Shown one piece after another: positions 1 to 64,000 of a stretch of 64,000 bases of DNA. The position numbers and the translations under genes are program-made. Each line of letters opens with the position of its first letter. Positions within the stretch are counted from its first letter, which is position 1. The notes beneath the pieces are model-generated. The model saw nothing but the letters and a program-made list of their open reading frames with translations. It had not been told where the DNA came from and did not search any database. The DNA is from Saprospiraceae bacterium (lineage in GTDB: Bacteria; Bacteroidota; Bacteroidia; Chitinophagales; Saprospiraceae). Where the stretch lies: NCBI GenBank assembly GCA_027488935.1, contig JAIYAP010000061.1, forward strand, positions 1 through 64,000. Reading direction: 5' to 3'.

Positions 1-82
1 GGGAAGATGACACCTCGGGAAGATGACACCTCGGGAAGATGACACCTCGGGAAGATGACACCTCGGGAAGATGACACCTCGG
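1..82. repeat. 16-bp tandem repeat, five perfect copies
   Basis: The unit gggaagatgacacctc occurs five times head to tail from base 1, followed by a partial gg. The array begins exactly at the window edge, so it may continue further left. The unit length is not a multiple of three, so it is unlikely to be coding. It lies directly upstream of the first gene, whose ATG is at 110. Confidence 0.95.
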
Positions 83-109
83 ACACCAACGATCAAAAAC
101 CATTTTCTA

Positions 110-1102
110 ATGAAAATCATAGAAACAACCCCAGACACCACCGGATTCGCCCAATTTGAGGCGGCGCTGGCTCAAATAAGTCCCGACCAAGCGCATCCAA
201 CATACAGCAAAAAGCATTTTCTGAAGGGCTATTTGCTGGAACACGAGGACAGTTACCAAGTACGGGTTGCGCTGTACCAACACCCTGATTTACAATTAGA
301 TGCGCAGCCGGTGTTGACTTTGGGCGCGTATGCGTGTAAGGACGATGCGGACACGAGCGCGTATTTGTTGGAGGCCGTTTTTCAGGATGTTCGGAACCGA
401 TTTCCGGACATAAAAACCATCGTGGGCCCTATGGAGGGTACTACCTGGGAAAATTATCGATTTGTATTACCCAGTCCAACAAAACCTTACACCCTGGAGC
501 CGGTGAATCCGGCCTGGTACCCTGCGCAATGGGAGGCGGCGGGTTTTGAGGTGCTGAAGAAATATCAATCCAATTTGGCGCATTTTTCGGAGGAAAACCG
601 AAAGGACATTGGTGCTTATTTGGCGCATTTTGAAACACTTGGGGTACGTTTTCGCAATTTTAACAGCGCAAATGCCCAGGAAGAACTGGAAAAACTAGCC
701 GATTTTAACATCACGGCCTTTGATGCGGCGTTTTTGTATACGCCCATCGACAAGACCGAATTTGTAGAAAAATACAAAAAAATATTGCCATTGATGCAGG
801 AAGAATTGGTCATCCTGGCCGAACAGCATAACCGTATTGTGGGTATGATATTTTGCATTCCCGAGCCGCGGGATCCGGAGCGCAAAAAAATGATTGTCAA
901 GACTTTAGCGCGCTTACCCAATCCGGAATTTAAAGGTATGGGGGAAGTTTTGTGCCAGATTATGGTCAACCAGGCGATAGATTTGGGCTTTAACCAAATG
1001 ATCCACGCGCTGATGCGGGTCGACAATGCCTCTATGCGTACTTCCGATCATTTTTGGGGCAGTATTTTCCGGGAATATGTTTTGATGTACCGTACTTTGT
1101 AG
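110..1102 (+). CDS. GNAT-superfamily N-acyltransferase-like protein
   Basis: The protein has 330 residues. The ATG at 110 (start MKIIETTPD) is preferred because an upstream in-frame ATG at 71 lies inside the tandem repeat. The sequence resembles the GNAT-like proteins with a conserved GPMEGTTWENYR motif (residues 106-117) and a C-terminal acetyltransferase-type half ending in a segment rich in aromatic residues. No signal peptide or membrane segment is seen, so it is probably cytoplasmic. The stop is 3 bases before the AMP-ligase start, so the two are almost certainly co-transcribed and may modify the same acyl or amino substrate. The substrate cannot be read from the sequence. Confidence 0.7.
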   Translation: MKIIETTPDTTGFAQFEAALAQISPDQAHPTYSKKHFLKGYLLEHEDSYQVRVALYQHPDLQLDAQPVLTLGAYACKDDADTSAYLLEAVFQDVRNRFPDIKTIVGPMEGTTWENYRFVLPSPTKPYTLEPVNPAWYPAQWEAAGFEVLKKYQSNLAHFSEENRKDIGAYLAHFETLGVRFRNFNSANAQEELEKLADFNITAFDAAFLYTPIDKTEFVEKYKKILPLMQEELVILAEQHNRIVGMIFCIPEPRDPERKKMIVKTLARLPNPEFKGMGEVLCQIMVNQAIDLGFNQMIHALMRVDNASMRTSDHFWGSIFREYVLMYRTL

Positions 1103-1105
1103 GCC

Positions 1106-2635
1106 ATGCAACACAAATCGAAGAATATCAGTGCCTTGTTTTTTCAACGAGCAGCCGAGCAGCCGGACGTTTTGGCGATCCGCGATGGGGCTGAAACACG
1201 CACGTACGGGGCATTTGCAGCCGAAGTAAAAGCTACTGCGGCCTATTTTACCGAATTGGGCATTCAAAAGAACGATCGGGTGCTGGTTTTTGTACCCATG
1301 GGACTCGATTTATACCGGGTGGTGATGGCTTTGTTTCAGATTGGAGCCACAGCGGTTTTTCTGGATGAATGGGTGGGGCTGGATCGCTTGCGGCTCTGTT
1401 GCAAACTGGCTGATTGTAAAGCCTTTATCGCGCCCTGGAAGTTTCGCTGGATCGGTTTTTTTATCCCGGAAATACGGAAAATACACATCAAGCCGCGTTT
1501 ACGGGTGGATCTATCAAAACAAACCGAGGCGTTGGCTGATTGTGGGGAAGATGATACCGCCTTGATTACGTTTACAACTGGCAGCACCGGCACGCCCAAA
1601 GCAGCGCGGCGCACCCATGCATTTTTAGGCCATCAATTTCGGGTTTTGGCGGCTAAAATGGCCTCTAAACCTGGCACGGTGGTAATGACGACGTTGCCCA
1701 TTGTATTGCTGATTAATTTTGGCACAGGGGCTAGCTCGGTGGTGGCGCGTTTTAGTCCGAAGAAAGCACAGCGCCTCAAAGCGGATATAATTTTGAAAGA
1801 AATGGCGGCAAATCAAGTACATACGCTGATTGCATCGCCTTATTTTGTTCAAAAACTTGCCGAATCCGCTACGGATCATCCCGTACCTAGTCTGCAAAAA
1901 GTATTTACGGGCGGGGGACCGGTTTTTCCACCAGAGGCCGCGTTGTTTCAACATGCATTTCCGAGCGCGGCAATTCAGGTAGTGTATGGCTCTACGGAAG
2001 CCGAACCGATTGCGGGTGTTTCGGTTGAACAATTGTTGGATAAAAGTGATTTAGTAAAGCGGGGCGGCTTATGCGTGGGGGTGCCGGATGCACAGATCCA
2101 ACTTGAAATTATTGAAATAATTAAAGCAATTGTAACGGGAAGAGAACTGGAAACGATACGTTTGCCGCAAGGATCCATCGGTGAAATTATCGTAGCAGGC
2201 GATCACGTGTTGAAGTCGTATTACAAAAACGACGTTGCTTTTGCCCGCAATAAAATCATTGACCATCAAGAGGTTATATGGCATCGAACGGGAGATGCAG
2301 GGTTTGTGGGTGCCGATGGTTTGCTGTATTTGTGCGGTCGCTGCGACCAAATGATCTTTCGAAACGGGTGCTGGATTTCGCCTTTTATTTGGGAATCTGT
2401 TTTCGCGCAAAGTGGCCTGGTGGCACGCGGCACCATCCTGGAATGGAAGGGACAACTGGTTGCGGTAATTCAAGCAAAGCCGGGGACTGCGAAAGTATCG
2501 GAGGAGAACTTGATGGCTGTCATGCCCGAACCGGTCGATCGCATTATTTGGCTCGAAAAGTTACCCTTAGACCCACGGCATCATACCAAAATCGATTACG
2601 AAGGTTTGAAAAAACAAATGGAGGTTTTAAAATAA
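1106..2635 (+). CDS. AMP-dependent synthetase/ligase (ANL superfamily, OleC-like)
   Basis: The protein has 509 residues and adenylates a carboxylic acid using ATP. The P-loop TTGSTGTPK is at 157-165, the aromatic/acidic A5-type motif reads YGSTEAEP, and the A7/A8 region reads HRTGDAG...LYLCGR. The YGSTEAEP form resembles the YGATEALP seen in OleC-type beta-lactone synthetases and related fatty-acid AMP ligases, so a fatty or hydroxy-fatty acid is a reasonable guess for the substrate. The C-terminal lid is present but short. It starts 3 bases after the GNAT gene and lies about 50 bases before an SDR gene, which together suggest an acyl-modifying pathway. Confidence 0.8.
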   Translation: MQHKSKNISALFFQRAAEQPDVLAIRDGAETRTYGAFAAEVKATAAYFTELGIQKNDRVLVFVPMGLDLYRVVMALFQIGATAVFLDEWVGLDRLRLCCKLADCKAFIAPWKFRWIGFFIPEIRKIHIKPRLRVDLSKQTEALADCGEDDTALITFTTGSTGTPKAARRTHAFLGHQFRVLAAKMASKPGTVVMTTLPIVLLINFGTGASSVVARFSPKKAQRLKADIILKEMAANQVHTLIASPYFVQKLAESATDHPVPSLQKVFTGGGPVFPPEAALFQHAFPSAAIQVVYGSTEAEPIAGVSVEQLLDKSDLVKRGGLCVGVPDAQIQLEIIEIIKAIVTGRELETIRLPQGSIGEIIVAGDHVLKSYYKNDVAFARNKIIDHQEVIWHRTGDAGFVGADGLLYLCGRCDQMIFRNGCWISPFIWESVFAQSGLVARGTILEWKGQLVAVIQAKPGTAKVSEENLMAVMPEPVDRIIWLEKLPLDPRHHTKIDYEGLKKQMEVLK

Positions 2636-2685
2636 ACCGCTGTTAAAAACTTAACACTATTCATATATTATTCATTTTCAACAAC

Positions 2686-3447
2686 ATGAACACAAAAAAA
2701 ATTGCCTTGGTTACAGGCGGCAGTCGCGGCTTGGGGAAAGACATGGCTTTGCGTCTGGGCGAAAAAGGCTTCGGGGTTATCCTAACTTATAATGCCCAAA
2801 AGGATGATGCCGCTGCAGTAGTAGCCAGCATTGAACAAGCAGGTGGAACAGCCATCGCGCTTCAATTGAATATGGAGGACTTATCTTCGTATGACGCTTT
2901 TTTACAAGAAGTTACGAAAGGATTGCAAAGTAAATGGGGCGTTGAACGTTTCGATTGTCTCATCAACAACGCAGGTATGGGACAAACCATTCCATTTGCA
3001 CAAGCGACGGAGGCTGATTTTGACCGTTTTATGAATGTACATTTCAAAGGGGTGTATTTCCTGACCCAAAAGTCGGTTGCCATGATGAACGATGGTGGAC
3101 GGATCATCAACATTTCGACTGGAACTACGCGTTTTTGTGTGCCAGGTTATTCGATTTATGCCTCGATGAAAGGCGGAATTGAGATTTTCACCCGGTATTT
3201 GGCCAAAGAACTGGGTGCACGTGGCTTTACGGCCAATGTGGTAGCGCCGGGTCCGGTGGAAACCGATTTCAACAATGCCAGCATTCGCAACAATCCGCAA
3301 ATGAAAGGATTTATGGCAACGATGAGTCCATTGGGACGGGTAGGTGCGGCGGACGATATAGGTGGCGTAGTGGCATTTTTGTGTGGTCCTGACGCTGGCT
3401 GGATCAATGGTCAGCGGATTGAGGTGAGTGGTGGGATTAATATTTAA
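2686..3447 (+). CDS. Short-chain dehydrogenase/reductase (SDR, FabG-like)
   Basis: The protein has 253 residues and is a classical SDR. The nucleotide-binding TGGSRGLG motif is at 10-17, followed by NNAGMG. The catalytic triad is Ser144 in NISTG and Tyr158/Lys162 in YASMK. The segment VVAPGPVETDF and the C-terminal INGQRIEVSGGI are typical of the family. It should reduce or oxidise a ketone/alcohol with NAD(P)(H). A substrate cannot be assigned; a 3-oxoacyl group would fit the AMP-ligase upstream. The Crp/Fnr-type regulator begins 11 bases after the stop and probably belongs to the same transcript. Confidence 0.9.
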   Translation: MNTKKIALVTGGSRGLGKDMALRLGEKGFGVILTYNAQKDDAAAVVASIEQAGGTAIALQLNMEDLSSYDAFLQEVTKGLQSKWGVERFDCLINNAGMGQTIPFAQATEADFDRFMNVHFKGVYFLTQKSVAMMNDGGRIINISTGTTRFCVPGYSIYASMKGGIEIFTRYLAKELGARGFTANVVAPGPVETDFNNASIRNNPQMKGFMATMSPLGRVGAADDIGGVVAFLCGPDAGWINGQRIEVSGGINI

Positions 3448-3458
3448 ACCTTTTTCTC

Positions 3459-4016
3459 ATGGAAGCACTGTTCACCTATTTTAAGGATCTGGGCCTTTCA
3501 GAACCGGATAAACAAGCCATTTTGAGCACGTTCCAACCTAAAGTTTTGGAAAAAGGCGACCATTTTATCCAGGAAAATCAATATTGCAAACAACTCGCTT
3601 TTGTGGAAAACGGGTTGTTTCAATATTATCTTTTGTCGGATGGGATGGAACGCACCACCTATATTGCCACAGAAAACAATTTTGTGACCTCGCTGGTTTC
3701 CTTTTTAAAGGGCGTCCCGAGCCGGGAAAACATTCGAGCCTTAAGTGATGCACGTATATGGACGATCACCCGAATTCAATTGCAACAATTGATGCAAGAT
3801 ATTCCAGCCTTGAAAGATTTTTACATTGGGCTGATGGAATGGCAAATTGGGTGCATCGACAACAGCCGCTTTGATTTGATCACCTTGAACGCCGAACAAC
3901 GTTACCAGAAATTATTAAATGAGGAACCGGAATTGTTGCAACGCATTCCACTTCAATACCTTGCGTCGATTCTGGGGGTTACGCCCCGGCATTTGAGCCG
4001 GATACGCGGAAAGTGA
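3459..4016 (+). CDS. Crp/Fnr-family transcriptional regulator
   Basis: The protein has 185 residues. It has an N-terminal cyclic-nucleotide-binding-like beta-roll (about 10-115) and a short C-terminal helix-turn-helix, with the recognition region YLASILGVTPRHLSRIRGK at the extreme C-terminus. This is the common short Bacteroidota Crp/Fnr form. There is no N-terminal Fnr-type cysteine cluster, so iron-sulfur sensing is unlikely. The gene follows the SDR gene by 11 bases and may regulate it or the whole acyltransferase/ligase/SDR group. The effector is unknown. Confidence 0.85.
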   Translation: MEALFTYFKDLGLSEPDKQAILSTFQPKVLEKGDHFIQENQYCKQLAFVENGLFQYYLLSDGMERTTYIATENNFVTSLVSFLKGVPSRENIRALSDARIWTITRIQLQQLMQDIPALKDFYIGLMEWQIGCIDNSRFDLITLNAEQRYQKLLNEEPELLQRIPLQYLASILGVTPRHLSRIRGK

Positions 4017-4241
4017 TTTCCGATTTCCGATTTGTTCGATTTCCGATTTTCGATTGGATTTTAGATTTATGATTTTGGGAAGTTACCCTGATTTTTGGGG
4101 TATTTTAAAGAATGGTTTTAATATTCATCTATTGTAATATGCACTGAAGATAATACTCAAAACCCACAAATCAACACCCAATCGTAAATCTAACATCCAA
4201 TCGTAAATCGGAAATCATGTAATCGGATATCGGAAATCCAT
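4014..4241. repeat. Long imperfect inverted repeat (MITE-like)
   Basis: The arms are about 60 bp each (4014-4077 and 4179-4241) around a spacer of roughly 100 bp. The left arm repeats gatttccgattt-type words and ends gattggattttagatttatg. The reverse complement of the right arm reads gatttccgatatccg...gattggatgttagatttacg, aligning almost base for base. The left arm overlaps the stop codon of the Crp/Fnr gene. The element fills most of a 303-base gap that holds no gene. Confidence 0.85.
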
Positions 4242-4245
4242 TTTT

Positions 4246-4259
4246 TGGACATTTGTCCA
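4246..4259. promoter_or_regulatory. Candidate operator: 14-bp palindrome TGGACATTTGTCCA
   Basis: This is a perfect inverted repeat, TGGACA-TT-TGTCCA, about 60 bases upstream of the ATG of the membrane protein gene and immediately outside the right arm of the long inverted repeat. A CACCTTTG box at 4283-4290 resembles the Bacteroidota -7 element, but no well-spaced -33 element was found. The binding protein is unknown. Confidence 0.4.
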
Positions 4260-4319
4260 GCATTCCCGCCCGCCCGCACCCCCACCTTTGTGTCATTCAA
4301 TCATCAAAAAAGAAATGAC

Positions 4320-5009
4320 ATGAAATCGGAAAAAACAACAGGCGCACTTTTAATTGCTGGCGCATTCGGCGTATTGGCTCCTTACATCATCCTTAGTATC
4401 ACTTTTGAGTACCCGATGGTGCTTCGGCAGGAAACGGGCACTATTTTATCAAAATTTCATACGGGCGGCGCATCCCTGATCTGGACCTGGTGGGCATTTG
4501 CGATCCTCGGCTTGCCTTTGCTAGTGGCCTATGAGCGGATCGGTCAAAAATTAGAAAACTCCTTGCCTTTTGTGCGTTGGGTGACTACTTTTGGCAAAAT
4601 CGGCCTGATTGCACAGATGATCGGCTTGTTGCGTTGGGTGTTTGTGGTGCCCGTGCTTGCGCAGGTATACGTACAGGCACCCGATGAAGCGACCCGCACG
4701 GCTGCAAAAGTAGTATTTCAGGCTATTCACCAATTTGGGGGTGTTTTGCTAGGCGAACATGTTGGTCAGTTGTTTACGATTACCTGGACTGTCCTGTTAT
4801 CACTGGCCTTTGATCGGCTGCGCATGTTCCCAAAATGGGTAATTTGGCTGGGATACGGATCTTCTGCCATTTATTTGATGGCGCAGGACGAGTTATTTGC
4901 CACAGTGATACCCGGTTTTCCGGTTTGGGAACTGGCGGGGTTGATCGGCAGTACCTTGTGGCTGGTTTGGTTGGTGGTGATTGGGGTTCGGATGCTGCGG
5001 GGAAATTGA
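4320..5009 (+). CDS. Multi-pass membrane protein, DUF4386-like
   Basis: The protein has 229 residues and about six hydrophobic segments, including a first helix just after MKSEKTTGALLIAGAFG and a final one near LIGSTLWLVWLVVIGVRML. The ATG at 4320 is chosen because the protein then starts with a short charged leader before the first helix; an upstream in-frame TTG at 4245 would fall in the palindrome. Length and the N-terminal pattern resemble DUF4386 inner-membrane proteins of unknown function. The gene stands alone between two clusters of intergenic repeats. Confidence 0.7.
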   Translation: MKSEKTTGALLIAGAFGVLAPYIILSITFEYPMVLRQETGTILSKFHTGGASLIWTWWAFAILGLPLLVAYERIGQKLENSLPFVRWVTTFGKIGLIAQMIGLLRWVFVVPVLAQVYVQAPDEATRTAAKVVFQAIHQFGGVLLGEHVGQLFTITWTVLLSLAFDRLRMFPKWVIWLGYGSSAIYLMAQDELFATVIPGFPVWELAGLIGSTLWLVWLVVIGVRMLRGN

Positions 5010-5047
5010 AAACGGAATTACTGCAGATTTTAGAATTATTACAGCGT

Positions 5048-5168
5048 ATTACCACAGATTACTCAGATTTGCACAGATTTTTTTGATTGACAAGAGTATT
5101 TGGAAATCCCCTTTAATCTGTGGTATCCTCTTTAATCTGTGGTAATCCCTTTAATCTGTGGTAATCCC
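5048..5168. repeat. Three 19-bp tandem repeats plus an inverted partner
   Basis: The unit tttaatctgtggtaatccc is present at 5112-5130 (with two changes), 5131-5149 and 5150-5168. ATTACCACAGATTA at 5048-5061 is the exact reverse complement of the core of the second and third units, so alternative stem-loops can form. The block sits between two convergent genes and could end transcription, although there is no clean T-run. Confidence 0.9.
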
Positions 5169-5172
5169 AATC

Positions 5173-5610
5173 TCATCGAGGCAACAACCGCGGCGCAGGC
5201 CGTTCAAAATATTCCCGTACCCAAGCCTCCATTTGTGGTTCTGTCATTTTTTCGGCAGCAATTACGCCTTTTATATTGGGTGATTTGTGTTGTACCTGTA
5301 GCAGGTTTTCCATACCAAATTTGGCTTCGGATGGACCGAAAATGACCAATTCTTCAATACCAGGATCCAGGCTTCTTAGAATATGATCGTAATAACGTTT
5401 TTCCTCGTGGTGCTGTCGTTCCTGTATTGTTTTTTGATTGTTGCCACCGTGCGGTCCCCATTCGGTACTCATGATCGTTTCCGTGACCGCAGGATTTTCT
5501 TCCATACTGGAAACAATATGATGGGTTGTGATGGTTCCTTCCTGTTCGAGGGGCAAGTTTATAATCCACGCGTTGCGCACGTCGAGCCAGATACCAGTTT
5601 GCTTTTTCAT
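5173..5610 (-). CDS. Conserved protein resembling bacterial release-factor-like (BAeRF/eRF1-type) proteins
   Basis: The protein has 145 residues. It begins MKKQTGIWLDVRNAWII, the opening seen in small bacterial proteins annotated as translational-machinery or eRF1-like. A central charged region (ERQHHEEKRYYDHI) leads into a C-terminal alpha/beta part with ELVIFGPSEAKFGMENLL, which resembles the eRF1 domain-3-like segment. There is no signal peptide. The gene is convergent with the membrane protein gene and divergent from the GNAT gene downstream. Its function is not established; the release-factor relationship is a fold-level inference. Confidence 0.6.
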   Translation of the reverse strand: MKKQTGIWLDVRNAWIINLPLEQEGTITTHHIVSSMEENPAVTETIMSTEWGPHGGNNQKTIQERQHHEEKRYYDHILRSLDPGIEELVIFGPSEAKFGMENLLQVQHKSPNIKGVIAAEKMTEPQMEAWVREYFERPAPRLLPR

Positions 5611-5764
5611 GATTTTTTAGAAAATTTAAATCTATTTTGATTGGAATATACCTTAAAATTACGGGACATTCGGGGCAATGTACCTGATGAAAGTCATGGT
5701 GGTTGGTGACCTGCCACATCTTCATTGAATTATAATTTCTGGATTTAAAACACCTTACGATACC

Positions 5765-6313
5765 ATGCCCATTCAGTTAGTACCGATGCCCAATTTCCAT
5801 ACCAAGCGTTTGATTATCAATGCTATAGAAATATCGGATGAGCCAGCATTAGTTAAATTACGCTCGGATGACCGCGTCAATATGTACATCAATCGCCCAA
5901 AGCAGATCAGCTTGGAAGATGTCCATGCTTTTGTGCTGCGCATCCACGAAGGACTTCAAAACCTGCAATTATACTATTGGGCGATACGCTTACCCATTGA
6001 TAATCAACTTATTGGCACGATTTGTTTATGGCGCTTTGTGGAAGAAAATGCCAGCGCGGAAATCGGGTATGAATTACATCCCGATCACCATGGCCAGGGA
6101 ATCTTGCAGGAAGCCTTGGTGAACATCCTTGATTTTGCGGAAAACACCTTACACCTTAAACAAATTGATGCATACATACATCAAGATAACATCGCTTCAA
6201 GACGGTTGGTGGAACGCAATGGATTTTTGATAGATCCGGTACGCATAGATGAAAACCATGAACAAAATTTAATTTATGTCCGCACTCGAGATCACGCGGA
6301 AAAATCGGTGTAA
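5765..6313 (+). CDS. GNAT family N-acetyltransferase (RimJ/RimL-like)
   Basis: The protein has 182 residues and transfers an acetyl group from acetyl-CoA to an amine. It starts FHTKRLIINAIE, as RimJ/RimL-type enzymes do. The acetyl-CoA site is seen as IGYELHPDHHGQGILQEAL, followed by DAYIHQDNIASRRLVERNGF, the usual late motif. The ATG at 5765 is used; the ATG at 5786 is an equally good start. The gene is monocistronic. The substrate could be a ribosomal-protein N-terminus or a small molecule. Confidence 0.88.
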   Translation: MPIQLVPMPNFHTKRLIINAIEISDEPALVKLRSDDRVNMYINRPKQISLEDVHAFVLRIHEGLQNLQLYYWAIRLPIDNQLIGTICLWRFVEENASAEIGYELHPDHHGQGILQEALVNILDFAENTLHLKQIDAYIHQDNIASRRLVERNGFLIDPVRIDENHEQNLIYVRTRDHAEKSV

Positions 6314-6348
6314 CATCTGCGCCATTTTTCTGTGTAGCATATGCGCGA
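6307..6348. repeat. Direct repeat GTGTAACATCTGCGC / GTGTAGCATATGCGCG
   Basis: Two related 15-16-bp words lie at 6309-6323 and 6333-6348. The first overlaps the stop codon of the GNAT gene. The 16-bp string cggtgtaacatctgcg recurs exactly at 59569-59584, so this is a dispersed intergenic repeat family within the genome. Confidence 0.75.
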
Positions 6349-6459
6349 AATGGTCCAGTATTATAGCACCCAACCTTTATTTACCAATTCTCGTAGTATA
6401 AACAATCCGGCACAAAATGCCTGAAACCCAGTTTATCTTTTATCAAATTGAAACAAACC

Positions 6460-7689
6460 ATGCAACAAATTGCGCGCTTTTCCACGCTATTACTGGCCTT
6501 TTACATTATTTCCTGCAATAAAACATCCACCCCACCCGATCTTCCCAAAGACCCGATCAATGTTGAAACCGTAGCCCAAGTCGCGGCTATGAATCAAGCC
6601 CTTGGTTGGAAAATCTTTAAGGCAGAACAATTGGCTAAACCCGACGAAAATGTGCTGATTTCGCCTTACAGCATTCAAACGGCTTTCCAAATGGCCATCA
6701 ATGGGGCAAAAGGAAATACCCTGGATGAGTTTTTAAATTTCATGGAATGTCCCGGTTGCTCGGTTTCCGACCTGAATGATTTGCACGCAGATTTGAATAC
6801 TTTACTAACGGAACAAAGCGGGCAGCCAAAATTGACGGTTGCGAACGGCTTTTTTTACGATTCAAAACGCATGAACCTCCAGGCTCCTTTTGCCCAAACC
6901 TTGAACGATCACTACAATGCCGGTACGCAAAACCTGAATTTTGATGCCGAACAGCCGAGTTTAGACGCAATCAACGGATGGGTAAAAACCAATACCAAGG
7001 ATAAAATTGATAAAATTCTAAACAAAATAGGGCCCTTGGATGTGGCTTTTTTAATCAATGCCCTGCATTTTAAAGGCGACTGGGCAACTGGATTTGCCCC
7101 CTCTTATTCCCTAAACCTGCCTTTTAAAAAAACAGATGGAACTGAGTCTAACATTAAATTCATTCATGCCGATCGTAATTTTTCATTTGCCCAGACGGCC
7201 GATTACAACATCGTGGATATTCCATTTAAGGATTCCACCTACAGCCTGAGCTTACTCCAGCCGAGCACCCAAAACAACGACGCAGATTGGCACTTAAAAA
7301 TTACCCCTCCCATTTGGAAAGGCTTGTATGACGGGATTCAGTATAACCGAGCAGCCGTTTTTGTACCCAAACTCAAAATTTCCTATGAAAACGACCTGAT
7401 TCAAAGTTTGCAAAGTCTGGGAATTTTGGATGCTTTTTCGGACCAGAAAGCCGATTTTACCGGCATGGGAACCGCTCCGTTGAATATTTTCATCAACCAG
7501 TTACAACACAAAGCAGTACTGGAAATGGATGAAAAAGGCGTAGAGGGTGCTGCGGTCACTTCCATTGGTTTTGGCATCAATTCCGCCCCGCCTACGTTTA
7601 TGTTTAATCAGCCATTTGTGCTGGTCTTACGGCATATTGCTACCAATACCCTGGTGTTTATGGGGTATGTGGCCGATCCGGCACAATAA
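6460..7689 (+). CDS. Serpin-family protease inhibitor, lipoprotein
   Basis: The protein has 409 residues. A signal peptide ends in a lipobox-like FYIISC, so it is probably lipid-anchored at the cell envelope. The remainder is a full-length serpin domain, with SPYSIQTAFQMAINGAKGNT near the N-terminus, FLINALHFKGDW in the middle, and the hinge EKGVEGAAVTS (about 357-367) before the reactive-centre loop. FMFNQPFVLVLRH closes the fold. The hinge keeps the small residues needed for loop insertion, although the usual Thr at P14 is Val. By spacing, the P1 residue falls near the Ile-Asn-Ser stretch, so the target protease class is uncertain. ATG 6460 is preferred to TTG 6448. Confidence 0.93.
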   Translation: MQQIARFSTLLLAFYIISCNKTSTPPDLPKDPINVETVAQVAAMNQALGWKIFKAEQLAKPDENVLISPYSIQTAFQMAINGAKGNTLDEFLNFMECPGCSVSDLNDLHADLNTLLTEQSGQPKLTVANGFFYDSKRMNLQAPFAQTLNDHYNAGTQNLNFDAEQPSLDAINGWVKTNTKDKIDKILNKIGPLDVAFLINALHFKGDWATGFAPSYSLNLPFKKTDGTESNIKFIHADRNFSFAQTADYNIVDIPFKDSTYSLSLLQPSTQNNDADWHLKITPPIWKGLYDGIQYNRAAVFVPKLKISYENDLIQSLQSLGILDAFSDQKADFTGMGTAPLNIFINQLQHKAVLEMDEKGVEGAAVTSIGFGINSAPPTFMFNQPFVLVLRHIATNTLVFMGYVADPAQ

Positions 7690-7704
7690 TATTTATATTA
7701 AAGA

Positions 7705-7756
7705 AAAGAGCCATCCCAAATTTTAGTTTTCACCAAAATTCGGGATGACTCTTTTT
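7705..7756. terminator. Bidirectional terminator hairpin (recurrent sequence)
   Basis: The stem pairs AAAGAGCCATCCC...AAATTTT with CAAAATTCGGGATGACTCTTT, followed by a T-run on the plus strand and, because the stem starts with A-rich bases, by one on the minus strand too. It lies between the convergent serpin and SprB-repeat genes. The central sequence recurs at 26433, 41148 and 41484. Confidence 0.85.
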
Positions 7757-7777
7757 ATTTTTACCTTAAATTTAAAA

Positions 7778-10700
7778 CTATTTACTCAACACTACCTTCC
7801 GCATCATCTGCACACCGTCCACCTGGATCAGCAGCGAATACATCCCGGCTGCCAATTTATGTAGATCCAAATTGAATTGATTTTGTACGGTCGATTGTAC
7901 CGCCATCAATTTGCGTCCAGTCAGGTCGTAAACCGCCAATTGCAGATCTTTGCCGCTCAAATTATCGGGCAATGCAATGGTCAGCAAACCCGTTGTTGGA
8001 TTTGGATAAACGCCCACCTGCTGTGTCCAACTTGGTGTTTCGGTCCCTACTACACTGATCACCGTTGCTGGGTTACTGGTCGCAGAACAACCATTGGCAT
8101 CCGTTACAATGACCGTATAAGTGCCAACGCCCAGTCCAGTCAAGTCTTCTGTATCCAAGGCAATGGGCTGGCCGTTTTTAAACCATTGGTAGGTGTAGGG
8201 TGACAAACTGCCGGTAATATCCATATTGATACGCCCTACCTGAGTGTTTTCAATATCATTATACACCGAATCAATGCTTACGCTCAATGGTGTCAGGATT
8301 GTCACTTCGAAACTGCAAGAACCCACGTTGCCTTGTCCATCGGTATAAGCATAAGTAGTCAGCGTAGTTCCGAGCGGGAAAATAGAGCCACTCGGCAGTC
8401 CTTGCACCAAAGCAAACCCACCGCCAAATCCAAGGCAGTTATCCGTAGCGGTAGGTGCATTGTATTGCACAAGGGTATTTCCAAAACAACGAATGATGCT
8501 TTGTGGGCAAATCAACACCGGCGCAGAATTATCGACAATGTTCACAACAGCACTGGCACTGGAGGTATTCCCCGAATTGTCGGTAGCAACCAGGAAAACG
8601 GTGTGCAGGCCCAATTGCGTACAATTGAAGGAATTGGGTGAAATCGCAACATTTCCAACTGCGCAGTTATCGCTTACATTGGCATTCAGGTTTTGTATGG
8701 TCAGGGTTACATTGCCGGATGGACCGAGGGGAACGTCTACTGTATCCACAACAATAACCGGTGACTGGGTATCTACAGCAATTACTTCCGCCGATGTTTC
8801 CGCGGTACAGCCATTTTCGTCGGTTGCAACCGCCGTGTATGTGCCTGCAACGAGGTTTACCGCCAGCAACCCGGTTTGATTGTTGCTCCATTGAATCGTC
8901 ACGATGCCGGTTCCGCCGTTTGGTTGCACGCCAGCAACGCCCAAGGGGCTGTTGGTACAAACCGTATTAATGACAGTATCTACCGACAAGGAAAGTTCAT
9001 TAGGTTGTACAATCGTAACAGAATCAACAATTTGGCAACCATTATTATCCGTTACAGAGATCAAATAATCTCCTGCAGCCAAATTATCCGCGGTAGCCGT
9101 TGTATCACCCGAACTCCATTGAAAGTTGAACGGATTGGCACCTCCCGTCAACACAATGGTGGCCTGACCTTCTGTCGTGCCAAAACAAGCGGGATTCACC
9201 GTAAGGAAGCTGGTCAATAAATTACAATTGCCTACTTCAACTTCTACCGTTTGAATATCCGAACAGCCATTGCTGTCAAAAACGGTCACGGTGTAGATTC
9301 CACCTGCCAAACTATCCTGTGCAGCAGTGGTAATGCCATTGTTCCACAGGTAGCTGTACACACCCGATCCCCCGCTTGGATTGGCCGTAGCAGTTCCGTT
9401 GTTGGTATTAGGACCACTGGCGCCGGTTGCGCTCACATTTGCAACCAGGGTATCCGGTTCGCTAATCGTAAAGCTTAGCAAAACCGGACAGTTATTAGCA
9501 TCTGTAACTGTTACGGTGTAGGTATCTGGCCCCAGGTTGGACACAAACGAAGTACTTGCACCGTTACTCCAGGCATATGTGTAGGGTGTATTTCCGCCTG
9601 TCAGCGTTACCGAAGCAGAACCATTCGCATTGCCAAAGCAGCGTACATTCGCTTGCTGAATGGTGCCTTGAACAGCGCAGTCGTATTGGCTTACCGAAAT
9701 GGTTTGTGCTTTCGTACAGCCATTGCCATCTGTTACGGTAACGGTGTAAAAGCCTGGCAATAAACCGGTTATGGTTGCTGTGGTAGCGAGGGTATTCCAT
9801 TGATAGGTATAGGCAGGCGTACCACCGCTTGGTGCAGCACTTGCCGTACCATCGGCGAGGCCATTGGCGGTTTGCGGCGTAGCCGATGCATTACAAACCA
9901 AAATAGCAGGTTCGGTGATGGTTGCCACGGCAGTGGAAGTGCAATTTTCGCCATCCGTAATGGTCACCGTGTAGGTGCCGCCCGCCAGGTTGTTTATTAC
10001 AGCAGTGTTGCCGCTATTACTCCAGGCATAGGTATAAGTGCCATTACCGCCTGCTGCGGAGGCTGTGATACCACCGGTATTATCACCAAAACAAGCGTTG
10101 TTGGTTTGTCCGGATAACGTTGCCAAAACGGCACTGTATTGAATAACGCTCGCAGTATCCTGGCTCACACAACCATTTACCGTATTAGTTACTTGTACGA
10201 TATAAGCACCTGCTGCATTAACCACCAACAAGCCAACCGTACCCGTAGTGTCTTGCACACCATTTGGACGAATGAACACATGGTTGAGGTTTGCAGGGTT
10301 GGCCGTGCTCGCAGCAATCAGGTTGATGGTTGCGTTGTTGCAATTCAGGTTACCCGATGGAGTAAGCACCGCGCCTGGCGCCGTGGTATTGAGGGCTAAG
10401 GTAGTCGTTGCAGTGCTGGTGCAACCGTTGGTACCGGTTACCAGTAAGTTGTAAACCCCTGGTGTAGCAGCAATTGGATTTGCGATGGCCGAATTGAAAC
10501 CGTTCGGGCCTGTCCACAAAAAGGACGAACCATTGGTTGGCGACACGCCATTTAAGGTTACAGACTGCACCACACATGTGATGGAACCACTGGTGGCAGT
10601 TGCGCCAGGCGGGTTATTGTTGGCAATTACCACCGCTGTGCGGGTGGCAGTACAGCCCGTTACACCGTCCGTTACCGTGAGGAAGTAACTTCCTTCCTGG

Positions 10701-12472
10701 TTTACAATTGGATTTTGCAAGGTAGAAATAAAGCCATTGGGGCCGGTCCAGCTAAATCCAGGTGCAGTTGCATTGGTTGTTGTTTGAATAACCACCTGTG
10801 GGTCCGTACACGTATAAGTGCCTCCACCAACTGTAACAGCAGGTGGTGTAGTTAATGCGATCACACTGGTGGTTGAACTGGTGGTACAGCCATTGATGTT
10901 GTTTGTTACCCGTAATCGGTAGGTACCGGGTGCATTTACGATGGGCTTCAAGGTCGTGGAGCCCGAAACGATATTCCCGCCATTGGTCGCAGTCCAGAAA
11001 TACGAATATTGACTACCAACAGAGCCGGAACCTTGCAATTGCACTTCAAGTTTGGTGCAGGTAAGCACTTGCGGCGGACCAGCACTTGCTTGGGGTACAT
11101 TCAAATCGGATGGTACAAATACCGTGGCCGTGTCATAACAAGTTTTTCCGCCTTGTGCACGTGTGAGTACAAGTGAATATTCGCCCGAAGCTGTTGCAAC
11201 CGCCGTATTGGTGTTACTGATTACTTGTCCGGCGCTATTGAACCACTGGTACAAGACCCCGTTTCCAACCGTTGATCCCACACTGGTAAGCACTACACTT
11301 GCTTTAGCACAAGTAATGGTGTCCGGTTGTTGTACGACGGCTTTAATCGGGATTACAATCGTCGTAAAGTTTACAATACTATCGCAACCTTCAAACGAGG
11401 TGAGCACTTCCTGGTTGGTGCCGTTTTCGCAATATTCAAACCCATTGATGCTAAAACATTCTCCTTCGCAGAGGTAAACTGGCGGCAAGTTTTTTACATT
11501 TAAAGGCAAAACCCGTACTTTTTGCCGCACAATACTATCACAACCCAGGTAAGAAAGGTAAGGCGAAGACGTTAATATATAGGTGCCGGGCACCGCCAAC
11601 ACCGGATGCGGTTCTTCGGGCCATTCGTACGGCACTTGCGAAAAACAAACCACACTTTCTTCCAATACATTAATTGCTAAAGGTGTATTGGCAACAGCCA
11701 AACAGCGGGTAACCGGTGCGCTACAAGCATTGGATGCTGTAACACAAACATTTCCACCTGCAGTAGCAAAAGTGATATCTACTGCATTGCCATTGGTAGC
11801 AGGTAAAATCAAGACATTGCCTGCGCCATTAATTTTTGCACCAAACGGGGCTGTCCAGGTATAAGAAACAGCATTGGCAACCGGCGGAATTGAGTACTGC
11901 GTGGTGCCATTTGGACAAACCTGCGATAATCCTACCAAAACACCCACAGGGCCCAGGGGCAATGGCGTAACAGAACCAACTGGTACCGTGATCGTATAAT
12001 TACAAATATCTCCATTCAAACCATCTAAAAGCAGCTGATAAGGTGCTCCAACGGTCAGATTATTTAAAGTAAGACTGAAACCACCCACGCCACCACCGCC
12101 TGGATTTGGCCCCGCCGCGCATGCAACCGGCAAATTACAATCCGTTAGGACCGCAGCTTGCAAGCCATCGCCCCCTTGACAACTTAAGTATTCAATTCCA
12201 ATGACCACCGTGGATGTACCTGCAATAAAGCCATACCAACGTGGATTTTCAAGCACAATCGATCCTAAACAAAGCGAAACATTCGTGCCATTTGGCAAAA
12301 ACTGGTCGTTGGTATCGGTAAATCCATCTAAATCACAATAGATGCAAGACTGGGTGCATCGTATCGCTCCCGGAGGTGTTGGGGAACCACAGGAAAAAAG
12401 GTTTTGTGCACTTAATTGTCCAACTAAGACGAAAAAAAGGCAGCAAAACAAAAATGGAATCGTTTTTTTCAT
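7778..12472 (-). CDS. Giant secreted SprB/HYR-repeat surface protein, T9SS type-A sorting domain
   Basis: The protein has 1564 residues. The start MKKTIPFLF at 12472 gives a clean signal peptide ending QLSAQ; the frame extends upstream but without signal-like sequence. Domains in order: a cysteine-containing N-terminal module (about 24-260) that also occurs in the gene at 54739; an array of Ig/PKD-like segments (about 350-790); SprB-type repeats of the form YTYAWSN...GTYTVTITD...C (about 790-1230); an HYR-like region (about 1238-1400) with VSDNC and CPQSI; and a type-A T9SS sorting domain from about 1485 (VYPNPTTGLL...AAGMYSLLI...KVVLSK). It is expected to be exported by T9SS and anchored at the cell surface as an adhesin. 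It is transcribed alone. Confidence 0.9.
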   Translation of the reverse strand: MKKTIPFLFCCLFFVLVGQLSAQNLFSCGSPTPPGAIRCTQSCIYCDLDGFTDTNDQFLPNGTNVSLCLGSIVLENPRWYGFIAGTSTVVIGIEYLSCQGGDGLQAAVLTDCNLPVACAAGPNPGGGGVGGFSLTLNNLTVGAPYQLLLDGLNGDICNYTITVPVGSVTPLPLGPVGVLVGLSQVCPNGTTQYSIPPVANAVSYTWTAPFGAKINGAGNVLILPATNGNAVDITFATAGGNVCVTASNACSAPVTRCLAVANTPLAINVLEESVVCFSQVPYEWPEEPHPVLAVPGTYILTSSPYLSYLGCDSIVRQKVRVLPLNVKNLPPVYLCEGECFSINGFEYCENGTNQEVLTSFEGCDSIVNFTTIVIPIKAVVQQPDTITCAKASVVLTSVGSTVGNGVLYQWFNSAGQVISNTNTAVATASGEYSLVLTRAQGGKTCYDTATVFVPSDLNVPQASAGPPQVLTCTKLEVQLQGSGSVGSQYSYFWTATNGGNIVSGSTTLKPIVNAPGTYRLRVTNNINGCTTSSTTSVIALTTPPAVTVGGGTYTCTDPQVVIQTTTNATAPGFSWTGPNGFISTLQNPIVNQEGSYFLTVTDGVTGCTATRTAVVIANNNPPGATATSGSITCVVQSVTLNGVSPTNGSSFLWTGPNGFNSAIANPIAATPGVYNLLVTGTNGCTSTATTTLALNTTAPGAVLTPSGNLNCNNATINLIAASTANPANLNHVFIRPNGVQDTTGTVGLLVVNAAGAYIVQVTNTVNGCVSQDTASVIQYSAVLATLSGQTNNACFGDNTGGITASAAGGNGTYTYAWSNSGNTAVINNLAGGTYTVTITDGENCTSTAVATITEPAILVCNASATPQTANGLADGTASAAPSGGTPAYTYQWNTLATTATITGLLPGFYTVTVTDGNGCTKAQTISVSQYDCAVQGTIQQANVRCFGNANGSASVTLTGGNTPYTYAWSNGASTSFVSNLGPDTYTVTVTDANNCPVLLSFTISEPDTLVANVSATGASGPNTNNGTATANPSGGSGVYSYLWNNGITTAAQDSLAGGIYTVTVFDSNGCSDIQTVEVEVGNCNLLTSFLTVNPACFGTTEGQATIVLTGGANPFNFQWSSGDTTATADNLAAGDYLISVTDNNGCQIVDSVTIVQPNELSLSVDTVINTVCTNSPLGVAGVQPNGGTGIVTIQWSNNQTGLLAVNLVAGTYTAVATDENGCTAETSAEVIAVDTQSPVIVVDTVDVPLGPSGNVTLTIQNLNANVSDNCAVGNVAISPNSFNCTQLGLHTVFLVATDNSGNTSSASAVVNIVDNSAPVLICPQSIIRCFGNTLVQYNAPTATDNCLGFGGGFALVQGLPSGSIFPLGTTLTTYAYTDGQGNVGSCSFEVTILTPLSVSIDSVYNDIENTQVGRINMDITGSLSPYTYQWFKNGQPIALDTEDLTGLGVGTYTVIVTDANGCSATSNPATVISVVGTETPSWTQQVGVYPNPTTGLLTIALPDNLSGKDLQLAVYDLTGRKLMAVQSTVQNQFNLDLHKLAAGMYSLLIQVDGVQMMRKVVLSK

Positions 12473-12604
12473 AATTCGGTTAAAAAGTGGATGAAAGTGA
12501 ATTGCAGCGCGCTTGCTCAAAGTTTTGTTTGGGCTCAAAACTACAAAGGAGCAATGTACATGAAACAAGCGACTGACGTGCATGCGACAAACAACATGCC
12601 AGAA

Positions 12605-12640
12605 CAAAGGTAAAAAATATAAATTGGTATAAAAATACCA
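12605..12640. promoter_or_regulatory. Divergent promoter/operator region
   Basis: The 325-base gap between the divergent SprB-repeat gene and the sensor-regulator gene contains, on the minus strand, TACCTTTG (12605-12612), matching the Bacteroidota -7 box TAnnTTTG. A perfect inverted repeat TGGTAT-AAAA-ATACCA lies at 12625-12640. On the plus strand the same stretch has TTG, 19 bases, then TACTTTG. The palindrome would overlap both promoters and could bind a shared regulator. No -33 TTG is seen for the minus-strand promoter. Confidence 0.4.
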
Positions 12641-12797
12641 GTTGGTACTTTGCGGATGCCCGGGTCTCACTGTCGCGCCCTACCGCTTTCGAACGACTTT
12701 ATTTTTTTGTTGTTTTGCACAAAAAAGTCACTTCTGCATAAGCATTCCGGCCAATTCTCAGATTTTTCCGTTCTTTATCCCCAAATTAAACCTAGTT

Positions 12798-15542
12798 GTG
12801 CGGTTAAAAGCCTTCCTTTTTTACTTCATATGCCTTTACGGTTGTTGCAGCGGCTACTTTTTACGTGCGCAGGCGCTCCCACGTGTGCGCAATTTTACAC
12901 CGTTCGAATACAATGCCCAGGCCCAAAACTGGTCACTTAGTCAATCGGGGAAGGACGGCTGGTTGTATTTTGCCAACAATGGCGGTCTGTTGGAGTTCGA
13001 TGGTGCACGTTGGCAATCCTATGTTTTACCGCAAAAACAAACCGTGCGCGCGGTCGCCGTTGGGGCCGATCAACGCATTTATGGGGGCGGTTTTGCCGAA
13101 TTTGGCTGGTGGCAAAAAGATCCAACAGGTAATCTTCAGTACCAGTCTTTGAGTCAACATGTACAGGCAACCCACCTTTTAAAAGAAGAAATCTGGCATA
13201 TCCTCGCCTTGCCCAATCAAGTACTATTTCAGTCTTTTTCTACCATATACCGCTATGATTTTCAAAAAATTACGGTAATCAATCCGCCAGGAGCGATCAT
13301 GTTTTTACAACAAGTGGATGGGCGCTTACTCTTTCAAGTAATTGGACGCGGGATTTTCGAATTGCTGCCCGACGATCGTTTCGAACTGCTGGAAGGCACC
13401 GAAGTCATCGCTGATAAAATCATCCAGTTTATTGTGTCGGATGGTGCCGGTGGGTTATTGATCGGGGCAACAAATGAAGGGATCTGGACGTATCAAGATA
13501 AAAAAATAAGTCCTTGGAAAAATCCACTCAATGCTGATTTCAAACGGTACCAACTAAATAAGGCACAACGGATGCACGATGGCAGCCTTGCAATTGGTAC
13601 TATTTTGAACGGCCTATACCTCCTTGAACCCAACGGGCAATTGCGCTACCACCTCAACCGGGAGTCCGGATTACAGAATAATACAGTACTGGCCTTGCAT
13701 GAAGACCGGGATCACAACCTGTGGCTCGGGCTGGACAGGGGGATTGATTTTGTTGAAATTAACTCGCCCATCACATATTTCAGTGATAATTCGGGCAAAA
13801 TTGGGGCCTTGTATTCGGCAGCATTGTTTCAAAACCGCTTGTATGTGGGGAGCAATCAAGGTGTATTTGTAAAAAATGCAAGCCAGTCTTTTACCCTGAT
13901 TAATGGTACACAAGGGCAAGTATGGCAATTGCAAGCATTTGGCAATCAATTAATTTGCGGACATAACAGCGGGACATTTCTACTCAAGGACAATCTTGCG
14001 CGCAAAATATCATCGATCACCGGCGGTTGGTGTACCCTGCCTGTACCTGGCCGTTCGGATGCCCTCTTACAAAGCACATACACCGGACTGATTGTACTCA
14101 AAAAAGGCCCCGATGGCACCTGGTCGTTTGCCCACCGCCTGGAAGGATTCGGGGAACCACTCCGCAAAATTGTATTCGATGAACAAGGCTATTTGTGGGG
14201 CGCGCATCCCAACCGCGGCGTGTACCGTTTGCGCTTGTCGGACGATTTAAAAAAAGTATCCGAACAAAAAAACTACACCACGGCCGACGGATTGCCCTCC
14301 GATTTTAAAACCGACTTGCTTTTACTGGATAATCAATTGATTGTCAACCCTGAAAGCGCCCCCAGGGCCGTTCGTTACAATACGGGAAAGGTTCAGTTTG
14401 AAACGCTGCCCGACACTTTGCAAGCGCATAAATTGCTGCCTGGCAAAGACGGCGATTATTTTAAATTATTCAAAGCGCGCATCATGCTCCAAAGCAACGC
14501 GCAACAATATTGGTTTCCGATCGCGCTGGTGGAGGGGTATGAAAATATTTTGGGACTGAACGACCAAACCTATTTATTTTGTCAGGAAAACGGTTTCGCA
14601 CTGCTGGATAAAACCCGCCTGGTGCCAGGTCAAACCTTTTACAAAACCCGACCAATGGTGCGCAGCCTGGAAGCAGGGGATGTGTCCATACAACTAGATT
14701 CGAACCGGGCAAAAGGGCCAATTCCTTTCCGCCTGAATGATTTGCGCTTTCGGTTTGCTGCCCCGATTTATGGATATGCTCCTAAATTTAGCTGGAAATT
14801 GGAAGGTTTTTCTGACCATTGGTCGGAGTGGCAAACCGTGCCGGAAAAAGAATTTACCAATTTGCCGCCTGGCGATTATGTATTTTGGTTGCGCACCGAC
14901 CTTTCTGAAGTAGAAAGCCCGTTTTATTTCACCATAAAGCCACCTTGGTACCGCACCGTCTGGGCCTGGATCATCTACGCCTGCCTTGCGTTGGGATTGT
15001 TGTATTTATTTGAAAAAATCAATTTGCGGCGATTGGCCATCCAACGCAATCAGTTAGAAGCCGAAAAAGCACGCGATTTATCCCAACAACGCACGGCCGC
15101 CGAGCGGGAAATGCTTAGCCTGGAACTCGACAATAAAAGCCGCGAACTTTCGAATGCCGCGCTCGGATTAATTCGGAAAAACGAAATTTTACTGAAAATA
15201 AAAGACGACCTGTTGGCTTCAAAGGGCGATCCCCGTGCCATCGATAAATTATCGCGGCTCATAGACAGTCATGTAGAAAGTGACCACGACTGGGAAATCT
15301 TTGAGGCATCGTTTAATCAGGTGCATGATGACTTCTTCAAACGACTCATGCTTGAATACCAGGACCTAACGCCCGGGGACCTGCGCCTGGCCGCTTACCT
15401 GAAAATGAACCTGGCTTCAAAGGAAATTGCACCGCTCCTCAATATCTCCGTACGGGGGGTGGAAAACAAAAGATACCGCCTGCGCAAGAAGTTAGGCCTG
15501 CCGGAAGAGGCGAATTTGACCGAATTTATGATGAATTATTAA
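12798..15542 (+). CDS. Membrane-spanning sensor-regulator: beta-propeller, Y_Y_Y domain, LuxR-type HTH
   Basis: The protein has 914 residues from the GTG at 12798, which gives a signal-anchor start (VRLKAFLFYFICLYG). There is no ATG in a sensible position, so the start is uncertain. Residues about 35-640 hold two-component-regulator-type propeller repeats (LYFANNGGLLEFDG, HEDRDHNLWLGLDRGI). A Y_Y_Y-like domain follows, with FSWKLEGFSDHWSEW. One membrane helix is at about 720-742, then a coiled coil, and a LuxR-type HTH at about 856-905 (LKMNLASKEIAPLLNIS). No histidine-kinase or receiver domain is present, so it should act as a one-component regulator that binds a periplasmic ligand and DNA. 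It heads the glycan locus and probably controls it. Confidence 0.85.
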   Translation: MRLKAFLFYFICLYGCCSGYFLRAQALPRVRNFTPFEYNAQAQNWSLSQSGKDGWLYFANNGGLLEFDGARWQSYVLPQKQTVRAVAVGADQRIYGGGFAEFGWWQKDPTGNLQYQSLSQHVQATHLLKEEIWHILALPNQVLFQSFSTIYRYDFQKITVINPPGAIMFLQQVDGRLLFQVIGRGIFELLPDDRFELLEGTEVIADKIIQFIVSDGAGGLLIGATNEGIWTYQDKKISPWKNPLNADFKRYQLNKAQRMHDGSLAIGTILNGLYLLEPNGQLRYHLNRESGLQNNTVLALHEDRDHNLWLGLDRGIDFVEINSPITYFSDNSGKIGALYSAALFQNRLYVGSNQGVFVKNASQSFTLINGTQGQVWQLQAFGNQLICGHNSGTFLLKDNLARKISSITGGWCTLPVPGRSDALLQSTYTGLIVLKKGPDGTWSFAHRLEGFGEPLRKIVFDEQGYLWGAHPNRGVYRLRLSDDLKKVSEQKNYTTADGLPSDFKTDLLLLDNQLIVNPESAPRAVRYNTGKVQFETLPDTLQAHKLLPGKDGDYFKLFKARIMLQSNAQQYWFPIALVEGYENILGLNDQTYLFCQENGFALLDKTRLVPGQTFYKTRPMVRSLEAGDVSIQLDSNRAKGPIPFRLNDLRFRFAAPIYGYAPKFSWKLEGFSDHWSEWQTVPEKEFTNLPPGDYVFWLRTDLSEVESPFYFTIKPPWYRTVWAWIIYACLALGLLYLFEKINLRRLAIQRNQLEAEKARDLSQQRTAAEREMLSLELDNKSRELSNAALGLIRKNEILLKIKDDLLASKGDPRAIDKLSRLIDSHVESDHDWEIFEASFNQVHDDFFKRLMLEYQDLTPGDLRLAAYLKMNLASKEIAPLLNISVRGVENKRYRLRKKLGLPEEANLTEFMMNY

Positions 15543-15727
15543 AATTTACGCGTGGCGTAGTTTTGGTGAGGTGTATTTTTGCTTTTAAAACAGGTATTTG
15601 TCGTAATTTCATCCTGCGATTCATTGCGTTTACCGAATTATTGAACAAAAACTAAAAGTCAACGCAAACGCAAGCAGGGGTATAATGCCGTACCAATGTA
15701 TTGCGCAGCAACGCAGCCATTCGAACA

Positions 15728-17563
15728 ATGTTGAAACCAATCCTACCAATTCTGATCTGTTGGGCAAGCATAAGTTTGCTTCCGGCCCAAGTACCGCAAG
15801 GGGTACTGGCCAATGCCTTTGAATGTCATATAGATGTACAGTGGAGCACCGTGCCCAACGCCAACGGGTACAAAGTGTACCGTTCGGATGCATTTAATAA
15901 TACCTACACGTTATTAAAGCAAACCACCAGTACCACCATAACCGATTGGATTTGCGACGAAGGCCCCGCCCTTACCCGCAACTATAAAGTAAGTTCTATC
16001 AGCAGTTCCGGGGTAGAAAGTGCCACCTCCGAAATGGTTAGCGCTACCACAGCACCCATGGGCGACAGCGCCTTGCTTGATATGGTACAGCGCGCAACGT
16101 TCCGATATTTTTGGGACTTTGGCCATCCGACCAGTGGTATGGCCCGCGAACGCAGCAATGGCAACAACAATACTGTCACAACAGGCGGCACCGGATTTGG
16201 GGTAATGTCGATCCTGGTTGCCTGCGAGCGCGGCTGGATTACGCGTACGGAAGCCCTGAACAGAGTAGTGCAAATTGCTTCTTTTTTGCAGTTTGCCGAC
16301 CGCTTTCACGGTGTATTTCCGCATTGGATGCATGGCGGAACAGGAAAAGTGCAGCCTTTTAGTCAATATGATAATGGAGGCGATTTGGTGGAAACCGCTT
16401 TTCTGATGCAGGGATTACTCACCGCAAGGGCTTATTTTGACCAAAACACGCCCCTCGAAAATGGCCTGCGTTCCATCCTGACCAGTTTATGGGAAGAAGT
16501 GGAATGGGACTGGTACCGTAAAAATAATAGTCCGGTGCTGTATTGGCATTGGTCGCCCAATTACGGCTGGCAAATGAACTTCCCCTTGCGCGGATTTTAT
16601 GAAGCACAAATTGTGTACATCCTTGCAGTTGCATCGCCTACCCATCCGGTACCGGGCAGTTTGTATCAAAGCGGCTGGACATCCAGCAATTACGCCAATT
16701 TTTCCTCCTATTATGGCTACCCTATTTATTGTGGCCCTTATGGCGGTGGACCCATGTTTTTTGCGCATTATTCATACCTAGGTTTTGATCCGCGCAATAT
16801 AAAAGATGCTTACTGCAATTATTTTGTACGCAACCGCAACCATGCGCTAATCCAGCAACGATATTCCATCCTGAACCCGGAAAACCATCAGGGGTATTCA
16901 GCGGCTTGTTGGGGCCTGACTTCCAGCGATGACCCGATATCGGGTTATGCAGCCCACGATTTGTTCCCCAGCAATGATAATGGCACCATTGCGCCCACTG
17001 CAGCACTTGCCTCCATGCCTTATACACCCAATGAAAGCATGGAGGCCTTGAAGTACTTTTATCGCACACAAGGCGCTAAATTGTGGGGGTCGTATGGTTT
17101 TTACGACGCGTTCAACCTGGATCAAAATTGGGTTGCATCGTCCTATTTAGCCATCGATCAGGGGCCAATTGTGGATATGATCGAGAATTACCGCACCGGA
17201 CTGTTGTGGCGGTATTTTATGCAAAACCCTGAAATTCAGCCTGCCTTAACTGCGGTTGGATTTAAGCCCGACCTGATTGCTGCCCAGGAATTGGAATCTA
17301 CAGAATTGCTTTCCGTATTTCCGGTTCCGGCTTCCGCAGGTAGTATCTTGACGATTAATTGGCAGGGTGACAAACTGGAGCCATGCCAGGCGAGTATCGC
17401 GGATATGACAGGCCGAACTATTCAAAGGGTATGGAAGGATAAAAACCTCACAAGCACCCAAAACGTTGAAATTCAGCTGCCCCTTGGGTTATCAGCCGGC
17501 GTTTATTACCTGGTACTAACACACAAAACAGGTAAAAACTACAAAAAAATCATCGTTTTGTAA
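15728..17563 (+). CDS. Secreted glycoside hydrolase, GH144-like (endo-beta-1,2-glucanase family), T9SS type-A
   Basis: The protein has 611 residues from the ATG at 15728; the frame also opens at TTG 15701. The signal peptide ends SLLPAQ. A fibronectin-III-like segment (about 30-105) is followed by the PF10091-type alpha/alpha-barrel (about 110-515), with ATFRYFWDFGHPTSGMARER, TVTTGGTGFGVM, GVFPHWMHGGTGK, DNGGDLVETAFLMQGLL and IDQGPIVDMIENYRTG. These strings fit the GH144 family, whose characterised members cleave beta-1,2-glucan. A type-A sorting domain starts near 528, so the enzyme should be surface-exposed or released. It is the first enzyme of the probable glucan locus. Confidence 0.85.
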   Translation: MLKPILPILICWASISLLPAQVPQGVLANAFECHIDVQWSTVPNANGYKVYRSDAFNNTYTLLKQTTSTTITDWICDEGPALTRNYKVSSISSSGVESATSEMVSATTAPMGDSALLDMVQRATFRYFWDFGHPTSGMARERSNGNNNTVTTGGTGFGVMSILVACERGWITRTEALNRVVQIASFLQFADRFHGVFPHWMHGGTGKVQPFSQYDNGGDLVETAFLMQGLLTARAYFDQNTPLENGLRSILTSLWEEVEWDWYRKNNSPVLYWHWSPNYGWQMNFPLRGFYEAQIVYILAVASPTHPVPGSLYQSGWTSSNYANFSSYYGYPIYCGPYGGGPMFFAHYSYLGFDPRNIKDAYCNYFVRNRNHALIQQRYSILNPENHQGYSAACWGLTSSDDPISGYAAHDLFPSNDNGTIAPTAALASMPYTPNESMEALKYFYRTQGAKLWGSYGFYDAFNLDQNWVASSYLAIDQGPIVDMIENYRTGLLWRYFMQNPEIQPALTAVGFKPDLIAAQELESTELLSVFPVPASAGSILTINWQGDKLEPCQASIADMTGRTIQRVWKDKNLTSTQNVEIQLPLGLSAGVYYLVLTHKTGKNYKKIIVL

Positions 17564-17662
17564 CCCCAGCACCTACTCAATCCAACCGAAATTGAACTCA
17601 AAGAGGCCCAGCCTCGTCACCATTTTACTAACTTTCACCAACCTTTTTTAATTGAAGCAAAT

Positions 17663-20600
17663 ATGAAAAAAATTCTCCTGGCACTCCTGTTTATCACAGC
17701 AGGTTTCTTCGGACTCAACGCACAAGTTGTGTATGAAGACTTCGAAGGCGGTACATCCGACCTTCCATGGGCTGCGGCCGATGGCGTATACAATGGCGTA
17801 ATTCCCAACCCAGGTCCTGATGCCGTGAATGGCAGTGGATTTGTAGGTTCCTATACCAAAGCCGCTGGCTTCGGCTACAGCCTTTTCTGGGTACCAAGTT
17901 TGGCCCAGCCACTCGATCTTTCGGTGAATAACCAATTTCACCTGAAAGTATGGTGCTCAACGGCAACACCAATCCTGCTCAAATTTGAAGGCCCCGGTCA
18001 GGCAGTTGAGAAACTAGTGACCATGCCTGCTGCTGGACAGTGGGTTGATTTGAAATTTGATATGAGCGCGGGCGCCGATAAAACGGGCTTGACGAAAATC
18101 ATCATTTTCTTCGATCCGGGCAATGACCCAAGCAACAACACCTATTATTTCGACGATTTGGTAGCGGAAAAAGCAGGTGTTTGTTACGAAACATTCGAAG
18201 GTGGCCAAGCATTACCTTGGAATGGTGCCGATGGCTTGTACGAAGGTGCTGTTGCCAACCCAACGCCGAATTCAATCAACAGCAGCGCAACCGTAGGTAA
18301 GTACACCAAAAGCAATATGCATGAATACAGTTTGTTGTTGGCGGATCAAGGTACACCATTCGACCTTTCTGTTAATAACCAATTCAAAATGAAGGTATTG
18401 GCCGAAGCGCCAACCCAGGTTTTGTTGAAATTGGAAGGTGGCGGCCAAGGCATCGAGCGCATCCAAAACATCGGTGTAGCGGGTGCATGGCAAGAGTACA
18501 CTTTCGATTTTAGTGCTGCAGCAGGTTTTACCGGTCTGACCAAAGTGATCATTTTCTTCGATCCAGGTGTTTTGACTAGCGGCAATGTATACTATTTCGA
18601 TGACATCTGCGCCGTTCCAAATCCATGTCCAGGCGTTGTTTCCAATCCTGATATCCTGGATGATTTTGAATGTCAGCGCAAAGCAACGTATGCTGGCGAC
18701 TGGGCGGCCCTTTCGGTGGTAAACAACCCGGCACCAAGCGGCGACAACAATTCGTCTAAAGTAGGCCGTTGGGAAGATCCAAGCGGAAACGGTACCGAGT
18801 TTTCTAACTTCCAGTTGGACTACCAAAACCCGATCGACCTGTCTGTGCGCAATCAATTCAGCATGAAACTTTGGGCACCAAAAGCAGGTCGCTTGTTATT
18901 GAAAATTGAAGGTGGCGTATCTGCGAAAGAAATTGAAGTGCAGGTTACCGAACTCAACAAATGGGTAGAGTACAAAGCCGATTTTAGCGCAGAAGCAGGT
19001 GAAGGCCACAAAAAAATCGTGGTATTCATCAATGCATTTGTCAATGGCGAACCAGGTGATGTGTATTTTGTAGACGATATCAAATTGACAGCGCCACCGA
19101 TCGCACCACCTTTGGAAGACTTTGAAGGCGCACCAAGCCTTGGATGGCAACCATTGGATCAAAACGAAGCCGTGCATGGCACCTTCGCCGTAGGTCCAAA
19201 CAGCAAACCAAACGATGTAAACAACTCAGCAACAGCAGGTTGTTACAGCAAAGGTCCATCCGGTTTCTCTACGTTGCAGGCAATTTCCCTGACCAACTTT
19301 GATTTGAGCATTTACCCACAGTTCAATATTGACGTTTTGAGCCCGGCAGCAGGTGGAAAAGTAACCATGATCCTTAGTGGCCCAACCGGCAACCAACAAG
19401 TGGAAGCAAATGTAACCACGCCTGGCGTTTGGGAAACCTTGAGTTTCGACTTTTCTACGTTCTCCAGTACCACCGATTTCAACGAAGTACGCATGATTTT
19501 CAATGCAGGTACTGCAGCAGCAGGCGAAACCTGGTGTGTAGACAACCTCCGCCAAGGTGCTTCTACTGTTGATCCATGTGCCGATGTGGTTCCAAAACCA
19601 AACATCATTGATGACTTCGAATGCCAACGCAACTACACCGCTATTTTCTATGGCACCGACGACGTTAAAGTGGTAAACAACCCGTATTTGTTGCCATCAA
19701 ACGGTTCTTTGAAAGTAGGTGAATACAAAGATCCTGCTGGTCAGCCATACGCAGGCATCGGCTTCGAATTCCCAACTGCACCTGATTTGAGCGTGTACAA
19801 CCAATTGAAAGTGTCTGTGTATTCAACCAAAGCCAATGTGCCTTTCCTCTTCAAACTGGAAGGTGGCACAACCGGTAATGTTGAAAAATTTGACACCCTG
19901 GAAACGGCCAATACCTGGTATGAATTTACCATCGACTTCAGTGGCTCGGTCGGTACAGACAACAAAAAACTGATCCTTTTCTTTGATGTAGCAAGCGACA
20001 ATGGTGGCACTTATTGGGTAGATAATGTGAAATGGAGCCGCAAAGCCTACACTGGCTGCGTAAGCGACCACGAAACAGCATTGACCTCCCTGAGCAATTT
20101 CACTTATTTCAACAACGGCTCCCTAGCTGGTACGATTGCAGCAATTGTAGACAATCCGAACAAATCAGGCATCAATACCAGCGATAAAGTAGGTAAAATG
20201 GTGCAAGCAGCAGATGCTACTATTTATGCAGGTATGTTCGCTGATTTGGATTCAGAAATTGACTTTGGTGGTAAAAAAGAAATCAAAGGCAAGTTCCACA
20301 TGGACCACTTGGGTACCGTTACCATGAAAATTGAGGTATTTGGCAACCCAGTTCCTCCAATTGAAGTAACGGTTCCAAACACCAAAGTGAACGAATGGGA
20401 AGAAATCACCTTCAACTTTGGCGCATACGTGGATGGCGACAAATACTTCCGTTTGACGATGTTCCCGGACATCACCAGCGTAGGTACTGGTACTGATCGG
20501 GTTACGTATTATGATGATATCGTGATCGGTAACGGTCAGTGTGGCCTTATCGCGACCAACAACCCGCGTATTGAAAACCTGTTGGTATCGCCAAATCCTG

Positions 20601-20809
20601 CTACAGCATTGTTCCGTATCCAAAACCTGGGCAACATCGATCGTTTCGAAGTGTTCAACCTCCTGGGCCAACGGATCGCTTCCATCAATACCAATGGTGA
20701 TCAGCAAGTAGAACTAGATGTAACACGCTTCGCAGCAGGCATGTACACCGTTTCTGGTTTTAACAGCCAAAATCAATTGGTTGGAAACGCCAAGTTTGTA
20801 AAACAGTAA
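17663..20809 (+). CDS. Secreted multi-module glycan-binding-like protein, six repeats, T9SS type-A
   Basis: The protein has 1048 residues. After a signal peptide (ending GLNAQ) it has six modules of about 150 residues. Each begins with a DFE or FEG motif, carries NPxPxxxNxSxxVGxYxK, then LDLSVNNQFxxKV, LLKxEG, and ends in a YYFDD-like strand; this is the pattern of jelly-roll carbohydrate-binding modules in Bacteroidota. A type-A sorting domain starts at about 973. It lies between the two PF10091 enzymes and is probably the surface binding protein of the locus, replacing a SusD-like component. Codons are strongly biased (TTC, AAC, GAC, GGT, GCA), unlike the neighbours, which suggests high expression. 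Confidence 0.8.
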   Translation: MKKILLALLFITAGFFGLNAQVVYEDFEGGTSDLPWAAADGVYNGVIPNPGPDAVNGSGFVGSYTKAAGFGYSLFWVPSLAQPLDLSVNNQFHLKVWCSTATPILLKFEGPGQAVEKLVTMPAAGQWVDLKFDMSAGADKTGLTKIIIFFDPGNDPSNNTYYFDDLVAEKAGVCYETFEGGQALPWNGADGLYEGAVANPTPNSINSSATVGKYTKSNMHEYSLLLADQGTPFDLSVNNQFKMKVLAEAPTQVLLKLEGGGQGIERIQNIGVAGAWQEYTFDFSAAAGFTGLTKVIIFFDPGVLTSGNVYYFDDICAVPNPCPGVVSNPDILDDFECQRKATYAGDWAALSVVNNPAPSGDNNSSKVGRWEDPSGNGTEFSNFQLDYQNPIDLSVRNQFSMKLWAPKAGRLLLKIEGGVSAKEIEVQVTELNKWVEYKADFSAEAGEGHKKIVVFINAFVNGEPGDVYFVDDIKLTAPPIAPPLEDFEGAPSLGWQPLDQNEAVHGTFAVGPNSKPNDVNNSATAGCYSKGPSGFSTLQAISLTNFDLSIYPQFNIDVLSPAAGGKVTMILSGPTGNQQVEANVTTPGVWETLSFDFSTFSSTTDFNEVRMIFNAGTAAAGETWCVDNLRQGASTVDPCADVVPKPNIIDDFECQRNYTAIFYGTDDVKVVNNPYLLPSNGSLKVGEYKDPAGQPYAGIGFEFPTAPDLSVYNQLKVSVYSTKANVPFLFKLEGGTTGNVEKFDTLETANTWYEFTIDFSGSVGTDNKKLILFFDVASDNGGTYWVDNVKWSRKAYTGCVSDHETALTSLSNFTYFNNGSLAGTIAAIVDNPNKSGINTSDKVGKMVQAADATIYAGMFADLDSEIDFGGKKEIKGKFHMDHLGTVTMKIEVFGNPVPPIEVTVPNTKVNEWEEITFNFGAYVDGDKYFRLTMFPDITSVGTGTDRVTYYDDIVIGNGQCGLIATNNPRIENLLVSPNPATALFRIQNLGNIDRFEVFNLLGQRIASINTNGDQQVELDVTRFAAGMYTVSGFNSQNQLVGNAKFVKQ

Positions 20810-20835
20810 ACAGGTTATACCTCACTGATTTTGAA

Positions 20836-20897
20836 TAAAATAGCGGGCGTACAAGGCAATGAAAACGTCTTATTGGCTTGTATTGCCCGCTATTTTT
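20836..20897 (+). terminator. Long-stem intrinsic terminator
   Basis: AAAATAGCGGGC followed by GTACAAGGCAAT pairs with ATTGGCTTGTATT followed by GCCCGCTATTTTT, with a loop of about 11 bases and a T-rich tail. It separates the glycan-binding gene from the next enzyme. Because it extends to 20897, it argues that translation of the next gene starts at 20936 and not further upstream. Confidence 0.85.
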
Positions 20898-20935
20898 ATT
20901 TGTTTTACCTCTACCAGCTCTACGAGCATTTCATT

Positions 20936-23179
20936 ATGGTACGCAGCCTGCAAGTCTCCTTGCTCCTTTTGTGGAGCATTGCTTTCCATTCCGTTTCAGC
21001 ACAACCTCGCACGGCGCAGATCACGCAGCCCACGGCTGAAAAGGTGACTTTTTCGATTGATACCCTCGAAAAACGAACATTTAACTACTTCTGGCAATTG
21101 GCCGACCGTCAGTTGCAAATACCCGACCGCTGGCCGACCCTTGCGTTTTCAAGTGTGGCCGCTACCGGCTTTGGGCTCAGTGCTTACCTGGTAGGGATTG
21201 AACGCAAGTATGTTACCCGCGCACAAGCAGCCGAAAGGGTACTTAAAACCCTCGAAATACTCAAAAATTTGCCGCAAGGACCTGCCCTATCCGGCATGTC
21301 GGGCTATCGCGGCTTCTATTACCATTTCCTCGACCATCAAGAAGCACGCCGTTACCGTGATGTAGAACTTTCTTCCATCGATTCGGGCTTGTTGATGGCA
21401 GGCGTTTTGTCCTGCCAAACCTATTTTGATCAGGAAAATGCCACCGAAAAAGCCATCCGGGCTACCGCCGATTTTATTTACCGCCGGGTAGAATGGGACT
21501 GGATGATGAATGCCAACCAGCGCATGAGTATGGGCTGGAAACCAGAAAAAGGCTTTATTCAGGCCGAATGGTTTGGATACACAGAAGCCATGATCCTGTA
21601 TGTATTGGGACTAGGATCACCCACCCACCCCATCGCTTCCAATGCCTGGGAAGCCTGGACCCAAAATTATGTTTGGGATAATTTCATGGGACAAGAACAC
21701 ATCAATTTTGGCCCACTTTTCGGACACCAATACAGCCATATCTGGCTCGATTTTAAGGGCATTCAGGATGAATACATGCGCAAAAAAGGCATGGATTATG
21801 CCGAAAACACCCGGCGGGCAACCTTGGCTAACTGGAATTATTGCAAACAAAACCCGGGTAAATTCAAAGATTATTCCGATAAAATATGGGGCCTCACCGC
21901 TTGTGATGGTCCGGCCGACTGGCTTTACAAACACGATCCCAAGGAGCAATGCCCGGAGGATCGCAAAAAATACATGGGTTACAGCGCACGCGGCATCGCC
22001 ACCGATTACCTCACCGACGATGGTACCCTTGCACCTACCGCAGCAGGCGGATCGCTGCCTTTTGCTCCTGAAATTTGCCTACCTGCCCTCGAAGCCATGT
22101 GGAATCAATACCAGGATAGCCTCGTGGGGCCTTATGGTTTTAAAGATGCGTTCAATCCAGGTTTTACGGCTTGCGGACAACTACCTAAGGGCTGGTTTGA
22201 CAATGATTACCTAGGCATCGACCAAGGTCCGATTGTCTTGATGATTGAAAATTACCGCAGTGGTTTTTTGTGGAATTTGATGAAACGCAACCCGTATATC
22301 CGAAAAGGACTACAAAAAGCAGGATTTGACGGAGGCTGGCTTGGAAAACGCGCCGATGTGCAAGTGGAATATGGCGAACAAACCGTTCCAAATCCAGAAG
22401 TACCCACCAACCCATTTTATTATTTCGACCGCGCCGTGTACCGTGAAAGCGAAAGTCTGGCACTCCCGTATCGGCTCCTAAAGCCATCCAATGTGCTGGC
22501 AACCAACAAAATAGAAAATTTCTATTTTAACAAAGACGGACATATAACGGGTAACACATCAGAAACAAAATACAAGGAAAAGAAAATCCCCTTGGTGGTG
22601 TTTTTACATGGCTCCGGTGAACGGGGCAGCGAAAATGAGGCACAACTTCGAAATGGGGTACTTGCCTTTTGCGAACCCAATAATTGGGCACAAAACCCGT
22701 GTTTTATACTAGCGCCTCAGTGTCCACTCAACGATCAATGGACCAAAAACCGGGCGAAACCATTTCAGGAAAACCCAACGGAGGCAACCCGCATGTTATT
22801 GGCCCTGATTGATCAGGTTTTAGCCGAAAATCCAGCCATTGACCCTACCCGCATTTACCTCACCGGTTTGTCGATGGGCGGTTTTGGCACCTTTGATGTG
22901 CTTTGTCGTCGACCCAATTTATTTGCAGCGGCCATTGCCTTGTGTTCGGGCGGTGACCCGGCAGTTGCACCAAAAATAAAGGATGTTCCACTCTGGTATT
23001 TTCATGGTACGCGCGACGAAACGGTGCCCGTTGAAAACACCCGCCAAATGGTCGCAGCCCTTAAAAATGCAGGATCAAAGGTTAAATACACTGAGTTTGC
23101 CACCTTAGGCCATGCGATCTGGCAGGAAACCTATTATAACCCAGAAGTGCTGTCGTGGCTTTTCCGTCAACACAAATAA
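20936..23179 (+). CDS. Fusion of a glycoamylase-like (PF10091) hydrolase and an alpha/beta-hydrolase esterase
   Basis: The protein has 747 residues. ATG 20936 gives a signal peptide ending HSVSAQ. The N-terminal domain (about 44-470) is a PF10091-type alpha/alpha-barrel, with KRTFNYFWQLADRQ, AATGFGLSAYLVGIERKYV, GYRGFYYHFLD, ELSSIDSGLLMAGVL and IDQGPIVLMIENYRSG. It is related to, but distinct from, the GH144 enzyme upstream. The C-terminal domain (about 548-745) is an esterase with oxyanion HGSGERG and a catalytic triad of Ser646 (GLSMGG), Asp694 and His726. There is no sorting domain, so it is probably periplasmic. The fusion suggests that one enzyme both cleaves and de-esterifies a substituted glucan. 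Confidence 0.85.
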   Translation: MVRSLQVSLLLLWSIAFHSVSAQPRTAQITQPTAEKVTFSIDTLEKRTFNYFWQLADRQLQIPDRWPTLAFSSVAATGFGLSAYLVGIERKYVTRAQAAERVLKTLEILKNLPQGPALSGMSGYRGFYYHFLDHQEARRYRDVELSSIDSGLLMAGVLSCQTYFDQENATEKAIRATADFIYRRVEWDWMMNANQRMSMGWKPEKGFIQAEWFGYTEAMILYVLGLGSPTHPIASNAWEAWTQNYVWDNFMGQEHINFGPLFGHQYSHIWLDFKGIQDEYMRKKGMDYAENTRRATLANWNYCKQNPGKFKDYSDKIWGLTACDGPADWLYKHDPKEQCPEDRKKYMGYSARGIATDYLTDDGTLAPTAAGGSLPFAPEICLPALEAMWNQYQDSLVGPYGFKDAFNPGFTACGQLPKGWFDNDYLGIDQGPIVLMIENYRSGFLWNLMKRNPYIRKGLQKAGFDGGWLGKRADVQVEYGEQTVPNPEVPTNPFYYFDRAVYRESESLALPYRLLKPSNVLATNKIENFYFNKDGHITGNTSETKYKEKKIPLVVFLHGSGERGSENEAQLRNGVLAFCEPNNWAQNPCFILAPQCPLNDQWTKNRAKPFQENPTEATRMLLALIDQVLAENPAIDPTRIYLTGLSMGGFGTFDVLCRRPNLFAAAIALCSGGDPAVAPKIKDVPLWYFHGTRDETVPVENTRQMVAALKNAGSKVKYTEFATLGHAIWQETYYNPEVLSWLFRQHK

Positions 23180-23226
23180 GCCCGCAGTCCGTTTTTCATT
23201 CATATCCGATTCAAATACAAGCATTT

Positions 23227-25458
23227 ATGCAACATCTTCTAAAATCCACTGCAGTAGTGCTTTGCCTGCTTCTGTCGATGAGCCTACAAGCGCAAACCAA
23301 ACCCGCCAAAACAAAACCGAAACCAACAGGCGATCCCCGCATTGAAAAACTGCTGGCTAAAATGACCCTGGAAGAAAAAATAGGTCAAATGACCCTGTAC
23401 ACCACCGACTGGGAATCAACAGGCCCCACCATTCGGGATGGATACAAAAATGATATTCGCAGCGGCAATTGCGGTGCCTTATTTAACAGCCACACCGTGC
23501 CTTTTACCCGCGAATTACAACGCATTGCCGTAGAAGAAACCCGCCTGAAAATACCACTTTTGTTTGGATACGATGTGATCCACGGATATAAAACCATTTT
23601 TCCAATACCCTTGGGCGAGGCTGCCAGCTGGGATCTGGATGCGATAGAGCGCAGTGCCCGGATCGCCGCTACAGAGGCCGCAGCCTCGGGTTTGCACTGG
23701 ACTTTTGCGCCCATGGTCGATATTGGCCGCGACCCACGCTGGGGTCGAGTAATGGAGGGTGCTGGTGAAGATACCTACCTCGGTTGTCGCATTGCGGAAG
23801 CAAGGGTACGCGGATTTCAGGGCAAAGGCATTGGCAATACCGATGCGGTGATCGCCTGCGTAAAACACTACGCCGCTTACGGTGCACCCATCGGTGGCCG
23901 CGATTACAACACGGTGGATATGAGCGAGCGCTTTTTCCGGGAATACTACCTGCCGCCCTACAAAGCAGCGGTTAAAGCAGGCGCTATGACGGTAATGGCT
24001 TCCTTCAATGATTATGATGGCGTGCCTGCCACGGGCAATAAATACTTGTTGCAACACATTTTGCGCGATGAATGGGCATTCAAAGGTTTTGTGGTTACCG
24101 ATTACACGGGCATCAATGAAATGGTGAAGCACGGCGTAGTTGCAGATGATAAAGCTGCGGGCGAACTCGCCGTAAAGGCAGGCATTGATATGGATATGCA
24201 AGGTGCTGTATATCAACATTTTTTAGCACAATCTGTAAAAGAAGGAAAGGTAAAAATGGCTCAAATTGATGAAGCCGTACGACGTATCCTGGCGCTAAAA
24301 TTCCAATTGGGCTTATTTGAAGATCCATACAAATTTAGTAATGCGCAACGTGCCCAGGCAACCATTTTAAGCCCTGAAAACCGCGCCGCAGCCCGTGATG
24401 TCGCCCGCAAGAGCATGGTTTTGTTAAAAAATGCCAATCAGGTATTGCCGCTTAATAAACAACAAAAAATTGCACTGATCGGCCCCTTGGCGGAAACCAA
24501 AAACGACCTGATCGGTAACTGGTCTGGCGCAGGCAGTGGCGCCGATTGCGTAAGCCTGCTGGAAGGTCTGCAAAATGCTGGCATGAAACCAGTCGCCGTG
24601 GCCAAAGGTTGTGCCATCGACAGTGAAGACCAATCGGGATTTAAAGCCGCCCTCGATGCAGCGGCACAAGCCGATGTGGTTGTATTGGCCATTGGCGAAC
24701 GCGCGGATATGTCGGGGGAAGCCGCGTCACGGGCCTATATTACCGTTCCAGGCGCCCAAGAGGCCTTGCTGACCGCGCTAAAAGCAACCGGCAAACCCGT
24801 GGTTGTGGTGCTGATGAATGGCCGCCCATTGACCATCCCCAACATTGATCGGCAGGCCGATGCCATCCTCGAAACCTGGTGGTCGGGCACAGAAGCAGGC
24901 AATGCCATCGCTGATGTATTGAGTGGTGCCTACAACCCTTCTGGCAAATTGACCATGAGTTTCCCCCGTACAACCGGACAAATACCCGTGTATTACAACC
25001 ATAAAAGCGCTGGTCGGCCTTTTGATCCAAATTCAAAATGGACCACCAAGTACATTGATGAAGCCAACGCACCGTTATATGCTTTTGGGTATGGCTTGAG
25101 TTATACCTCTTTTAAATATGGCGTACCCACGGCCAGCAAAACCGCGTTTAAAAAAGGCGAAAGCATCGTCATTTCGGTAGAATTGACAAATACCGGCAAT
25201 GTGGACGGCGAGGAAGTAGCACAATTGTACATCCACGATTTGGTAGGCTCCGTCACCCGTCCTGTACGCGAACTCAAGGCCTTTCAAAAGGTGATGTTGC
25301 GCAAAGGGGAGACCCAAACGCTCACATTTACCTTATCGGACAAGGATTTCAGTTTTTTCAAGCAAAATATGAAGTTTGGCAGCGAGCCCGGCGACTTTGA
25401 AATAACGGTGGGTGGAAATTCGGATACGGAAAACGTTGTCCGGGTAAGTTTAAAATAG
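23227..25458 (+). CDS. GH3 beta-glucosidase (BglX-like)
   Basis: The protein has 743 residues from ATG 23227 (MQHLLKSTAVV), with a signal peptide ending SLQAQ. It is a complete GH3 enzyme: an N-terminal TIM barrel with RWGRVMEGAGEDTYL, VIACVKHYAAYGAP and the nucleophile Asp292 in FVVTDYTG; a middle alpha/beta sandwich with MVLLKNANQVLPL; and a C-terminal fibronectin-III-like domain with FGYGLSYTSF. It should remove terminal glucose from oligosaccharides in the periplasm. It is the last gene of the probable beta-glucan locus. GH3 partners of GH144 enzymes act on sophoro-oligosaccharides in other Bacteroidota, so that substrate is a plausible inference. Confidence 0.95.
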   Translation: MQHLLKSTAVVLCLLLSMSLQAQTKPAKTKPKPTGDPRIEKLLAKMTLEEKIGQMTLYTTDWESTGPTIRDGYKNDIRSGNCGALFNSHTVPFTRELQRIAVEETRLKIPLLFGYDVIHGYKTIFPIPLGEAASWDLDAIERSARIAATEAAASGLHWTFAPMVDIGRDPRWGRVMEGAGEDTYLGCRIAEARVRGFQGKGIGNTDAVIACVKHYAAYGAPIGGRDYNTVDMSERFFREYYLPPYKAAVKAGAMTVMASFNDYDGVPATGNKYLLQHILRDEWAFKGFVVTDYTGINEMVKHGVVADDKAAGELAVKAGIDMDMQGAVYQHFLAQSVKEGKVKMAQIDEAVRRILALKFQLGLFEDPYKFSNAQRAQATILSPENRAAARDVARKSMVLLKNANQVLPLNKQQKIALIGPLAETKNDLIGNWSGAGSGADCVSLLEGLQNAGMKPVAVAKGCAIDSEDQSGFKAALDAAAQADVVVLAIGERADMSGEAASRAYITVPGAQEALLTALKATGKPVVVVLMNGRPLTIPNIDRQADAILETWWSGTEAGNAIADVLSGAYNPSGKLTMSFPRTTGQIPVYYNHKSAGRPFDPNSKWTTKYIDEANAPLYAFGYGLSYTSFKYGVPTASKTAFKKGESIVISVELTNTGNVDGEEVAQLYIHDLVGSVTRPVRELKAFQKVMLRKGETQTLTFTLSDKDFSFFKQNMKFGSEPGDFEITVGGNSDTENVVRVSLK

Positions 25459-25722
25459 ACAGATCGTTTTGATAACACTGTTTGACACGGAAAAAGGGGG
25501 ATTGCACTGGAATTTTTTGTGGTGAAATTTGAGTTTCATGCGGTCCCTTCCTTCCTTTTTTAGGATATTTCTGGCAAATACTTTTTTTGCAACACAACAG
25601 AAAGCCCCATAAAAGTGTTAAATGTTCGTATTTTTGCCTCCAATTTCCTTTCACTCAACGTACAGGAAATCGGGTAAATCCTGGCCCAACACTCAAATTT
25701 CACTGATCCAGCATTTTTCGCT
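25459..25722. other. Non-coding gap
   Basis: This 264-base gap between the GH3 gene and the barrel gene is AT-rich in parts. I see no gene, no clear hairpin with a T-run, and no well-spaced promoter boxes. Confidence 0.5.
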
Positions 25723-26409
25723 ATGTTTCGAAAACACATCATTAAAGTACTCGCCCTTTTAGTTTTTTTCGCCTTTGCCACCGAACCAACGTATGCGCAA
25801 AGCCGTAAAAAATCAAGTTCCAGCCTCAGTAAGAAAAAAAAGAAGAAAGCCGCTGCTAAGAAAAAGAAAGAAAAAGAAAAGGCTAAAGCAGCAGAGGCAG
25901 AAGAAGAAAGTAAACCGTCCACTACGTTCACCGACCATTTGTGGTACGGAGGTGGCGTTGGTTTGGGCTTCAGTTCCTCATTTGGAGTCAACTCGTTTGG
26001 AATATCCGTTTCGCCGATGGTTGGATATAAAGTGAATAACTGGGTTTCTGCCGGTCCGCGTATCTCTACTGCATTCAGTTCTTTAAAAATCCCAGGTTAC
26101 AAATCAATTAATTTGTTCAACTTTGAAGCGGGCGGTTTTATACGTGCGCATGTGTACGAAGGATTTTTCCTGCAGGGTGAAATATCCAACGAATGGATTC
26201 AGGAGCCGGGTGATGCCGTCGGGAATGAGTACAGCAAAAATACCCGCAGTCGATTTAATCAATATCTGGGAGCGGGTTATAATTTTGGTCGCGGCCAAGG
26301 TGGGGTCGGTTCCGAAATAAGCATCCACTATAATTTTACGGTAGGACGAGATATCAACTCTTTTGAAAATCCGTTTAACTATCGCTTCGGATTTACCTGG
26401 CGTTTCTAA
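25723..26409 (+). CDS. Outer-membrane beta-barrel protein with a lysine-rich N-terminal segment
   Basis: The protein has 228 residues. The signal peptide ends EPTYAQ, and is followed by a highly basic then acidic low-complexity stretch (about 27-63, mostly Lys, Ala, Glu). The rest alternates hydrophobic and polar residues as in a small eight-stranded barrel (GGGVGLGFSSSFGVNSFG; SPMVGYKVNNWVSAGPRIS) and ends in the aromatic FGFTWRF, the usual C-terminal signature for outer-membrane insertion. The charged stretch probably sits in the periplasm. The function is unknown. It is transcribed alone and ends at a recurrent hairpin. Confidence 0.75.
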   Translation: MFRKHIIKVLALLVFFAFATEPTYAQSRKKSSSSLSKKKKKKAAAKKKKEKEKAKAAEAEEESKPSTTFTDHLWYGGGVGLGFSSSFGVNSFGISVSPMVGYKVNNWVSAGPRISTAFSSLKIPGYKSINLFNFEAGGFIRAHVYEGFFLQGEISNEWIQEPGDAVGNEYSKNTRSRFNQYLGAGYNFGRGQGGVGSEISIHYNFTVGRDINSFENPFNYRFGFTWRF

Positions 26410-26432
26410 TTGTTTTGATAAATATGTGCCTC

Positions 26433-26471
26433 ATCCCGAATTTTGGCTTTCACCAAAATTCGGGATTTTTA
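26433..26471. terminator. Terminator hairpin (recurrent CCCGAATTTTGG family)
   Basis: ATCCCGAATTTTGG pairs perfectly with CCAAAATTCGGGAT around a six-base loop, followed by a run of Ts. It lies between the convergent barrel gene and ruvB. It is almost the same sequence as the hairpins at 7705, 41148 and 41484. Confidence 0.9.
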
Positions 26472-26502
26472 TTTATTATCACGAATATCAAGCAAAAAAC
26501 CA

Positions 26503-27516
26503 TTAAAACAGTGTCCCCATTTGCTTGGGCGGCACCACCCCTAAATGTAAATAAGATTTTTCGGTTGCCATCCGCCCGCGCGGCGTTCGATGCAGATAGC
26601 CTTCCATAATTAAAAAAGGCTCGTGCACTTCTTCAATCGTGCCGGCATCCTCGCCCACTGCAGTGCCAATGGTTGTAATGCCCACCGGCCCGCCTTTAAA
26701 TTTGTGAATAATGGCCCCCAAAATGCGGTTATCCATTTCATCCAGGCCATTTTCGTCCACGTCCAGGGCATTCAAGCCATAACGGGCGATTGCTTGATCC
26801 ACTTCCCCGGTGCCTTTAATTTGGGCAAAATCTCGAATACGCCGCAACAAGGCATTGGCAATACGCGGGGTACCCCGGCTCCTCCGGGCAATTTCATGGG
26901 CTCCATCGTCGGTAATGCGAATTTCCAAAATAGTAGCCGAGCGATGTACGATCCGCTCCAAAGTAGCCACATCATAATAATCAAGGTGACAATTGATGCC
27001 AAAACGCGCACGCAACGGTGCCGTCAAGAGCCCCATTCGGGTTGTGGCCCCAACCAGGGTAAACGGATTTAGGGCAATCTGGATACTGCGCGCATTCGGC
27101 CCCGAATCGATCATAATGTCAATCCGATAATCTTCCATTGCCGAGTACAGGTATTCCTCTACAACTGTATTCAAACGGTGTATTTCATCAATAAACAAGA
27201 CATCACCCGGCTCCAAGCTAGTCAGGATACCTGCCAGATCACCTGGCTTTTCCATCACCGGCCCGGAGGTCAATTTGAGCGATGCATCCAGTTCATTGGC
27301 AACAATATGAGAAAGCGTTGTTTTACCAAGTCCTGGTGGACCGTGCAGCAGCACATGATCCAGGGCATCGCCCCGTTGTTTGGCCGCCTGAATAAACACC
27401 TGCAGGTTGTCTACAATTTTTTGTTGGCCACTAAACTCATCCAAAAGTTTGGGACGCAGTGCCTTCTCCACCACTTCCTTTTCGCCACTTGGCTCATCTG
27501 CATTCAATTTACTCAT
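26503..27516 (-). CDS. ruvB: Holliday junction branch-migration ATPase RuvB
   Basis: The protein has 337 residues, the normal RuvB length. It is the hexameric motor that works with RuvA to move Holliday junctions during recombination and repair. Walker A GPPGLGKT is at 59-66, Walker B reads VLFIDEIH, and sensor and arginine-finger regions ([19 protein letters not shown]) are present. The C-terminal winged-helix domain has [13 protein letters not shown] and [18 protein letters not shown]. No ruvA or ruvC is nearby, as is usual in Bacteroidota. It is the only gene of its transcript, and a good promoter lies just upstream. Confidence 0.98.
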
Positions 27517-27557
27517 CTAAAAGCTCTTGTGGATTGAAAAATGGGTGTATTTTGCAG

Positions 27558-27588
27558 CAAATATGAAATTTTTTGTTTGAAAAAACAA
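27558..27588 (-). promoter_or_regulatory. Bacteroidota-type promoter for ruvB
   Basis: Read on the minus strand, TTG (27586-27588), a 20-base spacer and CATATTTG (27558-27565) match the TTG / TAnnTTTG consensus with one mismatch, about 40 bases before the ruvB start codon. Confidence 0.55.
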
Positions 27589-27616
27589 AAATATTTTATT
27601 GAAGCAATTGCACCAT

Positions 27617-28318
27617 ATGGAAGAAGTAACGAAAACACTGTTGATCCAACCGGATATATTCATTGGAGGTTTGCGCATTGCTGAGCCTGTAACCACCTTA
27701 ACGGGTTTGTTGGTAGCGCTTTTTAGCTTTTTTGCCTGGTGGCGTTTAGGCCAAACGGCTTCGCAAAATCCGATCAATGTACATTTACGCTGGTTCTTTC
27801 TGTTGATGGCCATTGGCACTGCAATTGGTGGCATTGTAGGACATGCTTTTCTGTATATGCTTCCTTATTACTGGAAATTGCCAGGTTGGACTATCAGCAT
27901 GCTAAGTATTACGGCCATCGAACGGGCCGCCATTTTTCAAGCCAAACCCCTGCTCCGTCCGTTTTGGACCCGCTTTTTTTTGTGGGGCACCCTGATTGAG
28001 TTTGTTGTTTTTTTGCTGCTGGTCGGATTTACGCAAAATTTTAAATGGGTCGAATTGCAGGCAGCCATTGGGCTTTTGGTCGTCATGGGCATGCTGCAAA
28101 CCTATATTTATCAAAAAACGCGGTGTCGGGGCAGTTTAATTTTGCTCGCAGCAATTCCAGTCGCGGTATTGGCCGTTTTACCCCATGTGTTTAAATTCAG
28201 TCCGAGCGTATGGTTCACTCATTTTGACATTGGACACCTATTTATGTGTGCTGCGGTATGGGTACTGTGGAAAGGTGCCGAAGGCGTTAAAGACAGCCTA
28301 GAACCGGTGAAAATGTAG
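27617..28318 (+). CDS. Multi-pass integral membrane protein, function unknown
   Basis: The protein has 233 residues and about seven hydrophobic segments, for example VTTLTGLLVALFSFFAWW, FLLMAIGTAIGGIVGHAF and FLWGTLIEFVVFLLLVGF. ATG 27617 (MEEVTKTLLIQPD) is preferred to an upstream in-frame TTG. There is no catalytic motif that I recognise. It diverges from ruvB, and its last 21 bases overlap the end of the convergent kinase gene. Confidence 0.7.
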   Translation: MEEVTKTLLIQPDIFIGGLRIAEPVTTLTGLLVALFSFFAWWRLGQTASQNPINVHLRWFFLLMAIGTAIGGIVGHAFLYMLPYYWKLPGWTISMLSITAIERAAIFQAKPLLRPFWTRFFLWGTLIEFVVFLLLVGFTQNFKWVELQAAIGLLVVMGMLQTYIYQKTRCRGSLILLAAIPVAVLAVLPHVFKFSPSVWFTHFDIGHLFMCAAVWVLWKGAEGVKDSLEPVKM

Positions 28319-28942
28319 GCCAGGTGCATGTTGCGCTTGCAAAACACCGATAATTTCATCGAAAGCCGATGCATCTTGCTGAAAATCAACCCGTTCAAGG
28401 TCTAGCACAATAACGGGTGTTTCTGTTTCCGTTTTCAGGTATTCAAAATACGCGCGCTGCAATTCCTCCAGGTATTGGGCGCTGATATTTTGCTCAATAG
28501 ATCGTCCGCGTTTTTGAATTTGTTCCATCAAGACAGGAATCGGGCGGTGCAAATAAACCAGCAAATCCGGCTTGGGGAAACCCGCATTTAACACCGAAAA
28601 CAGCCGCTGAAACAGCCGAAACTCCTCCTCGCTCAAGTTATTTTTTGCAAAAAGCAAGGTTTTTACAAAAAAATAATCGGCTACCGTACACGATTGAAAC
28701 AAATCGGGGGTGGCAAAATGCTCCTGCAGTTGCTTATGCCGTTCGGTCATAAAAAACAGCTCCACCGGAAACCCATACCGATCGGGTTGCTCGTAAAAAT
28801 AAGGTAAAAAAGGATTGTCCGTAAATTGCTCCAATACCAAAGCGCACCCATGGCGTTGGGCAAGCAGGTTGCAAAGCGTGGTTTTGCCCACACCAATATT
28901 TCCTTCAAATGCAATAAACTGATACGGAAAGGGGGTATTCAT
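28298..28942 (-). CDS. Deoxynucleoside kinase (dCK/dGK family)
   Basis: The protein has 214 residues and phosphorylates deoxynucleosides (probably dAdo/dGuo or dCyd) in the salvage pathway. The P-loop FEGNIGVGKTT is at the N-terminus, followed by EQFTDNPFLPYFYEQPDRY, the family's substrate-binding ExxxxNPFLxxFY pattern. The DRS-like region reads TVADYFFVKTLLFA, and the lid has an arginine-rich RGRSIEQNI. It lies 4 bases after folK on the same strand, an arrangement seen in other Bacteroidota. The specific nucleoside cannot be told from the sequence. Confidence 0.92.
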   Translation of the reverse strand: MNTPFPYQFIAFEGNIGVGKTTLCNLLAQRHGCALVLEQFTDNPFLPYFYEQPDRYGFPVELFFMTERHKQLQEHFATPDLFQSCTVADYFFVKTLLFAKNNLSEEEFRLFQRLFSVLNAGFPKPDLLVYLHRPIPVLMEQIQKRGRSIEQNISAQYLEELQRAYFEYLKTETETPVIVLDLERVDFQQDASAFDEIIGVLQAQHAPGLHFHRF

Positions 28943-28946
28943 CGGT

Positions 28947-29462
28947 TTATCGTTCCAACATCACCACGTCGGAAGGGTCTTTACAATCTGCATAAAGATC
29001 CTCAATCGTTTTATGCAACACCGGATGCTCCAGTTCTCCGGCAATTTCCATGAGGGGTACCAACACAAACATGCGGTCCTGCAATTCAGGATGCGGCACC
29101 TCCAGGCCTTTATCGCGTACAATACGCTTGCCGTACAACAAAATATCAATATCAATAATACGTGGACCCCATTTTTCCTTTTTTTCTCGACCCATTTCCT
29201 TTTCAATCGAGTCGATGGCTTTCAACAAATCACGCGGATCCATGGTCGTATTGGCCATCACGACCATATTATAGAAAGGATCCTGGTCGGTTTTACCCCA
29301 AGGTTGTGTTTCGTACAAACTGCTTTGCTTGGCAACTTTGCCAATTTGCTGGTTGATGTACTGCAATGCCAGGCGGATGTTGACTTCCCGCTTGCCAACA
29401 TTGCTGCCCAAACCGAGGAAAACGTTGATATATTTCTTTAAAAAAGGTTGACCCTGCTGCAT
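28947..29462 (-). CDS. folK: 2-amino-4-hydroxy-6-hydroxymethyldihydropteridine diphosphokinase (HPPK)
   Basis: The protein has 171 residues. It transfers pyrophosphate from ATP to 6-hydroxymethyl-7,8-dihydropterin in folate synthesis. The family strings are all present: FLGLGSNVGKRE, SSLYETQPWGKTDQDPFYN, EKEMGREKKEKWGPRIIDID with the metal-binding DIDIL, and the late VPHPELQDRMFVLVPL. The stop is 4 bases before the kinase gene start, so the two are co-transcribed. Confidence 0.97.
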   Translation of the reverse strand: MQQGQPFLKKYINVFLGLGSNVGKREVNIRLALQYINQQIGKVAKQSSLYETQPWGKTDQDPFYNMVVMANTTMDPRDLLKAIDSIEKEMGREKKEKWGPRIIDIDILLYGKRIVRDKGLEVPHPELQDRMFVLVPLMEIAGELEHPVLHKTIEDLYADCKDPSDVVMLER

Positions 29463-29569
29463 GACTAAAAAGATTTTGTATTCCCCACGAAAAAGGCGGG
29501 CAAAGGTAATAAATTTGTGCGTTTTTTAACATTTAATCACTTCAGCATGCACAGGCCTATTTAATTCAG

Positions 29570-30406
29570 CTATTTGTCTGACAACCATTGCAATAAATCC
29601 TCGGCGTACTGTGAATTGTCGGCCAAAAAACCAACCGAGCCAATATGGGTTCGCTTCGGCATTTCAATCCAGGTACTCGGTCCGGCATACTGGCCAGCAA
29701 AAGAAGCCGCACTTTTAATCGGCACAATCCGATCGGCCGTGCCGTGCATAAACAGGGCGGGTATTTTTTCCTGACCGCTGAGATGCCGGATGGGATTGGC
29801 CATTTGAAATGATTCGGAGCCGTGTTTGCCCCCTGCAAACCAATGAACGGGTTTAAAATGGGGCATTTGCAGTAAATCGAGTGGGCCACCAATGGACAGA
29901 AATCCCGAAATTCGGTCTTGCGAAAGGCCCAGTGCTGCGAGGGCTTCAACGTCAAACGTTAAGTGGGCTGCAAGATTCGCGCCTGCCGACATGCCGCCCA
30001 ACAACAATTGACGATCGCCCAGTCCATGTTGGTCCAGCAAGGGCAGTATTTCTTTCATAGCCGAATTCAAATCGGCGCGCATGTCCGGATAAGCAAAACG
30101 GGGCGACAATCGATAGGCCGGTTTAATCACTGGAAAACCTGCACGCAGGAAAAAAGTGGCCAGGGTAGGTAATAATGCAGGAGCGCCCGTGATCCAGGCA
30201 CCTCCATGATAAAAAATTACCACACTTTTTCTGGGGTATTGCGGATTGGCTTTTGGCCAAAATAGCAGATATTGCCGCTTATTATCGCCAAAACGATGCG
30301 TTTCTGGGGCTTCCTGGTATCGTTCTTGCGCTAAATGCTGGATCAACTGAATGGGAATTTCCAACAATTGATAGGCGAGCGCTGGTGTATATGGATTTTT
30401 AGTCAT
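29570..30406 (-). CDS. Alpha/beta-hydrolase (esterase/lipase-like)
   Basis: The protein has 278 residues and no signal peptide, so it is likely cytoplasmic. The oxyanion motif is FYHGGAWITG (HGG type, as in hormone-sensitive-lipase and BD-FAE-like esterases). The nucleophile elbow is GGMSAGANLA, the acid is Asp in HGTADRIVP, and the base is His in RTHIG. It should hydrolyse a small carboxylic ester. It has its own transcript upstream of folK on the same strand, with about 100 bases between them. Confidence 0.85.
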   Translation of the reverse strand: MTKNPYTPALAYQLLEIPIQLIQHLAQERYQEAPETHRFGDNKRQYLLFWPKANPQYPRKSVVIFYHGGAWITGAPALLPTLATFFLRAGFPVIKPAYRLSPRFAYPDMRADLNSAMKEILPLLDQHGLGDRQLLLGGMSAGANLAAHLTFDVEALAALGLSQDRISGFLSIGGPLDLLQMPHFKPVHWFAGGKHGSESFQMANPIRHLSGQEKIPALFMHGTADRIVPIKSAASFAGQYAGPSTWIEMPKRTHIGSVGFLADNSQYAEDLLQWLSDK

Positions 30407-30596
30407 TTATTGCAGAAATTGTAAAAAACGATGAAAATCTAGGTGCAAGGAGTACATAACAAGAAATAAAGCAGCATGTTTCAATGTTAAATGTGCGAGG
30501 CAGCAAAAAGATTGGTGGAAGTATCCGGTCTTTTGTCTTTTTTTGCAATGAAAAGCCAACACACGGCACGCGTTGTTACAACCACTAATCGATACA

Positions 30597-33500
30597 ATGA
30601 CAAAATTTATAATCTATTCTGCCTTTTTAGGGTTATTTGGCATATTGGGCCTTCCGCTAAAGTTGTACGCGCAACCTTGTGCCATCAATGCTACCCTCCT
30701 CTCTACCACGCCAGCGCAATGTAATGGTACTGCTACTGGGTCGGCGGTCATTGGGGTAACCAACGCGACCCTGCCACTCGATTTTATCCTGGAAGGTACC
30801 GGTCCTATTTTCCCTTCCGGCAACCTGGCCAACCTTTTTGCAGCGGGAAACCATATTGTGGTTATTCGGGATGCCAATGGTTGTTTGGATACGGTGAGTT
30901 TTACGACCACTGAGCCACCGCCTATCCAACTCAATGTGAATACAACACCCGTCATTTGCAACGGAGATGATACCGGAACGGGTACAGCAACGGTCAGTGG
31001 CGGAACGGGTGCACTTGCGGTTACCTGGCAAGGTTGTGCGGGCGGACCCATTTTTAACGGCCTCAATGTAGGTGCATTGTTTGCAGGTTGCTACAACGTA
31101 AAAGCAACCGACGGCAATGGATGCATGGTTTCGCAATCCGTAAACGTTTCAGAACCCCCGCCTTTTACCTTTACCTCCACCCAGGATTCGGTCGACTGTT
31201 TTGGTGGCTCCAACGGGATCGCAACCATTTTTGTATCCGGGGGTTCCCAGCCTTACACCTATTTATGGAGCAATGGCAGCACCGGACAAACCGCCATGGG
31301 CCTAAATGCGAATTTTCACACCGTTGCGATCACCGACGCCGCAAATTGCCAGGCATTTACGTTCGTACAAGTACTACAACCCGGCATTTTAAAAATAGAT
31401 AGTGTCACGGTAAAATCCGTGAATTGCTTCGGTGAAAACAACGGACGCGCGGGCATTTACCTTTCGGGGGGCACCCAACCTTTCACTTATAAATGGAGTG
31501 ATCCAGCCGGACAAACCACCAAGCAGGCAGTAAACCTAACCGCTGGATTATATACCGTTACCGTCACAGATTTTAATGGTTGTAGCATCGTCAATTCGGC
31601 CGTTATTCCTTCCCCGACAGACCTTACGGTGTCTGTAAGCAACCTTACCGGTGAAAAATGTGCCGGTGTTTGTGCCGGAACAGCAACCATTACAGCAACA
31701 GGTGGCACCCCGCAATACAATATACAATGGAGCACCCCTGTGGTACCACCGGGTACCTTTGCAGCCAATAATTTATGCGCCGGGGCATATTCTATTACGG
31801 TACAAGATTCTAAAGGTTGTTCCAAAACCGTGATGGCCGCTATTCCAGGTATTGCGCCAATTGTGGTTAATTTGACGGGCGTTGCACCTACTTGCGCTGG
31901 CCAGTTGAACGGATCCGCCAACAGTACGGTAACTGGGGGCGTACTACCACTTACCTATAAATGGAGCAATTCGGAAACGACACCCAATATCCAATCCCTT
32001 ACTTGCGGCTTATACCTGCTCACTGTCACCGATGCCAATGCCTGCACCAAAATTGACACCATCGAATTAATTTGTCCACCGGTCATTAGTGTAATAAACA
32101 CTTCATCCGAGCCAGTGCTGTGTTTTGGCGGTTCAAGCGGGTCTGCTTCTGTGCTGGCCTTGGGTGGATCGGGCAATTTGAGTTATCTCTGGAGCGATGC
32201 TACAGGGCAAACTACCGCGACAGCAACCAGCTTGCCAGCGGGTAATTACACGGTAACAATTACCGATAATAACAATTGTAATACTACGGCAACTACGACT
32301 GTTGGTCAATCCAATCAATTAACGGCCCAGTTTACAACGACTCCCGTAAATTGTTTTGGTGGCATAGATGGTAAATTAACCGGGCAAGCCAATGGCGGTT
32401 CCGGTCCTTACACTTATTTATGGAGTACTACGGCATCCACCCCCGACATCAACAACCTGGCGGCAGGGCTGTACACGGTAACCATTACAGATAAAAACAA
32501 CTGCACCCTGGTCAGTACGGCACCAGCCGTTACGCAACCGAACGATGGGGTGCAAATCAGTTTAATCCAAGTTAAAAAATCATGCGCCGGCCAAAATAAC
32601 GGTGCCGCCAATGCACAAGCATCGGGCAGCAATGGCGCTCCTTACACCTACCTTTGGGATAACGGCCAAACAACCGCCACAGCCAGCATGTTATCCGTAG
32701 GAACCCACACCGTAACCGCCAGCGATGTACAAGGGTGTAACAGCACGCAAAGTATTGTAATTGAAGAACTTGACAGCATTCTCATTAATGCCGCACCTGT
32801 ATTGCCAACTTGTTTTGGGGTAAAAAATGGTGTTTTAGCCGTTAACCTCGTCAGTGGGGGTATCGGAAATGGCATACTGGGCAATTATGATTACGCCTGG
32901 AGCGTGCCCAATGCACCAGATGCCGCTGTGCTTACCGGTTTAGCGGGCGACCAAACCTACTTTTTGACTGTGAGTGATCAGCAGGGCTGTTCCGGCGTGT
33001 TTCAATTCTTCTTGGTACAACCACAACAAATCACCGCATCGGGCAATTCGACCGACGTGCGTTGTTTCGGGCAATCGGACGGTACCGCCATGATTGGAAA
33101 TATTAAATTCAATAAAGGCCCCGTTGACCTTTTATGGAGCAATGGCGAAAAAAATGATACCATTACCGGCCTGGGAGCAGGTACCTATACTGCCGTGGTA
33201 ACCGACAGTATTGGATGCAAAACCGATATTCTGGTAACCGTTCAAGAACCCGATTCGCTAAAGGTACTATTTGATGTTACTCAATTATTATGTACCAACG
33301 AACGCAATGCTGGCATCGCAGCAACCGTAGCGGGTGGTACACCTCCCTACAACCTCGGCTGGAGCAATGGAGCAAGCGGACCAAATTTGAACAACCTGCC
33401 ACCGGGCGTATATGCCTTGACCATACGCGACCAAAATGGTTGTGTATTATCAGATTCGGTAAAAATAAACCGCCCCGATTCGATCGTAATTCGTGCTGAA

Positions 33501-34268
33501 GTGGTAGCGCCAAAATGCTTTGGTGATGCCAACGGAAGAATTAAAATGAGCGTTACGGGTGGCAAAGGCCCCTATAAATTTCGCCTAAACCAGGATGATT
33601 TTGGCGGTGCTAGTGCCTTTATTGGACTTACCGCTGGCGTTTACACCCTGGAAATTAAAGATGCCAATGGTTGCACGGCCACCCTGGAAGATACCTTGAA
33701 TCAACCGTTGCCCATCACCATTACGCTGCCTGCCGATACCACCATTCAATTGGGGCAAAGCCTGAATGTGAGCGCCGATGTATCCAATGGGTTTGGCATG
33801 GTCGACCTGAGTTGGAACAGTAGTTTACAAGAAGCACTCGTGTGTGTGGATTCCCCGTTTTGCACAGAAATCAAAATCACGCCTACCTTTTCAAATCGTT
33901 ATACCATTACCGCAAAAGATGAAAACGGCTGTTATGGCCAATCCAGCATCAAAGTAACTGTGCAGAAAACCAGGGGTATTTACGTACCCACCGGATTTAG
34001 CCCCGATGGTAATAACACCAATGATTTGTTGATGGTACACGGCAATGCAGAACAAATAAAGGAAATTCGCGTTTTTAGGGTGTTCGATCGCTGGGGCACC
34101 TTGCTGTATGAAGACCTAAATTTCAAGGTAAATGACGCCAGCCGCGGTTGGGACGGCCGTTTCCGAGGCAAAGCTTGTGATCCTGCTGTGTTTGTGTGGT
34201 ATGTGGAAGCCGAATTTTTAGACGGTTACCTGGAAACAGCCACGGGCAATGCGACCCTGATTCGATAA
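30597..34268 (+). CDS. Large SprB-repeat surface protein, gliding-motility-associated (T9SS type-B) C-terminus
   Basis: The protein has 1223 residues. ATG 30597 gives a signal peptide ending LKLYAQ; an upstream TTG is unlikely. Most of the protein is a chain of SprB-type repeats of about 75 residues, each with CFGxxxGxA near the start, YTYLWSNG in the middle and GxYTVTVTDxxGC at the end (about 110-1010). The last 100 residues (from about 1121) form the CHU_C/type-B sorting domain, with YVPTGFSPDGNNTNDLL and VFDRWGTLLYE. SprB of Flavobacterium is a mobile adhesin of this build. It is followed by the TraB-like gene and a PorP/SprF gene, which suggests a cargo-and-translocon-partner unit. Confidence 0.92.
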   Translation: MTKFIIYSAFLGLFGILGLPLKLYAQPCAINATLLSTTPAQCNGTATGSAVIGVTNATLPLDFILEGTGPIFPSGNLANLFAAGNHIVVIRDANGCLDTVSFTTTEPPPIQLNVNTTPVICNGDDTGTGTATVSGGTGALAVTWQGCAGGPIFNGLNVGALFAGCYNVKATDGNGCMVSQSVNVSEPPPFTFTSTQDSVDCFGGSNGIATIFVSGGSQPYTYLWSNGSTGQTAMGLNANFHTVAITDAANCQAFTFVQVLQPGILKIDSVTVKSVNCFGENNGRAGIYLSGGTQPFTYKWSDPAGQTTKQAVNLTAGLYTVTVTDFNGCSIVNSAVIPSPTDLTVSVSNLTGEKCAGVCAGTATITATGGTPQYNIQWSTPVVPPGTFAANNLCAGAYSITVQDSKGCSKTVMAAIPGIAPIVVNLTGVAPTCAGQLNGSANSTVTGGVLPLTYKWSNSETTPNIQSLTCGLYLLTVTDANACTKIDTIELICPPVISVINTSSEPVLCFGGSSGSASVLALGGSGNLSYLWSDATGQTTATATSLPAGNYTVTITDNNNCNTTATTTVGQSNQLTAQFTTTPVNCFGGIDGKLTGQANGGSGPYTYLWSTTASTPDINNLAAGLYTVTITDKNNCTLVSTAPAVTQPNDGVQISLIQVKKSCAGQNNGAANAQASGSNGAPYTYLWDNGQTTATASMLSVGTHTVTASDVQGCNSTQSIVIEELDSILINAAPVLPTCFGVKNGVLAVNLVSGGIGNGILGNYDYAWSVPNAPDAAVLTGLAGDQTYFLTVSDQQGCSGVFQFFLVQPQQITASGNSTDVRCFGQSDGTAMIGNIKFNKGPVDLLWSNGEKNDTITGLGAGTYTAVVTDSIGCKTDILVTVQEPDSLKVLFDVTQLLCTNERNAGIAATVAGGTPPYNLGWSNGASGPNLNNLPPGVYALTIRDQNGCVLSDSVKINRPDSIVIRAEVVAPKCFGDANGRIKMSVTGGKGPYKFRLNQDDFGGASAFIGLTAGVYTLEIKDANGCTATLEDTLNQPLPITITLPADTTIQLGQSLNVSADVSNGFGMVDLSWNSSLQEALVCVDSPFCTEIKITPTFSNRYTITAKDENGCYGQSSIKVTVQKTRGIYVPTGFSPDGNNTNDLLMVHGNAEQIKEIRVFRVFDRWGTLLYEDLNFKVNDASRGWDGRFRGKACDPAVFVWYVEAEFLDGYLETATGNATLIR

Positions 34269-34298
34269 ATATCCCATTTTCCAATTTAACTACACTCC

Positions 34299-37200
34299 AT
34301 GCGCGGAATTTGTGTCCTTGTCCTGCTACTTACGCCAATCTGTGGCCTTCTTGCTCAAAATAAACCCGAAAAACAGAAAGGATTGCTGTGGGAAATTTCG
34401 GGCAACGGCATCGCCAAAACCGGATATTTATACGGCACCATGCACGTATCAGAAAAACTGGTGTTCAACCTGAGCGATTCCTTTTTTCTGGCTTTGCAAC
34501 ATGCAGAAGTGGTGGCACTCGAAACCAACCACGACGAATGGCAAAGCTTTACCAATGGGTTGATGGGTATGGGCCGGGAAGGCCTCGATTATGCAGGGAG
34601 TTACGGAACCCGCAACGAATACCAAAACCTGTATTTCGGGTCGTTCCTGTTTGCCCCACCCAGCCGGGAAATGCTCGCCGGATTATTGTCGGCCAAACCC
34701 AGCATGACCAATGAATTCCTGTATCGATCGAATGAATACCAACAAGATTACGAGGAAGATACATATTTAGACCTTTTTATATTTCAAGCAGGAAAAAAAT
34801 TAGGTAAAAACGTAATCGGGCTCGAAACCCTCGAAGGGAGTTACGAAGCCGTAATGCGTGCACGCCTGCCCGATCCGGACGCTACTAAAGAGCGCCGCAG
34901 TTACAACCCAAGCGGCGATTTAAGTCTCGAAGTTGCTTATCGAGAACAGGATCTGGCCCTTATCGACTCCATCAACCGCATGACCAGTCCGGGGAAAAAC
35001 TTCCAGCACTGGATGCTCGACGAACGCAATACCTTGATGACCCGTGGCATCGACTCCATTTTGCAAAAAGGAACTTCCATTTTTGCTGCTGTGGGTGCCG
35101 CCCATTTGCCGGGCGAAACAGGCATCATCCAACAATTGCGCAAATTGGGTTACCAACTGCGCCCCGTGCAATTTACCGACCGCAAAGGCACCACCGATAA
35201 AGACGCCATTGATAAACTGCGCTATCCCGTGGCACTTACGCGCAACTTTTTGACCGATTCCTCATGGTCGGCTGCAACGCCCGGACAGTTTTACCGAACC
35301 ATCAACCAGGATGGCATACAACAATACCTGTGTGCCGACATGAGTAATGGCGCATTTTATGCTGTAAATCGCCTCAATACAAATGGTTGGTGGCAAGGTC
35401 AATCGGACCAATATATTTCAGAGCGGATTGACAGCCTGATTTACGAACACATTCCCGGTAAAATTTACGAGCGCAAACGCATCACCAGCCCATTTTCGGG
35501 TCACGAGATCAGTTCACGCACGCGCAGGGGCGATGTATTGCGCTTTAAAATTATGGTTACCCCCCAGGAAGTGGTTGTTTTTAGCGCTGGTGGCAATGGA
35601 AACTACGCCCAAGGACCGGAAGTAGACAGCTTCCTGAACAGCATTACCCTTGAAACGAAACAGGAACAAAAAACCCTCCTGGAACCAACCCATGGCGGAT
35701 TTAAAATCAATTTTCCAAGACCATTAAGTTACAACAGCACCGAACAGGAAAATCCTGCAAAGTTTCTGGCGGTTTCTGAAATTGGCAAAGACAGCAGTGT
35801 TTATTTTCTATACCGAACGAATTATCACGACTTTAAATATATTGAAGAAGATACCTTTGAGTTGAATATCATCGGCGAATCAATTGCCGAGCAATTCACT
35901 AAAAAGGCGCCGACCATGCAACTGGTTGCCGACACCCCCTACCCTAGCCAGGACATCAACTTCACTGCTCAAGATGGAAATACCCACTTTTTCCTGCGCC
36001 TGGTCATTGATGGCCCTTTGTATTACCTCCTGGGCTGTCGAAAAAAAGATGCTGATAAACCGACAGCCTTTTTTAATTCATTTGAAATTCAAGACTTTAA
36101 GTATAGTGAAAAGTTTTCTGAAACCATTGACACGGTGTACCATTACAAGGTAACGACCCTGCCTAAAAAAGTACCTAAAAGCAAGGCCTACCTCGATCGT
36201 TTGCGGAAGTTGTATGAGGAAAGTGCACAGAAAATGAAGGAAAAGAGCTACGAGGAGGAATACTATTACGCCGATAAATCCGAACAATACAGTGTGTTGG
36301 CATCGCCTTATACCGATGAATTGATTTCTTTGCGGGTGTTCAATGCGCCCCAGGGTTTGACGTCGCCGTCCATGGACTCGCTCAAAAGCAGCATGCTCCA
36401 AAATTTAAGCGACCAGCATAACTTATTGGTAAAATCTGTCCAGTGGGAAGATCAAAAAGGTGTTTTGGTCGGAAATCTGATGCTGGCGGATACGAATAGT
36501 ACACGCGGAATTCGGGTAAAACTGTTTGTCATTAATCGAAAATCATACCGTTTGATGGCCACGGTAAATCAAAATGGGCCGGAAAGCGCGTTTATTCGTT
36601 CCGTATTTAACAGCTTTCAACCCACCGATTCGTTGGATGGTACCAGCTTGTTTGGGCAGCGTAACCTGCGTTTTTTGCAAACCATTTATTCGGTGGATAG
36701 CCTCGAGCGGGCTTCCGGCCTGGATGCTTTGAACGAGGAGTGGCGCCTTGAATTCAAACCGGAAGATTTCCCTGCACTCAAAAGGGCTTTAGTCCACACT
36801 GGTTTTGACAAATTGCGCTTTCGAGATCGGCGGGTGCTCATCAATGCATTGGGCTCCTTCAACAGCCAGGAAGCGCTTAATTTTACCCTGCAGTTTTACA
36901 AAACGCATGCCGATTCATTGCGGTATCAGACCAGTATCCTGCGTGCGCTCGCCCACATGCAAACCAAAAACTCGATGGAAGCCCTGCTGGATCTGATGCT
37001 GGAGCAACCCATTTTTTTGAGTGAGGAAATGGAACACATCTTTGCGGAAATGACTGATACCCTCAAATTAACGGCAACGTTTGTACCCCAATTATTGAAA
37101 CTCGCAGAATTGGATGCCTTCCGTGACAACGTGTACAACTTGCTGGAAGGCATGGTTACCAAAGGACTAATTAGAAGTAAATCATACCGCAGCTTGATGC

Positions 37201-37988
37201 CTACCCTCCTGCGTGAAAGTTCCTGGGATATTTCACGGTATCAATTTATGGAAGAAGCGCGCAGAGAGAGTTTCCCAAACAATTATAATGCATATGAAGA
37301 CAACAGTGCGGTGGATATCATGCGAAACCTCCGATTGTTAGCGCCCGGCTTGAAAAAGAACCCGGCCATCAAATCGTTGACAGAACGTTTGCTCAAAATT
37401 GCCGATCCGTTTACGAAAGTCAAAGTGTACGGATTGTATCTGCAACAGGACATCCCCGTTGATCGCGCCTTGCTGGAACCTTTTTATGTAAACCCAAAAA
37501 CGCATTTCCCTTTATTTCAACAATTAAAATATTCGAATAAATTCAATGATTACTCGGGTTGGTTTGCCGACACCATAAATTTGATCAAATCTTACATTGT
37601 CACGCAAAAGGAAGTGGGTTATAGCAGTGTCAGTTCCATTGATTCTATTCGTTTTTTGAGCCGCCACCCATTCAAAGTATTTAAACGCCCGGCTTTTCTT
37701 TACTTTTTTGAAGTGAAAGAAAAAGACAGTAAAAACTGGATCCTGACCCAACTTACCGTAGAGCAAAGCCTGAAGTTTTTTTCCAAACTGGAAAAGAAAA
37801 AAAACGACGATCTACTCCTGACCATGGGGCGCTATTATTGGGATCAACCGCAGATCCGTACCCTGAGCAACGTGCAGGAAAAGGATAAAGCCGAGTATAT
37901 TCGCAAAAAACTGGGCGAAATGCGCTTTGCCAACCGCATGCGTTATCGGTCTACGCAAGAGGATAATTATTACTATCCAAACGATTAA
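34299..37988 (+). CDS. Very large TraB/GumN-family protein with HEAT-like C-terminus
   Basis: The protein has 1229 residues. After a signal peptide (ending GLLAQ), residues about 24-300 form a TraB/GumN (Tiki-like protease fold) domain, with LLWEISGNG, TGYLYGTMHV and the late VGAAHLPGETGI; these carry the conserved G-x-x-H and A-H residues. TraB/GumN domains are normally about 300 residues, so some 900 residues here are extra. The middle section is unassigned, and from about 800 the protein is mostly helical with HEAT-like repeats. It lies 30 bases after the SprB-repeat gene and 126 bases before a PorP/SprF gene. A proteolytic role on surface proteins is possible but unproven. Confidence 0.75.
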   Translation: MRGICVLVLLLTPICGLLAQNKPEKQKGLLWEISGNGIAKTGYLYGTMHVSEKLVFNLSDSFFLALQHAEVVALETNHDEWQSFTNGLMGMGREGLDYAGSYGTRNEYQNLYFGSFLFAPPSREMLAGLLSAKPSMTNEFLYRSNEYQQDYEEDTYLDLFIFQAGKKLGKNVIGLETLEGSYEAVMRARLPDPDATKERRSYNPSGDLSLEVAYREQDLALIDSINRMTSPGKNFQHWMLDERNTLMTRGIDSILQKGTSIFAAVGAAHLPGETGIIQQLRKLGYQLRPVQFTDRKGTTDKDAIDKLRYPVALTRNFLTDSSWSAATPGQFYRTINQDGIQQYLCADMSNGAFYAVNRLNTNGWWQGQSDQYISERIDSLIYEHIPGKIYERKRITSPFSGHEISSRTRRGDVLRFKIMVTPQEVVVFSAGGNGNYAQGPEVDSFLNSITLETKQEQKTLLEPTHGGFKINFPRPLSYNSTEQENPAKFLAVSEIGKDSSVYFLYRTNYHDFKYIEEDTFELNIIGESIAEQFTKKAPTMQLVADTPYPSQDINFTAQDGNTHFFLRLVIDGPLYYLLGCRKKDADKPTAFFNSFEIQDFKYSEKFSETIDTVYHYKVTTLPKKVPKSKAYLDRLRKLYEESAQKMKEKSYEEEYYYADKSEQYSVLASPYTDELISLRVFNAPQGLTSPSMDSLKSSMLQNLSDQHNLLVKSVQWEDQKGVLVGNLMLADTNSTRGIRVKLFVINRKSYRLMATVNQNGPESAFIRSVFNSFQPTDSLDGTSLFGQRNLRFLQTIYSVDSLERASGLDALNEEWRLEFKPEDFPALKRALVHTGFDKLRFRDRRVLINALGSFNSQEALNFTLQFYKTHADSLRYQTSILRALAHMQTKNSMEALLDLMLEQPIFLSEEMEHIFAEMTDTLKLTATFVPQLLKLAELDAFRDNVYNLLEGMVTKGLIRSKSYRSLMPTLLRESSWDISRYQFMEEARRESFPNNYNAYEDNSAVDIMRNLRLLAPGLKKNPAIKSLTERLLKIADPFTKVKVYGLYLQQDIPVDRALLEPFYVNPKTHFPLFQQLKYSNKFNDYSGWFADTINLIKSYIVTQKEVGYSSVSSIDSIRFLSRHPFKVFKRPAFLYFFEVKEKDSKNWILTQLTVEQSLKFFSKLEKKKNDDLLLTMGRYYWDQPQIRTLSNVQEKDKAEYIRKKLGEMRFANRMRYRSTQEDNYYYPND

Positions 37989-38114
37989 GGTGCACGTTTT
38001 TAGGATAACTAAAGAAAATTGATTTGCTTTGCCGTGCCGTTTGGCAACAGGCCAGTATAATCCATGAAAACGTAAAGAAAGATTTTCATTTAGCTAATCA
38101 AAACAAGTACTTGC

Positions 38115-39170
38115 ATGAAACATTTTTCCAAACCGGTTTTTTGCGCGATTTTTCTTTTTATGCTGGCTAGCAGCCTGAAAGCCCAGGATCCGCGCTTTTC
38201 ACAATATTATGCCTCCCCCTGGAACCTCAATCCAGCACTGACCGGGGTATTTAACGGCCGCTGGCGAGCTACCGTCAATTACCGCGACCAATGGAACAGC
38301 GTGCTTTCGCCCGTTCCTTTCCGCACGTATGCCGCTGCCTACGAATACCGCGTGGAAGTAGCCAATGAGGATTATGCCTCTTTTGGTATTGGCGCCATGC
38401 ACGACGAAGCGGGTACGGCCCGTTTTGTCCAAAATAAGGTGCATTTGGGTGGTGCTTACCTGAAAAAATTGTCGGGCGGCCCCAGAAGGGCTTCTCACTA
38501 TCTCAGCGCCGGCGCACAATTGGGCATGGGACAAAATTCCATCGACTGGAGTCAATTGTGGTTCAGCCGTCAATTTGACCCGGCTACCCAAACGCCCGAT
38601 TATAGCGCCGCCAATGGGGAAGCCAACGCCAACGTGAATTCGGCCGCCTACCTGGATTTTAACGCCGGTTTGCTCTGGTATATGGTGTTCGACAACGACG
38701 GCTATTTTTATGCAGGCGGTGGCATGCATCATTTGAACGCCCCCGTCATTTCACTCGTAGAAAATAACAGCGAAACCTTGTATTCCCGTTGGACAGGCCA
38801 TGCAGGTGGCCTTTTCCCGGTAAGCCACAACCTGGCGCTGATGCCCAGCGTGCTCGTGATGCGACAAGGCCCATCCCTGGAAGCCACCCCAGGCGTTAAT
38901 GTGCGGTATAGCAACAACGATTACAATGAAGTGGCGGTGCGCGCCGGCATGTTTGCACGTGTTGCCAATAAATTGGACAAAAGCATGCATGTTGACGCCT
39001 TAACGGTGGTCGGTATGCTGGAAATGAACCGTTGGACACTTGGTTTAAGTTACGACATTACCGTTTCCAAACTCGCCGTTGCCAACAACAACCGCGGCGC
39101 TTTTGAAGTATCCTTGATGTACTTCCAACCTGCCGAAAAACGCGCACGGGTAGTTTGCCCAAGGTTTTAA
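38115..39170 (+). CDS. PorP/SprF-family type IX secretion membrane protein
   Basis: The protein has 351 residues. The signal peptide ends SLKAQ and is followed by the family opening DPRFSQYYASPWNLNPALTG and VNYRDQW. The rest is a beta-barrel pattern ending in aromatic strands. In Flavobacterium, SprF is needed for secretion of SprB and related type-B cargo. Here it follows a SprB-repeat type-B protein and the TraB-like gene, so it is probably their dedicated outer-membrane partner. The last gene of the group starts 14 bases downstream. Confidence 0.92.
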   Translation: MKHFSKPVFCAIFLFMLASSLKAQDPRFSQYYASPWNLNPALTGVFNGRWRATVNYRDQWNSVLSPVPFRTYAAAYEYRVEVANEDYASFGIGAMHDEAGTARFVQNKVHLGGAYLKKLSGGPRRASHYLSAGAQLGMGQNSIDWSQLWFSRQFDPATQTPDYSAANGEANANVNSAAYLDFNAGLLWYMVFDNDGYFYAGGGMHHLNAPVISLVENNSETLYSRWTGHAGGLFPVSHNLALMPSVLVMRQGPSLEATPGVNVRYSNNDYNEVAVRAGMFARVANKLDKSMHVDALTVVGMLEMNRWTLGLSYDITVSKLAVANNNRGAFEVSLMYFQPAEKRARVVCPRF

Positions 39171-39184
39171 ACACCTTTTAATAC

Positions 39185-41095
39185 ATGAGAAAACATCTTC
39201 TTTCCCTACTGCTCCTATGCGGTACTGCTGCGTTTTTGCATACCCAAACACCCTGGAACAACCTTAAAATCACCCCCGAACACCCTCAACCAGGCGAAAC
39301 GGTGCGCATCGAATACAATTGGCTCAATGGGCCTTTGAAAAATGCCGAATCCATTGATGTCCTGGTGCTCGAATACAGCGAAAAAGCACCCGAGGCACGG
39401 GAAGTGGCGCTCGAACACGCGGGAAATAAATTGGTCGGCACGTTTACCACCAGCAAATCAGCACTTACCGCCATAATTGGTTTTCAAGCAGGCGAACAAT
39501 GGGACAACAACCAGGGGCTGGGTTATTTTGTCGAATTAGCCGATAAAACCGGAAAAATCATACCCGAAAGCCATGCCGCGAAAGCCGTATTGTTTACCAA
39601 TTTTGGTAACTATATGGAACTCAATGCCAAACCGGCACTGGCCAACACCTGGCTCGATGCGGCATTTGCTGCCCAACCTGCCATCCGCACCAAATATTTG
39701 CCTACCTACATCCGCAACTGGATGAATATGAAACGTGGCGATGCCGGGAAAGAACAGGCCCTGGCCCTCTTGGATGAACTGGAAAACGCCCCGAAAATCA
39801 CCGAAAAAGATTGGATGAGCGCCGTACGGTTGTATGAATTTTTGCAGGCCATGGATAAAGCCAAAAACCTAAAAGAAAAACTGCGCACGACCTACCCAAA
39901 AGGCAGTTTTGTACAGCAAGAGCGCCGCCAAAGCATCAATGCCGAACCCGATACCCTGCGCCGCGAACGTTTGCTGGACGAATATATTAAAAGTTTCCCG
40001 CCGCAAACCGAAGCCGAATTTAAGGATCTTTACCGCCTGTATGCAGGCCTGGCCATGCGTTATGCCGAAGCAAAAAGTTGGGACAAACTGACCAATTTGG
40101 CCGAAAAAATGGACCCTGCCAGCCGCGCCGATTTGTTCAACAACCTGGCCTGGCAACTCGCCGAAAACAACGAAGACCTGGGATGGGCCCGTTTATTGGG
40201 CGAAAAAGCCCTTTCCTGGGCACGCATGGAGGTCGTAGCGCCTTCTACCCCCAAACCTGGTCCGGTAAACCATAAAAACTGGGAATTACAACGGCGCCAA
40301 ACCTTTGCCTCCTACGCCGATACCTACGCATTTACCCTCGATAAAACCAACGAACCGGCCAAAGCAGCCAGTTTGCAAGCACAGGTTGTAGCAATTATGG
40401 AGCGCAGCAACGAGGAAATGAACGAGCGGTACACCAGTTACCTCGAGCGGGCTAAAGCACCCGATTTGCGCTACCAACTGGAAGGTTTTATCATTCAAGG
40501 CCACGCAACGGCTGCCATGAAAGACCAATTTAAACGGCTTTACACTTCGGAAGACAAATCGGAAGCCGGAGCAAAAGCCTATTTGACCCAATTGGAGCAA
40601 AGTGCGAAGGAAAATTTGCGCAAATCACTGGCTGCCAAGATGATGGATCTGCCAGCGCCTGCATTTAGCCTGCGTAACTTAAACGGAGAAACCATCAGCC
40701 TAGCCAGTCTGAAAGGGAAAATCGTGGTGGTCGATTTTTGGGCAACCTGGTGCGGACCCTGCAAAGCGTCTTTTCCAGCGATGCAAATGGCGCAGGCAAA
40801 ATTTGAAAAAGACCCAAACGTGGCGTTTGTTTTTTTAAACACCTGGGAACGTATGCCGGCAGATCAAAAAACGAAAAATGCCAGCGATTTTATTACCGGC
40901 AAAAACTATCCATTTAATGTACTGCTCGATTTAGACGATGCGGTGGTGGCCGATTTTGGCGTGACGGGCATTCCTACCAAATATATCCTCGACCCCAAAG
41001 GTAACATCTGTTTTAAAAGCGTTGGCTGGAACGGCAGCGCGGATGCCTTGGTGGACGAACTGAGCCTGATGATTGATTTGGCTAAAACGCGTTGA
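39185..41095 (+). CDS. TlpA-like thioredoxin-domain protein with large N-terminal region
   Basis: The protein has 636 residues. A signal peptide (ending FLHTQ) is followed by about 460 residues that are beta-rich at first and then helical with TPR-like segments. The C-terminal thioredoxin domain starts near residue 480 (APAFSLRNLNGETISL). Its active site is WCGPC with Cys523 and Cys526, and the cis-Pro region reads GVTGIPTKYILD. It should be a periplasmic thiol-disulfide oxidoreductase. It follows the PorP/SprF gene by 14 bases and may assist folding of exported proteins. No sorting domain is present. Confidence 0.88.
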   Translation: MRKHLLSLLLLCGTAAFLHTQTPWNNLKITPEHPQPGETVRIEYNWLNGPLKNAESIDVLVLEYSEKAPEAREVALEHAGNKLVGTFTTSKSALTAIIGFQAGEQWDNNQGLGYFVELADKTGKIIPESHAAKAVLFTNFGNYMELNAKPALANTWLDAAFAAQPAIRTKYLPTYIRNWMNMKRGDAGKEQALALLDELENAPKITEKDWMSAVRLYEFLQAMDKAKNLKEKLRTTYPKGSFVQQERRQSINAEPDTLRRERLLDEYIKSFPPQTEAEFKDLYRLYAGLAMRYAEAKSWDKLTNLAEKMDPASRADLFNNLAWQLAENNEDLGWARLLGEKALSWARMEVVAPSTPKPGPVNHKNWELQRRQTFASYADTYAFTLDKTNEPAKAASLQAQVVAIMERSNEEMNERYTSYLERAKAPDLRYQLEGFIIQGHATAAMKDQFKRLYTSEDKSEAGAKAYLTQLEQSAKENLRKSLAAKMMDLPAPAFSLRNLNGETISLASLKGKIVVVDFWATWCGPCKASFPAMQMAQAKFEKDPNVAFVFLNTWERMPADQKTKNASDFITGKNYPFNVLLDLDDAVVADFGVTGIPTKYILDPKGNICFKSVGWNGSADALVDELSLMIDLAKTR

Positions 41096-41147
41096 TTTTC
41101 ATGGTTTTACAGACATAGTTCACATAAGTCCAATGTAAACATGATTC

Positions 41148-41186
41148 ATCCCGAATTTTGGTGGAACCCAAAATTCGGGATTTTTT
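41148..41186. terminator. Terminator hairpin (recurrent CCCGAATTTTGG family)
   Basis: ATCCCGAATTTTGG pairs with CCAAAATTCGGGAT (one A is unpaired), followed by six Ts. It ends the operon of the thioredoxin-domain gene. Confidence 0.9.
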
Positions 41187-41236
41187 ATCCATTTTACCAA
41201 ACACCCAGCAAAGCGGAAACATTTGGGCAAGATATT

Positions 41237-41456
41237 CGACCTCTAGCGAGGTCGTGCGGAAAAAATAACATTTGGCGTTGCTACCAATATTTGACCTCCA
41301 AGGAGGTCAGTGCATTGCCTTTGAGATTCCACGTATCTTTTTAAGAAGATGGTTTTAAATCGATGAATTATTGGGCAACGCGACGACCTCGCTAGAGGTC
41401 GAACATTTGTAGAAAAGATACAATGTCCGAACCCGCTCACGACTTCGGAGAAGTCG
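41237..41456. repeat. Cluster of four short perfect palindromes
   Basis: The gap from 41096 to 41551 (456 bases) has no gene. It holds four 17-18-bp palindromes: CGACCTCTAGCGAGGTCG (41237-41254), TGACCTCCAAGGAGGTCA (41292-41309), CGACCTCGCTAGAGGTCG (41384-41401) and CGACTTCGGAGAAGTCG (41440-41456). Several are bordered by aacatttg or acatttgtag. Spacing is irregular, so this is not a CRISPR array. Confidence 0.9.
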
Positions 41457-41483
41457 CACATTTGTAGGTCTCAAAAAAGAAAA

Positions 41484-41533
41484 GCCACCCCGGATTTTAG
41501 TTTTCACCAAAATTCGGGATGGCTCATTTTTTT
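41484..41533. terminator. Terminator hairpin (recurrent family) plus T-run
   Basis: GCCACCCCGGATTTTAG pairs with CCAAAATTCGGGATGGC, followed by TCA and a run of eight Ts. It lies before the stop of the convergent M43 peptidase gene. Its sequence is close to the hairpin at 7705. Confidence 0.85.
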
Positions 41534-41551
41534 TGTTTGTAACGTCATTTT

Positions 41552-42334
41552 TTACCAAAGTTTCACCGCACCCGCCAAATAAGCATCGGCCATCTTTTTC
41601 AATTGGCCCCAGGTAAAACCACAGGTATCGCATTCATAATACGACATAATATTACCCAAATCCGGGTTGTAATACTCGCCGTTGGCATCCTGGCCGCCGA
41701 AGATAAACTTACAATTTTCGACATAGGCAGGCAAGGGGTCGAGGGCTTTGTACGGATCGGCAGGGGTATCGCATATTTGATCACCTTCAATCAAACAATT
41801 TGCGCCGTTTACCAATTCCGCGCCATTGCCTTCAAAAGTATGGGCCAGGGTGAAAAAATGCCCTAACTCATGCGAAATAGTACGCGGTGTGATACATTCT
41901 TTTTTGATAAAAATGCCCGAAGTAAAGGCATCGTTGTGGGTACCAGCGGCAAATCCACAAAAATCGGGGATAAAGGACACGAAATACATGTTGATTCGGA
42001 AGTCCTCATGGTACAACTTGCGAATTTCGTTGCTAATGCCCGGATCATCAATACTTACACTGTCGTGCTGAAAATTATCATGGTATTGGAAGGCGCAAAC
42101 CTCGTACGAAACACAAATCGGGGCAAAAAAAGTATTCACGCCTTTGATTGCATCGAGGATAGATTGTTCCGTAACACCGTATTTTCCAGTGGGGTCTTTA
42201 AAGATATGCGCTACGATGGTAAATTTTTTTTGCAGGCAAGGCAGCGATTCCTGCTGGAAGGCGTAACTTTGAGCATAGAGGCCTGTTGTGTGTAACAAGC
42301 AAAGAAAAAACAGAATAATTCCAATGCGAACCAT
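41552..42334 (-). CDS. M43-family (pappalysin-like) zinc metalloprotease
   Basis: The protein has 260 residues. The signal peptide ends GLYAQ. The extended zinc-binding motif HELGHFFTLAHTFE matches HExxHxxxxxH, and the Met-turn reads NIMSYYECDTCGFT, as in M43B peptidases. Cysteines around the active site (CDTPADP, CDTC) are also typical. Unlike most M43B proteins in Bacteroidota it has no T9SS sorting domain and ends just after the catalytic domain, so it may stay in the periplasm or be secreted by another route. It has its own promoter. Confidence 0.92.
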   Translation of the reverse strand: MVRIGIILFFLCLLHTTGLYAQSYAFQQESLPCLQKKFTIVAHIFKDPTGKYGVTEQSILDAIKGVNTFFAPICVSYEVCAFQYHDNFQHDSVSIDDPGISNEIRKLYHEDFRINMYFVSFIPDFCGFAAGTHNDAFTSGIFIKKECITPRTISHELGHFFTLAHTFEGNGAELVNGANCLIEGDQICDTPADPYKALDPLPAYVENCKFIFGGQDANGEYYNPDLGNIMSYYECDTCGFTWGQLKKMADAYLAGAVKLW

Positions 42335-42385
42335 AGCGGAACGATTTTTGATTTAGGTCTTTTGAAAAAATTGATTTGCAGGTCT

Positions 42386-42413
42386 CAAATATAGGAATGA
42401 AATCCCAATTCAA
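42386..42413 (-). promoter_or_regulatory. Bacteroidota-type promoter for the M43 peptidase
   Basis: On the minus strand TTG (42411-42413), a 17-base spacer and TATATTTG (42386-42393) match the TTG / TAnnTTTG consensus, about 50 bases upstream of the start codon. The spacer is at the short end of the usual range. Confidence 0.55.
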
Positions 42414-42463
42414 CCGTTATCTTTTGTAACAGCTTCTTTAAAATCGTGTTCAAGCACCCAAAT

Positions 42464-45400
42464 ATGCTCCTTATGCGGATCACATTAACCCTGATTGCAA
42501 TTTTAGTTTCCCTCCGTTCATTTGCCCAAACAGCCGATATAACCCAGGGATGTGCCCCTTTGCAAGTAAGTTTTACCCCTCCAGCGGGCTCAAGTGGCTT
42601 TTTTTGGGATTTTAAAGACGGCGGTTCCAGCAATTTAGCGGCACCCACCAATATTTTTACAACCCCGGGCACTTACCAGGTCGATTTTAAAAATACACCC
42701 GGCGGCCCCATTGTTGGTTCTACCACCATCACGGTTTTTCCAAAACCCGTCATCGGCATCACTGCCGACCCTGCTGCTGGCTGCCGCCCTTTGGCGGTTA
42801 AGTTTAACGACACTACACAAATCAATCCAAATATTCAGATTCTGAGTAGAAATTGGGTTTTTGGCGATGGAAATAGTTTGCCCAACGTGGCCAACCCGAA
42901 TTACACTTATTTTACAACGGGTTTTTTCACCGTTTCCGTAGAATATGTAACCAATTTTCCTTCTTGTAATGTTACCGCGGTGTTCCCCGATTTTGTGAAG
43001 GCAGGAAGCAAACCTAGTGCCGGGTTTACGACCACCCCCAACCCAGCCATTGCTTGTGTGCCACCGTTGGCAGTCAGTTTTACCAATACTACCATTGGCG
43101 GCAGCGGCAATTTGAGTTATGCATGGGATTTTGGCAATGGCAATACCTCCGTGTTGGCCAATCCGCCTGCCCAAACATACACTACAACGGGCTCATTCAA
43201 AGTACGTTTGTTGGCCACCGATGCATTCGGCTGTGTAGACAGTGTGAGCAAAACCATCAAAATTGGCAATCCTGAAGCCGATTTTTTCCTGCCCGATACC
43301 GTTTGTTACCTGGATACCCTGACCCTCGATAATTTGTCGGACGCCGGCGTATATAACTGGAATTTTGGCCCAAATGCCAACCCGAGCACTTCCACGACCT
43401 TCGAACCTATTGTGGTATTTACCCAGGGCGGGCCACAAACCATTAGCCTGAAAGTAACTGCGGCAGGCAATTGCAGCAGCACGTTCACCAAAACCATTTT
43501 TGTCGAGAAACCGGATGCCAGCTTCAGTGTGAGTCCGAGTTACACCTGCAGCGACCCGAGTACGTTTAATTTTAGTGCCAACGCCGCTGCCCCCAATCAG
43601 TGGACTTGGGAATTTAGCGATGGTACGACCTCTAATTTGCAAAACCCCACCTATATATATCATTTCCCAGATACCACCGGGTACACCAAACTCGGATTGG
43701 CACTCGATACGGTCAGACTAACGGTAACAACACCAGCCGGTTGTGTGGATACACGGATCAAAATTGACTCTATTTGGTTGCCCAATGCGCGCTTTATGCC
43801 CAATGTGCAACACGGATGCGCACCCTTGGCCGTCACTTTTGCCGACAGCAGTAAATCACAAACCCCTATCGTAGAGTGGATCTGGTTATTTGATGATGGC
43901 ACTGCACCGGTCGTAAGTACCACGGGCGCGGATGTAAACCACACTTTTACCAATCCGGGCGAATACAACGTGCGCCTGGCCATCCGCAATGCAAGTGGCT
44001 GTATCGACACTTCCTATGCCATCTTAATTGAAGTGGGCGCCCCGATTTTTGGCGATTTTAGTGTCGATAAACAAGAGGTATGTCCGGGAGATACGGTCCA
44101 GTTTAAAAACCTGACCAACGATCCACGCATCGATGGCTGGCATTTTAGCTCCGACAACGACCGTTTGTTCCATTGTTACCAAAACAGCAACCCATTTTGG
44201 GTGTACGAATCTGAAACAGGCGATTTTGATGTTTCGCTCACCATCGATTATAACGGTTGTTTGCAAAAAGTGACCAAATCTGATTGGGTAAAAGTAAAAG
44301 GTCCGATTGCTCAAATTCATTACAAAACAACCTGCGACAACACCCTGTTGTTTGATTTTACCGATGAAAGCCACGACGCAACCAAGGTCACCTGGTATTT
44401 GGGCGATGGCGACTCCTCCTTGTTGTCCAGTTTTAACCATTTATATGACCCAGGCACTTACCAAGTAGTGTTAAAAGCCGAAAATCCCGCATCCGGTTGC
44501 CCCATTTCGTTCGATACCGCAACGGTATATGCCACCCAGGTAAAATCTTTATTCAATTTACCCGATACCATTTGCGGCGATACCAACTACGACCTTGACG
44601 GCTCCAAATCAACGGACGTAAATGCGGTGTGTTACAAAGGCTACACCTGGTATTTTTCTTTCCAGCGCCCTATCCGCACCAGCGAGGCAGTGACCGAATT
44701 TGGCTTTGGTCCATCTGGTCCACAAACCATTTGGCTGGAAGTAGAAGATATCAACGGTTGCAAAGACACCAGCCGCCAGGATTTTGTGGTGTACAACCGA
44801 AAGCCATCTTTTACCCTGAGTGATCCTTCAATTTGTTTGCCTGGAAAGGAAAACTTTACCGATACCAGTACCGGCGATGCACCCATCATATCCTGGGAAT
44901 GGAACTTTGGAGATGGCAATACCAGCAACCAACAAAACCCCATGCATACCTATACGACGCCCCCTGCGAATGGGACCATTTATACCGTCCAGTTAGGTAT
45001 TCGTGACGATAAAGGCTGTTATGGCGCGGCAACGCAGGAGATAAGTCTCTATCAACCAATAAGTTACATCACACCCCAGCAGGCGCAGATTTGTGAGGAT
45101 AAAACGGTCAATTTTAGCGCTACTGATTTTACCGTGGAAGGTTCTAACCTGAGTTGGACCTGGGATTTTGGCAATGGCGGCACTGCAACCGGCCAAAGTG
45201 TTTCACAAGCCTTCAACAATCCGGGTACCTTTATTGTGACCCTCAAATTTACCGAAATTGCTACCGGCTGTAAAGGCGAAACTACCGTGCCCGTACAGGT
45301 GCAGGCGTATCCGCAAGCGGCCTTCACATCCAATGTAGATGGACAAAATATTATTTGCTATCCACAAAACATGCAATTTACCAATACCAGTGTGAGCAAC

Positions 45401-46810
45401 AACCCGCTTGCAACCATCTGGAACCTGGGCAATGGCGTAACAGCAACTGGAAATTCCGCTGCAACCGTGTACCCGAAAGGCACCTTTACGGTGAACATGA
45501 TTACCGCAACCTCCTTTGGCTGCGCCGATACCACCCAGCGCAGTTTTACCATTGTTGGACCAGAAGGTAATTTCAACCTGGATAAATCCTTCATTTGCAA
45601 GGGTGACGATATTACATTTACCTTAATTGATACGGTGGATATCAGTGCTTATTCCTGGTCATTTGGAGATGGTACCACCTTGGATAATACCAGCCCTACT
45701 ACCCATACCTACAATTTTCAGCCACCGAGCGGACAAACCACCGCCAAATTGATTTTAACCGGCGAAGATGCAGCCTGTACCACGGTGGTGGAAAAACTGA
45801 TCAATTTCTCGCTGGTCAATGCTGATTTTATCCCGCAGGATTCATCGGTTTGCCTGGGCTTATCGCATGTTTTCCTGAATAACTCTACTGCTGCGGATCA
45901 ATCCCAATGGACCTTTGGAGATGGCAGCAGTTCGGGCAATAACAGTCCCGCGCACACTTACGCGAGTATCGGCAACTTCCCGGTGACCCTCATTATCACC
46001 GATTTGCCCTTGGGATGCAAGGATACCATCACCCGCAACGTAGCCATTGAAGCACTGCCTGATTTGTTGACCTTTGGCGATACCATTTGTTTGGGTGATA
46101 CGGCAACCATTGGCTTATTGTTCCCGTCGCCGGGAAATACATATGCCTGGACACCTTCCAACCTGATCTTGTCGCCATCCAATGGTCCCTTGGTGCAAGT
46201 CGTGCCGCAATCGTCTACCCAATTTGTAGTCAATGTAACCGATGTACAAGGTTGTAAAGGTACAGATACAGCGTATGTATTTGTACCACAAGCATTTACA
46301 GGTGCACAAAACCTGGACACCCTCGTTGCGCAAGGCCAACCCGTCACCCTGCCGGTTACTTACGACCCGAATTTCAGTTTCATGTGGACCCCTGATCCGG
46401 GTAATTTGAGACCGCCGGTCGTATCCAGCGAGGATAGTTCTTTGTTGTTCAAATTAAAAGTGAGCGATGTATATGGTTGCGCAAACAACGAATTTACCTT
46501 CAACATCAAGGTAATACCCGAAAAAGTATGGGCACCGAACGTGTTCACCCCCAATGGCGACACCCGCAACGATGTGTTCAAACTGCTGGCTGCCGGGGAG
46601 CAAGATCTGGTGACCGTAACAGCCTTCAAAATCTTTAACCGTTGGGGCCAGGTGGTGTTTGAGGCAAGTGGCAATTTAAAAACCGTTTCCTGGGATGGCA
46701 AATTTAAAGGGGAAGACGCTCCGGTAGACGTATATGTTTGGAAAGCGGAAGTGCGCTATCTGACTGGTAAAGAAGCCAGTTTGTCGGGACAAATTTCGTT
46801 GGTAAGGTAA
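42464..46810 (+). CDS. Large PKD-repeat surface protein, gliding-motility-associated (T9SS type-B) C-terminus
   Basis: The protein has about 1448 residues. ATG 42464 is used; ATG 42473 (MRITLTLIAIL) gives an equally good signal peptide, and the frame also opens at GTG 42446. It has about a dozen PKD-type domains, each with WDFGDG-like cores (WNFGDGNTSNQQNP, WTFGDGSSSGNNSP) and TYxxxGxFxVxL strands. From about 1350 it has a type-B sorting domain (VWAPNVFTPNGDTRNDVF; IFNRWGQVVFE). PKD-repeat proteins of this kind are surface adhesins or polymer-binding proteins. It starts a three-gene run with a lipoprotein and an M64 peptidase. Confidence 0.9.
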   Translation: MLLMRITLTLIAILVSLRSFAQTADITQGCAPLQVSFTPPAGSSGFFWDFKDGGSSNLAAPTNIFTTPGTYQVDFKNTPGGPIVGSTTITVFPKPVIGITADPAAGCRPLAVKFNDTTQINPNIQILSRNWVFGDGNSLPNVANPNYTYFTTGFFTVSVEYVTNFPSCNVTAVFPDFVKAGSKPSAGFTTTPNPAIACVPPLAVSFTNTTIGGSGNLSYAWDFGNGNTSVLANPPAQTYTTTGSFKVRLLATDAFGCVDSVSKTIKIGNPEADFFLPDTVCYLDTLTLDNLSDAGVYNWNFGPNANPSTSTTFEPIVVFTQGGPQTISLKVTAAGNCSSTFTKTIFVEKPDASFSVSPSYTCSDPSTFNFSANAAAPNQWTWEFSDGTTSNLQNPTYIYHFPDTTGYTKLGLALDTVRLTVTTPAGCVDTRIKIDSIWLPNARFMPNVQHGCAPLAVTFADSSKSQTPIVEWIWLFDDGTAPVVSTTGADVNHTFTNPGEYNVRLAIRNASGCIDTSYAILIEVGAPIFGDFSVDKQEVCPGDTVQFKNLTNDPRIDGWHFSSDNDRLFHCYQNSNPFWVYESETGDFDVSLTIDYNGCLQKVTKSDWVKVKGPIAQIHYKTTCDNTLLFDFTDESHDATKVTWYLGDGDSSLLSSFNHLYDPGTYQVVLKAENPASGCPISFDTATVYATQVKSLFNLPDTICGDTNYDLDGSKSTDVNAVCYKGYTWYFSFQRPIRTSEAVTEFGFGPSGPQTIWLEVEDINGCKDTSRQDFVVYNRKPSFTLSDPSICLPGKENFTDTSTGDAPIISWEWNFGDGNTSNQQNPMHTYTTPPANGTIYTVQLGIRDDKGCYGAATQEISLYQPISYITPQQAQICEDKTVNFSATDFTVEGSNLSWTWDFGNGGTATGQSVSQAFNNPGTFIVTLKFTEIATGCKGETTVPVQVQAYPQAAFTSNVDGQNIICYPQNMQFTNTSVSNNPLATIWNLGNGVTATGNSAATVYPKGTFTVNMITATSFGCADTTQRSFTIVGPEGNFNLDKSFICKGDDITFTLIDTVDISAYSWSFGDGTTLDNTSPTTHTYNFQPPSGQTTAKLILTGEDAACTTVVEKLINFSLVNADFIPQDSSVCLGLSHVFLNNSTAADQSQWTFGDGSSSGNNSPAHTYASIGNFPVTLIITDLPLGCKDTITRNVAIEALPDLLTFGDTICLGDTATIGLLFPSPGNTYAWTPSNLILSPSNGPLVQVVPQSSTQFVVNVTDVQGCKGTDTAYVFVPQAFTGAQNLDTLVAQGQPVTLPVTYDPNFSFMWTPDPGNLRPPVVSSEDSSLLFKLKVSDVYGCANNEFTFNIKVIPEKVWAPNVFTPNGDTRNDVFKLLAAGEQDLVTVTAFKIFNRWGQVVFEASGNLKTVSWDGKFKGEDAPVDVYVWKAEVRYLTGKEASLSGQISLVR

Positions 46811-46830
46811 ACACTTTCTGCAATACAACC

Positions 46831-47361
46831 ATGCGCGGCAATTTGTTTAATTACCTGAAAAACAACATTTTAAAGACCGTTTTGCTATTCCTGATGGCAT
46901 TATTGCTTTCCGAAGCATGTCGCCCAACCAGTGCAATCGCAAGGCCAGAACGGGTAATGCAACAGGATACCACGCCGACCATTTTGTTTTTAAATTATCT
47001 TTTTAAACAAGATACTTTAAATCCTCAAAAGCGCGTGCAGGTAAACTTGCTGAGCCATTCAACCGCCCAAGGAAAGTTAAAACCAGCGCTTGCCGTGCAA
47101 CCAGGGGAAGATGCGCGTTTTTGGGTATGCTTAAAGGATGCAAAGGGGCAGGTGTTACAACGCATCCCGCTCGACAACCCACTTGTGCAAAACCTGGAAT
47201 ATTTGGGGGAAGACAACCAATTTGCCCGAAAAACCATACAAATGGCACAATGGCCAGTAACCGTTCGGCTTCAATTTTTGCCCGGAACCAGGCGCATCAC
47301 CTTGGAAACTGGAACAAGCACTCAAAAGGCATCAATACTAAATACTTTTAAAATTGAATAA
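46831..47361 (+). CDS. Predicted lipoprotein, function unknown
   Basis: The protein has 176 residues. An N-terminal hydrophobic stretch ends in LLLSEAC, a lipobox-like site, so the mature protein probably begins at that Cys. The remainder is soluble, with a beta-rich part containing RVQVNLLSHSTAQGKLKPAL. I do not recognise a domain. The start is 20 bases after the PKD gene stop and the stop is 1 base before the M64 peptidase start, so the three are tightly linked. Confidence 0.7.
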   Translation: MRGNLFNYLKNNILKTVLLFLMALLLSEACRPTSAIARPERVMQQDTTPTILFLNYLFKQDTLNPQKRVQVNLLSHSTAQGKLKPALAVQPGEDARFWVCLKDAKGQVLQRIPLDNPLVQNLEYLGEDNQFARKTIQMAQWPVTVRLQFLPGTRRITLETGTSTQKASILNTFKIE

Positions 47362-47362
47362 C

Positions 47363-48769
47363 ATGCGTATTGGATTAATTTTCATAGGCTTATGTTTGAT
47401 TTCTTTGTTGAAAGCACAAACATTTCCAGTAGACACCCTAGTTTACAACGGACCGGTGGAAAAACGCATCAACCTGGTATTGTTGGGCGATGGGTACCGC
47501 AATGTTGATATGGATAAGTTTCAAACAGATGCTTTAAATTTTACCCAGGCCTTTTTTCAGGAAATCCCCTTTTCGCAATATAAAAACTATTTTAATGTAT
47601 TTAAAATAAGAACTCCATCGGTAGATGCCGGTGCGGATCATCCGGGCACCGCAACCGATGTGAATGAATCGAGTTTCCCGATTGCCAATGTAGACACGTA
47701 TTTTAGTTCGACCTTCGATTATGGGAGCATTCACCGACTATTGGTAGCCACCGATTATGCCAAAATATATAATGTATTGACCAACAACCTACCCATGTAC
47801 GATCAGGTGGTGGTGCTGGTAAACAGTCCGTTATATGGGGGCAGCGGCGGCACATTTGCAGTAGTATCTACCGATGCAAGCGCCACGGAGGTTGCTTTGC
47901 ATGAATTGGGGCATGCATTTGCCGATTTGGCCGACGAATATTGGTACATAGGTGGAGAAAAAGCCAACCGAACGGCAGAAACCAACCCAGGTTTGGTAAA
48001 ATGGAAAAACTGGATAGGGACAAATGAGGTAGGAATTTACCAGCATTGCTGCGGTGGCGATGCTGAAAACTGGTACAGACCGCACCAAGACTGTAAAATG
48101 CGGTATTTAGGTCCCGATTTTTGTCCGGTATGTACCGAAGCCATTGTGGAACGTATTCACGCATCGGCTTGGCCGTTAGAAGGCTTTAGCCCAACTACCG
48201 TTTCATTTCAGGCCACCGAAGACACCCTTTTGTTTTCGGTACAACTCCTTTTGCCCCAACCTAATACTTTAAAAACACAGTGGTTTTTGAATGACACCTT
48301 GATACAGGGCGGAGGAGACCAGTTGCAGTTGCCCACATCCACCTTATTGCCCGAAGCCGCTGTACAACCCTTTGGTTTCAACCGTTTAGCATGCTATATT
48401 GAAGACACTTCAAAACTACAACGGGTTGACGATCATGCTTTGATTCATTTTTACGATGTTCAATGGAAAATAAAAAAATCAGTGAGTGGTACACACCAGC
48501 TCGTTGGAGCTGCATCTGAAATAAGCATGCTGCTTTTTCCGAATCCAACCACCGACCACCTGTATTTGCGCGCTAAAACCGCCTATGCTGATCCTATTTT
48601 CCTTCAACTTTGGGATACGCAAGGGCGATTATTGAACACTTGGAGCATCCCGGCACTTACCCTAGATCAAGATTATCCGTTAGATTTAAGCCCGTATCCG
48701 GTGGGCAATTATCTGCTTCAACTGCAAGTGGGCGGCATGAAACAAGCCTACCCATTTATTCGACAATAG
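47363..48769 (+). CDS. Secreted M64-family (IgA-peptidase-like) metalloprotease, T9SS type-A
   Basis: The protein has 468 residues. ATG 47363 gives a signal peptide ending SLLKAQ. The family opening is NLVLLGDGYRNVDMDKF. The zinc motif HELGHAFADLADEY has His180, Glu181 and His184, and Asp191-Glu192 follow. A cysteine cluster (HCCGGDAENW; CPVC) is typical of M64 proteins. A type-A sorting domain starts near 390 (LLFPNPTTDHLYL). Its substrate is unknown; M64 enzymes were first described as cleaving IgA. It is the third gene of the PKD-protein operon. Confidence 0.92.
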   Translation: MRIGLIFIGLCLISLLKAQTFPVDTLVYNGPVEKRINLVLLGDGYRNVDMDKFQTDALNFTQAFFQEIPFSQYKNYFNVFKIRTPSVDAGADHPGTATDVNESSFPIANVDTYFSSTFDYGSIHRLLVATDYAKIYNVLTNNLPMYDQVVVLVNSPLYGGSGGTFAVVSTDASATEVALHELGHAFADLADEYWYIGGEKANRTAETNPGLVKWKNWIGTNEVGIYQHCCGGDAENWYRPHQDCKMRYLGPDFCPVCTEAIVERIHASAWPLEGFSPTTVSFQATEDTLLFSVQLLLPQPNTLKTQWFLNDTLIQGGGDQLQLPTSTLLPEAAVQPFGFNRLACYIEDTSKLQRVDDHALIHFYDVQWKIKKSVSGTHQLVGAASEISMLLFPNPTTDHLYLRAKTAYADPIFLQLWDTQGRLLNTWSIPALTLDQDYPLDLSPYPVGNYLLQLQVGGMKQAYPFIRQ

Positions 48770-49124
48770 ACCATCCTAAGCCTGCATTGGGTGTCTTACT
48801 TGAAGGCCGCTTCCATCCCTGGAACGGTTGCTGGGCTATTTTGAAAGGCACTCAGTTTATTTTTTTAAGCTAAATCTTTCTATTTAACGTTCATGTTAAT
48901 TTAATATTAAGTACTTGATTTAAAACAAATTACAAAAATGAACGACCAAAATAATAACTAGGATTGCAAGCCATGGCCAAATTTACGCTTGTCTTAAACC
49001 AAGTAAAGTTATACCTTGGACCAACTTTATAGTGAATTTCCATGTTAAAAACTGGATTGAAAAACCTGCTTTGACCTTTTCGAACGCTTTCTGAATTTTA
49101 TCAACTCAAACTTTTTGTTTACAC
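48770..49124. other. Non-coding gap with a candidate inverted-repeat operator
   Basis: No gene is seen in these 355 bases. The stretch 48890-48960 is strongly AT-rich. An inverted repeat TAAAGTT-N12-AACTTTA lies at 49004-49029, about 95 bases before the next start codon, and could be a regulator site. No convincing -33/-7 pair was found. Confidence 0.45.
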
Positions 49125-51074
49125 ATGAAACAAACCATTCTACTTCTTTGCCTGCTTGTGATGGGAACTCAGCTTGGCTGGGCTCAATCGAATTTAGTGA
49201 TTAAACACGACGTTACCGGAAGAAATTTGCCTTCGGTTAAAATGCGCGTACATGACCAAAACATCACAGGCTTCGAAACCGACGGAAACCAAAATGTTTC
49301 GGTTCCTGCTTCTGCAAATAGCCGTTTCTCTGCTGAAACCATTATTGGTATCACCCAGTACGACCTTCAAACCAATGCTTGTATGCCACAGCGTGTACAC
49401 AATTGGGGCGATGGTAAAGTTTCGGGCACTTTTATGGTATCCAAAACTGGTGAAGGTACACCTTATACCGACCGCGGCACAGGTTATAACTCCAATGCAA
49501 GCGGTGCGTTCGGTGCACCTGCTACTATTGTTCGCCAAGAAGCGGTACGTACCGGTTTCCCTGCCTACACGGTTTCTCCAAATGGAGAAGAGTGGATCAC
49601 TTCCCACGCTGCAGGTAATGTGATTCACTTTGCACACCGTGCACAAGGTGCAACTACCTGGATTGAAGGCAACATTCCAACTACAACGCCAAACGGCGGT
49701 TTGTGGACAGGCGTTGCAACAGGTGGCTCAGACGGCAAAACCGTACACGTTATTTACTACACAACGCCGATCGCAAGTGGTGGTGTTGCCGTAGACGGCA
49801 TGGATGGTACCATCAAGTATTGCCGTTCTTTGGACAATGGCGCAACTTGGGATATCATTGACGCTGCTTTGCCAGGTGTAAATGGCGACAACTACCTTGG
49901 TTTCTCTGCCAACTGCTACTCGATCAGCGCGAACGGAAATACCGTTGCAATCGGTGTGTTCCACTTGTTGAACGACGTTTTGATGTTCAAATCGGAAGAC
50001 AATGGTTCTACTTGGGCAAATGGCCGTGTAGTACACAACTTCCCATTGGCAAAATGGGGATTTGATGACGGTTATACTTTTGATGATATCGCTTCTGAAT
50101 TCAACCCAGACATTTGGCCAGCGCCAAGTGGCGTTATCGACTCATTGGCACTTTTGACCAATGACAACACCGGTAACGTATTGGTAGACGAAAATGGCAT
50201 CGTACACGTTGCATTCGGTACGTTCTTTATCCGCGATGCAGACACAGCGCAAGATAATTCCTACAACCTGTATCCTGGTACCAACCTGGGTATTGTTTAC
50301 TGGAACGACCTGTTGGATGACAATGCTGGTATCGTTGCGGGCTACTGCCCAGACTTGAATGCAGATGGTACCTTGGGTACAGCTACTTCAGACATTTACT
50401 ACGATGGCTACTACGGTATGAGCTTGAGCACTGGCGCTACCTTGGGTATTGATGCAGAGGGCAAAATTTACGTTTCTTACATCTCTAACCATGAGTTGAA
50501 TTTAACTACAGACAATTTCTTCTACAAGCAGCCATTTATTACCCAAAGTTCTTTGGACTGGACTACTTTCTCTGAGCCACAGCCTGTATTGCAGGATGAC
50601 TTGATTGAAGATCCGCTCGTTACTGCGTTTACTGAAAACTTCTATGCAGCAATCGCTCCTAAAGTAGACGACAAAGCACACATCGTTTGGCAGCAAGACT
50701 TTACCCTGGGCGTTTCTTTGCGCACCACCGGTACACAGCCTGCTGAAGACAATGAAATTCGCTACATCGGCTTCCCCGTTGATCGCCTGACCATTGGTAC
50801 CAACGAGCAGAAATTGAAAATCAAGGACATCGCTGTATTGCCTAACCCAGCCGCAAACAACGCATTGTTGCGTTTTGACCTGGTTAACAACGCAGAAATG
50901 AGCATCCAGGTAATCAACATGGCTGGCCAACGCGTAATGGAACAAAACGGTAACGGCGTTGCAGGTAGCAACAACATCAACCTGAATACAACTGCTTTGC
51001 AAAACGGTATCTACTTCGTACGCCTGAATGCAGGTGCGCAAAGCGGTGTTGTGAAGTTGACAATTGCGAAATAA
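49125..51074 (+). CDS. Secreted beta-propeller (sialidase-fold/BNR-like) protein, T9SS type-A
   Basis: The protein has 649 residues. The signal peptide ends LGWAQ. Repeated blades with Asp-box-like motifs (SLDNGATWDII; SEDNGSTWANG) indicate a sialidase-type beta-propeller. The usual arginine triad of true sialidases was not identified, so enzymatic activity is doubtful. A type-A sorting domain starts near 568 (VLPNPAANNALLRF). Codon choice is strongly biased (AAC, GAC, GGT, TTC), as in the six-module glycan-binding gene, so it may be highly expressed. It is transcribed alone and ends at a clear terminator. Confidence 0.75.
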   Translation: MKQTILLLCLLVMGTQLGWAQSNLVIKHDVTGRNLPSVKMRVHDQNITGFETDGNQNVSVPASANSRFSAETIIGITQYDLQTNACMPQRVHNWGDGKVSGTFMVSKTGEGTPYTDRGTGYNSNASGAFGAPATIVRQEAVRTGFPAYTVSPNGEEWITSHAAGNVIHFAHRAQGATTWIEGNIPTTTPNGGLWTGVATGGSDGKTVHVIYYTTPIASGGVAVDGMDGTIKYCRSLDNGATWDIIDAALPGVNGDNYLGFSANCYSISANGNTVAIGVFHLLNDVLMFKSEDNGSTWANGRVVHNFPLAKWGFDDGYTFDDIASEFNPDIWPAPSGVIDSLALLTNDNTGNVLVDENGIVHVAFGTFFIRDADTAQDNSYNLYPGTNLGIVYWNDLLDDNAGIVAGYCPDLNADGTLGTATSDIYYDGYYGMSLSTGATLGIDAEGKIYVSYISNHELNLTTDNFFYKQPFITQSSLDWTTFSEPQPVLQDDLIEDPLVTAFTENFYAAIAPKVDDKAHIVWQQDFTLGVSLRTTGTQPAEDNEIRYIGFPVDRLTIGTNEQKLKIKDIAVLPNPAANNALLRFDLVNNAEMSIQVINMAGQRVMEQNGNGVAGSNNINLNTTALQNGIYFVRLNAGAQSGVVKLTIAK

Positions 51075-51102
51075 TTTTTATCTATAAAACCTTCGCAATG
51101 AA

Positions 51103-51139
51103 AGCGCCATCTCGACTGTTCGGGATGGCGCTATTTTTT
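51103..51139 (+). terminator. Intrinsic terminator
   Basis: AGCGCCATC pairs with GATGGCGCT around a 12-base loop (tcgactgttcgg), which can itself close partly; a run of Ts follows. It ends the beta-propeller gene. Confidence 0.9.
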
Positions 51140-51316
51140 TAAAAAATTTTAACATTAAAGTGCAAATAAAATTCAAATAAGGCCGTTTTGCTCTTTTTTA
51201 ATCCCCCTCCATCATAGTTCGCGCTCACTGAAGCATCGACATCCCACCTCCAAATTACCCGCCTTCCCGGAAAGCCCAAGTTTAATAAACCGATTTTTTC
51301 ATCAACCATCTCAACC

Positions 51317-52972
51317 ATGGCATCTTTGAATCCACTTCAAGGCGCCCTGGGTACCCGCCGTGCAGCCCATTTGCTTCGCCGGACGAGTTTTCGTTATACC
51401 CGTAAGCGGGTAGACGAATTGGCCGCGTTAACCGCTACAGAGGCAATTGCCTCGTTGTTGGTAGCAGCGCCCTTGCAACTCGAACAGCCTGTATATGCCG
51501 CAGCCACCGGTACCCCTGCGCCTTGGATTAACCCGCCGCAGGCCCCAAACGCCCTTTTACCCGCCGAAGATTTCGAACTCAAACCCTACCTCGTCGCTTG
51601 GTGGGTCAATGAAGCGCTCCATGATCCGGGCATCACCCACAAAATGGCCTTTTTCCACCATCAATACCTGGCAACCGACACAGAAAGCGGCACCAGTATG
51701 GCCTATTTTGATTACCTCGCGCTCCTGCGTTGGGGAAGCCTGGGAAATTTCAAAAAATTGATCATTAAAATGACGGTCGACAATTGCATGTTGCGCTACC
51801 TCAACAATGATCAAAACTATGTAAACAATCCCAACGAAAACTTTGCCCGCGAATTTTTCGAACTGTTTACCATTGGCACCGGATTACCTGCCGGCCCTGG
51901 TGATTACACCACTTACACCGAAGACGATATTATACAGGCTGCCCGGATTCTAACCGGATACAACCATGCCAACCGCCACCAGTATGTCGACCCGGAAACG
52001 AATATTCCAGCAGGAAAAGCGTATCCGCAAAGCCATGATTTTCAGTCCAAAACATTTAGCGCGCGCTTTGGTGGCGCCACCATCACGCCGCCCAGCAATG
52101 ACGCCGCCGGAATGATGCTCGAATTCGAGGCGTTTGTAGACCTGGTTTTTGCGCAAGAAGCCACTGCACGCAACATCTGCCGCCGATTGTACCATTATTT
52201 CGTCACCCGCAACATCCCGACGGAGGTAGAAACGGACATCATCGGCGGCCTCGCCCAAACCTTTACTGCCAATAATTTTGAAATAAAACCCGTACTCGAG
52301 CAATTGCTTGCCAGCGAACATTTCTACGATGCCGATGATTCGGACAATGCCGATGAAATAATCGGAGCGCTCATCAAATCGCCCCTGGAATTGGCCTTGC
52401 AAACGCTTACGTTTTTTGATATGCCCATACCCGATCCGATGACCGAAAACGACCTGCATTACCAAAAGTTCTATTCCGCTGGTATTGTGGAGCGTATTCT
52501 CGGACGTGCCGGCATGAATTTGTTCTTTCCGTACGACGTGGCCGGCTATTCCGGTTATTACCAGGTACCCGACTTTAATCGGCAGTTTTTTAACTCGGCC
52601 ACCATTGTTCCGAGGTACAAAATGCCCGAAATGTTCCTGACCGGCACCTACGCCTGGGGCGGTGGCGCCAACCAGCCCCTCGGCTCCAAACTGGATGCCG
52701 CAACCTGGGTACGGGACAGCGGGGTAATTACCCAGGCCTCCGATGCGGCCACCCTGGTCAACGAGCTCACCCAATATTTGATGCCGGAAGCACCAGATGC
52801 CGACCGAACAGCCTATTTTCTGGATACCATTTTCCTGAACGGCTTGCCTGCCAACGATTGGCTGTATGAATGGGACAATTACCTCAATACCGGCGATGCT
52901 ACGGAAGTTTCTATTCCGTTGGGCAAGTTGATCACCGCGATTTTGTATGCGCCTGAGTATCAGGTGGGCTAG
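51317..52972 (+). CDS. DUF1800 domain protein
   Basis: The protein has 551 residues and covers a whole DUF1800 domain, with AAHLLRRTSFRYTRKRVDEL near the start, HKMAFFHHQYLAT and the hallmark NPNENFAREFFELFTIGTG, and RNICRRLYHYFVTRNIP. It has no signal peptide, membrane helix or sorting domain, unlike many relatives. The family function is unknown. It is paired with a DUF1501 gene downstream, as in many Bacteroidota and Planctomycetes. The two may act together. Confidence 0.9.
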   Translation: MASLNPLQGALGTRRAAHLLRRTSFRYTRKRVDELAALTATEAIASLLVAAPLQLEQPVYAAATGTPAPWINPPQAPNALLPAEDFELKPYLVAWWVNEALHDPGITHKMAFFHHQYLATDTESGTSMAYFDYLALLRWGSLGNFKKLIIKMTVDNCMLRYLNNDQNYVNNPNENFAREFFELFTIGTGLPAGPGDYTTYTEDDIIQAARILTGYNHANRHQYVDPETNIPAGKAYPQSHDFQSKTFSARFGGATITPPSNDAAGMMLEFEAFVDLVFAQEATARNICRRLYHYFVTRNIPTEVETDIIGGLAQTFTANNFEIKPVLEQLLASEHFYDADDSDNADEIIGALIKSPLELALQTLTFFDMPIPDPMTENDLHYQKFYSAGIVERILGRAGMNLFFPYDVAGYSGYYQVPDFNRQFFNSATIVPRYKMPEMFLTGTYAWGGGANQPLGSKLDAATWVRDSGVITQASDAATLVNELTQYLMPEAPDADRTAYFLDTIFLNGLPANDWLYEWDNYLNTGDATEVSIPLGKLITAILYAPEYQVG

Positions 52973-52976
52973 CCCA

Positions 52977-53054
52977 CCTACGCTGCGCTTCGGCGGGCAA
53001 GCCCTTTTACGAAGCGCAATGAATAAACAATCCTCCTACGCTACGCTTCGGCGG
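52977..53054. repeat. Two copies of a CCTACGCTxCGCTTCGGCGG element
   Basis: The 20-bp strings cctacgctgcgcttcggcgg (52977-52996) and cctacgctacgcttcggcgg (53035-53054) differ by one base. Both fall in the short gap between the DUF1800 and DUF1501 genes. Each can form a small GC-rich hairpin. This is a dispersed intergenic word. Confidence 0.85.
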
Positions 53055-53068
53055 ATAAATTCAAACAC

Positions 53069-54733
53069 ATGAAAAGAAGAAACTTCCTAAAGATATTTCC
53101 GGCAGCCGGTGCGACCACTTTTGCGGTCAACGGCTTTCCCATGCGCCCATTTGCCAACAGCAAACTGGCGCGCATCATGGCCGATTGCGAGGGTGTGGAA
53201 GACCGCGTCCTCGTCCTGATTCAGTTAAAAGGGGGCAATGACGGCCTAAATACCATCATTCCGATCCCTTTTTACGATCAATATGCCAATCTGCGCCCCA
53301 TTATCAAAGTGCCGGAAACCGGGCCAGACAAATACATCAACCTCGACAATTCCCTCCCCAATACCGATCGGGTGGGCTTGCACCCCGTTATGACCAGCCT
53401 CAAATACCTGTATGATAAAGGCTGGATGAACATCGTGCAAGGCGTGGGGTATGAAAACCTGAACCAATCACATTTCAAAGGTACCGATTTGTGGATGACC
53501 GGCGGCGATGGCACGATCGACAATTTTAACATCCGCTCGGGATGGATGGGCCGTGCCTTGAATGCGTTTTACCCGCAAGTAACCGGCGAACCCATTCCCG
53601 ACATGCTGTACCCACTCGGTATTCAGATCGGTGACCCCAATCCTTCCCTCGGTTTCCACACCGAAACGGAGCACCAAAACTCCATCAATTTGTACGGCCA
53701 GGATCCGGAAGGCTTCTACTCGCTCGTGCAAACCATTGGTGGAGCACCCATTGCCAATGTACCCGATTCGGAATACGGCGATGAATTGAAGTATATCATG
53801 GGCGTCGAAAAAGCCGTGGATGCGTACTCCTATTACATCACCCAGGCTTTTAATGCGGGTTCCAATGCGATCAGTGCTTACCCGCAAACGACCCTGGCAT
53901 ACCAGTTAAAAACAGTGGCACGGCTCATCAAAGGTGGCTGTAAAACCAAAATTTACCTGTGCAACATGGGCGGTTTTGATACCCATGGCAACCAGATTCC
54001 GCCCGAAGGCAATATTGTAACGGGCGGCCATGCAACCCTGTTGCGCAATTTGTCGGATGCCGTGCGGTATTTCTTCGACGATTTGCAGGGATTGGGCCTG
54101 GCAGACCAGGTGATGGGTTGCACGTTCTCTGAATTCGGTCGTTGCGCGCGCGAAAACGGTTCAGCTGGCACCGACCATGGCACCCTGGCGCCTATGCTTA
54201 TATTCGGCAAAGGGGCAAAAGGCGGCGTACGCGGCACCAATGTCGACCTCGATAACCTGGCAGGCGACAATCAGTTGCAAGGGCAGCAGTTCGACTACCG
54301 GCAAGTGTTTACCACCTTGTTGCAGGATTGGTTGGGCGCGGGTCCGAATATCCTGGAAGCGACCATGTTTGAAGGGTATGCCAAATTGCCATTGATCAAC
54401 AGCCAGTTTGTGGTGTCACCCGATTGTTATTTGGATGGTACGGTAACCAATGTGTTTGATACTGCCCAAAAACAAAAAGCGATGGCCGTATTCCCAAACC
54501 CGGCTTCCGACCGCACCGAAATTTCCTTCCAAAGCAATGCGCCTTTTGAAGCGCAACTCAGTTTGCACAGTTTGGGCGGCAATTTGGTGTCTGTCAACCA
54601 GGTACGGGTACAGGAAGGCGTTAATTTTTACTACATGGATGTTCGACATTTGGTGCCTGGTCCTTATTTCGTGCGGATGGAAGACAAACGCACTGGATTG
54701 GCGGAGGTAGTCAAACTGATCATCAACCGATAA
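53069..54733 (+). CDS. DUF1501 domain protein with Tat-type signal and T9SS type-A sorting domain
   Basis: The protein has 554 residues. The N-terminus MKRRNFLK carries an RRxFLK twin-arginine motif, so export may be through Tat in a folded state. Residues about 40-450 form the DUF1501 domain (alkaline-phosphatase-like fold), with LIQLKGGNDGLNTIIP, GGFDTHGNQ and the late SEFGRCARENGSAGTDHGT, the conserved metal-site region. A type-A sorting domain begins near 471 (AVFPNPASDRTEISF). Tat export plus T9SS would place it on the surface. The substrate is unknown. It follows DUF1800 by about 96 bases and is 5 bases before the next gene. Confidence 0.9.
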   Translation: MKRRNFLKIFPAAGATTFAVNGFPMRPFANSKLARIMADCEGVEDRVLVLIQLKGGNDGLNTIIPIPFYDQYANLRPIIKVPETGPDKYINLDNSLPNTDRVGLHPVMTSLKYLYDKGWMNIVQGVGYENLNQSHFKGTDLWMTGGDGTIDNFNIRSGWMGRALNAFYPQVTGEPIPDMLYPLGIQIGDPNPSLGFHTETEHQNSINLYGQDPEGFYSLVQTIGGAPIANVPDSEYGDELKYIMGVEKAVDAYSYYITQAFNAGSNAISAYPQTTLAYQLKTVARLIKGGCKTKIYLCNMGGFDTHGNQIPPEGNIVTGGHATLLRNLSDAVRYFFDDLQGLGLADQVMGCTFSEFGRCARENGSAGTDHGTLAPMLIFGKGAKGGVRGTNVDLDNLAGDNQLQGQQFDYRQVFTTLLQDWLGAGPNILEATMFEGYAKLPLINSQFVVSPDCYLDGTVTNVFDTAQKQKAMAVFPNPASDRTEISFQSNAPFEAQLSLHSLGGNLVSVNQVRVQEGVNFYYMDVRHLVPGPYFVRMEDKRTGLAEVVKLIINR

Positions 54734-54738
54734 ACAAC

Positions 54739-56547
54739 ATGAAATCAATCTTCTTAATACTTACCCTGCTTTGTTGGATCCCCCTCGCTTCCGGTCAGCT
54801 CCCGGCCGCCTGCGGGGGTGGATCCGCCCCAGCAATCGCCTGCGACCAGGCCTGTATTAATTGCAATTTTAATGGTTACACGGGCAATACAACGGGCTTT
54901 CCTTCCGGTTTTGCCCCCGAATTTTGTGGCACCGTCGAAAATGCACAATGGCTGGGCTTTATAGCAGGTGAACCCAATGCGACCTTCATCATCACGCCGA
55001 CCAATTGTACCAGCAACAATGGGGTACAGGTAGCCTTGTACAGCGACTGCCAAGGTGCACCGCTTGCCTGTGACAAAGGCAAGGAAGACGGTGGCGGAAT
55101 TCCGGTTTCTATTGCAACCCAGCTTGCGCCGGGCGCCAATTATTATTTGCTTATTGACGGGTATGCGGGCGATCAATGCGATTTCACCGTAACCGTTTCA
55201 CCCGCAACCGCAGTGTATCAGCCGCCTTTGGGCGATATTTTCCCAATAACCGGACCTACTAAAGCTTGTCCGGGCGCTACCTTCAGTTATTCCATCCCGC
55301 CGGTATTTGGTGCAGGTGCCTACATTTGGACCGGTCCGCCGGGCACCATGTTCGACAGCCTGCCCACGCCAGCAACCATTTATGGGGAAAGTGCACGCAG
55401 TGTTTTGGCCACGATTGGCACAGAAAGCGGCAATATTTGTGTGCAGGCTGCCAACACGTGCAGCCAAACGCCTCCTTGTGCCAGTTCCATTTTTGTGGAA
55501 GTGCTCGATGACAGCTACCGGCCGGTGATCGAAACCGATACCGTGCAGCACCTCAATTGCCTCAATCCAGCCGTTGCGCTGGAGGTAACCATGGTGCCTT
55601 CCGGCAATTACACCTATCAATGGACCGCTGACAGCCTGGGTAATATTGTCAAAAATGCTAATACACCCTACCCTGCTGTGAACAAAACGGGCACCTATTA
55701 TATGCAGGTAACCAATCCGGTGAATGGTTGTAGTTCCAAAGCGCAAATTCGAGTAGACCAACCCGACCGCACCAGCACTGCTGAATTGAACATTCAACAG
55801 GTTACCTGCAAAGGTTTCGACAATGGCACGGTGGGGGTTCAGCAGGTAATGGGGGGAAAAGCGCCTTATCAGTACAGCATGGATGGCAGCGAAAAAAGTG
55901 CCCTACAGGTATTTAGTTACCTCCCGCCGGGCGATCATGTGTTAGAAATAGAAGGCGCCAATGGCTGTGTTTGGGACAGTACCATCACCATTGTGGAGCC
56001 GGATGAACTGGTGCTCGACCTTGGACCCGACATCAGCATTATCCTGGGCGATGCCATTACACTCTGGAACCTGGCCGATTTGAGCGACCCGGAGCGTTTT
56101 GCAGCGCTGAGTATCGACCCGGTGTACTTGTCAGGCGCTTTGTGCGACACCTGCAAATTGCGCCCAATCAATTCTTTGCGATACACGCTCACCGTACGGG
56201 ATTCAAACGGGTGCCGGGCTGTGGATGAGCGGGTTGTTGCCGTGGAGAAAAAACGCCGGGTTTATTTCCCGAATATTTTCAATCCGGAAAACCCAGATGG
56301 CGGACAAATGTTTACCATTTTTTGCGGCCAGGACGTAGAACAGGTGAATTACTTTAAAGTCGTTAACCGCTGGGGTAAAATCGTGTACGAGCATCAAAAC
56401 TTTTCACCCAATGATTATCAGGTGTTTTGGGATGGCAGTGCAGAGGGTAAAAAATTACCGCCGGATGTGTTTGTGTACTACGCAGAAGTGCAATTCAGGG
56501 ATGGCGTTACCGAACAATTTCAGGGTGATGTCACCCTCATACGATGA
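54739..56547 (+). CDS. Surface protein with cysteine-rich N-terminal module and type-B (gliding-motility) C-terminus
   Basis: The protein has 602 residues. The signal peptide ends LASGQ. The N-terminal module (about 20-250) has CDQACINCNFNGYTG, AQWLGFIAG, YYLLIDGYAGDQCDFTVTV and PACPG-like motifs, and aligns by eye with the N-terminal module of the 1564-residue gene at 7778-12472. Ig/PKD-like and SprB-like segments follow (about 260-500), and a type-B sorting domain from about 505 (VYFPNIFNPENPDGG; VVNRWGKIVYE). It lies 5 bases after the DUF1501 gene and completes that operon. No PorP/SprF gene is next to it. Confidence 0.85.
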   Translation: MKSIFLILTLLCWIPLASGQLPAACGGGSAPAIACDQACINCNFNGYTGNTTGFPSGFAPEFCGTVENAQWLGFIAGEPNATFIITPTNCTSNNGVQVALYSDCQGAPLACDKGKEDGGGIPVSIATQLAPGANYYLLIDGYAGDQCDFTVTVSPATAVYQPPLGDIFPITGPTKACPGATFSYSIPPVFGAGAYIWTGPPGTMFDSLPTPATIYGESARSVLATIGTESGNICVQAANTCSQTPPCASSIFVEVLDDSYRPVIETDTVQHLNCLNPAVALEVTMVPSGNYTYQWTADSLGNIVKNANTPYPAVNKTGTYYMQVTNPVNGCSSKAQIRVDQPDRTSTAELNIQQVTCKGFDNGTVGVQQVMGGKAPYQYSMDGSEKSALQVFSYLPPGDHVLEIEGANGCVWDSTITIVEPDELVLDLGPDISIILGDAITLWNLADLSDPERFAALSIDPVYLSGALCDTCKLRPINSLRYTLTVRDSNGCRAVDERVVAVEKKRRVYFPNIFNPENPDGGQMFTIFCGQDVEQVNYFKVVNRWGKIVYEHQNFSPNDYQVFWDGSAEGKKLPPDVFVYYAEVQFRDGVTEQFQGDVTLIR

Positions 56548-56572
56548 TTTAGAGCATTTTACAAAGGGATAT

Positions 56573-56608
56573 ACACCGCTTGGCACAAGGCTGAGCGGTG
56601 TTTTTTTT
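56573..56608 (+). terminator. Intrinsic terminator
   Basis: ACACCGCT pairs with AGCGGTGT, with a 13-base loop, followed by eight Ts. It ends the DUF1800/DUF1501 operon and lies just upstream of the protoglobin promoter. Confidence 0.9.
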
Positions 56609-56638
56609 ATAAAAAAACAGATATTTTTCAATCTTGAC

Positions 56639-56669
56639 TTGTTTTAGTTAGGAATCCTTACTATATTTG
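56639..56669 (+). promoter_or_regulatory. Bacteroidota-type promoter for the protoglobin operon
   Basis: TTG (56639-56641), a 20-base spacer and TATATTTG (56662-56669) match the TTG / TAnnTTTG consensus exactly. The start codon at 56700 is 30 bases after the -7 box, which gives a short leader. Confidence 0.75.
56645..56663. promoter_or_regulatory. Candidate MarR operator inside the promoter
   Basis: TAGTTAGGAATCCTTACTA is an inverted repeat of two 9-base arms (8 of 9 match) around one base. It lies between the -33 and -7 boxes, so a bound dimer would block RNA polymerase. The operon encodes a MarR-family regulator, and MarR sites are typically palindromes of this size. Confidence 0.6.
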
Positions 56670-56699
56670 CACCATGATTTACCACTCAACTAAAACATC

Positions 56700-57281
56700 A
56701 TGGAAAAAATTAAAGGTTACGACTACGGTCAACGCACATTACCTCCATCGCCCGTTTCACTCGCTGATTTATCATTGCTAAAACAGACACTACTTTGGTC
56801 GGACAGTGATACGCACTATTTAAATATGGCGGGAACTGTTTTACAGGATCAAGTGGATGCTGTGCTGGATGTTTGGTACGGATACGTTGGCGCCAATCCA
56901 CATTTGCTTCATTACTTTTCCAAAAATGAACAACCAAACATGGAATACCTGACGTTGGTTCGGGCGCGATTTGGACAATGGATCATTGATTTGTGCCAAA
57001 AAGAATATGACCAGGAATGGCTCGATTACCAATTTGAAATTGCGAAACGCCACCACAGTGTGAAGAAAAACCTAACGGATGGCGTGGACGCAGCCCCGAT
57101 TATCCATTACCGGTATATGACAGCCTTTATTTATCCTATTACAGTTACCATCAAACCATTTTTGTCTGCCAAAGGGCATTCGGTATTGGATGTGGAGGCT
57201 ATGTATAACGCCTGGTTCAAGGCCGTTACGTTAACGGTTATTCTATGGACATACCCGTATATTCAAGATGGCGCATTCTAA
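56700..57281 (+). CDS. Protoglobin
   Basis: The protein has 193 residues, the usual protoglobin length. It has the family's N-terminal extension (KIKGYDYGQ), a first helix LSLLKQTLLWSDSD, and the heme-pocket segment with His118/His119 (EIAKRHH) followed by KKNLTDGVDAAPIIHYRYM. One of these His residues should be the proximal heme ligand. Protoglobins bind O2, CO and NO, and act as sensors or in gas metabolism. It is the first gene of an operon with a small membrane peptide, DUF2024, a MarR regulator and a TlpA-like protein, which suggests a response to NO or oxygen. Confidence 0.92.
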   Translation: MEKIKGYDYGQRTLPPSPVSLADLSLLKQTLLWSDSDTHYLNMAGTVLQDQVDAVLDVWYGYVGANPHLLHYFSKNEQPNMEYLTLVRARFGQWIIDLCQKEYDQEWLDYQFEIAKRHHSVKKNLTDGVDAAPIIHYRYMTAFIYPITVTIKPFLSAKGHSVLDVEAMYNAWFKAVTLTVILWTYPYIQDGAF

Positions 57282-57381
57282 TCGATTAGATTTGTTGAAA
57301 AAACTCGGGATCGCCACATTCCTTTTATTCTTGGCAAAAGGCCTTCTTTGGCTTTGCTTTTTTTATTTCATTTTAAAATAA
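57268..57381 (+). CDS. 37-residue single-pass membrane peptide
   Basis: The frame encodes MAHSNRLDLLKKLGIATF and then a hydrophobic helix with FLAKGLLWLCFFYF, ending in LK and a TAA stop. Its ATG lies 14 bases inside the end of the protoglobin gene, which fits translational coupling. Short peptides with a basic N-terminus and an F-L-x-K-G-L-x-W-L membrane segment are known to me as a recurrent Bacteroidota type, so this is probably a real gene. Part of it overlaps a terminator-like hairpin (57334-57364), which is the main argument against it. Confidence 0.6.
   Translation: MAHSNRLDLLKKLGIATFLLFLAKGLLWLCFFYFILK
57334..57364 (+). terminator. Terminator-like hairpin inside the small gene
   Basis: GCAAA and GCC pair with GGC and TTTGC (an AG bulge in the left arm, loop ttcttt), followed by seven Ts. 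It could act as an internal attenuator between protoglobin and the rest of the operon, or be a by-product of Phe/Leu codons. Confidence 0.4.
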
Positions 57382-57388
57382 ACAATTC

Positions 57389-57652
57389 ATGAAAGTTGCA
57401 GTTTGGGACACATATGTCACAAAAACCGATGGAAAAGTCATGCATTTTGACATTATTGCACCTGAAGAGATAAAAGACCCAGCAACGATTTATACCTTTG
57501 GCAAAGCGTACCTGCTTGGAAAAAACCTGGAGAATCTGGCAATTTCCTCAAAAGAATGCGTATTTTGTCATATAGAAGAAGCATTACCAGAAATGGTATC
57601 TGCTATTCAACAACAGGGGTATTACATCATTGAAATGCAAAATTGTGCATAA
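57389..57652 (+). CDS. DUF2024 family protein
   Basis: The protein has 87 residues, starting MKVAVWDTYVTKTDGKVMHF, the standard DUF2024 opening. It carries the family's CVFCHIEEA motif near residue 54 (CxxCH), which could bind metal or heme but is not proven to. The start is 7 bases after the small gene's stop. The stop (TAA) overlaps the MarR start codon by one base. Confidence 0.88.
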   Translation: MKVAVWDTYVTKTDGKVMHFDIIAPEEIKDPATIYTFGKAYLLGKNLENLAISSKECVFCHIEEALPEMVSAIQQQGYYIIEMQNCA

Positions 57653-58260
57653 TGGAATCTTCGTTTAACCTGGATGAACAGGAGCATAAGACAGAAGCAA
57701 AAATCGTGGTAGCGCTGGAACGTATTTCCAGCGCTTTCCGCGTTTTACTTTGGCAGGAAACCAAAGAAAATGGTCTGAGTCCTATTCAAATACAAATACT
57801 TATTTTTCTTCTATTTCATAAAACGTCGCAATGTAAGGTAGCCTATTTGGCAGAAGAATTTAATGTAACCAAACCAACCATTAGCGACAGTGTAAAAAGT
57901 TTGCTTCAAAAAAATCTCATAACAAAAAATGAAGATGACCAGGATGCCCGGAGTTATAGCCTTGCATTAACCGCATCGGGCAAGGAAATTGCAATGCAAT
58001 CTTCGCACTTCGCACAAGCAATTGAACAGCCGATTGCAGCGTTATCTATTACTCAAAAAGCAACTTTGCTGGCCAGTTTGATGGATTTGATGGTACAATT
58101 GAACCAACGAGGGATTATAACCATTCAAAGGATGTGTTTTAACTGCCAGTTTTATCAAACCCAAGCGGATGGGCATTATTGTAATTTCCTGCAAAAGCCC
58201 TTGATGCAAACTGAATTACGCATCGATTGTGCAGAACATGTTGTAAAAATAAAAGAATAG
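57652..58260 (+). CDS. MarR-family regulator with C-terminal cysteine cluster
   Basis: The protein has 202 residues. The winged helix-turn-helix is at about 35-130, with YLAEEFNVTKPTISDSVKSL as the recognition region and the wing DDQDARSYSLALTASGK. Behind the usual C-terminal helices is an extra tail with Cys162, Cys165, Cys177 and Cys193 (CxxC, then 11 and 15 residues) and His196. Such a set could hold Zn or an Fe-S cluster, or form disulfides. It overlaps DUF2024 by one base. It probably represses its own operon through the palindrome at 56645-56663. Confidence 0.88.
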   Translation: MESSFNLDEQEHKTEAKIVVALERISSAFRVLLWQETKENGLSPIQIQILIFLLFHKTSQCKVAYLAEEFNVTKPTISDSVKSLLQKNLITKNEDDQDARSYSLALTASGKEIAMQSSHFAQAIEQPIAALSITQKATLLASLMDLMVQLNQRGIITIQRMCFNCQFYQTQADGHYCNFLQKPLMQTELRIDCAEHVVKIKE

Positions 58261-58280
58261 TACTATTTAAAACATATTTT

Positions 58281-59468
58281 ATGCGACTACTACTTTTTCT
58301 ACTACCCTTTCATCTATTTGCCCAACAAACACCGTTACAAGTGTTTACGGCCTTAAATCATCATCTTGCTTCCACAGAACAGGGAAGTTTTGAGGTTAAA
58401 AACGGCTACAAATCGTTGCATCGCCAAGATACCAGTTGGCATACCGCATCGGTTTATTTTTGGCGCAACGAAAACCCTAAAGATAGTATCCGGTCTTTTG
58501 TAATTCGAAGCCAAAGCAGAAATACCCTGCAAGCCTTCGATGGAAACACCTATTATGAAGTGTTCCCTACCTTGAAAATAATCTGGACAGAGCAGGTGCA
58601 ATCTTCAATTGGTGCCAGTAAAAAACTGGAAAAATCTAATTTAAGAGACATGGCATACAAGCCATTTTTATTCAATTCGGAACGTCCTGCGTATAACCTT
58701 TCCCGTTTTGAAAAAGTCCGGCAGACGCGGCAAAAAGACAAAATGATCGTCACTGCACGCGATTCTTTTGCAAATCCATTAAAAATCAAACCGGAGGATC
58801 CAAAATTTGGGTACATTGAATGGCGATATTCTTTGCCGTTGCACCAGCCTACGCCAGAATTGGTTTGTATTACCACCACCATTGCCGATTTGACACAATA
58901 CTCAGAGGTGCATTTATCGCCAATTCAAAATTTACCCCCAAAGGCTACATTGTCCGATTATTTCCCCTTGGATTCGTTTTTAAAAGAGGGTTATCAAATA
59001 CGTGCCGTTGAATCGGCTGGTCGGCCGCCCCTGCCCATTCATATTGGCGATACCATACCGAACTTTGATTTACCCGTAATTTATAGCAGCGATATTTTAG
59101 CGAAAGCAGTTCCAAACAACTTAATATTATATGATTTTTGGTTTAAAAACTGCGCTGCTTGCCACCTTGCTATTCCTTTTCTAAACCGTATACAGGATCA
59201 ATTTCACGATAAAGGTTTGCAAGTGTTTGGTGTAAATGGGATCGATCGAAACAGACAAGAAATTGAAGTATTCATTAAAGACCGGGGCATGACTTACCCT
59301 ACCCTGCTGGATACGAATCGGTCCATTACAAAATCATTAAAAATCAATGCATTCCCGACCTTGGTGTTGATAGAATCTGTGAGTCGAAAAGTAGTTTGGG
59401 TATCTTATGGCCACGATGCATCTACAGAAACAGCATTTGGGGAGGTTATAAACCAATATTTAAAATAG
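58281..59468 (+). CDS. TlpA-family thioredoxin-like protein
   Basis: The protein has 395 residues. ATG 58281 gives a signal peptide ending HLFAQ. The first 250 residues are beta-rich, of the kind seen in lipoprotein-carrier-like (LolA-type) folds (SVYFWRNENP; NTYYEVFPTLK). The C-terminal thioredoxin domain has CAAC at Cys291-Cys294 and a cis-Pro in INAFPTLVLIE. It should be a periplasmic thiol-disulfide protein. It starts 20 bases after the MarR gene and is probably the last gene of the protoglobin operon. Confidence 0.85.
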   Translation: MRLLLFLLPFHLFAQQTPLQVFTALNHHLASTEQGSFEVKNGYKSLHRQDTSWHTASVYFWRNENPKDSIRSFVIRSQSRNTLQAFDGNTYYEVFPTLKIIWTEQVQSSIGASKKLEKSNLRDMAYKPFLFNSERPAYNLSRFEKVRQTRQKDKMIVTARDSFANPLKIKPEDPKFGYIEWRYSLPLHQPTPELVCITTTIADLTQYSEVHLSPIQNLPPKATLSDYFPLDSFLKEGYQIRAVESAGRPPLPIHIGDTIPNFDLPVIYSSDILAKAVPNNLILYDFWFKNCAACHLAIPFLNRIQDQFHDKGLQVFGVNGIDRNRQEIEVFIKDRGMTYPTLLDTNRSITKSLKINAFPTLVLIESVSRKVVWVSYGHDASTETAFGEVINQYLK

Positions 59469-59508
59469 CATTCAGGCCACACTACTGGGCAATTTTCGCA
59501 CAGATGTT

Positions 59509-59597
59509 ACGCCGATGCATTTTCGCGGATGTCACACAGAACAATCTGTGTAACATTCGCATTTTTTTCGGTGTAACATCTGCGCGAAAAATGCCCT
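59509..59597. repeat. GTGTAACATCTGCGC repeat block
   Basis: The gap after the TlpA-like gene contains several related words: agatgttacgccgatgc, ctgtgtaacattcgc and cggtgtaacatctgcgcg. Some are in opposite orientation, so the block can fold. The 16-bp string at 59569-59584 is identical to 6307-6322. Confidence 0.75.
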
Positions 59598-59665
59598 ACA
59601 CCATACGTTCATCCAGTTTTTTAACCAAAACACCCTTTCGAACAATAAATCTTAAAATTACCCGA

Positions 59666-59673
59666 TATATTTG
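59666..59673 (+). promoter_or_regulatory. Candidate -7 box for the thioredoxin-TPR gene
   Basis: TATATTTG is an exact TAnnTTTG box, 33 bases before the start codon at 59707. A well-spaced TTG -33 element is not seen (a CTTTCG string lies about 26 bases upstream), so this is only tentative. Confidence 0.35.
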
Positions 59674-59706
59674 CCGAACTATATTTTCATAACAAACTAT
59701 TTCCCA

Positions 59707-60864
59707 ATGCAATCATTTAAATCCATCGTACTCCTGCTTTGTGTCGCTTTAAGCCATACCATTTTTGCACAAGGTATTGAATTTCAACACGATCCATGGG
59801 CCGAAACACTGGCCAAAGCAGAAAAGTCAGGCAAATTGATCTTCCTCGATGCCTACGCTTCCTGGTGCGGTCCCTGCAAAATGCTGACCCGCAACACCTT
59901 TACGGATGCTACCGTAGGAAAATATTTTAATAAAAACTTCATCGCCGCCAAAATTGACATGGAACTCGGCGAAGGCCCCGAACTCGCCCAAAAATATGGC
60001 GTGCAAGCCTACCCTACCTTGCTGTTTATCAATGGGAAAGGTGAATTGGTGCACCGCGGTGTGGGTTATATGACACCCGAACAGTTGCTCGAACTGGGTA
60101 AAGCAGCCTTTAACCCGGAAACCCAAATGGGCGCGATGATAAAACGCTACGAAGCAGGTACCCTGAATCCCGAATTGGTCGTATCCCTCATCAATACCCT
60201 CGAAGCTGCAGGCGACAACCGCGCAGCCACTGTCGCAAATGAATACCTTAAAAAACAAACCGACTTCAGTAACGCCGAAAACATCGAACTGGCCCTGCGT
60301 TTTGGAAATGACCCAAAAGCAAGCTATTTCAAACAATTGATGAAAGATTATGATGCGCTGCTGAAAGAACTGGGCGAAGAAATGCTGTTCGCAAAAATTC
60401 AGGACATCTATGTGCGCTACCACGTCAACAACGAAGGCTTGGCCATGGTTGATATGGATAAACTGATCCGCGCTACGTATACCAGCGGGGATGCCAACTT
60501 TTTCATCGCCAAATTTCATGTAAACTGGGCGGCTCAAAACAATGATGAAGAAGGCTTTTTAAATGCGGTTACGGAATTGATGCAAAAATTTCCATCCAGC
60601 AGCGCCGACGAACTCAACAGTTTCGCCTGGGCTTTCCACGAAATCTCGGACGACCCGAAACACCTGAAAAACGCCCTCAAATGGGCCAAAAAATCGGTTG
60701 AACTCGAGGAACAATACGCCAATACCGACACAGTAGCGGTACTTTTCGGCGAATTGGGCGATAAAAAAGAAGCCAAAAAATACGCCCAACGCGCCATCGA
60801 ACTCGCAAAAAAAAGCGGCGATGATGCCTCTAGCACCGAAGCATTTTTGGAGAGTTTGAAGTAG
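59707..60864 (+). CDS. Thioredoxin-family protein with TPR-like C-terminus
   Basis: The protein has 385 residues from ATG 59707, with a signal peptide ending TIFAQ. The thioredoxin domain has a DsbD-gamma-like context, KSGKLIFLDAYASWCGPC, with active-site Cys54 and Cys57 and a cis-Pro at GVQAYPTLLF. Residues about 150-385 are helical, with TPR-like segments (HLKNALKWAKKSVELEE; KKYAQRAIELAKKSGD). It is likely periplasmic. It has its own promoter box and a clear terminator. Confidence 0.9.
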   Translation: MQSFKSIVLLLCVALSHTIFAQGIEFQHDPWAETLAKAEKSGKLIFLDAYASWCGPCKMLTRNTFTDATVGKYFNKNFIAAKIDMELGEGPELAQKYGVQAYPTLLFINGKGELVHRGVGYMTPEQLLELGKAAFNPETQMGAMIKRYEAGTLNPELVVSLINTLEAAGDNRAATVANEYLKKQTDFSNAENIELALRFGNDPKASYFKQLMKDYDALLKELGEEMLFAKIQDIYVRYHVNNEGLAMVDMDKLIRATYTSGDANFFIAKFHVNWAAQNNDEEGFLNAVTELMQKFPSSSADELNSFAWAFHEISDDPKHLKNALKWAKKSVELEEQYANTDTVAVLFGELGDKKEAKKYAQRAIELAKKSGDDASSTEAFLESLK

Positions 60865-60897
60865 GATTTCAGGCACTTCTGATTTTCAGATATTTAC

Positions 60898-60933
60898 AAA
60901 AAAAGCACGACCCACAAGGGCCGTGCTTTTTTT
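60898..60933 (+). terminator. Intrinsic terminator
   Basis: AAAAAGCACG pairs with CGTGCTTTTT around a short loop (acccacaagggc), with flanking A and T runs. It ends the thioredoxin-TPR gene. Confidence 0.9.
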
Positions 60934-61041
60934 GCAGCGCTCAATCTTTGTTTTATACCACTAAAGACCAACGCGCGGCAAGGGATTGAGCGAGGGAAAA
61001 TCAAGCATTACATCTAAAGCCTCCTTTAGTCCCTCGTAAAT

Positions 61042-61100
61042 GCGTAAATTTTATTGACGGGGCGACTTTTTCAGTCACCCCGCCAATAAAATTTACACGC
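61042..61100. repeat. Very long hairpin (26-28-bp arms)
   Basis: The left arm (61042-61067) reads gcgtaaattttattg followed by acggggcgact; the right arm (61073-61100) is agtcaccccgc followed by caataaaatttacacgc. The two pair nearly perfectly around a five-base loop, tttttc-like. It lies 20 bases beyond the stop of murB (which reads leftwards), so it may end its transcript or be a small palindromic element. Confidence 0.9.
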
Positions 61101-61119
61101 TATCACAAATCCTTGATTC

Positions 61120-62124
61120 CTACAAAATATTCACCTCCGCTTCCAACCGCACCCCAAACCGGGCCCACACGGAATCAATAATCGCAAAAGCCAGCGCTTT
61201 TACTTCCGCCCCGGTAGCACCGCCGTAATTGACCAGCACCAAGGCCTGCTTTTCATAAGCGCCTGTATTGCCCACCCGTTTGCCTTTCCAGCCACACTGT
61301 TCGATGAGCCAACCTGCCGGAATTTTCACCCGACCATTGGGCAAATCAAACGAAACCACGTTGGGATTATCGGTCCGAATAGCCTCCAACACGCTGCGAT
61401 CTACTTCCGGATTTTTAAAAAAACTACCACAATTGCCAATCTGGGCAGGGTCCGGCAACTTGGAACGCCGAATTTGAATAATGGCGGCACTGATGTCGGC
61501 GATGCCGGGATTTTCAACCTTTTGTTCTGCCAGGGTGCGGGTAATATCGCCGTAACTTAATTGCAAGCGATGCTGATGTTGCGTGAGGGAAAACGTAACC
61601 GAGGTAATACAAAATTTGCCTTTACCTTCTTTTTTAAAATAACTATCGCGGTAGCCAAATTGGCATTGCGCTTTATTGAACCGACAAATTTTGCCCGTTT
61701 CGAGCGCAACCGCCTCCAAATGCACAAAAACATCCTTAATTTCTACGCCATACGCGCCAATGTTCTGCACCGGCGATGCTCCCACCGTACCGGGAATAAG
61801 ACTTAAATTCTCTACGCCGCCCAAACCGTTTTCTACGGCCCATAGCACAAATGCATGCCAATTAACGCCACCCCCTACTTTTACCCACACTTTGTTGTTA
61901 AATTTGCGCACGATTTCAATGCCCTCAATGGCGTTGTGTACCACCAGCCCCGGGATGTCCTGTGTAAGCAGCAAATTACTGCCGCCACCCAAAACCATCA
62001 CGGGTTTTATGCCCATTTTTAAGACTTTTTGCAAATCCGCGACCTGTTCAATCCGTTCGTAATACTGTGCATGGACTTCAATTCCAAAGGTATTAAAAGG
62101 CAAAAGCGAAAAATGTTGGTGCAT
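61120..62124 (-). CDS. murB: UDP-N-acetylenolpyruvoylglucosamine reductase
   Basis: The protein has 334 residues. It reduces the enolpyruvyl group to give UDP-MurNAc in peptidoglycan synthesis, using FAD and NADPH. ATG 62124 (MHQHFSLLPFNTFGIEV) matches the conserved NTFG start; upstream frame has no homologous sequence. The FAD-binding part has MVLGGGSNLLLTQ and LIPGTVGASPVQNIGAYGVE. The catalytic region has CQFGYRDSYFKK and IGNCGSFFKNPEV, and the C-terminus has PAGWLIEQCGWKG, matching the type-I enzyme. The gene stands alone. Confidence 0.98.
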   Translation of the reverse strand: MHQHFSLLPFNTFGIEVHAQYYERIEQVADLQKVLKMGIKPVMVLGGGSNLLLTQDIPGLVVHNAIEGIEIVRKFNNKVWVKVGGGVNWHAFVLWAVENGLGGVENLSLIPGTVGASPVQNIGAYGVEIKDVFVHLEAVALETGKICRFNKAQCQFGYRDSYFKKEGKGKFCITSVTFSLTQHQHRLQLSYGDITRTLAEQKVENPGIADISAAIIQIRRSKLPDPAQIGNCGSFFKNPEVDRSVLEAIRTDNPNVVSFDLPNGRVKIPAGWLIEQCGWKGKRVGNTGAYEKQALVLVNYGGATGAEVKALAFAIIDSVWARFGVRLEAEVNIL

Positions 62125-62360
62125 AACGATTGACTTGAACGGCAAAAGCGCAAAGATAAATCCTGAAGTGGGATGCTTTACAAAAACTTTAAATGCACAT
62201 ACCCGGCCAAAACCCAGCCCTTTCTGTCTAAACCATGCATGACGGAAGTTTAAAGGCTTGAAAGTACATATAAATGTAGCAATGCGACATTCATGTAATT
62301 TTTTTGGCAAGCATTTCGCTACTATTATTTTTTTTAATCCCGTCTCAAAAGCGATTTTTT

Positions 62361-63350
62361 ATGAAACTAACACTACTCATTGCGGCTTTCATTGCGTTTA
62401 CCGTGCCCTTAACGGCACAACAAGAGTCGATGTACACCCAGTACATGTTTAACAAAACCTTGTTTAACCCGGCTTGTGTTGGCTCCAACGGACATTTAAC
62501 CGCCAACATCATCCACCGGCAGCAGTGGATTGGCTTCGAAGGCGCCCCGGTTACCCAGGCTTTAGGGGTGCATTCTCCCTTGCGCAGCGAAAAAATTGGT
62601 GCCGGATTTAGTCTTCAACGCGATAAAATTGGCAGCACGGAAATGTATGATCTGTTTGCTGCCTATGCCTATCAATTTCAAGTAGGCTACAACCTGAAAC
62701 TTTCCATCGGCGTTCAAGGAGGCTTTACCAACTGGCATGCGGATTGGAGCGGTATCAACCTGGAGCAAACTACCGATCAGGTTTTTCAACAAAATTTAAA
62801 TTTTTGGAAACCCAATTTTGGTGCGGGTGCTTATTTATTCAGCAAGCAATTTTATGTGGGCTTGGGTTGTCCCAAATTGCTGGAATACGATTTAAGTAAG
62901 GCAAAAAACGATCAAAATCCGGTATTTGGCAGCACCTATCGGCATTTTTATGGCACCGTCGGCGCTGTATTTCCTATTGGCAGCAGTGCAATGGTATTTC
63001 GGCCAAGCGCGATGGTCAAAACGGCCGGCTTAGGGAGCAGTTACCTGCGCAACGATGGTAAACAACGCATTGGAGCACCGACCACCATCGATTTGGACGC
63101 CTCCGTTTTTATGCAGGAAACCCTTTGGTTGGGCCTGGCTTTTCGCAGCGCTTTTTCGAAACAATACCAATCTGCCGAATCGGTGGATATCCGGGCTGCC
63201 TGGTATTTTCGAAATGGCTTACGCATGGGCGTTACGTACGACATTTTATTGAGTAAAATTCGAAAAGCCAGCGCAGGATCCGTGGAACTGATGTTGGGTT
63301 ACGAATTTGATATTAAAATTAATAAAGTAGCCTCCCCGCGCTATTTTTAA
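62361..63350 (+). CDS. PorP/SprF-family type IX secretion membrane protein
   Basis: The protein has 329 residues from ATG 62361, with a signal peptide ending PLTAQ. The family opening is QESMYTQYMFNKTLFNPACVG and HRQQWIGFEGAP. The rest is a beta-barrel pattern, ending SPRYF. PorP/SprF proteins are outer-membrane components that work with T9SS type-B cargo. The next gene, starting 21 bases downstream, is a TPR/PD40 protein of the type usually found with PorP; here no type-B cargo gene lies immediately upstream. Confidence 0.93.
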   Translation: MKLTLLIAAFIAFTVPLTAQQESMYTQYMFNKTLFNPACVGSNGHLTANIIHRQQWIGFEGAPVTQALGVHSPLRSEKIGAGFSLQRDKIGSTEMYDLFAAYAYQFQVGYNLKLSIGVQGGFTNWHADWSGINLEQTTDQVFQQNLNFWKPNFGAGAYLFSKQFYVGLGCPKLLEYDLSKAKNDQNPVFGSTYRHFYGTVGAVFPIGSSAMVFRPSAMVKTAGLGSSYLRNDGKQRIGAPTTIDLDASVFMQETLWLGLAFRSAFSKQYQSAESVDIRAAWYFRNGLRMGVTYDILLSKIRKASAGSVELMLGYEFDIKINKVASPRYF

Positions 63351-63371
63351 AACAAACCTGACCAACCAATC

Positions 63372-64000
63372 ATGATCCGTATTTGCAGTTTATTATTTTG
63401 CTACACCTTATTGTTTGCCGCACAAGCATCCGCCCAATCCATCAACTTGCGCCGTGCAGGCGATGCAATGCAGGAACTGGATTATATGACCGCCATCCTG
63501 CTGTATCAACAAACCCTTCAAAATGAAGATGTTGCAGAGGCGAAAATCAACCTCGCTGAATGTTACCGCAAGATTAACGACACCGAAAATGCCGAGTATT
63601 GGTACGAAAAAGTAGTGCGATTGCCCAATCCGAAGCCTATATATAAACTGTATTATGCCATGATGCTGCAGGCAAATGGCAAAAATCTATCGGCCAAACC
63701 CTGGCTGCAACAATACCTGCAAGAAAATCCCGATGATGCCCGCGGCCAGTTTTTGCTCAAATCCTGCGAAGTGGAAGCGTCTTTGAAAACCCGAAACCGC
63801 GATATTTATGTCGTGACCCCCCTGCCATTTAATTCAAATTTGGACGATTTTAGCCCGTCTCTCATCGACGATCAAATTATTTTTGCCAGCGACCGCGACC
63901 GTGGAACGATCATCAAACGCACCAGTATGTGGACGGGCAACCCGTTTTCTGATTTGTATGCCTTGCAGTATAAAAGGGCGGGTGCACAACCAGGTGATTT
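63372..64000 (+). CDS. TPR and PD40 repeat protein, PorE/OmpA-like (3' end outside window)
   Basis: The first 209 residues are visible and the gene runs off the right edge. A signal peptide (MIRICSLLFCYTL...ASAQ) is followed by TPR-like helices (MTAILLYQQTLQNEDVAEAK; NLAECYRKINDTENAEYWYE) and then the first PD40/WD40-like strand, DDFSPSLIDDQIIFASDRD. This order is that of T9SS-associated PorE/OmpA-family lipoproteins, which add a C-terminal OmpA domain to hold peptidoglycan; that part is not in the window. It follows the PorP/SprF gene by 21 bases. Confidence 0.85.
   Translation, partial: MIRICSLLFCYTLLFAAQASAQSINLRRAGDAMQELDYMTAILLYQQTLQNEDVAEAKINLAECYRKINDTENAEYWYEKVVRLPNPKPIYKLYYAMMLQANGKNLSAKPWLQQYLQENPDDARGQFLLKSCEVEASLKTRNRDIYVVTPLPFNSNLDDFSPSLIDDQIIFASDRDRGTIIKRTSMWTGNPFSDLYALQYKRAGAQPGD

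Follow-up and report, generated by a model that had tools for sequence, protein, structure and literature searches.

How would a beta-1,2-glucan locus work when no SusC/SusD pair lies beside its enzymes? We addressed this question in a genome of an uncultured genus of Saprospiraceae, within a stretch of 64 kb (hereafter, the window). The initial annotation had described a five-gene locus on one strand, headed by a membrane-tethered regulator, and this description stands: all five ORFs are present on the + strand, with the following features.

12798–15542, + strand: REG, predicted one-component regulator (Pfam Reg_prop, Y_Y_Y)
15554..15571, + strand: candidate operator GGCGTAGTTTTGGTGAGG, matched exactly at only one other site of the 6.28-Mb genome
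15604..15609, + strand: TAATTT box, exactly 32 bp past the operator
15728–17563, + strand: GH144A, predicted cell-surface beta-1,2-glucanase (PF10091, Por_Secre_tail)
17663–20809, + strand: BIND, predicted surface glycan-binding protein with six homologous modules and a T9SS tail
20936–23179, + strand: GH144B-esterase, fusion of an XcSGL-like GH144 domain and a serine esterase, predicted periplasmic
23227–25458, + strand: GH3, BglX-type beta-glucosidase with a signal peptide, predicted periplasmic

Our best explanation, to which we assign a probability of roughly 80%, is that this is an ordinary beta-1,2-glucan PUL that is now split and whose parts are probably still co-regulated. All five genes are under purifying selection (dN/dS 0.016–0.068).

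Enzymes and binding protein of the locus

GH144A and GH144B-esterase are the only PF10091 proteins found genome-wide, and the residues described as catalytic in beta-1,2-glucanases are conserved in the GH144 domain of each. GH144A (PF10091, E = 3e-75, plus Por_Secre_tail in Pfam) is laid out as a signal peptide, an Fn3-like stretch, the GH144 domain and a T9SS type A tail, and its PDB matches are 4gl3, 5gzh (CpSGL) and 5z06 (BDI_3064), at ~475–496 bits. Its residues D215, D219, E222 and E292 aligned with D135, D139, E142 and E211 of CpSGL, and the clan GH-S residues are kept in the alignment as E292, F344, Y407 and E222 (compare XcSGL E239, F286 and Y367, and CpSGL E142, the acidic candidate for the general base). 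GH144B-esterase consists of a signal peptide, a GH144 domain (~40–470) and a serine esterase domain (~545–747), matched in Pfam by PF10091 (E = 2.6e-83) and alpha/beta hydrolase. The best solved relative of its GH144 domain is 8xul (XcSGL, E = 1.3e-144), and the fused esterase domain matches 3doh (E = 7.7e-51). Across 15 aligned sequences, E217, F262 and Y349 of the GH144 domain, its counterparts of the XcSGL clan residues, and D149, at the place of the general-base candidate, are invariant; in the esterase, H726 is found in all 15, and S646 and D694 in 14. At the sequence level, both domains are thus nearest to solved or characterized GH144 proteins (PMC12102758), which bears out the PF10091 assignment that the initial annotation had proposed to check. 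We rejected a placement of GH144B in one of the new families (GH192–194), given that PMC12102758 classes XcSGL, the solved protein that it matches best, as GH144.

Pfam detected GH3 N, C and Fn3-like domains in GH3, which scored 878.7 bits against NCBIfam BglX, above the cut-off of 666. Its PDB matches are 3u48, 5xxl and 4zoa; the GH3 beta-glucosidases 5xxl (which we take to be BT_3567) and Lin1840 (4zoa) align with nearly the whole protein at 716 and 612 bits. BIND (dN/dS 0.023) comprises six modules of ~150–170 aa each, alignable with one another. Its sole Pfam domain match is the T9SS tail, and a Pfam search with the module alignment reached a best E of 0.024. Against the PDB, the module profile gave 8qx6 (5.8e-12) as the sole match at E ≤ 5.

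We take 8qx6, the only solved relative of the BIND modules, to be a laminarin-binding module, so that these modules would point to another linkage; a literature search did not find a paper on 8qx6 or on laminarin-binding modules. The locus might, on this evidence, target laminarin or another beta-1,3-glucan, or else beta-1,2-galactan, since a GH144-bearing PUL of B. xylanisolvens is described as including a beta-1,2-galactosidase (PMC11739564). We consider such a target unlikely. XcSGL, the nearest solved relative of GH144B, cleaves beta-1,2-glucan and is reported as inactive on laminarin, lichenan and pustulan (PMC12102758); in the five locus proteins, Pfam detected neither a sulfatase domain nor one of GH16, GH17 or GH35; and GH3 is of the BglX type, with structures 5xxl and Lin1840 among its matches, the latter tied to beta-1,2-glucan metabolism (PMC4757417). 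Beta-1,2-glucan is therefore retained as the predicted substrate, with bacterial glucans as its reasonable, putative origin.

The initial annotation had also proposed a T9SS-based surface system, which fits two of the four secreted proteins. GH144A and BIND carry type A C-terminal tails, and SprA is encoded in the genome; in GH144B-esterase and GH3, Pfam found no T9SS tail, and their plain signal peptides (read by eye) suggest that both are probably periplasmic.

REG has a GTG start codon, with an alternative TTG possible upstream. Pfam placed Y_Y_Y and Reg_prop just above cut-off, listed no kinase domain and gave a weak GerE/LuxR HTH match below cut-off (E = 0.0056); one TM segment and a cytoplasmic coiled coil were read by eye. 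REG is accordingly predicted to be a one-component regulator with a periplasmic propeller and Y_Y_Y sensor, a TM segment and a LuxR-like HTH. Including this genome, 25 of the 37 genomes of the genus encode REG (49–94% identity in the others), and its dN/dS relative to G023 is 0.068.

The SusC/SusD pair lies on another contig

Searches of the 64-kb window found no SusC or SusD, either among its 39 ORFs of ≥110 aa or by tblastn, and the adjacent susC/susD by which a canonical PUL is recognized are absent from the locus; by the same searches, we rejected a loss of SusCD that left a remnant behind GH3. The absence from the window, the T9SS tails on two proteins and a relative (G021) that has GH144B–GH3 with no adjacent SusC would all fit a system that relies on the T9SS alone, has done away with SusCD and takes up small products through general porins. 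In the genus, the usual gene order is REG–GH144A–BIND–GH144B-esterase–GH3–SusC–SusD: of 18 genus loci that we fetched, 13 have SusC next after GH3, as do six further loci, and both SusC and SusD were observed in L091, L092, L094–L096, L102 and L103.

The orthologous SusC of the window's own genome (G000) is at C71:42355–45276, with SusD adjoining. It is 63% identical to a locus-linked SusC, the next paralog in the genome being 41% identical, and the SusC tree places G000, G023 and G004 in one clade (SH-aLRT 100) nested among locus-linked SusCs. The pair is under purifying selection (dN/dS 0.018 for SusC and 0.052 for SusD). In the same three genomes, a barrel gene (58% identity for the G004 copy) comes after GH3, and a large gene, which encodes a PKD/reprolysin protein in G000, is next to the moved SusC. 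Because both junctions appear in three assemblies, an assembly artefact is disfavored. Genome-wide searches and the SusC tree thus reject an absence of SusCD, and the initial annotation's claim of a system without this pair is overturned by the ortholog on C71, the position of SusC beside GH3 elsewhere in the genus and the promoter element described below. With an orthologous pair under purifying selection that bears the same rare element, a T9SS-only system is strongly disfavored for this genome, and we regard it as very improbable. No SusC above 45% identity was found in the G021 genome, which indicates that true loss of SusCD also happens in the genus.

A rare element is common to both parts of the split locus

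Scans for sigma-70 promoters and terminators were uninformative, with fewer promoter-like sites than in shuffles and terminator-like sites close to the shuffle mean. Both halves of the locus carry the 18-bp element GGNGTANTNNTGGTGAGG, followed 32 bp on by TAATTT. The element, which by eye reads as an imperfect tandem repeat with a period of 11 bp (TGGnG...), has only two exact occurrences in the 6.28-Mb genome: ahead of GH144A and ahead of the moved SusC (C71:42256). G004 has two exact sites, one per locus half, and G023 has three, two of them at the locus halves. The 32-bp spacing is found in 12 of 18 listed sites, including both listed relocated SusC sites, and the TAATTT box is perhaps part of a −7 promoter element. 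Among 398 family genomes, element and spacing co-occur in 16 (20 sites; control, 0). As far as contigs reach, all 20 sites are at or beside GH144 loci, and the three outside the genus are in or abutting such loci, within contig limits. This strict pattern misses 8 of 21 REG-bearing genus genomes in the family-wide scan; L087 and L098 have the motif with no TAATTT at +32.

Other sites were examined and set aside. Exact off-target sites in G011 (C89:119565) and G023 (C556:1120) are not followed by TAATTT at the expected distance, and none of the locus genes was seen next to them; one-mismatch sites on contigs C15 and C53 of G000 have no match to locus proteins or SusC/SusD nearby.

Since so rare an element is common to both halves, they are probably still switched on together. 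The surroundings of the moved pair could suggest instead that SusCD took on another substrate after relocating and no longer serves the locus: its neighbors on C71 (TyrRS, DUF481 and the PKD/reprolysin protein) are not a PUL, and the contig ends downstream, as contigs with moved SusCD stop near or within the pair. Such recruitment is quite unlikely given the low dN/dS and the retention of an element found elsewhere in the genome, in exact form, only ahead of GH144A.

Within the genus, the locus element is present with 0–1 mismatch in 24 of 25 genomes having a REG ortholog and in exact form in none of the 12 without REG, 9 of which have GH144 homologs. In G011, a REG-bearing genome, the locus site has two mismatches and the exact site is off locus; the motif was not found at its unlinked GH144B gene. 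The contig of the G018 locus breaks off within the upstream region. Among the genomes that lack REG, some are nearly identical (G002, G035), and the correlation may therefore go back to a small number of events. Binding by a different factor, or a role as a core promoter element, with REG control indirect or none, would suit the fixed spacing upstream of a −7-like box and the weak HTH match of REG; LuxR-type sites, moreover, are usually inverted rather than tandem. We find this doubtful in light of the distribution of the element with REG, and of G007 and G008, where REG is unlinked and the element remains at GH144A. A literature search requiring several terms jointly returned no paper on an operator for this regulator class.

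Proposed working of the split PUL

For a split but co-regulated PUL, we propose that SusCD relocated in an ancestor common to the relatives G023 and G004 and the species of the window, and that the relocated pair either gained a promoter element of its own or retained one. REG, spanning the inner membrane, would sense beta-1,2-gluco-oligosaccharides in the periplasm and, at both promoters, bind the tandem-repeat operator of 18 bp that lies 32 bp before TAATTT. The T9SS would carry BIND and GH144A to the cell surface, where the glucan would be held by the former and cut by the latter, and the oligosaccharides would be imported via the unlinked SusCD. In the periplasm, the GH144B domain would shorten them, the fused esterase may strip off ester-linked groups (succinyl, for instance), and GH3 would release glucose. 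We think it fairly likely that a membrane-tethered REG reads a fixed-distance operator and so unites scattered PUL pieces (SusCD in G000, G004 and G023; REG in G007 and G008), and that the fusion is dedicated to acyl-decorated (e.g., succinylated) beta-1,2-glucans.

Significance and comparison with known systems

Decorated beta-1,2-glucans include polymers of proteobacterial osmoregulation and host interaction, and GH144B-esterase is a candidate enzyme for such substrates. The element is a specific, cheaply testable candidate operator for the regulator class of REG. PUL annotation depends on susCD adjacency, and one survey excluded 3,317 loci that lacked an adjacent susC and susD (PMC6499787); here, orthology and a common element served to reconnect an orphan locus with its transporter. 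If REG does unite scattered pieces through its operator, searches for the operator could recover, phylum-wide, SusCD or enzymes that other orphan loci lack.

At the protein level, XcSGL (XCC2207, PDB 8XUL, from Xanthomonas campestris) aligns with GH144B over its full length at 486 bits, and its E239, F286 and Y367 are kept; however, its C-terminus is described as a disordered tail, with no esterase (PMC12102758). GH144A keeps the acidic residues of CpSGL (~475 bits) and aligns with BDI_3064 also across the stretch preceding the GH144 domain; compared with both, the T9SS tail is a feature of GH144A.

Beta-1,2-glucan is the substrate assigned to Bacteroidota PULs that contain GH144 (Lapebie et al. 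2019, PMC6499787). SusCD, GH144 genes, GH3 and other surface proteins are present in the outgroup loci that we fetched, some of which also have a REG-like regulator. The locus reported here differs in that SusCD is unlinked from the enzymes and marked by the same element, and in its predicted six-module T9SS binding-type protein and its GH144-esterase fusion, a secondary novelty encoded as separate genes in six outgroup loci. The laminarin genes of Maribacter are a further likeness, with SusCD described as lying apart from enzymes of the same pathway (PMC11345257); here, in contrast, we map the scattering onto a tree and identify a common upstream element.

Locus organization and neighbourhood

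The regulator (REG), GH144A (P0002), predicted binding protein (BIND, P0003), GH144B-esterase (P0004) and GH3 genes were all found on the + strand where the initial annotation had placed them, on contig C57 of a 6.28 Mb genome (G000) assembled in 88 contigs. Gaps are 99 bp from GH144A to BIND, 126 bp from BIND to the GH144B ATG and 47 bp from GH144B to the GH3 ATG. Its named relatives are MAGs labelled as Saprospiraceae or Bacteroidetes. Surrounding features are:

6448-7689, upstream, serpin-family gene (PF00079, E = 8.2e-83)
7778-12670, - strand, upstream and divergent, adhesin-like gene for a very large repetitive surface-type protein (by eye)
25723-26409, downstream, small barrel-like gene (barrel by eye; no match in a Pfam search)
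downstream of the locus, RuvB (our reading of the gene)
30573-34268, very large repetitive surface-type protein (by eye)
38115-39170, PorP/SprF gene
42446-46810, very large repetitive surface-type protein with PKD repeats and a CHU_C tail

SusCD is encoded elsewhere in the genome

The initial annotation had described a beta-glucan degradation locus without SusC/SusD. The window itself contains no SusC- or SusD-like ORFs, and tblastn with a locus SusC or SusD returned no matches there. Genome-wide, ten SusC proteins exceed the TIGR04056 cut-off and seven SusD proteins are recognized by PF07980; none lies inside the window, and the nearest TIGR04056 SusC on its contig is ~92 kb away. Among 18 within-genus loci compared (L084-L099, L102, L103), GH3 is followed by SusC in 13 (L087-L092, L094-L096, L098, L099, L102, L103), as it is in six additional loci (L143, L144, L147-L150). 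Three (L084, L085, L097) run on past GH3 without SusC, L086 stops just past GH3 in a genome whose SusC starts at the edge of a different contig, and L093 is a lone GH144B. The genome of L097 (G021) lacks REG, the 18-bp upstream element described below and any SusC more than 45% identical to the locus type, so complete loss happens too.

Several loci depart from the usual order in other ways. G021 represents a different breakdown, with GH144B-GH3 lacking an adjoining BIND, GH144A or SusC, a reprolysin-type T9SS protein at the position of BIND (L097), and GH144A beside another SusCD elsewhere (L151). A 538-559-aa gene is inserted between GH144B and GH3 in L087-L090 (G010, G018, G002, G035); in L089 it codes for a member of the sodium:solute symporter family (PF00474, E = 5.3e-83), a candidate for importing the products across the inner membrane. 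On contig C529 of G013 (L095) the locus is present twice, as inverted copies that score identically; this duplication probably arose in assembly.

A search with P0007, the locus SusC of G025, identified an ortholog on another contig of the window's own genome (G000:C71:42355-45276) at 63% identity, versus 41% for the next own paralog. It is followed by SusD, and both were confirmed by Pfam. In a SusC tree of 53 sequences, which included nine paralogs from the same genome and an additional gene of G021 and was built by a quick method with SH-aLRT support only, the C71 SusC and its counterparts in G023 and G004 form a single clade (SH-aLRT 100) nested among locus-linked SusCs. The moved SusC adjoins a 1757-aa gene in G000, where it encodes a PKD/reprolysin protein, and in G004; in G023 the same position is taken by a gene at least 1592 aa long, and the same barrel gene comes after GH3 in all three genomes. 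The simplest reading of these sequence comparisons is one SusCD relocation, in the ancestor of G000, G023 and G004.

Estimates of dN/dS between G000 and G023 are low for the locus genes (REG 0.068; GH144A 0.046, from 454 codons only; BIND 0.023; GH144B-esterase 0.059; GH3 0.016) and for the moved pair (SusC 0.018, from 543 codons; SusD 0.052), with 0.179 for the neighbouring barrel gene and 0.008 for RuvB. These values indicate that both halves are maintained.

A shared upstream element tags both halves

A block, GGNGTANTNNTGGTGAGG, precedes GH144A in many loci and, where upstream regions were read, the moved SusC of G000 and G004. Genome-wide, G000 has two exact copies of the 18-bp element (window 15554-15571 and C71:42256), G004 has two and G023 three, of which one precedes GH144A, one precedes SusC and one is elsewhere, at C556. 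Where the locus is unsplit, a genome usually has a single exact match. The absence of SusCD stated in the initial annotation is corrected rather than upheld.

Of 18 different exact sites in the retrieved loci, 12 have a TAATTT box starting 32 bp after the element, one has it at 33 bp and one at 44 bp; it was not found after the other four, two off-target (L153, L154) and two at true loci (L087, L098). Scanning 398 family genomes from 112 genera for the element plus TAATTT at a spacing of 30-34 found 20 sites, spread over 16 genomes; the reversed control pattern found none. Seventeen, two of them from the duplicated contig of G013, belong to the genus (13 of its 31 scanned genomes), and every one is at the locus or the moved SusC. 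This strict pattern misses eight of 21 REG-bearing genus genomes scanned (G003, G005, G007, G008, G010, G011, G031, G032). The remaining three sites belong to other genera. In G480 the site has a REG ortholog (42%) on one side and, on the other, an operon holding two GH144 genes together with SusC and SusD. In G597 the site lies upstream of a SusC truncated by the contig end, and a different contig has a GH144 pair and the beginning of an esterase. In G554 it lies 355 bp from a contig end, and the GH144A of a full locus starts on another contig, 119 bp from that contig's end. Both are consistent with, though not proof of, sites adjoining GH144 loci.

REG is present in 25 of 37 genus genomes (G000 plus others at 49-94% identity); the best match in the remaining 12 is 35%. 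The element at the locus is exact in 20 REG genomes, with one mismatch in four (G003, G005, G024, G032) and two in G011. The exact element is absent genome-wide from the 12 REG-less genomes, four of which have one-mismatch, unlinked-looking matches. Nine of the 12 have GH144 homologs, and three (G002, G018, G035) have GH144A, BIND, GH144B, GH3 and SusC, yet these represent few independent events because G002 is almost identical to G035 and a contig end cuts off the upstream region of the G018 locus. REG is unlinked in G007 and G008, with the element still at GH144A. The element need not be the REG binding site and could be bound by another factor; the GH144B-esterase of G011, which has moved out of the locus to a solitary place on another contig (L093/L194) and is without the element, counts against a REG-element pairing.

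Enzymes and binding protein

The GH144 domain of P0002 is accompanied by a T9SS tail. Among solved structures this protein is closest to 4gl3, CpSGL (5gzh) and BDI_3064 (5z06), at ~475-496 bits, compared with 177 bits for XcSGL, whereas P0004 shows the opposite ranking (XcSGL, 8xul, 486 bits; then 4gl3, 230 bits). By alignment, CpSGL D135, D139, E142 and E211 correspond to P0002 D215, D219, E222 and E292. Given an offset of 14 between chain and published numbering, XcSGL E239, F286 and Y367 correspond to P0004 E217, F262 and Y349; its acidic general-base position aligns with P0004 D149. None of these four P0004 residues varies in any of the 15 aligned sequences. XcSGL belongs to GH144 and acts on beta-1,2-glucan, and no activity was detected on laminarin, lichenan, barley glucan or pustulan (PMC12102758). 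GH3 is a BglX equivalog (NCBIfam).

At its C terminus P0004 has a serine esterase domain (3doh, 7.7e-51) whose residues S646, D694 and H726 are all kept in 14 of 15 aligned sequences. In G004 (L085), GQGMGG replaces GLSMGG and the nucleophile serine and acid residue (S646 and D694) are gone, so the esterase half of this fusion may be inactive. A separate 250-261-aa esterase, 34-42% identical, adjoins GH144 genes in six of 20 outgroup loci (L069, L070, L071, L073, L074, L079; same family, order or class); the fusion therefore unites two older partners. Periplasmic glucans of E. coli can bear succinate (PMC10514313), and the P0004 domain might take off such esters.

BIND has six mutually homologous modules and ends in a T9SS tail. 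A profile built from 22 module sequences (17 orthologs and five P0003 modules) gave one match to solved structures at E up to 5, namely 8qx6 (5.8e-12), presumably a laminarin-binding module; a Pfam search with the modules gave nothing better than E = 0.024.

Comparison with known systems

GH144 PULs are reported to be abundant among Bacteroidota, and marine species have versions that carry sulfatases (PMC6499787); laminarin SusCD is reported to be dispersed in Maribacter (PMC11345257). Within the literature searched, and to our knowledge, the element, its tagging of unlinked SusCD and the GH144-esterase fusion are new.
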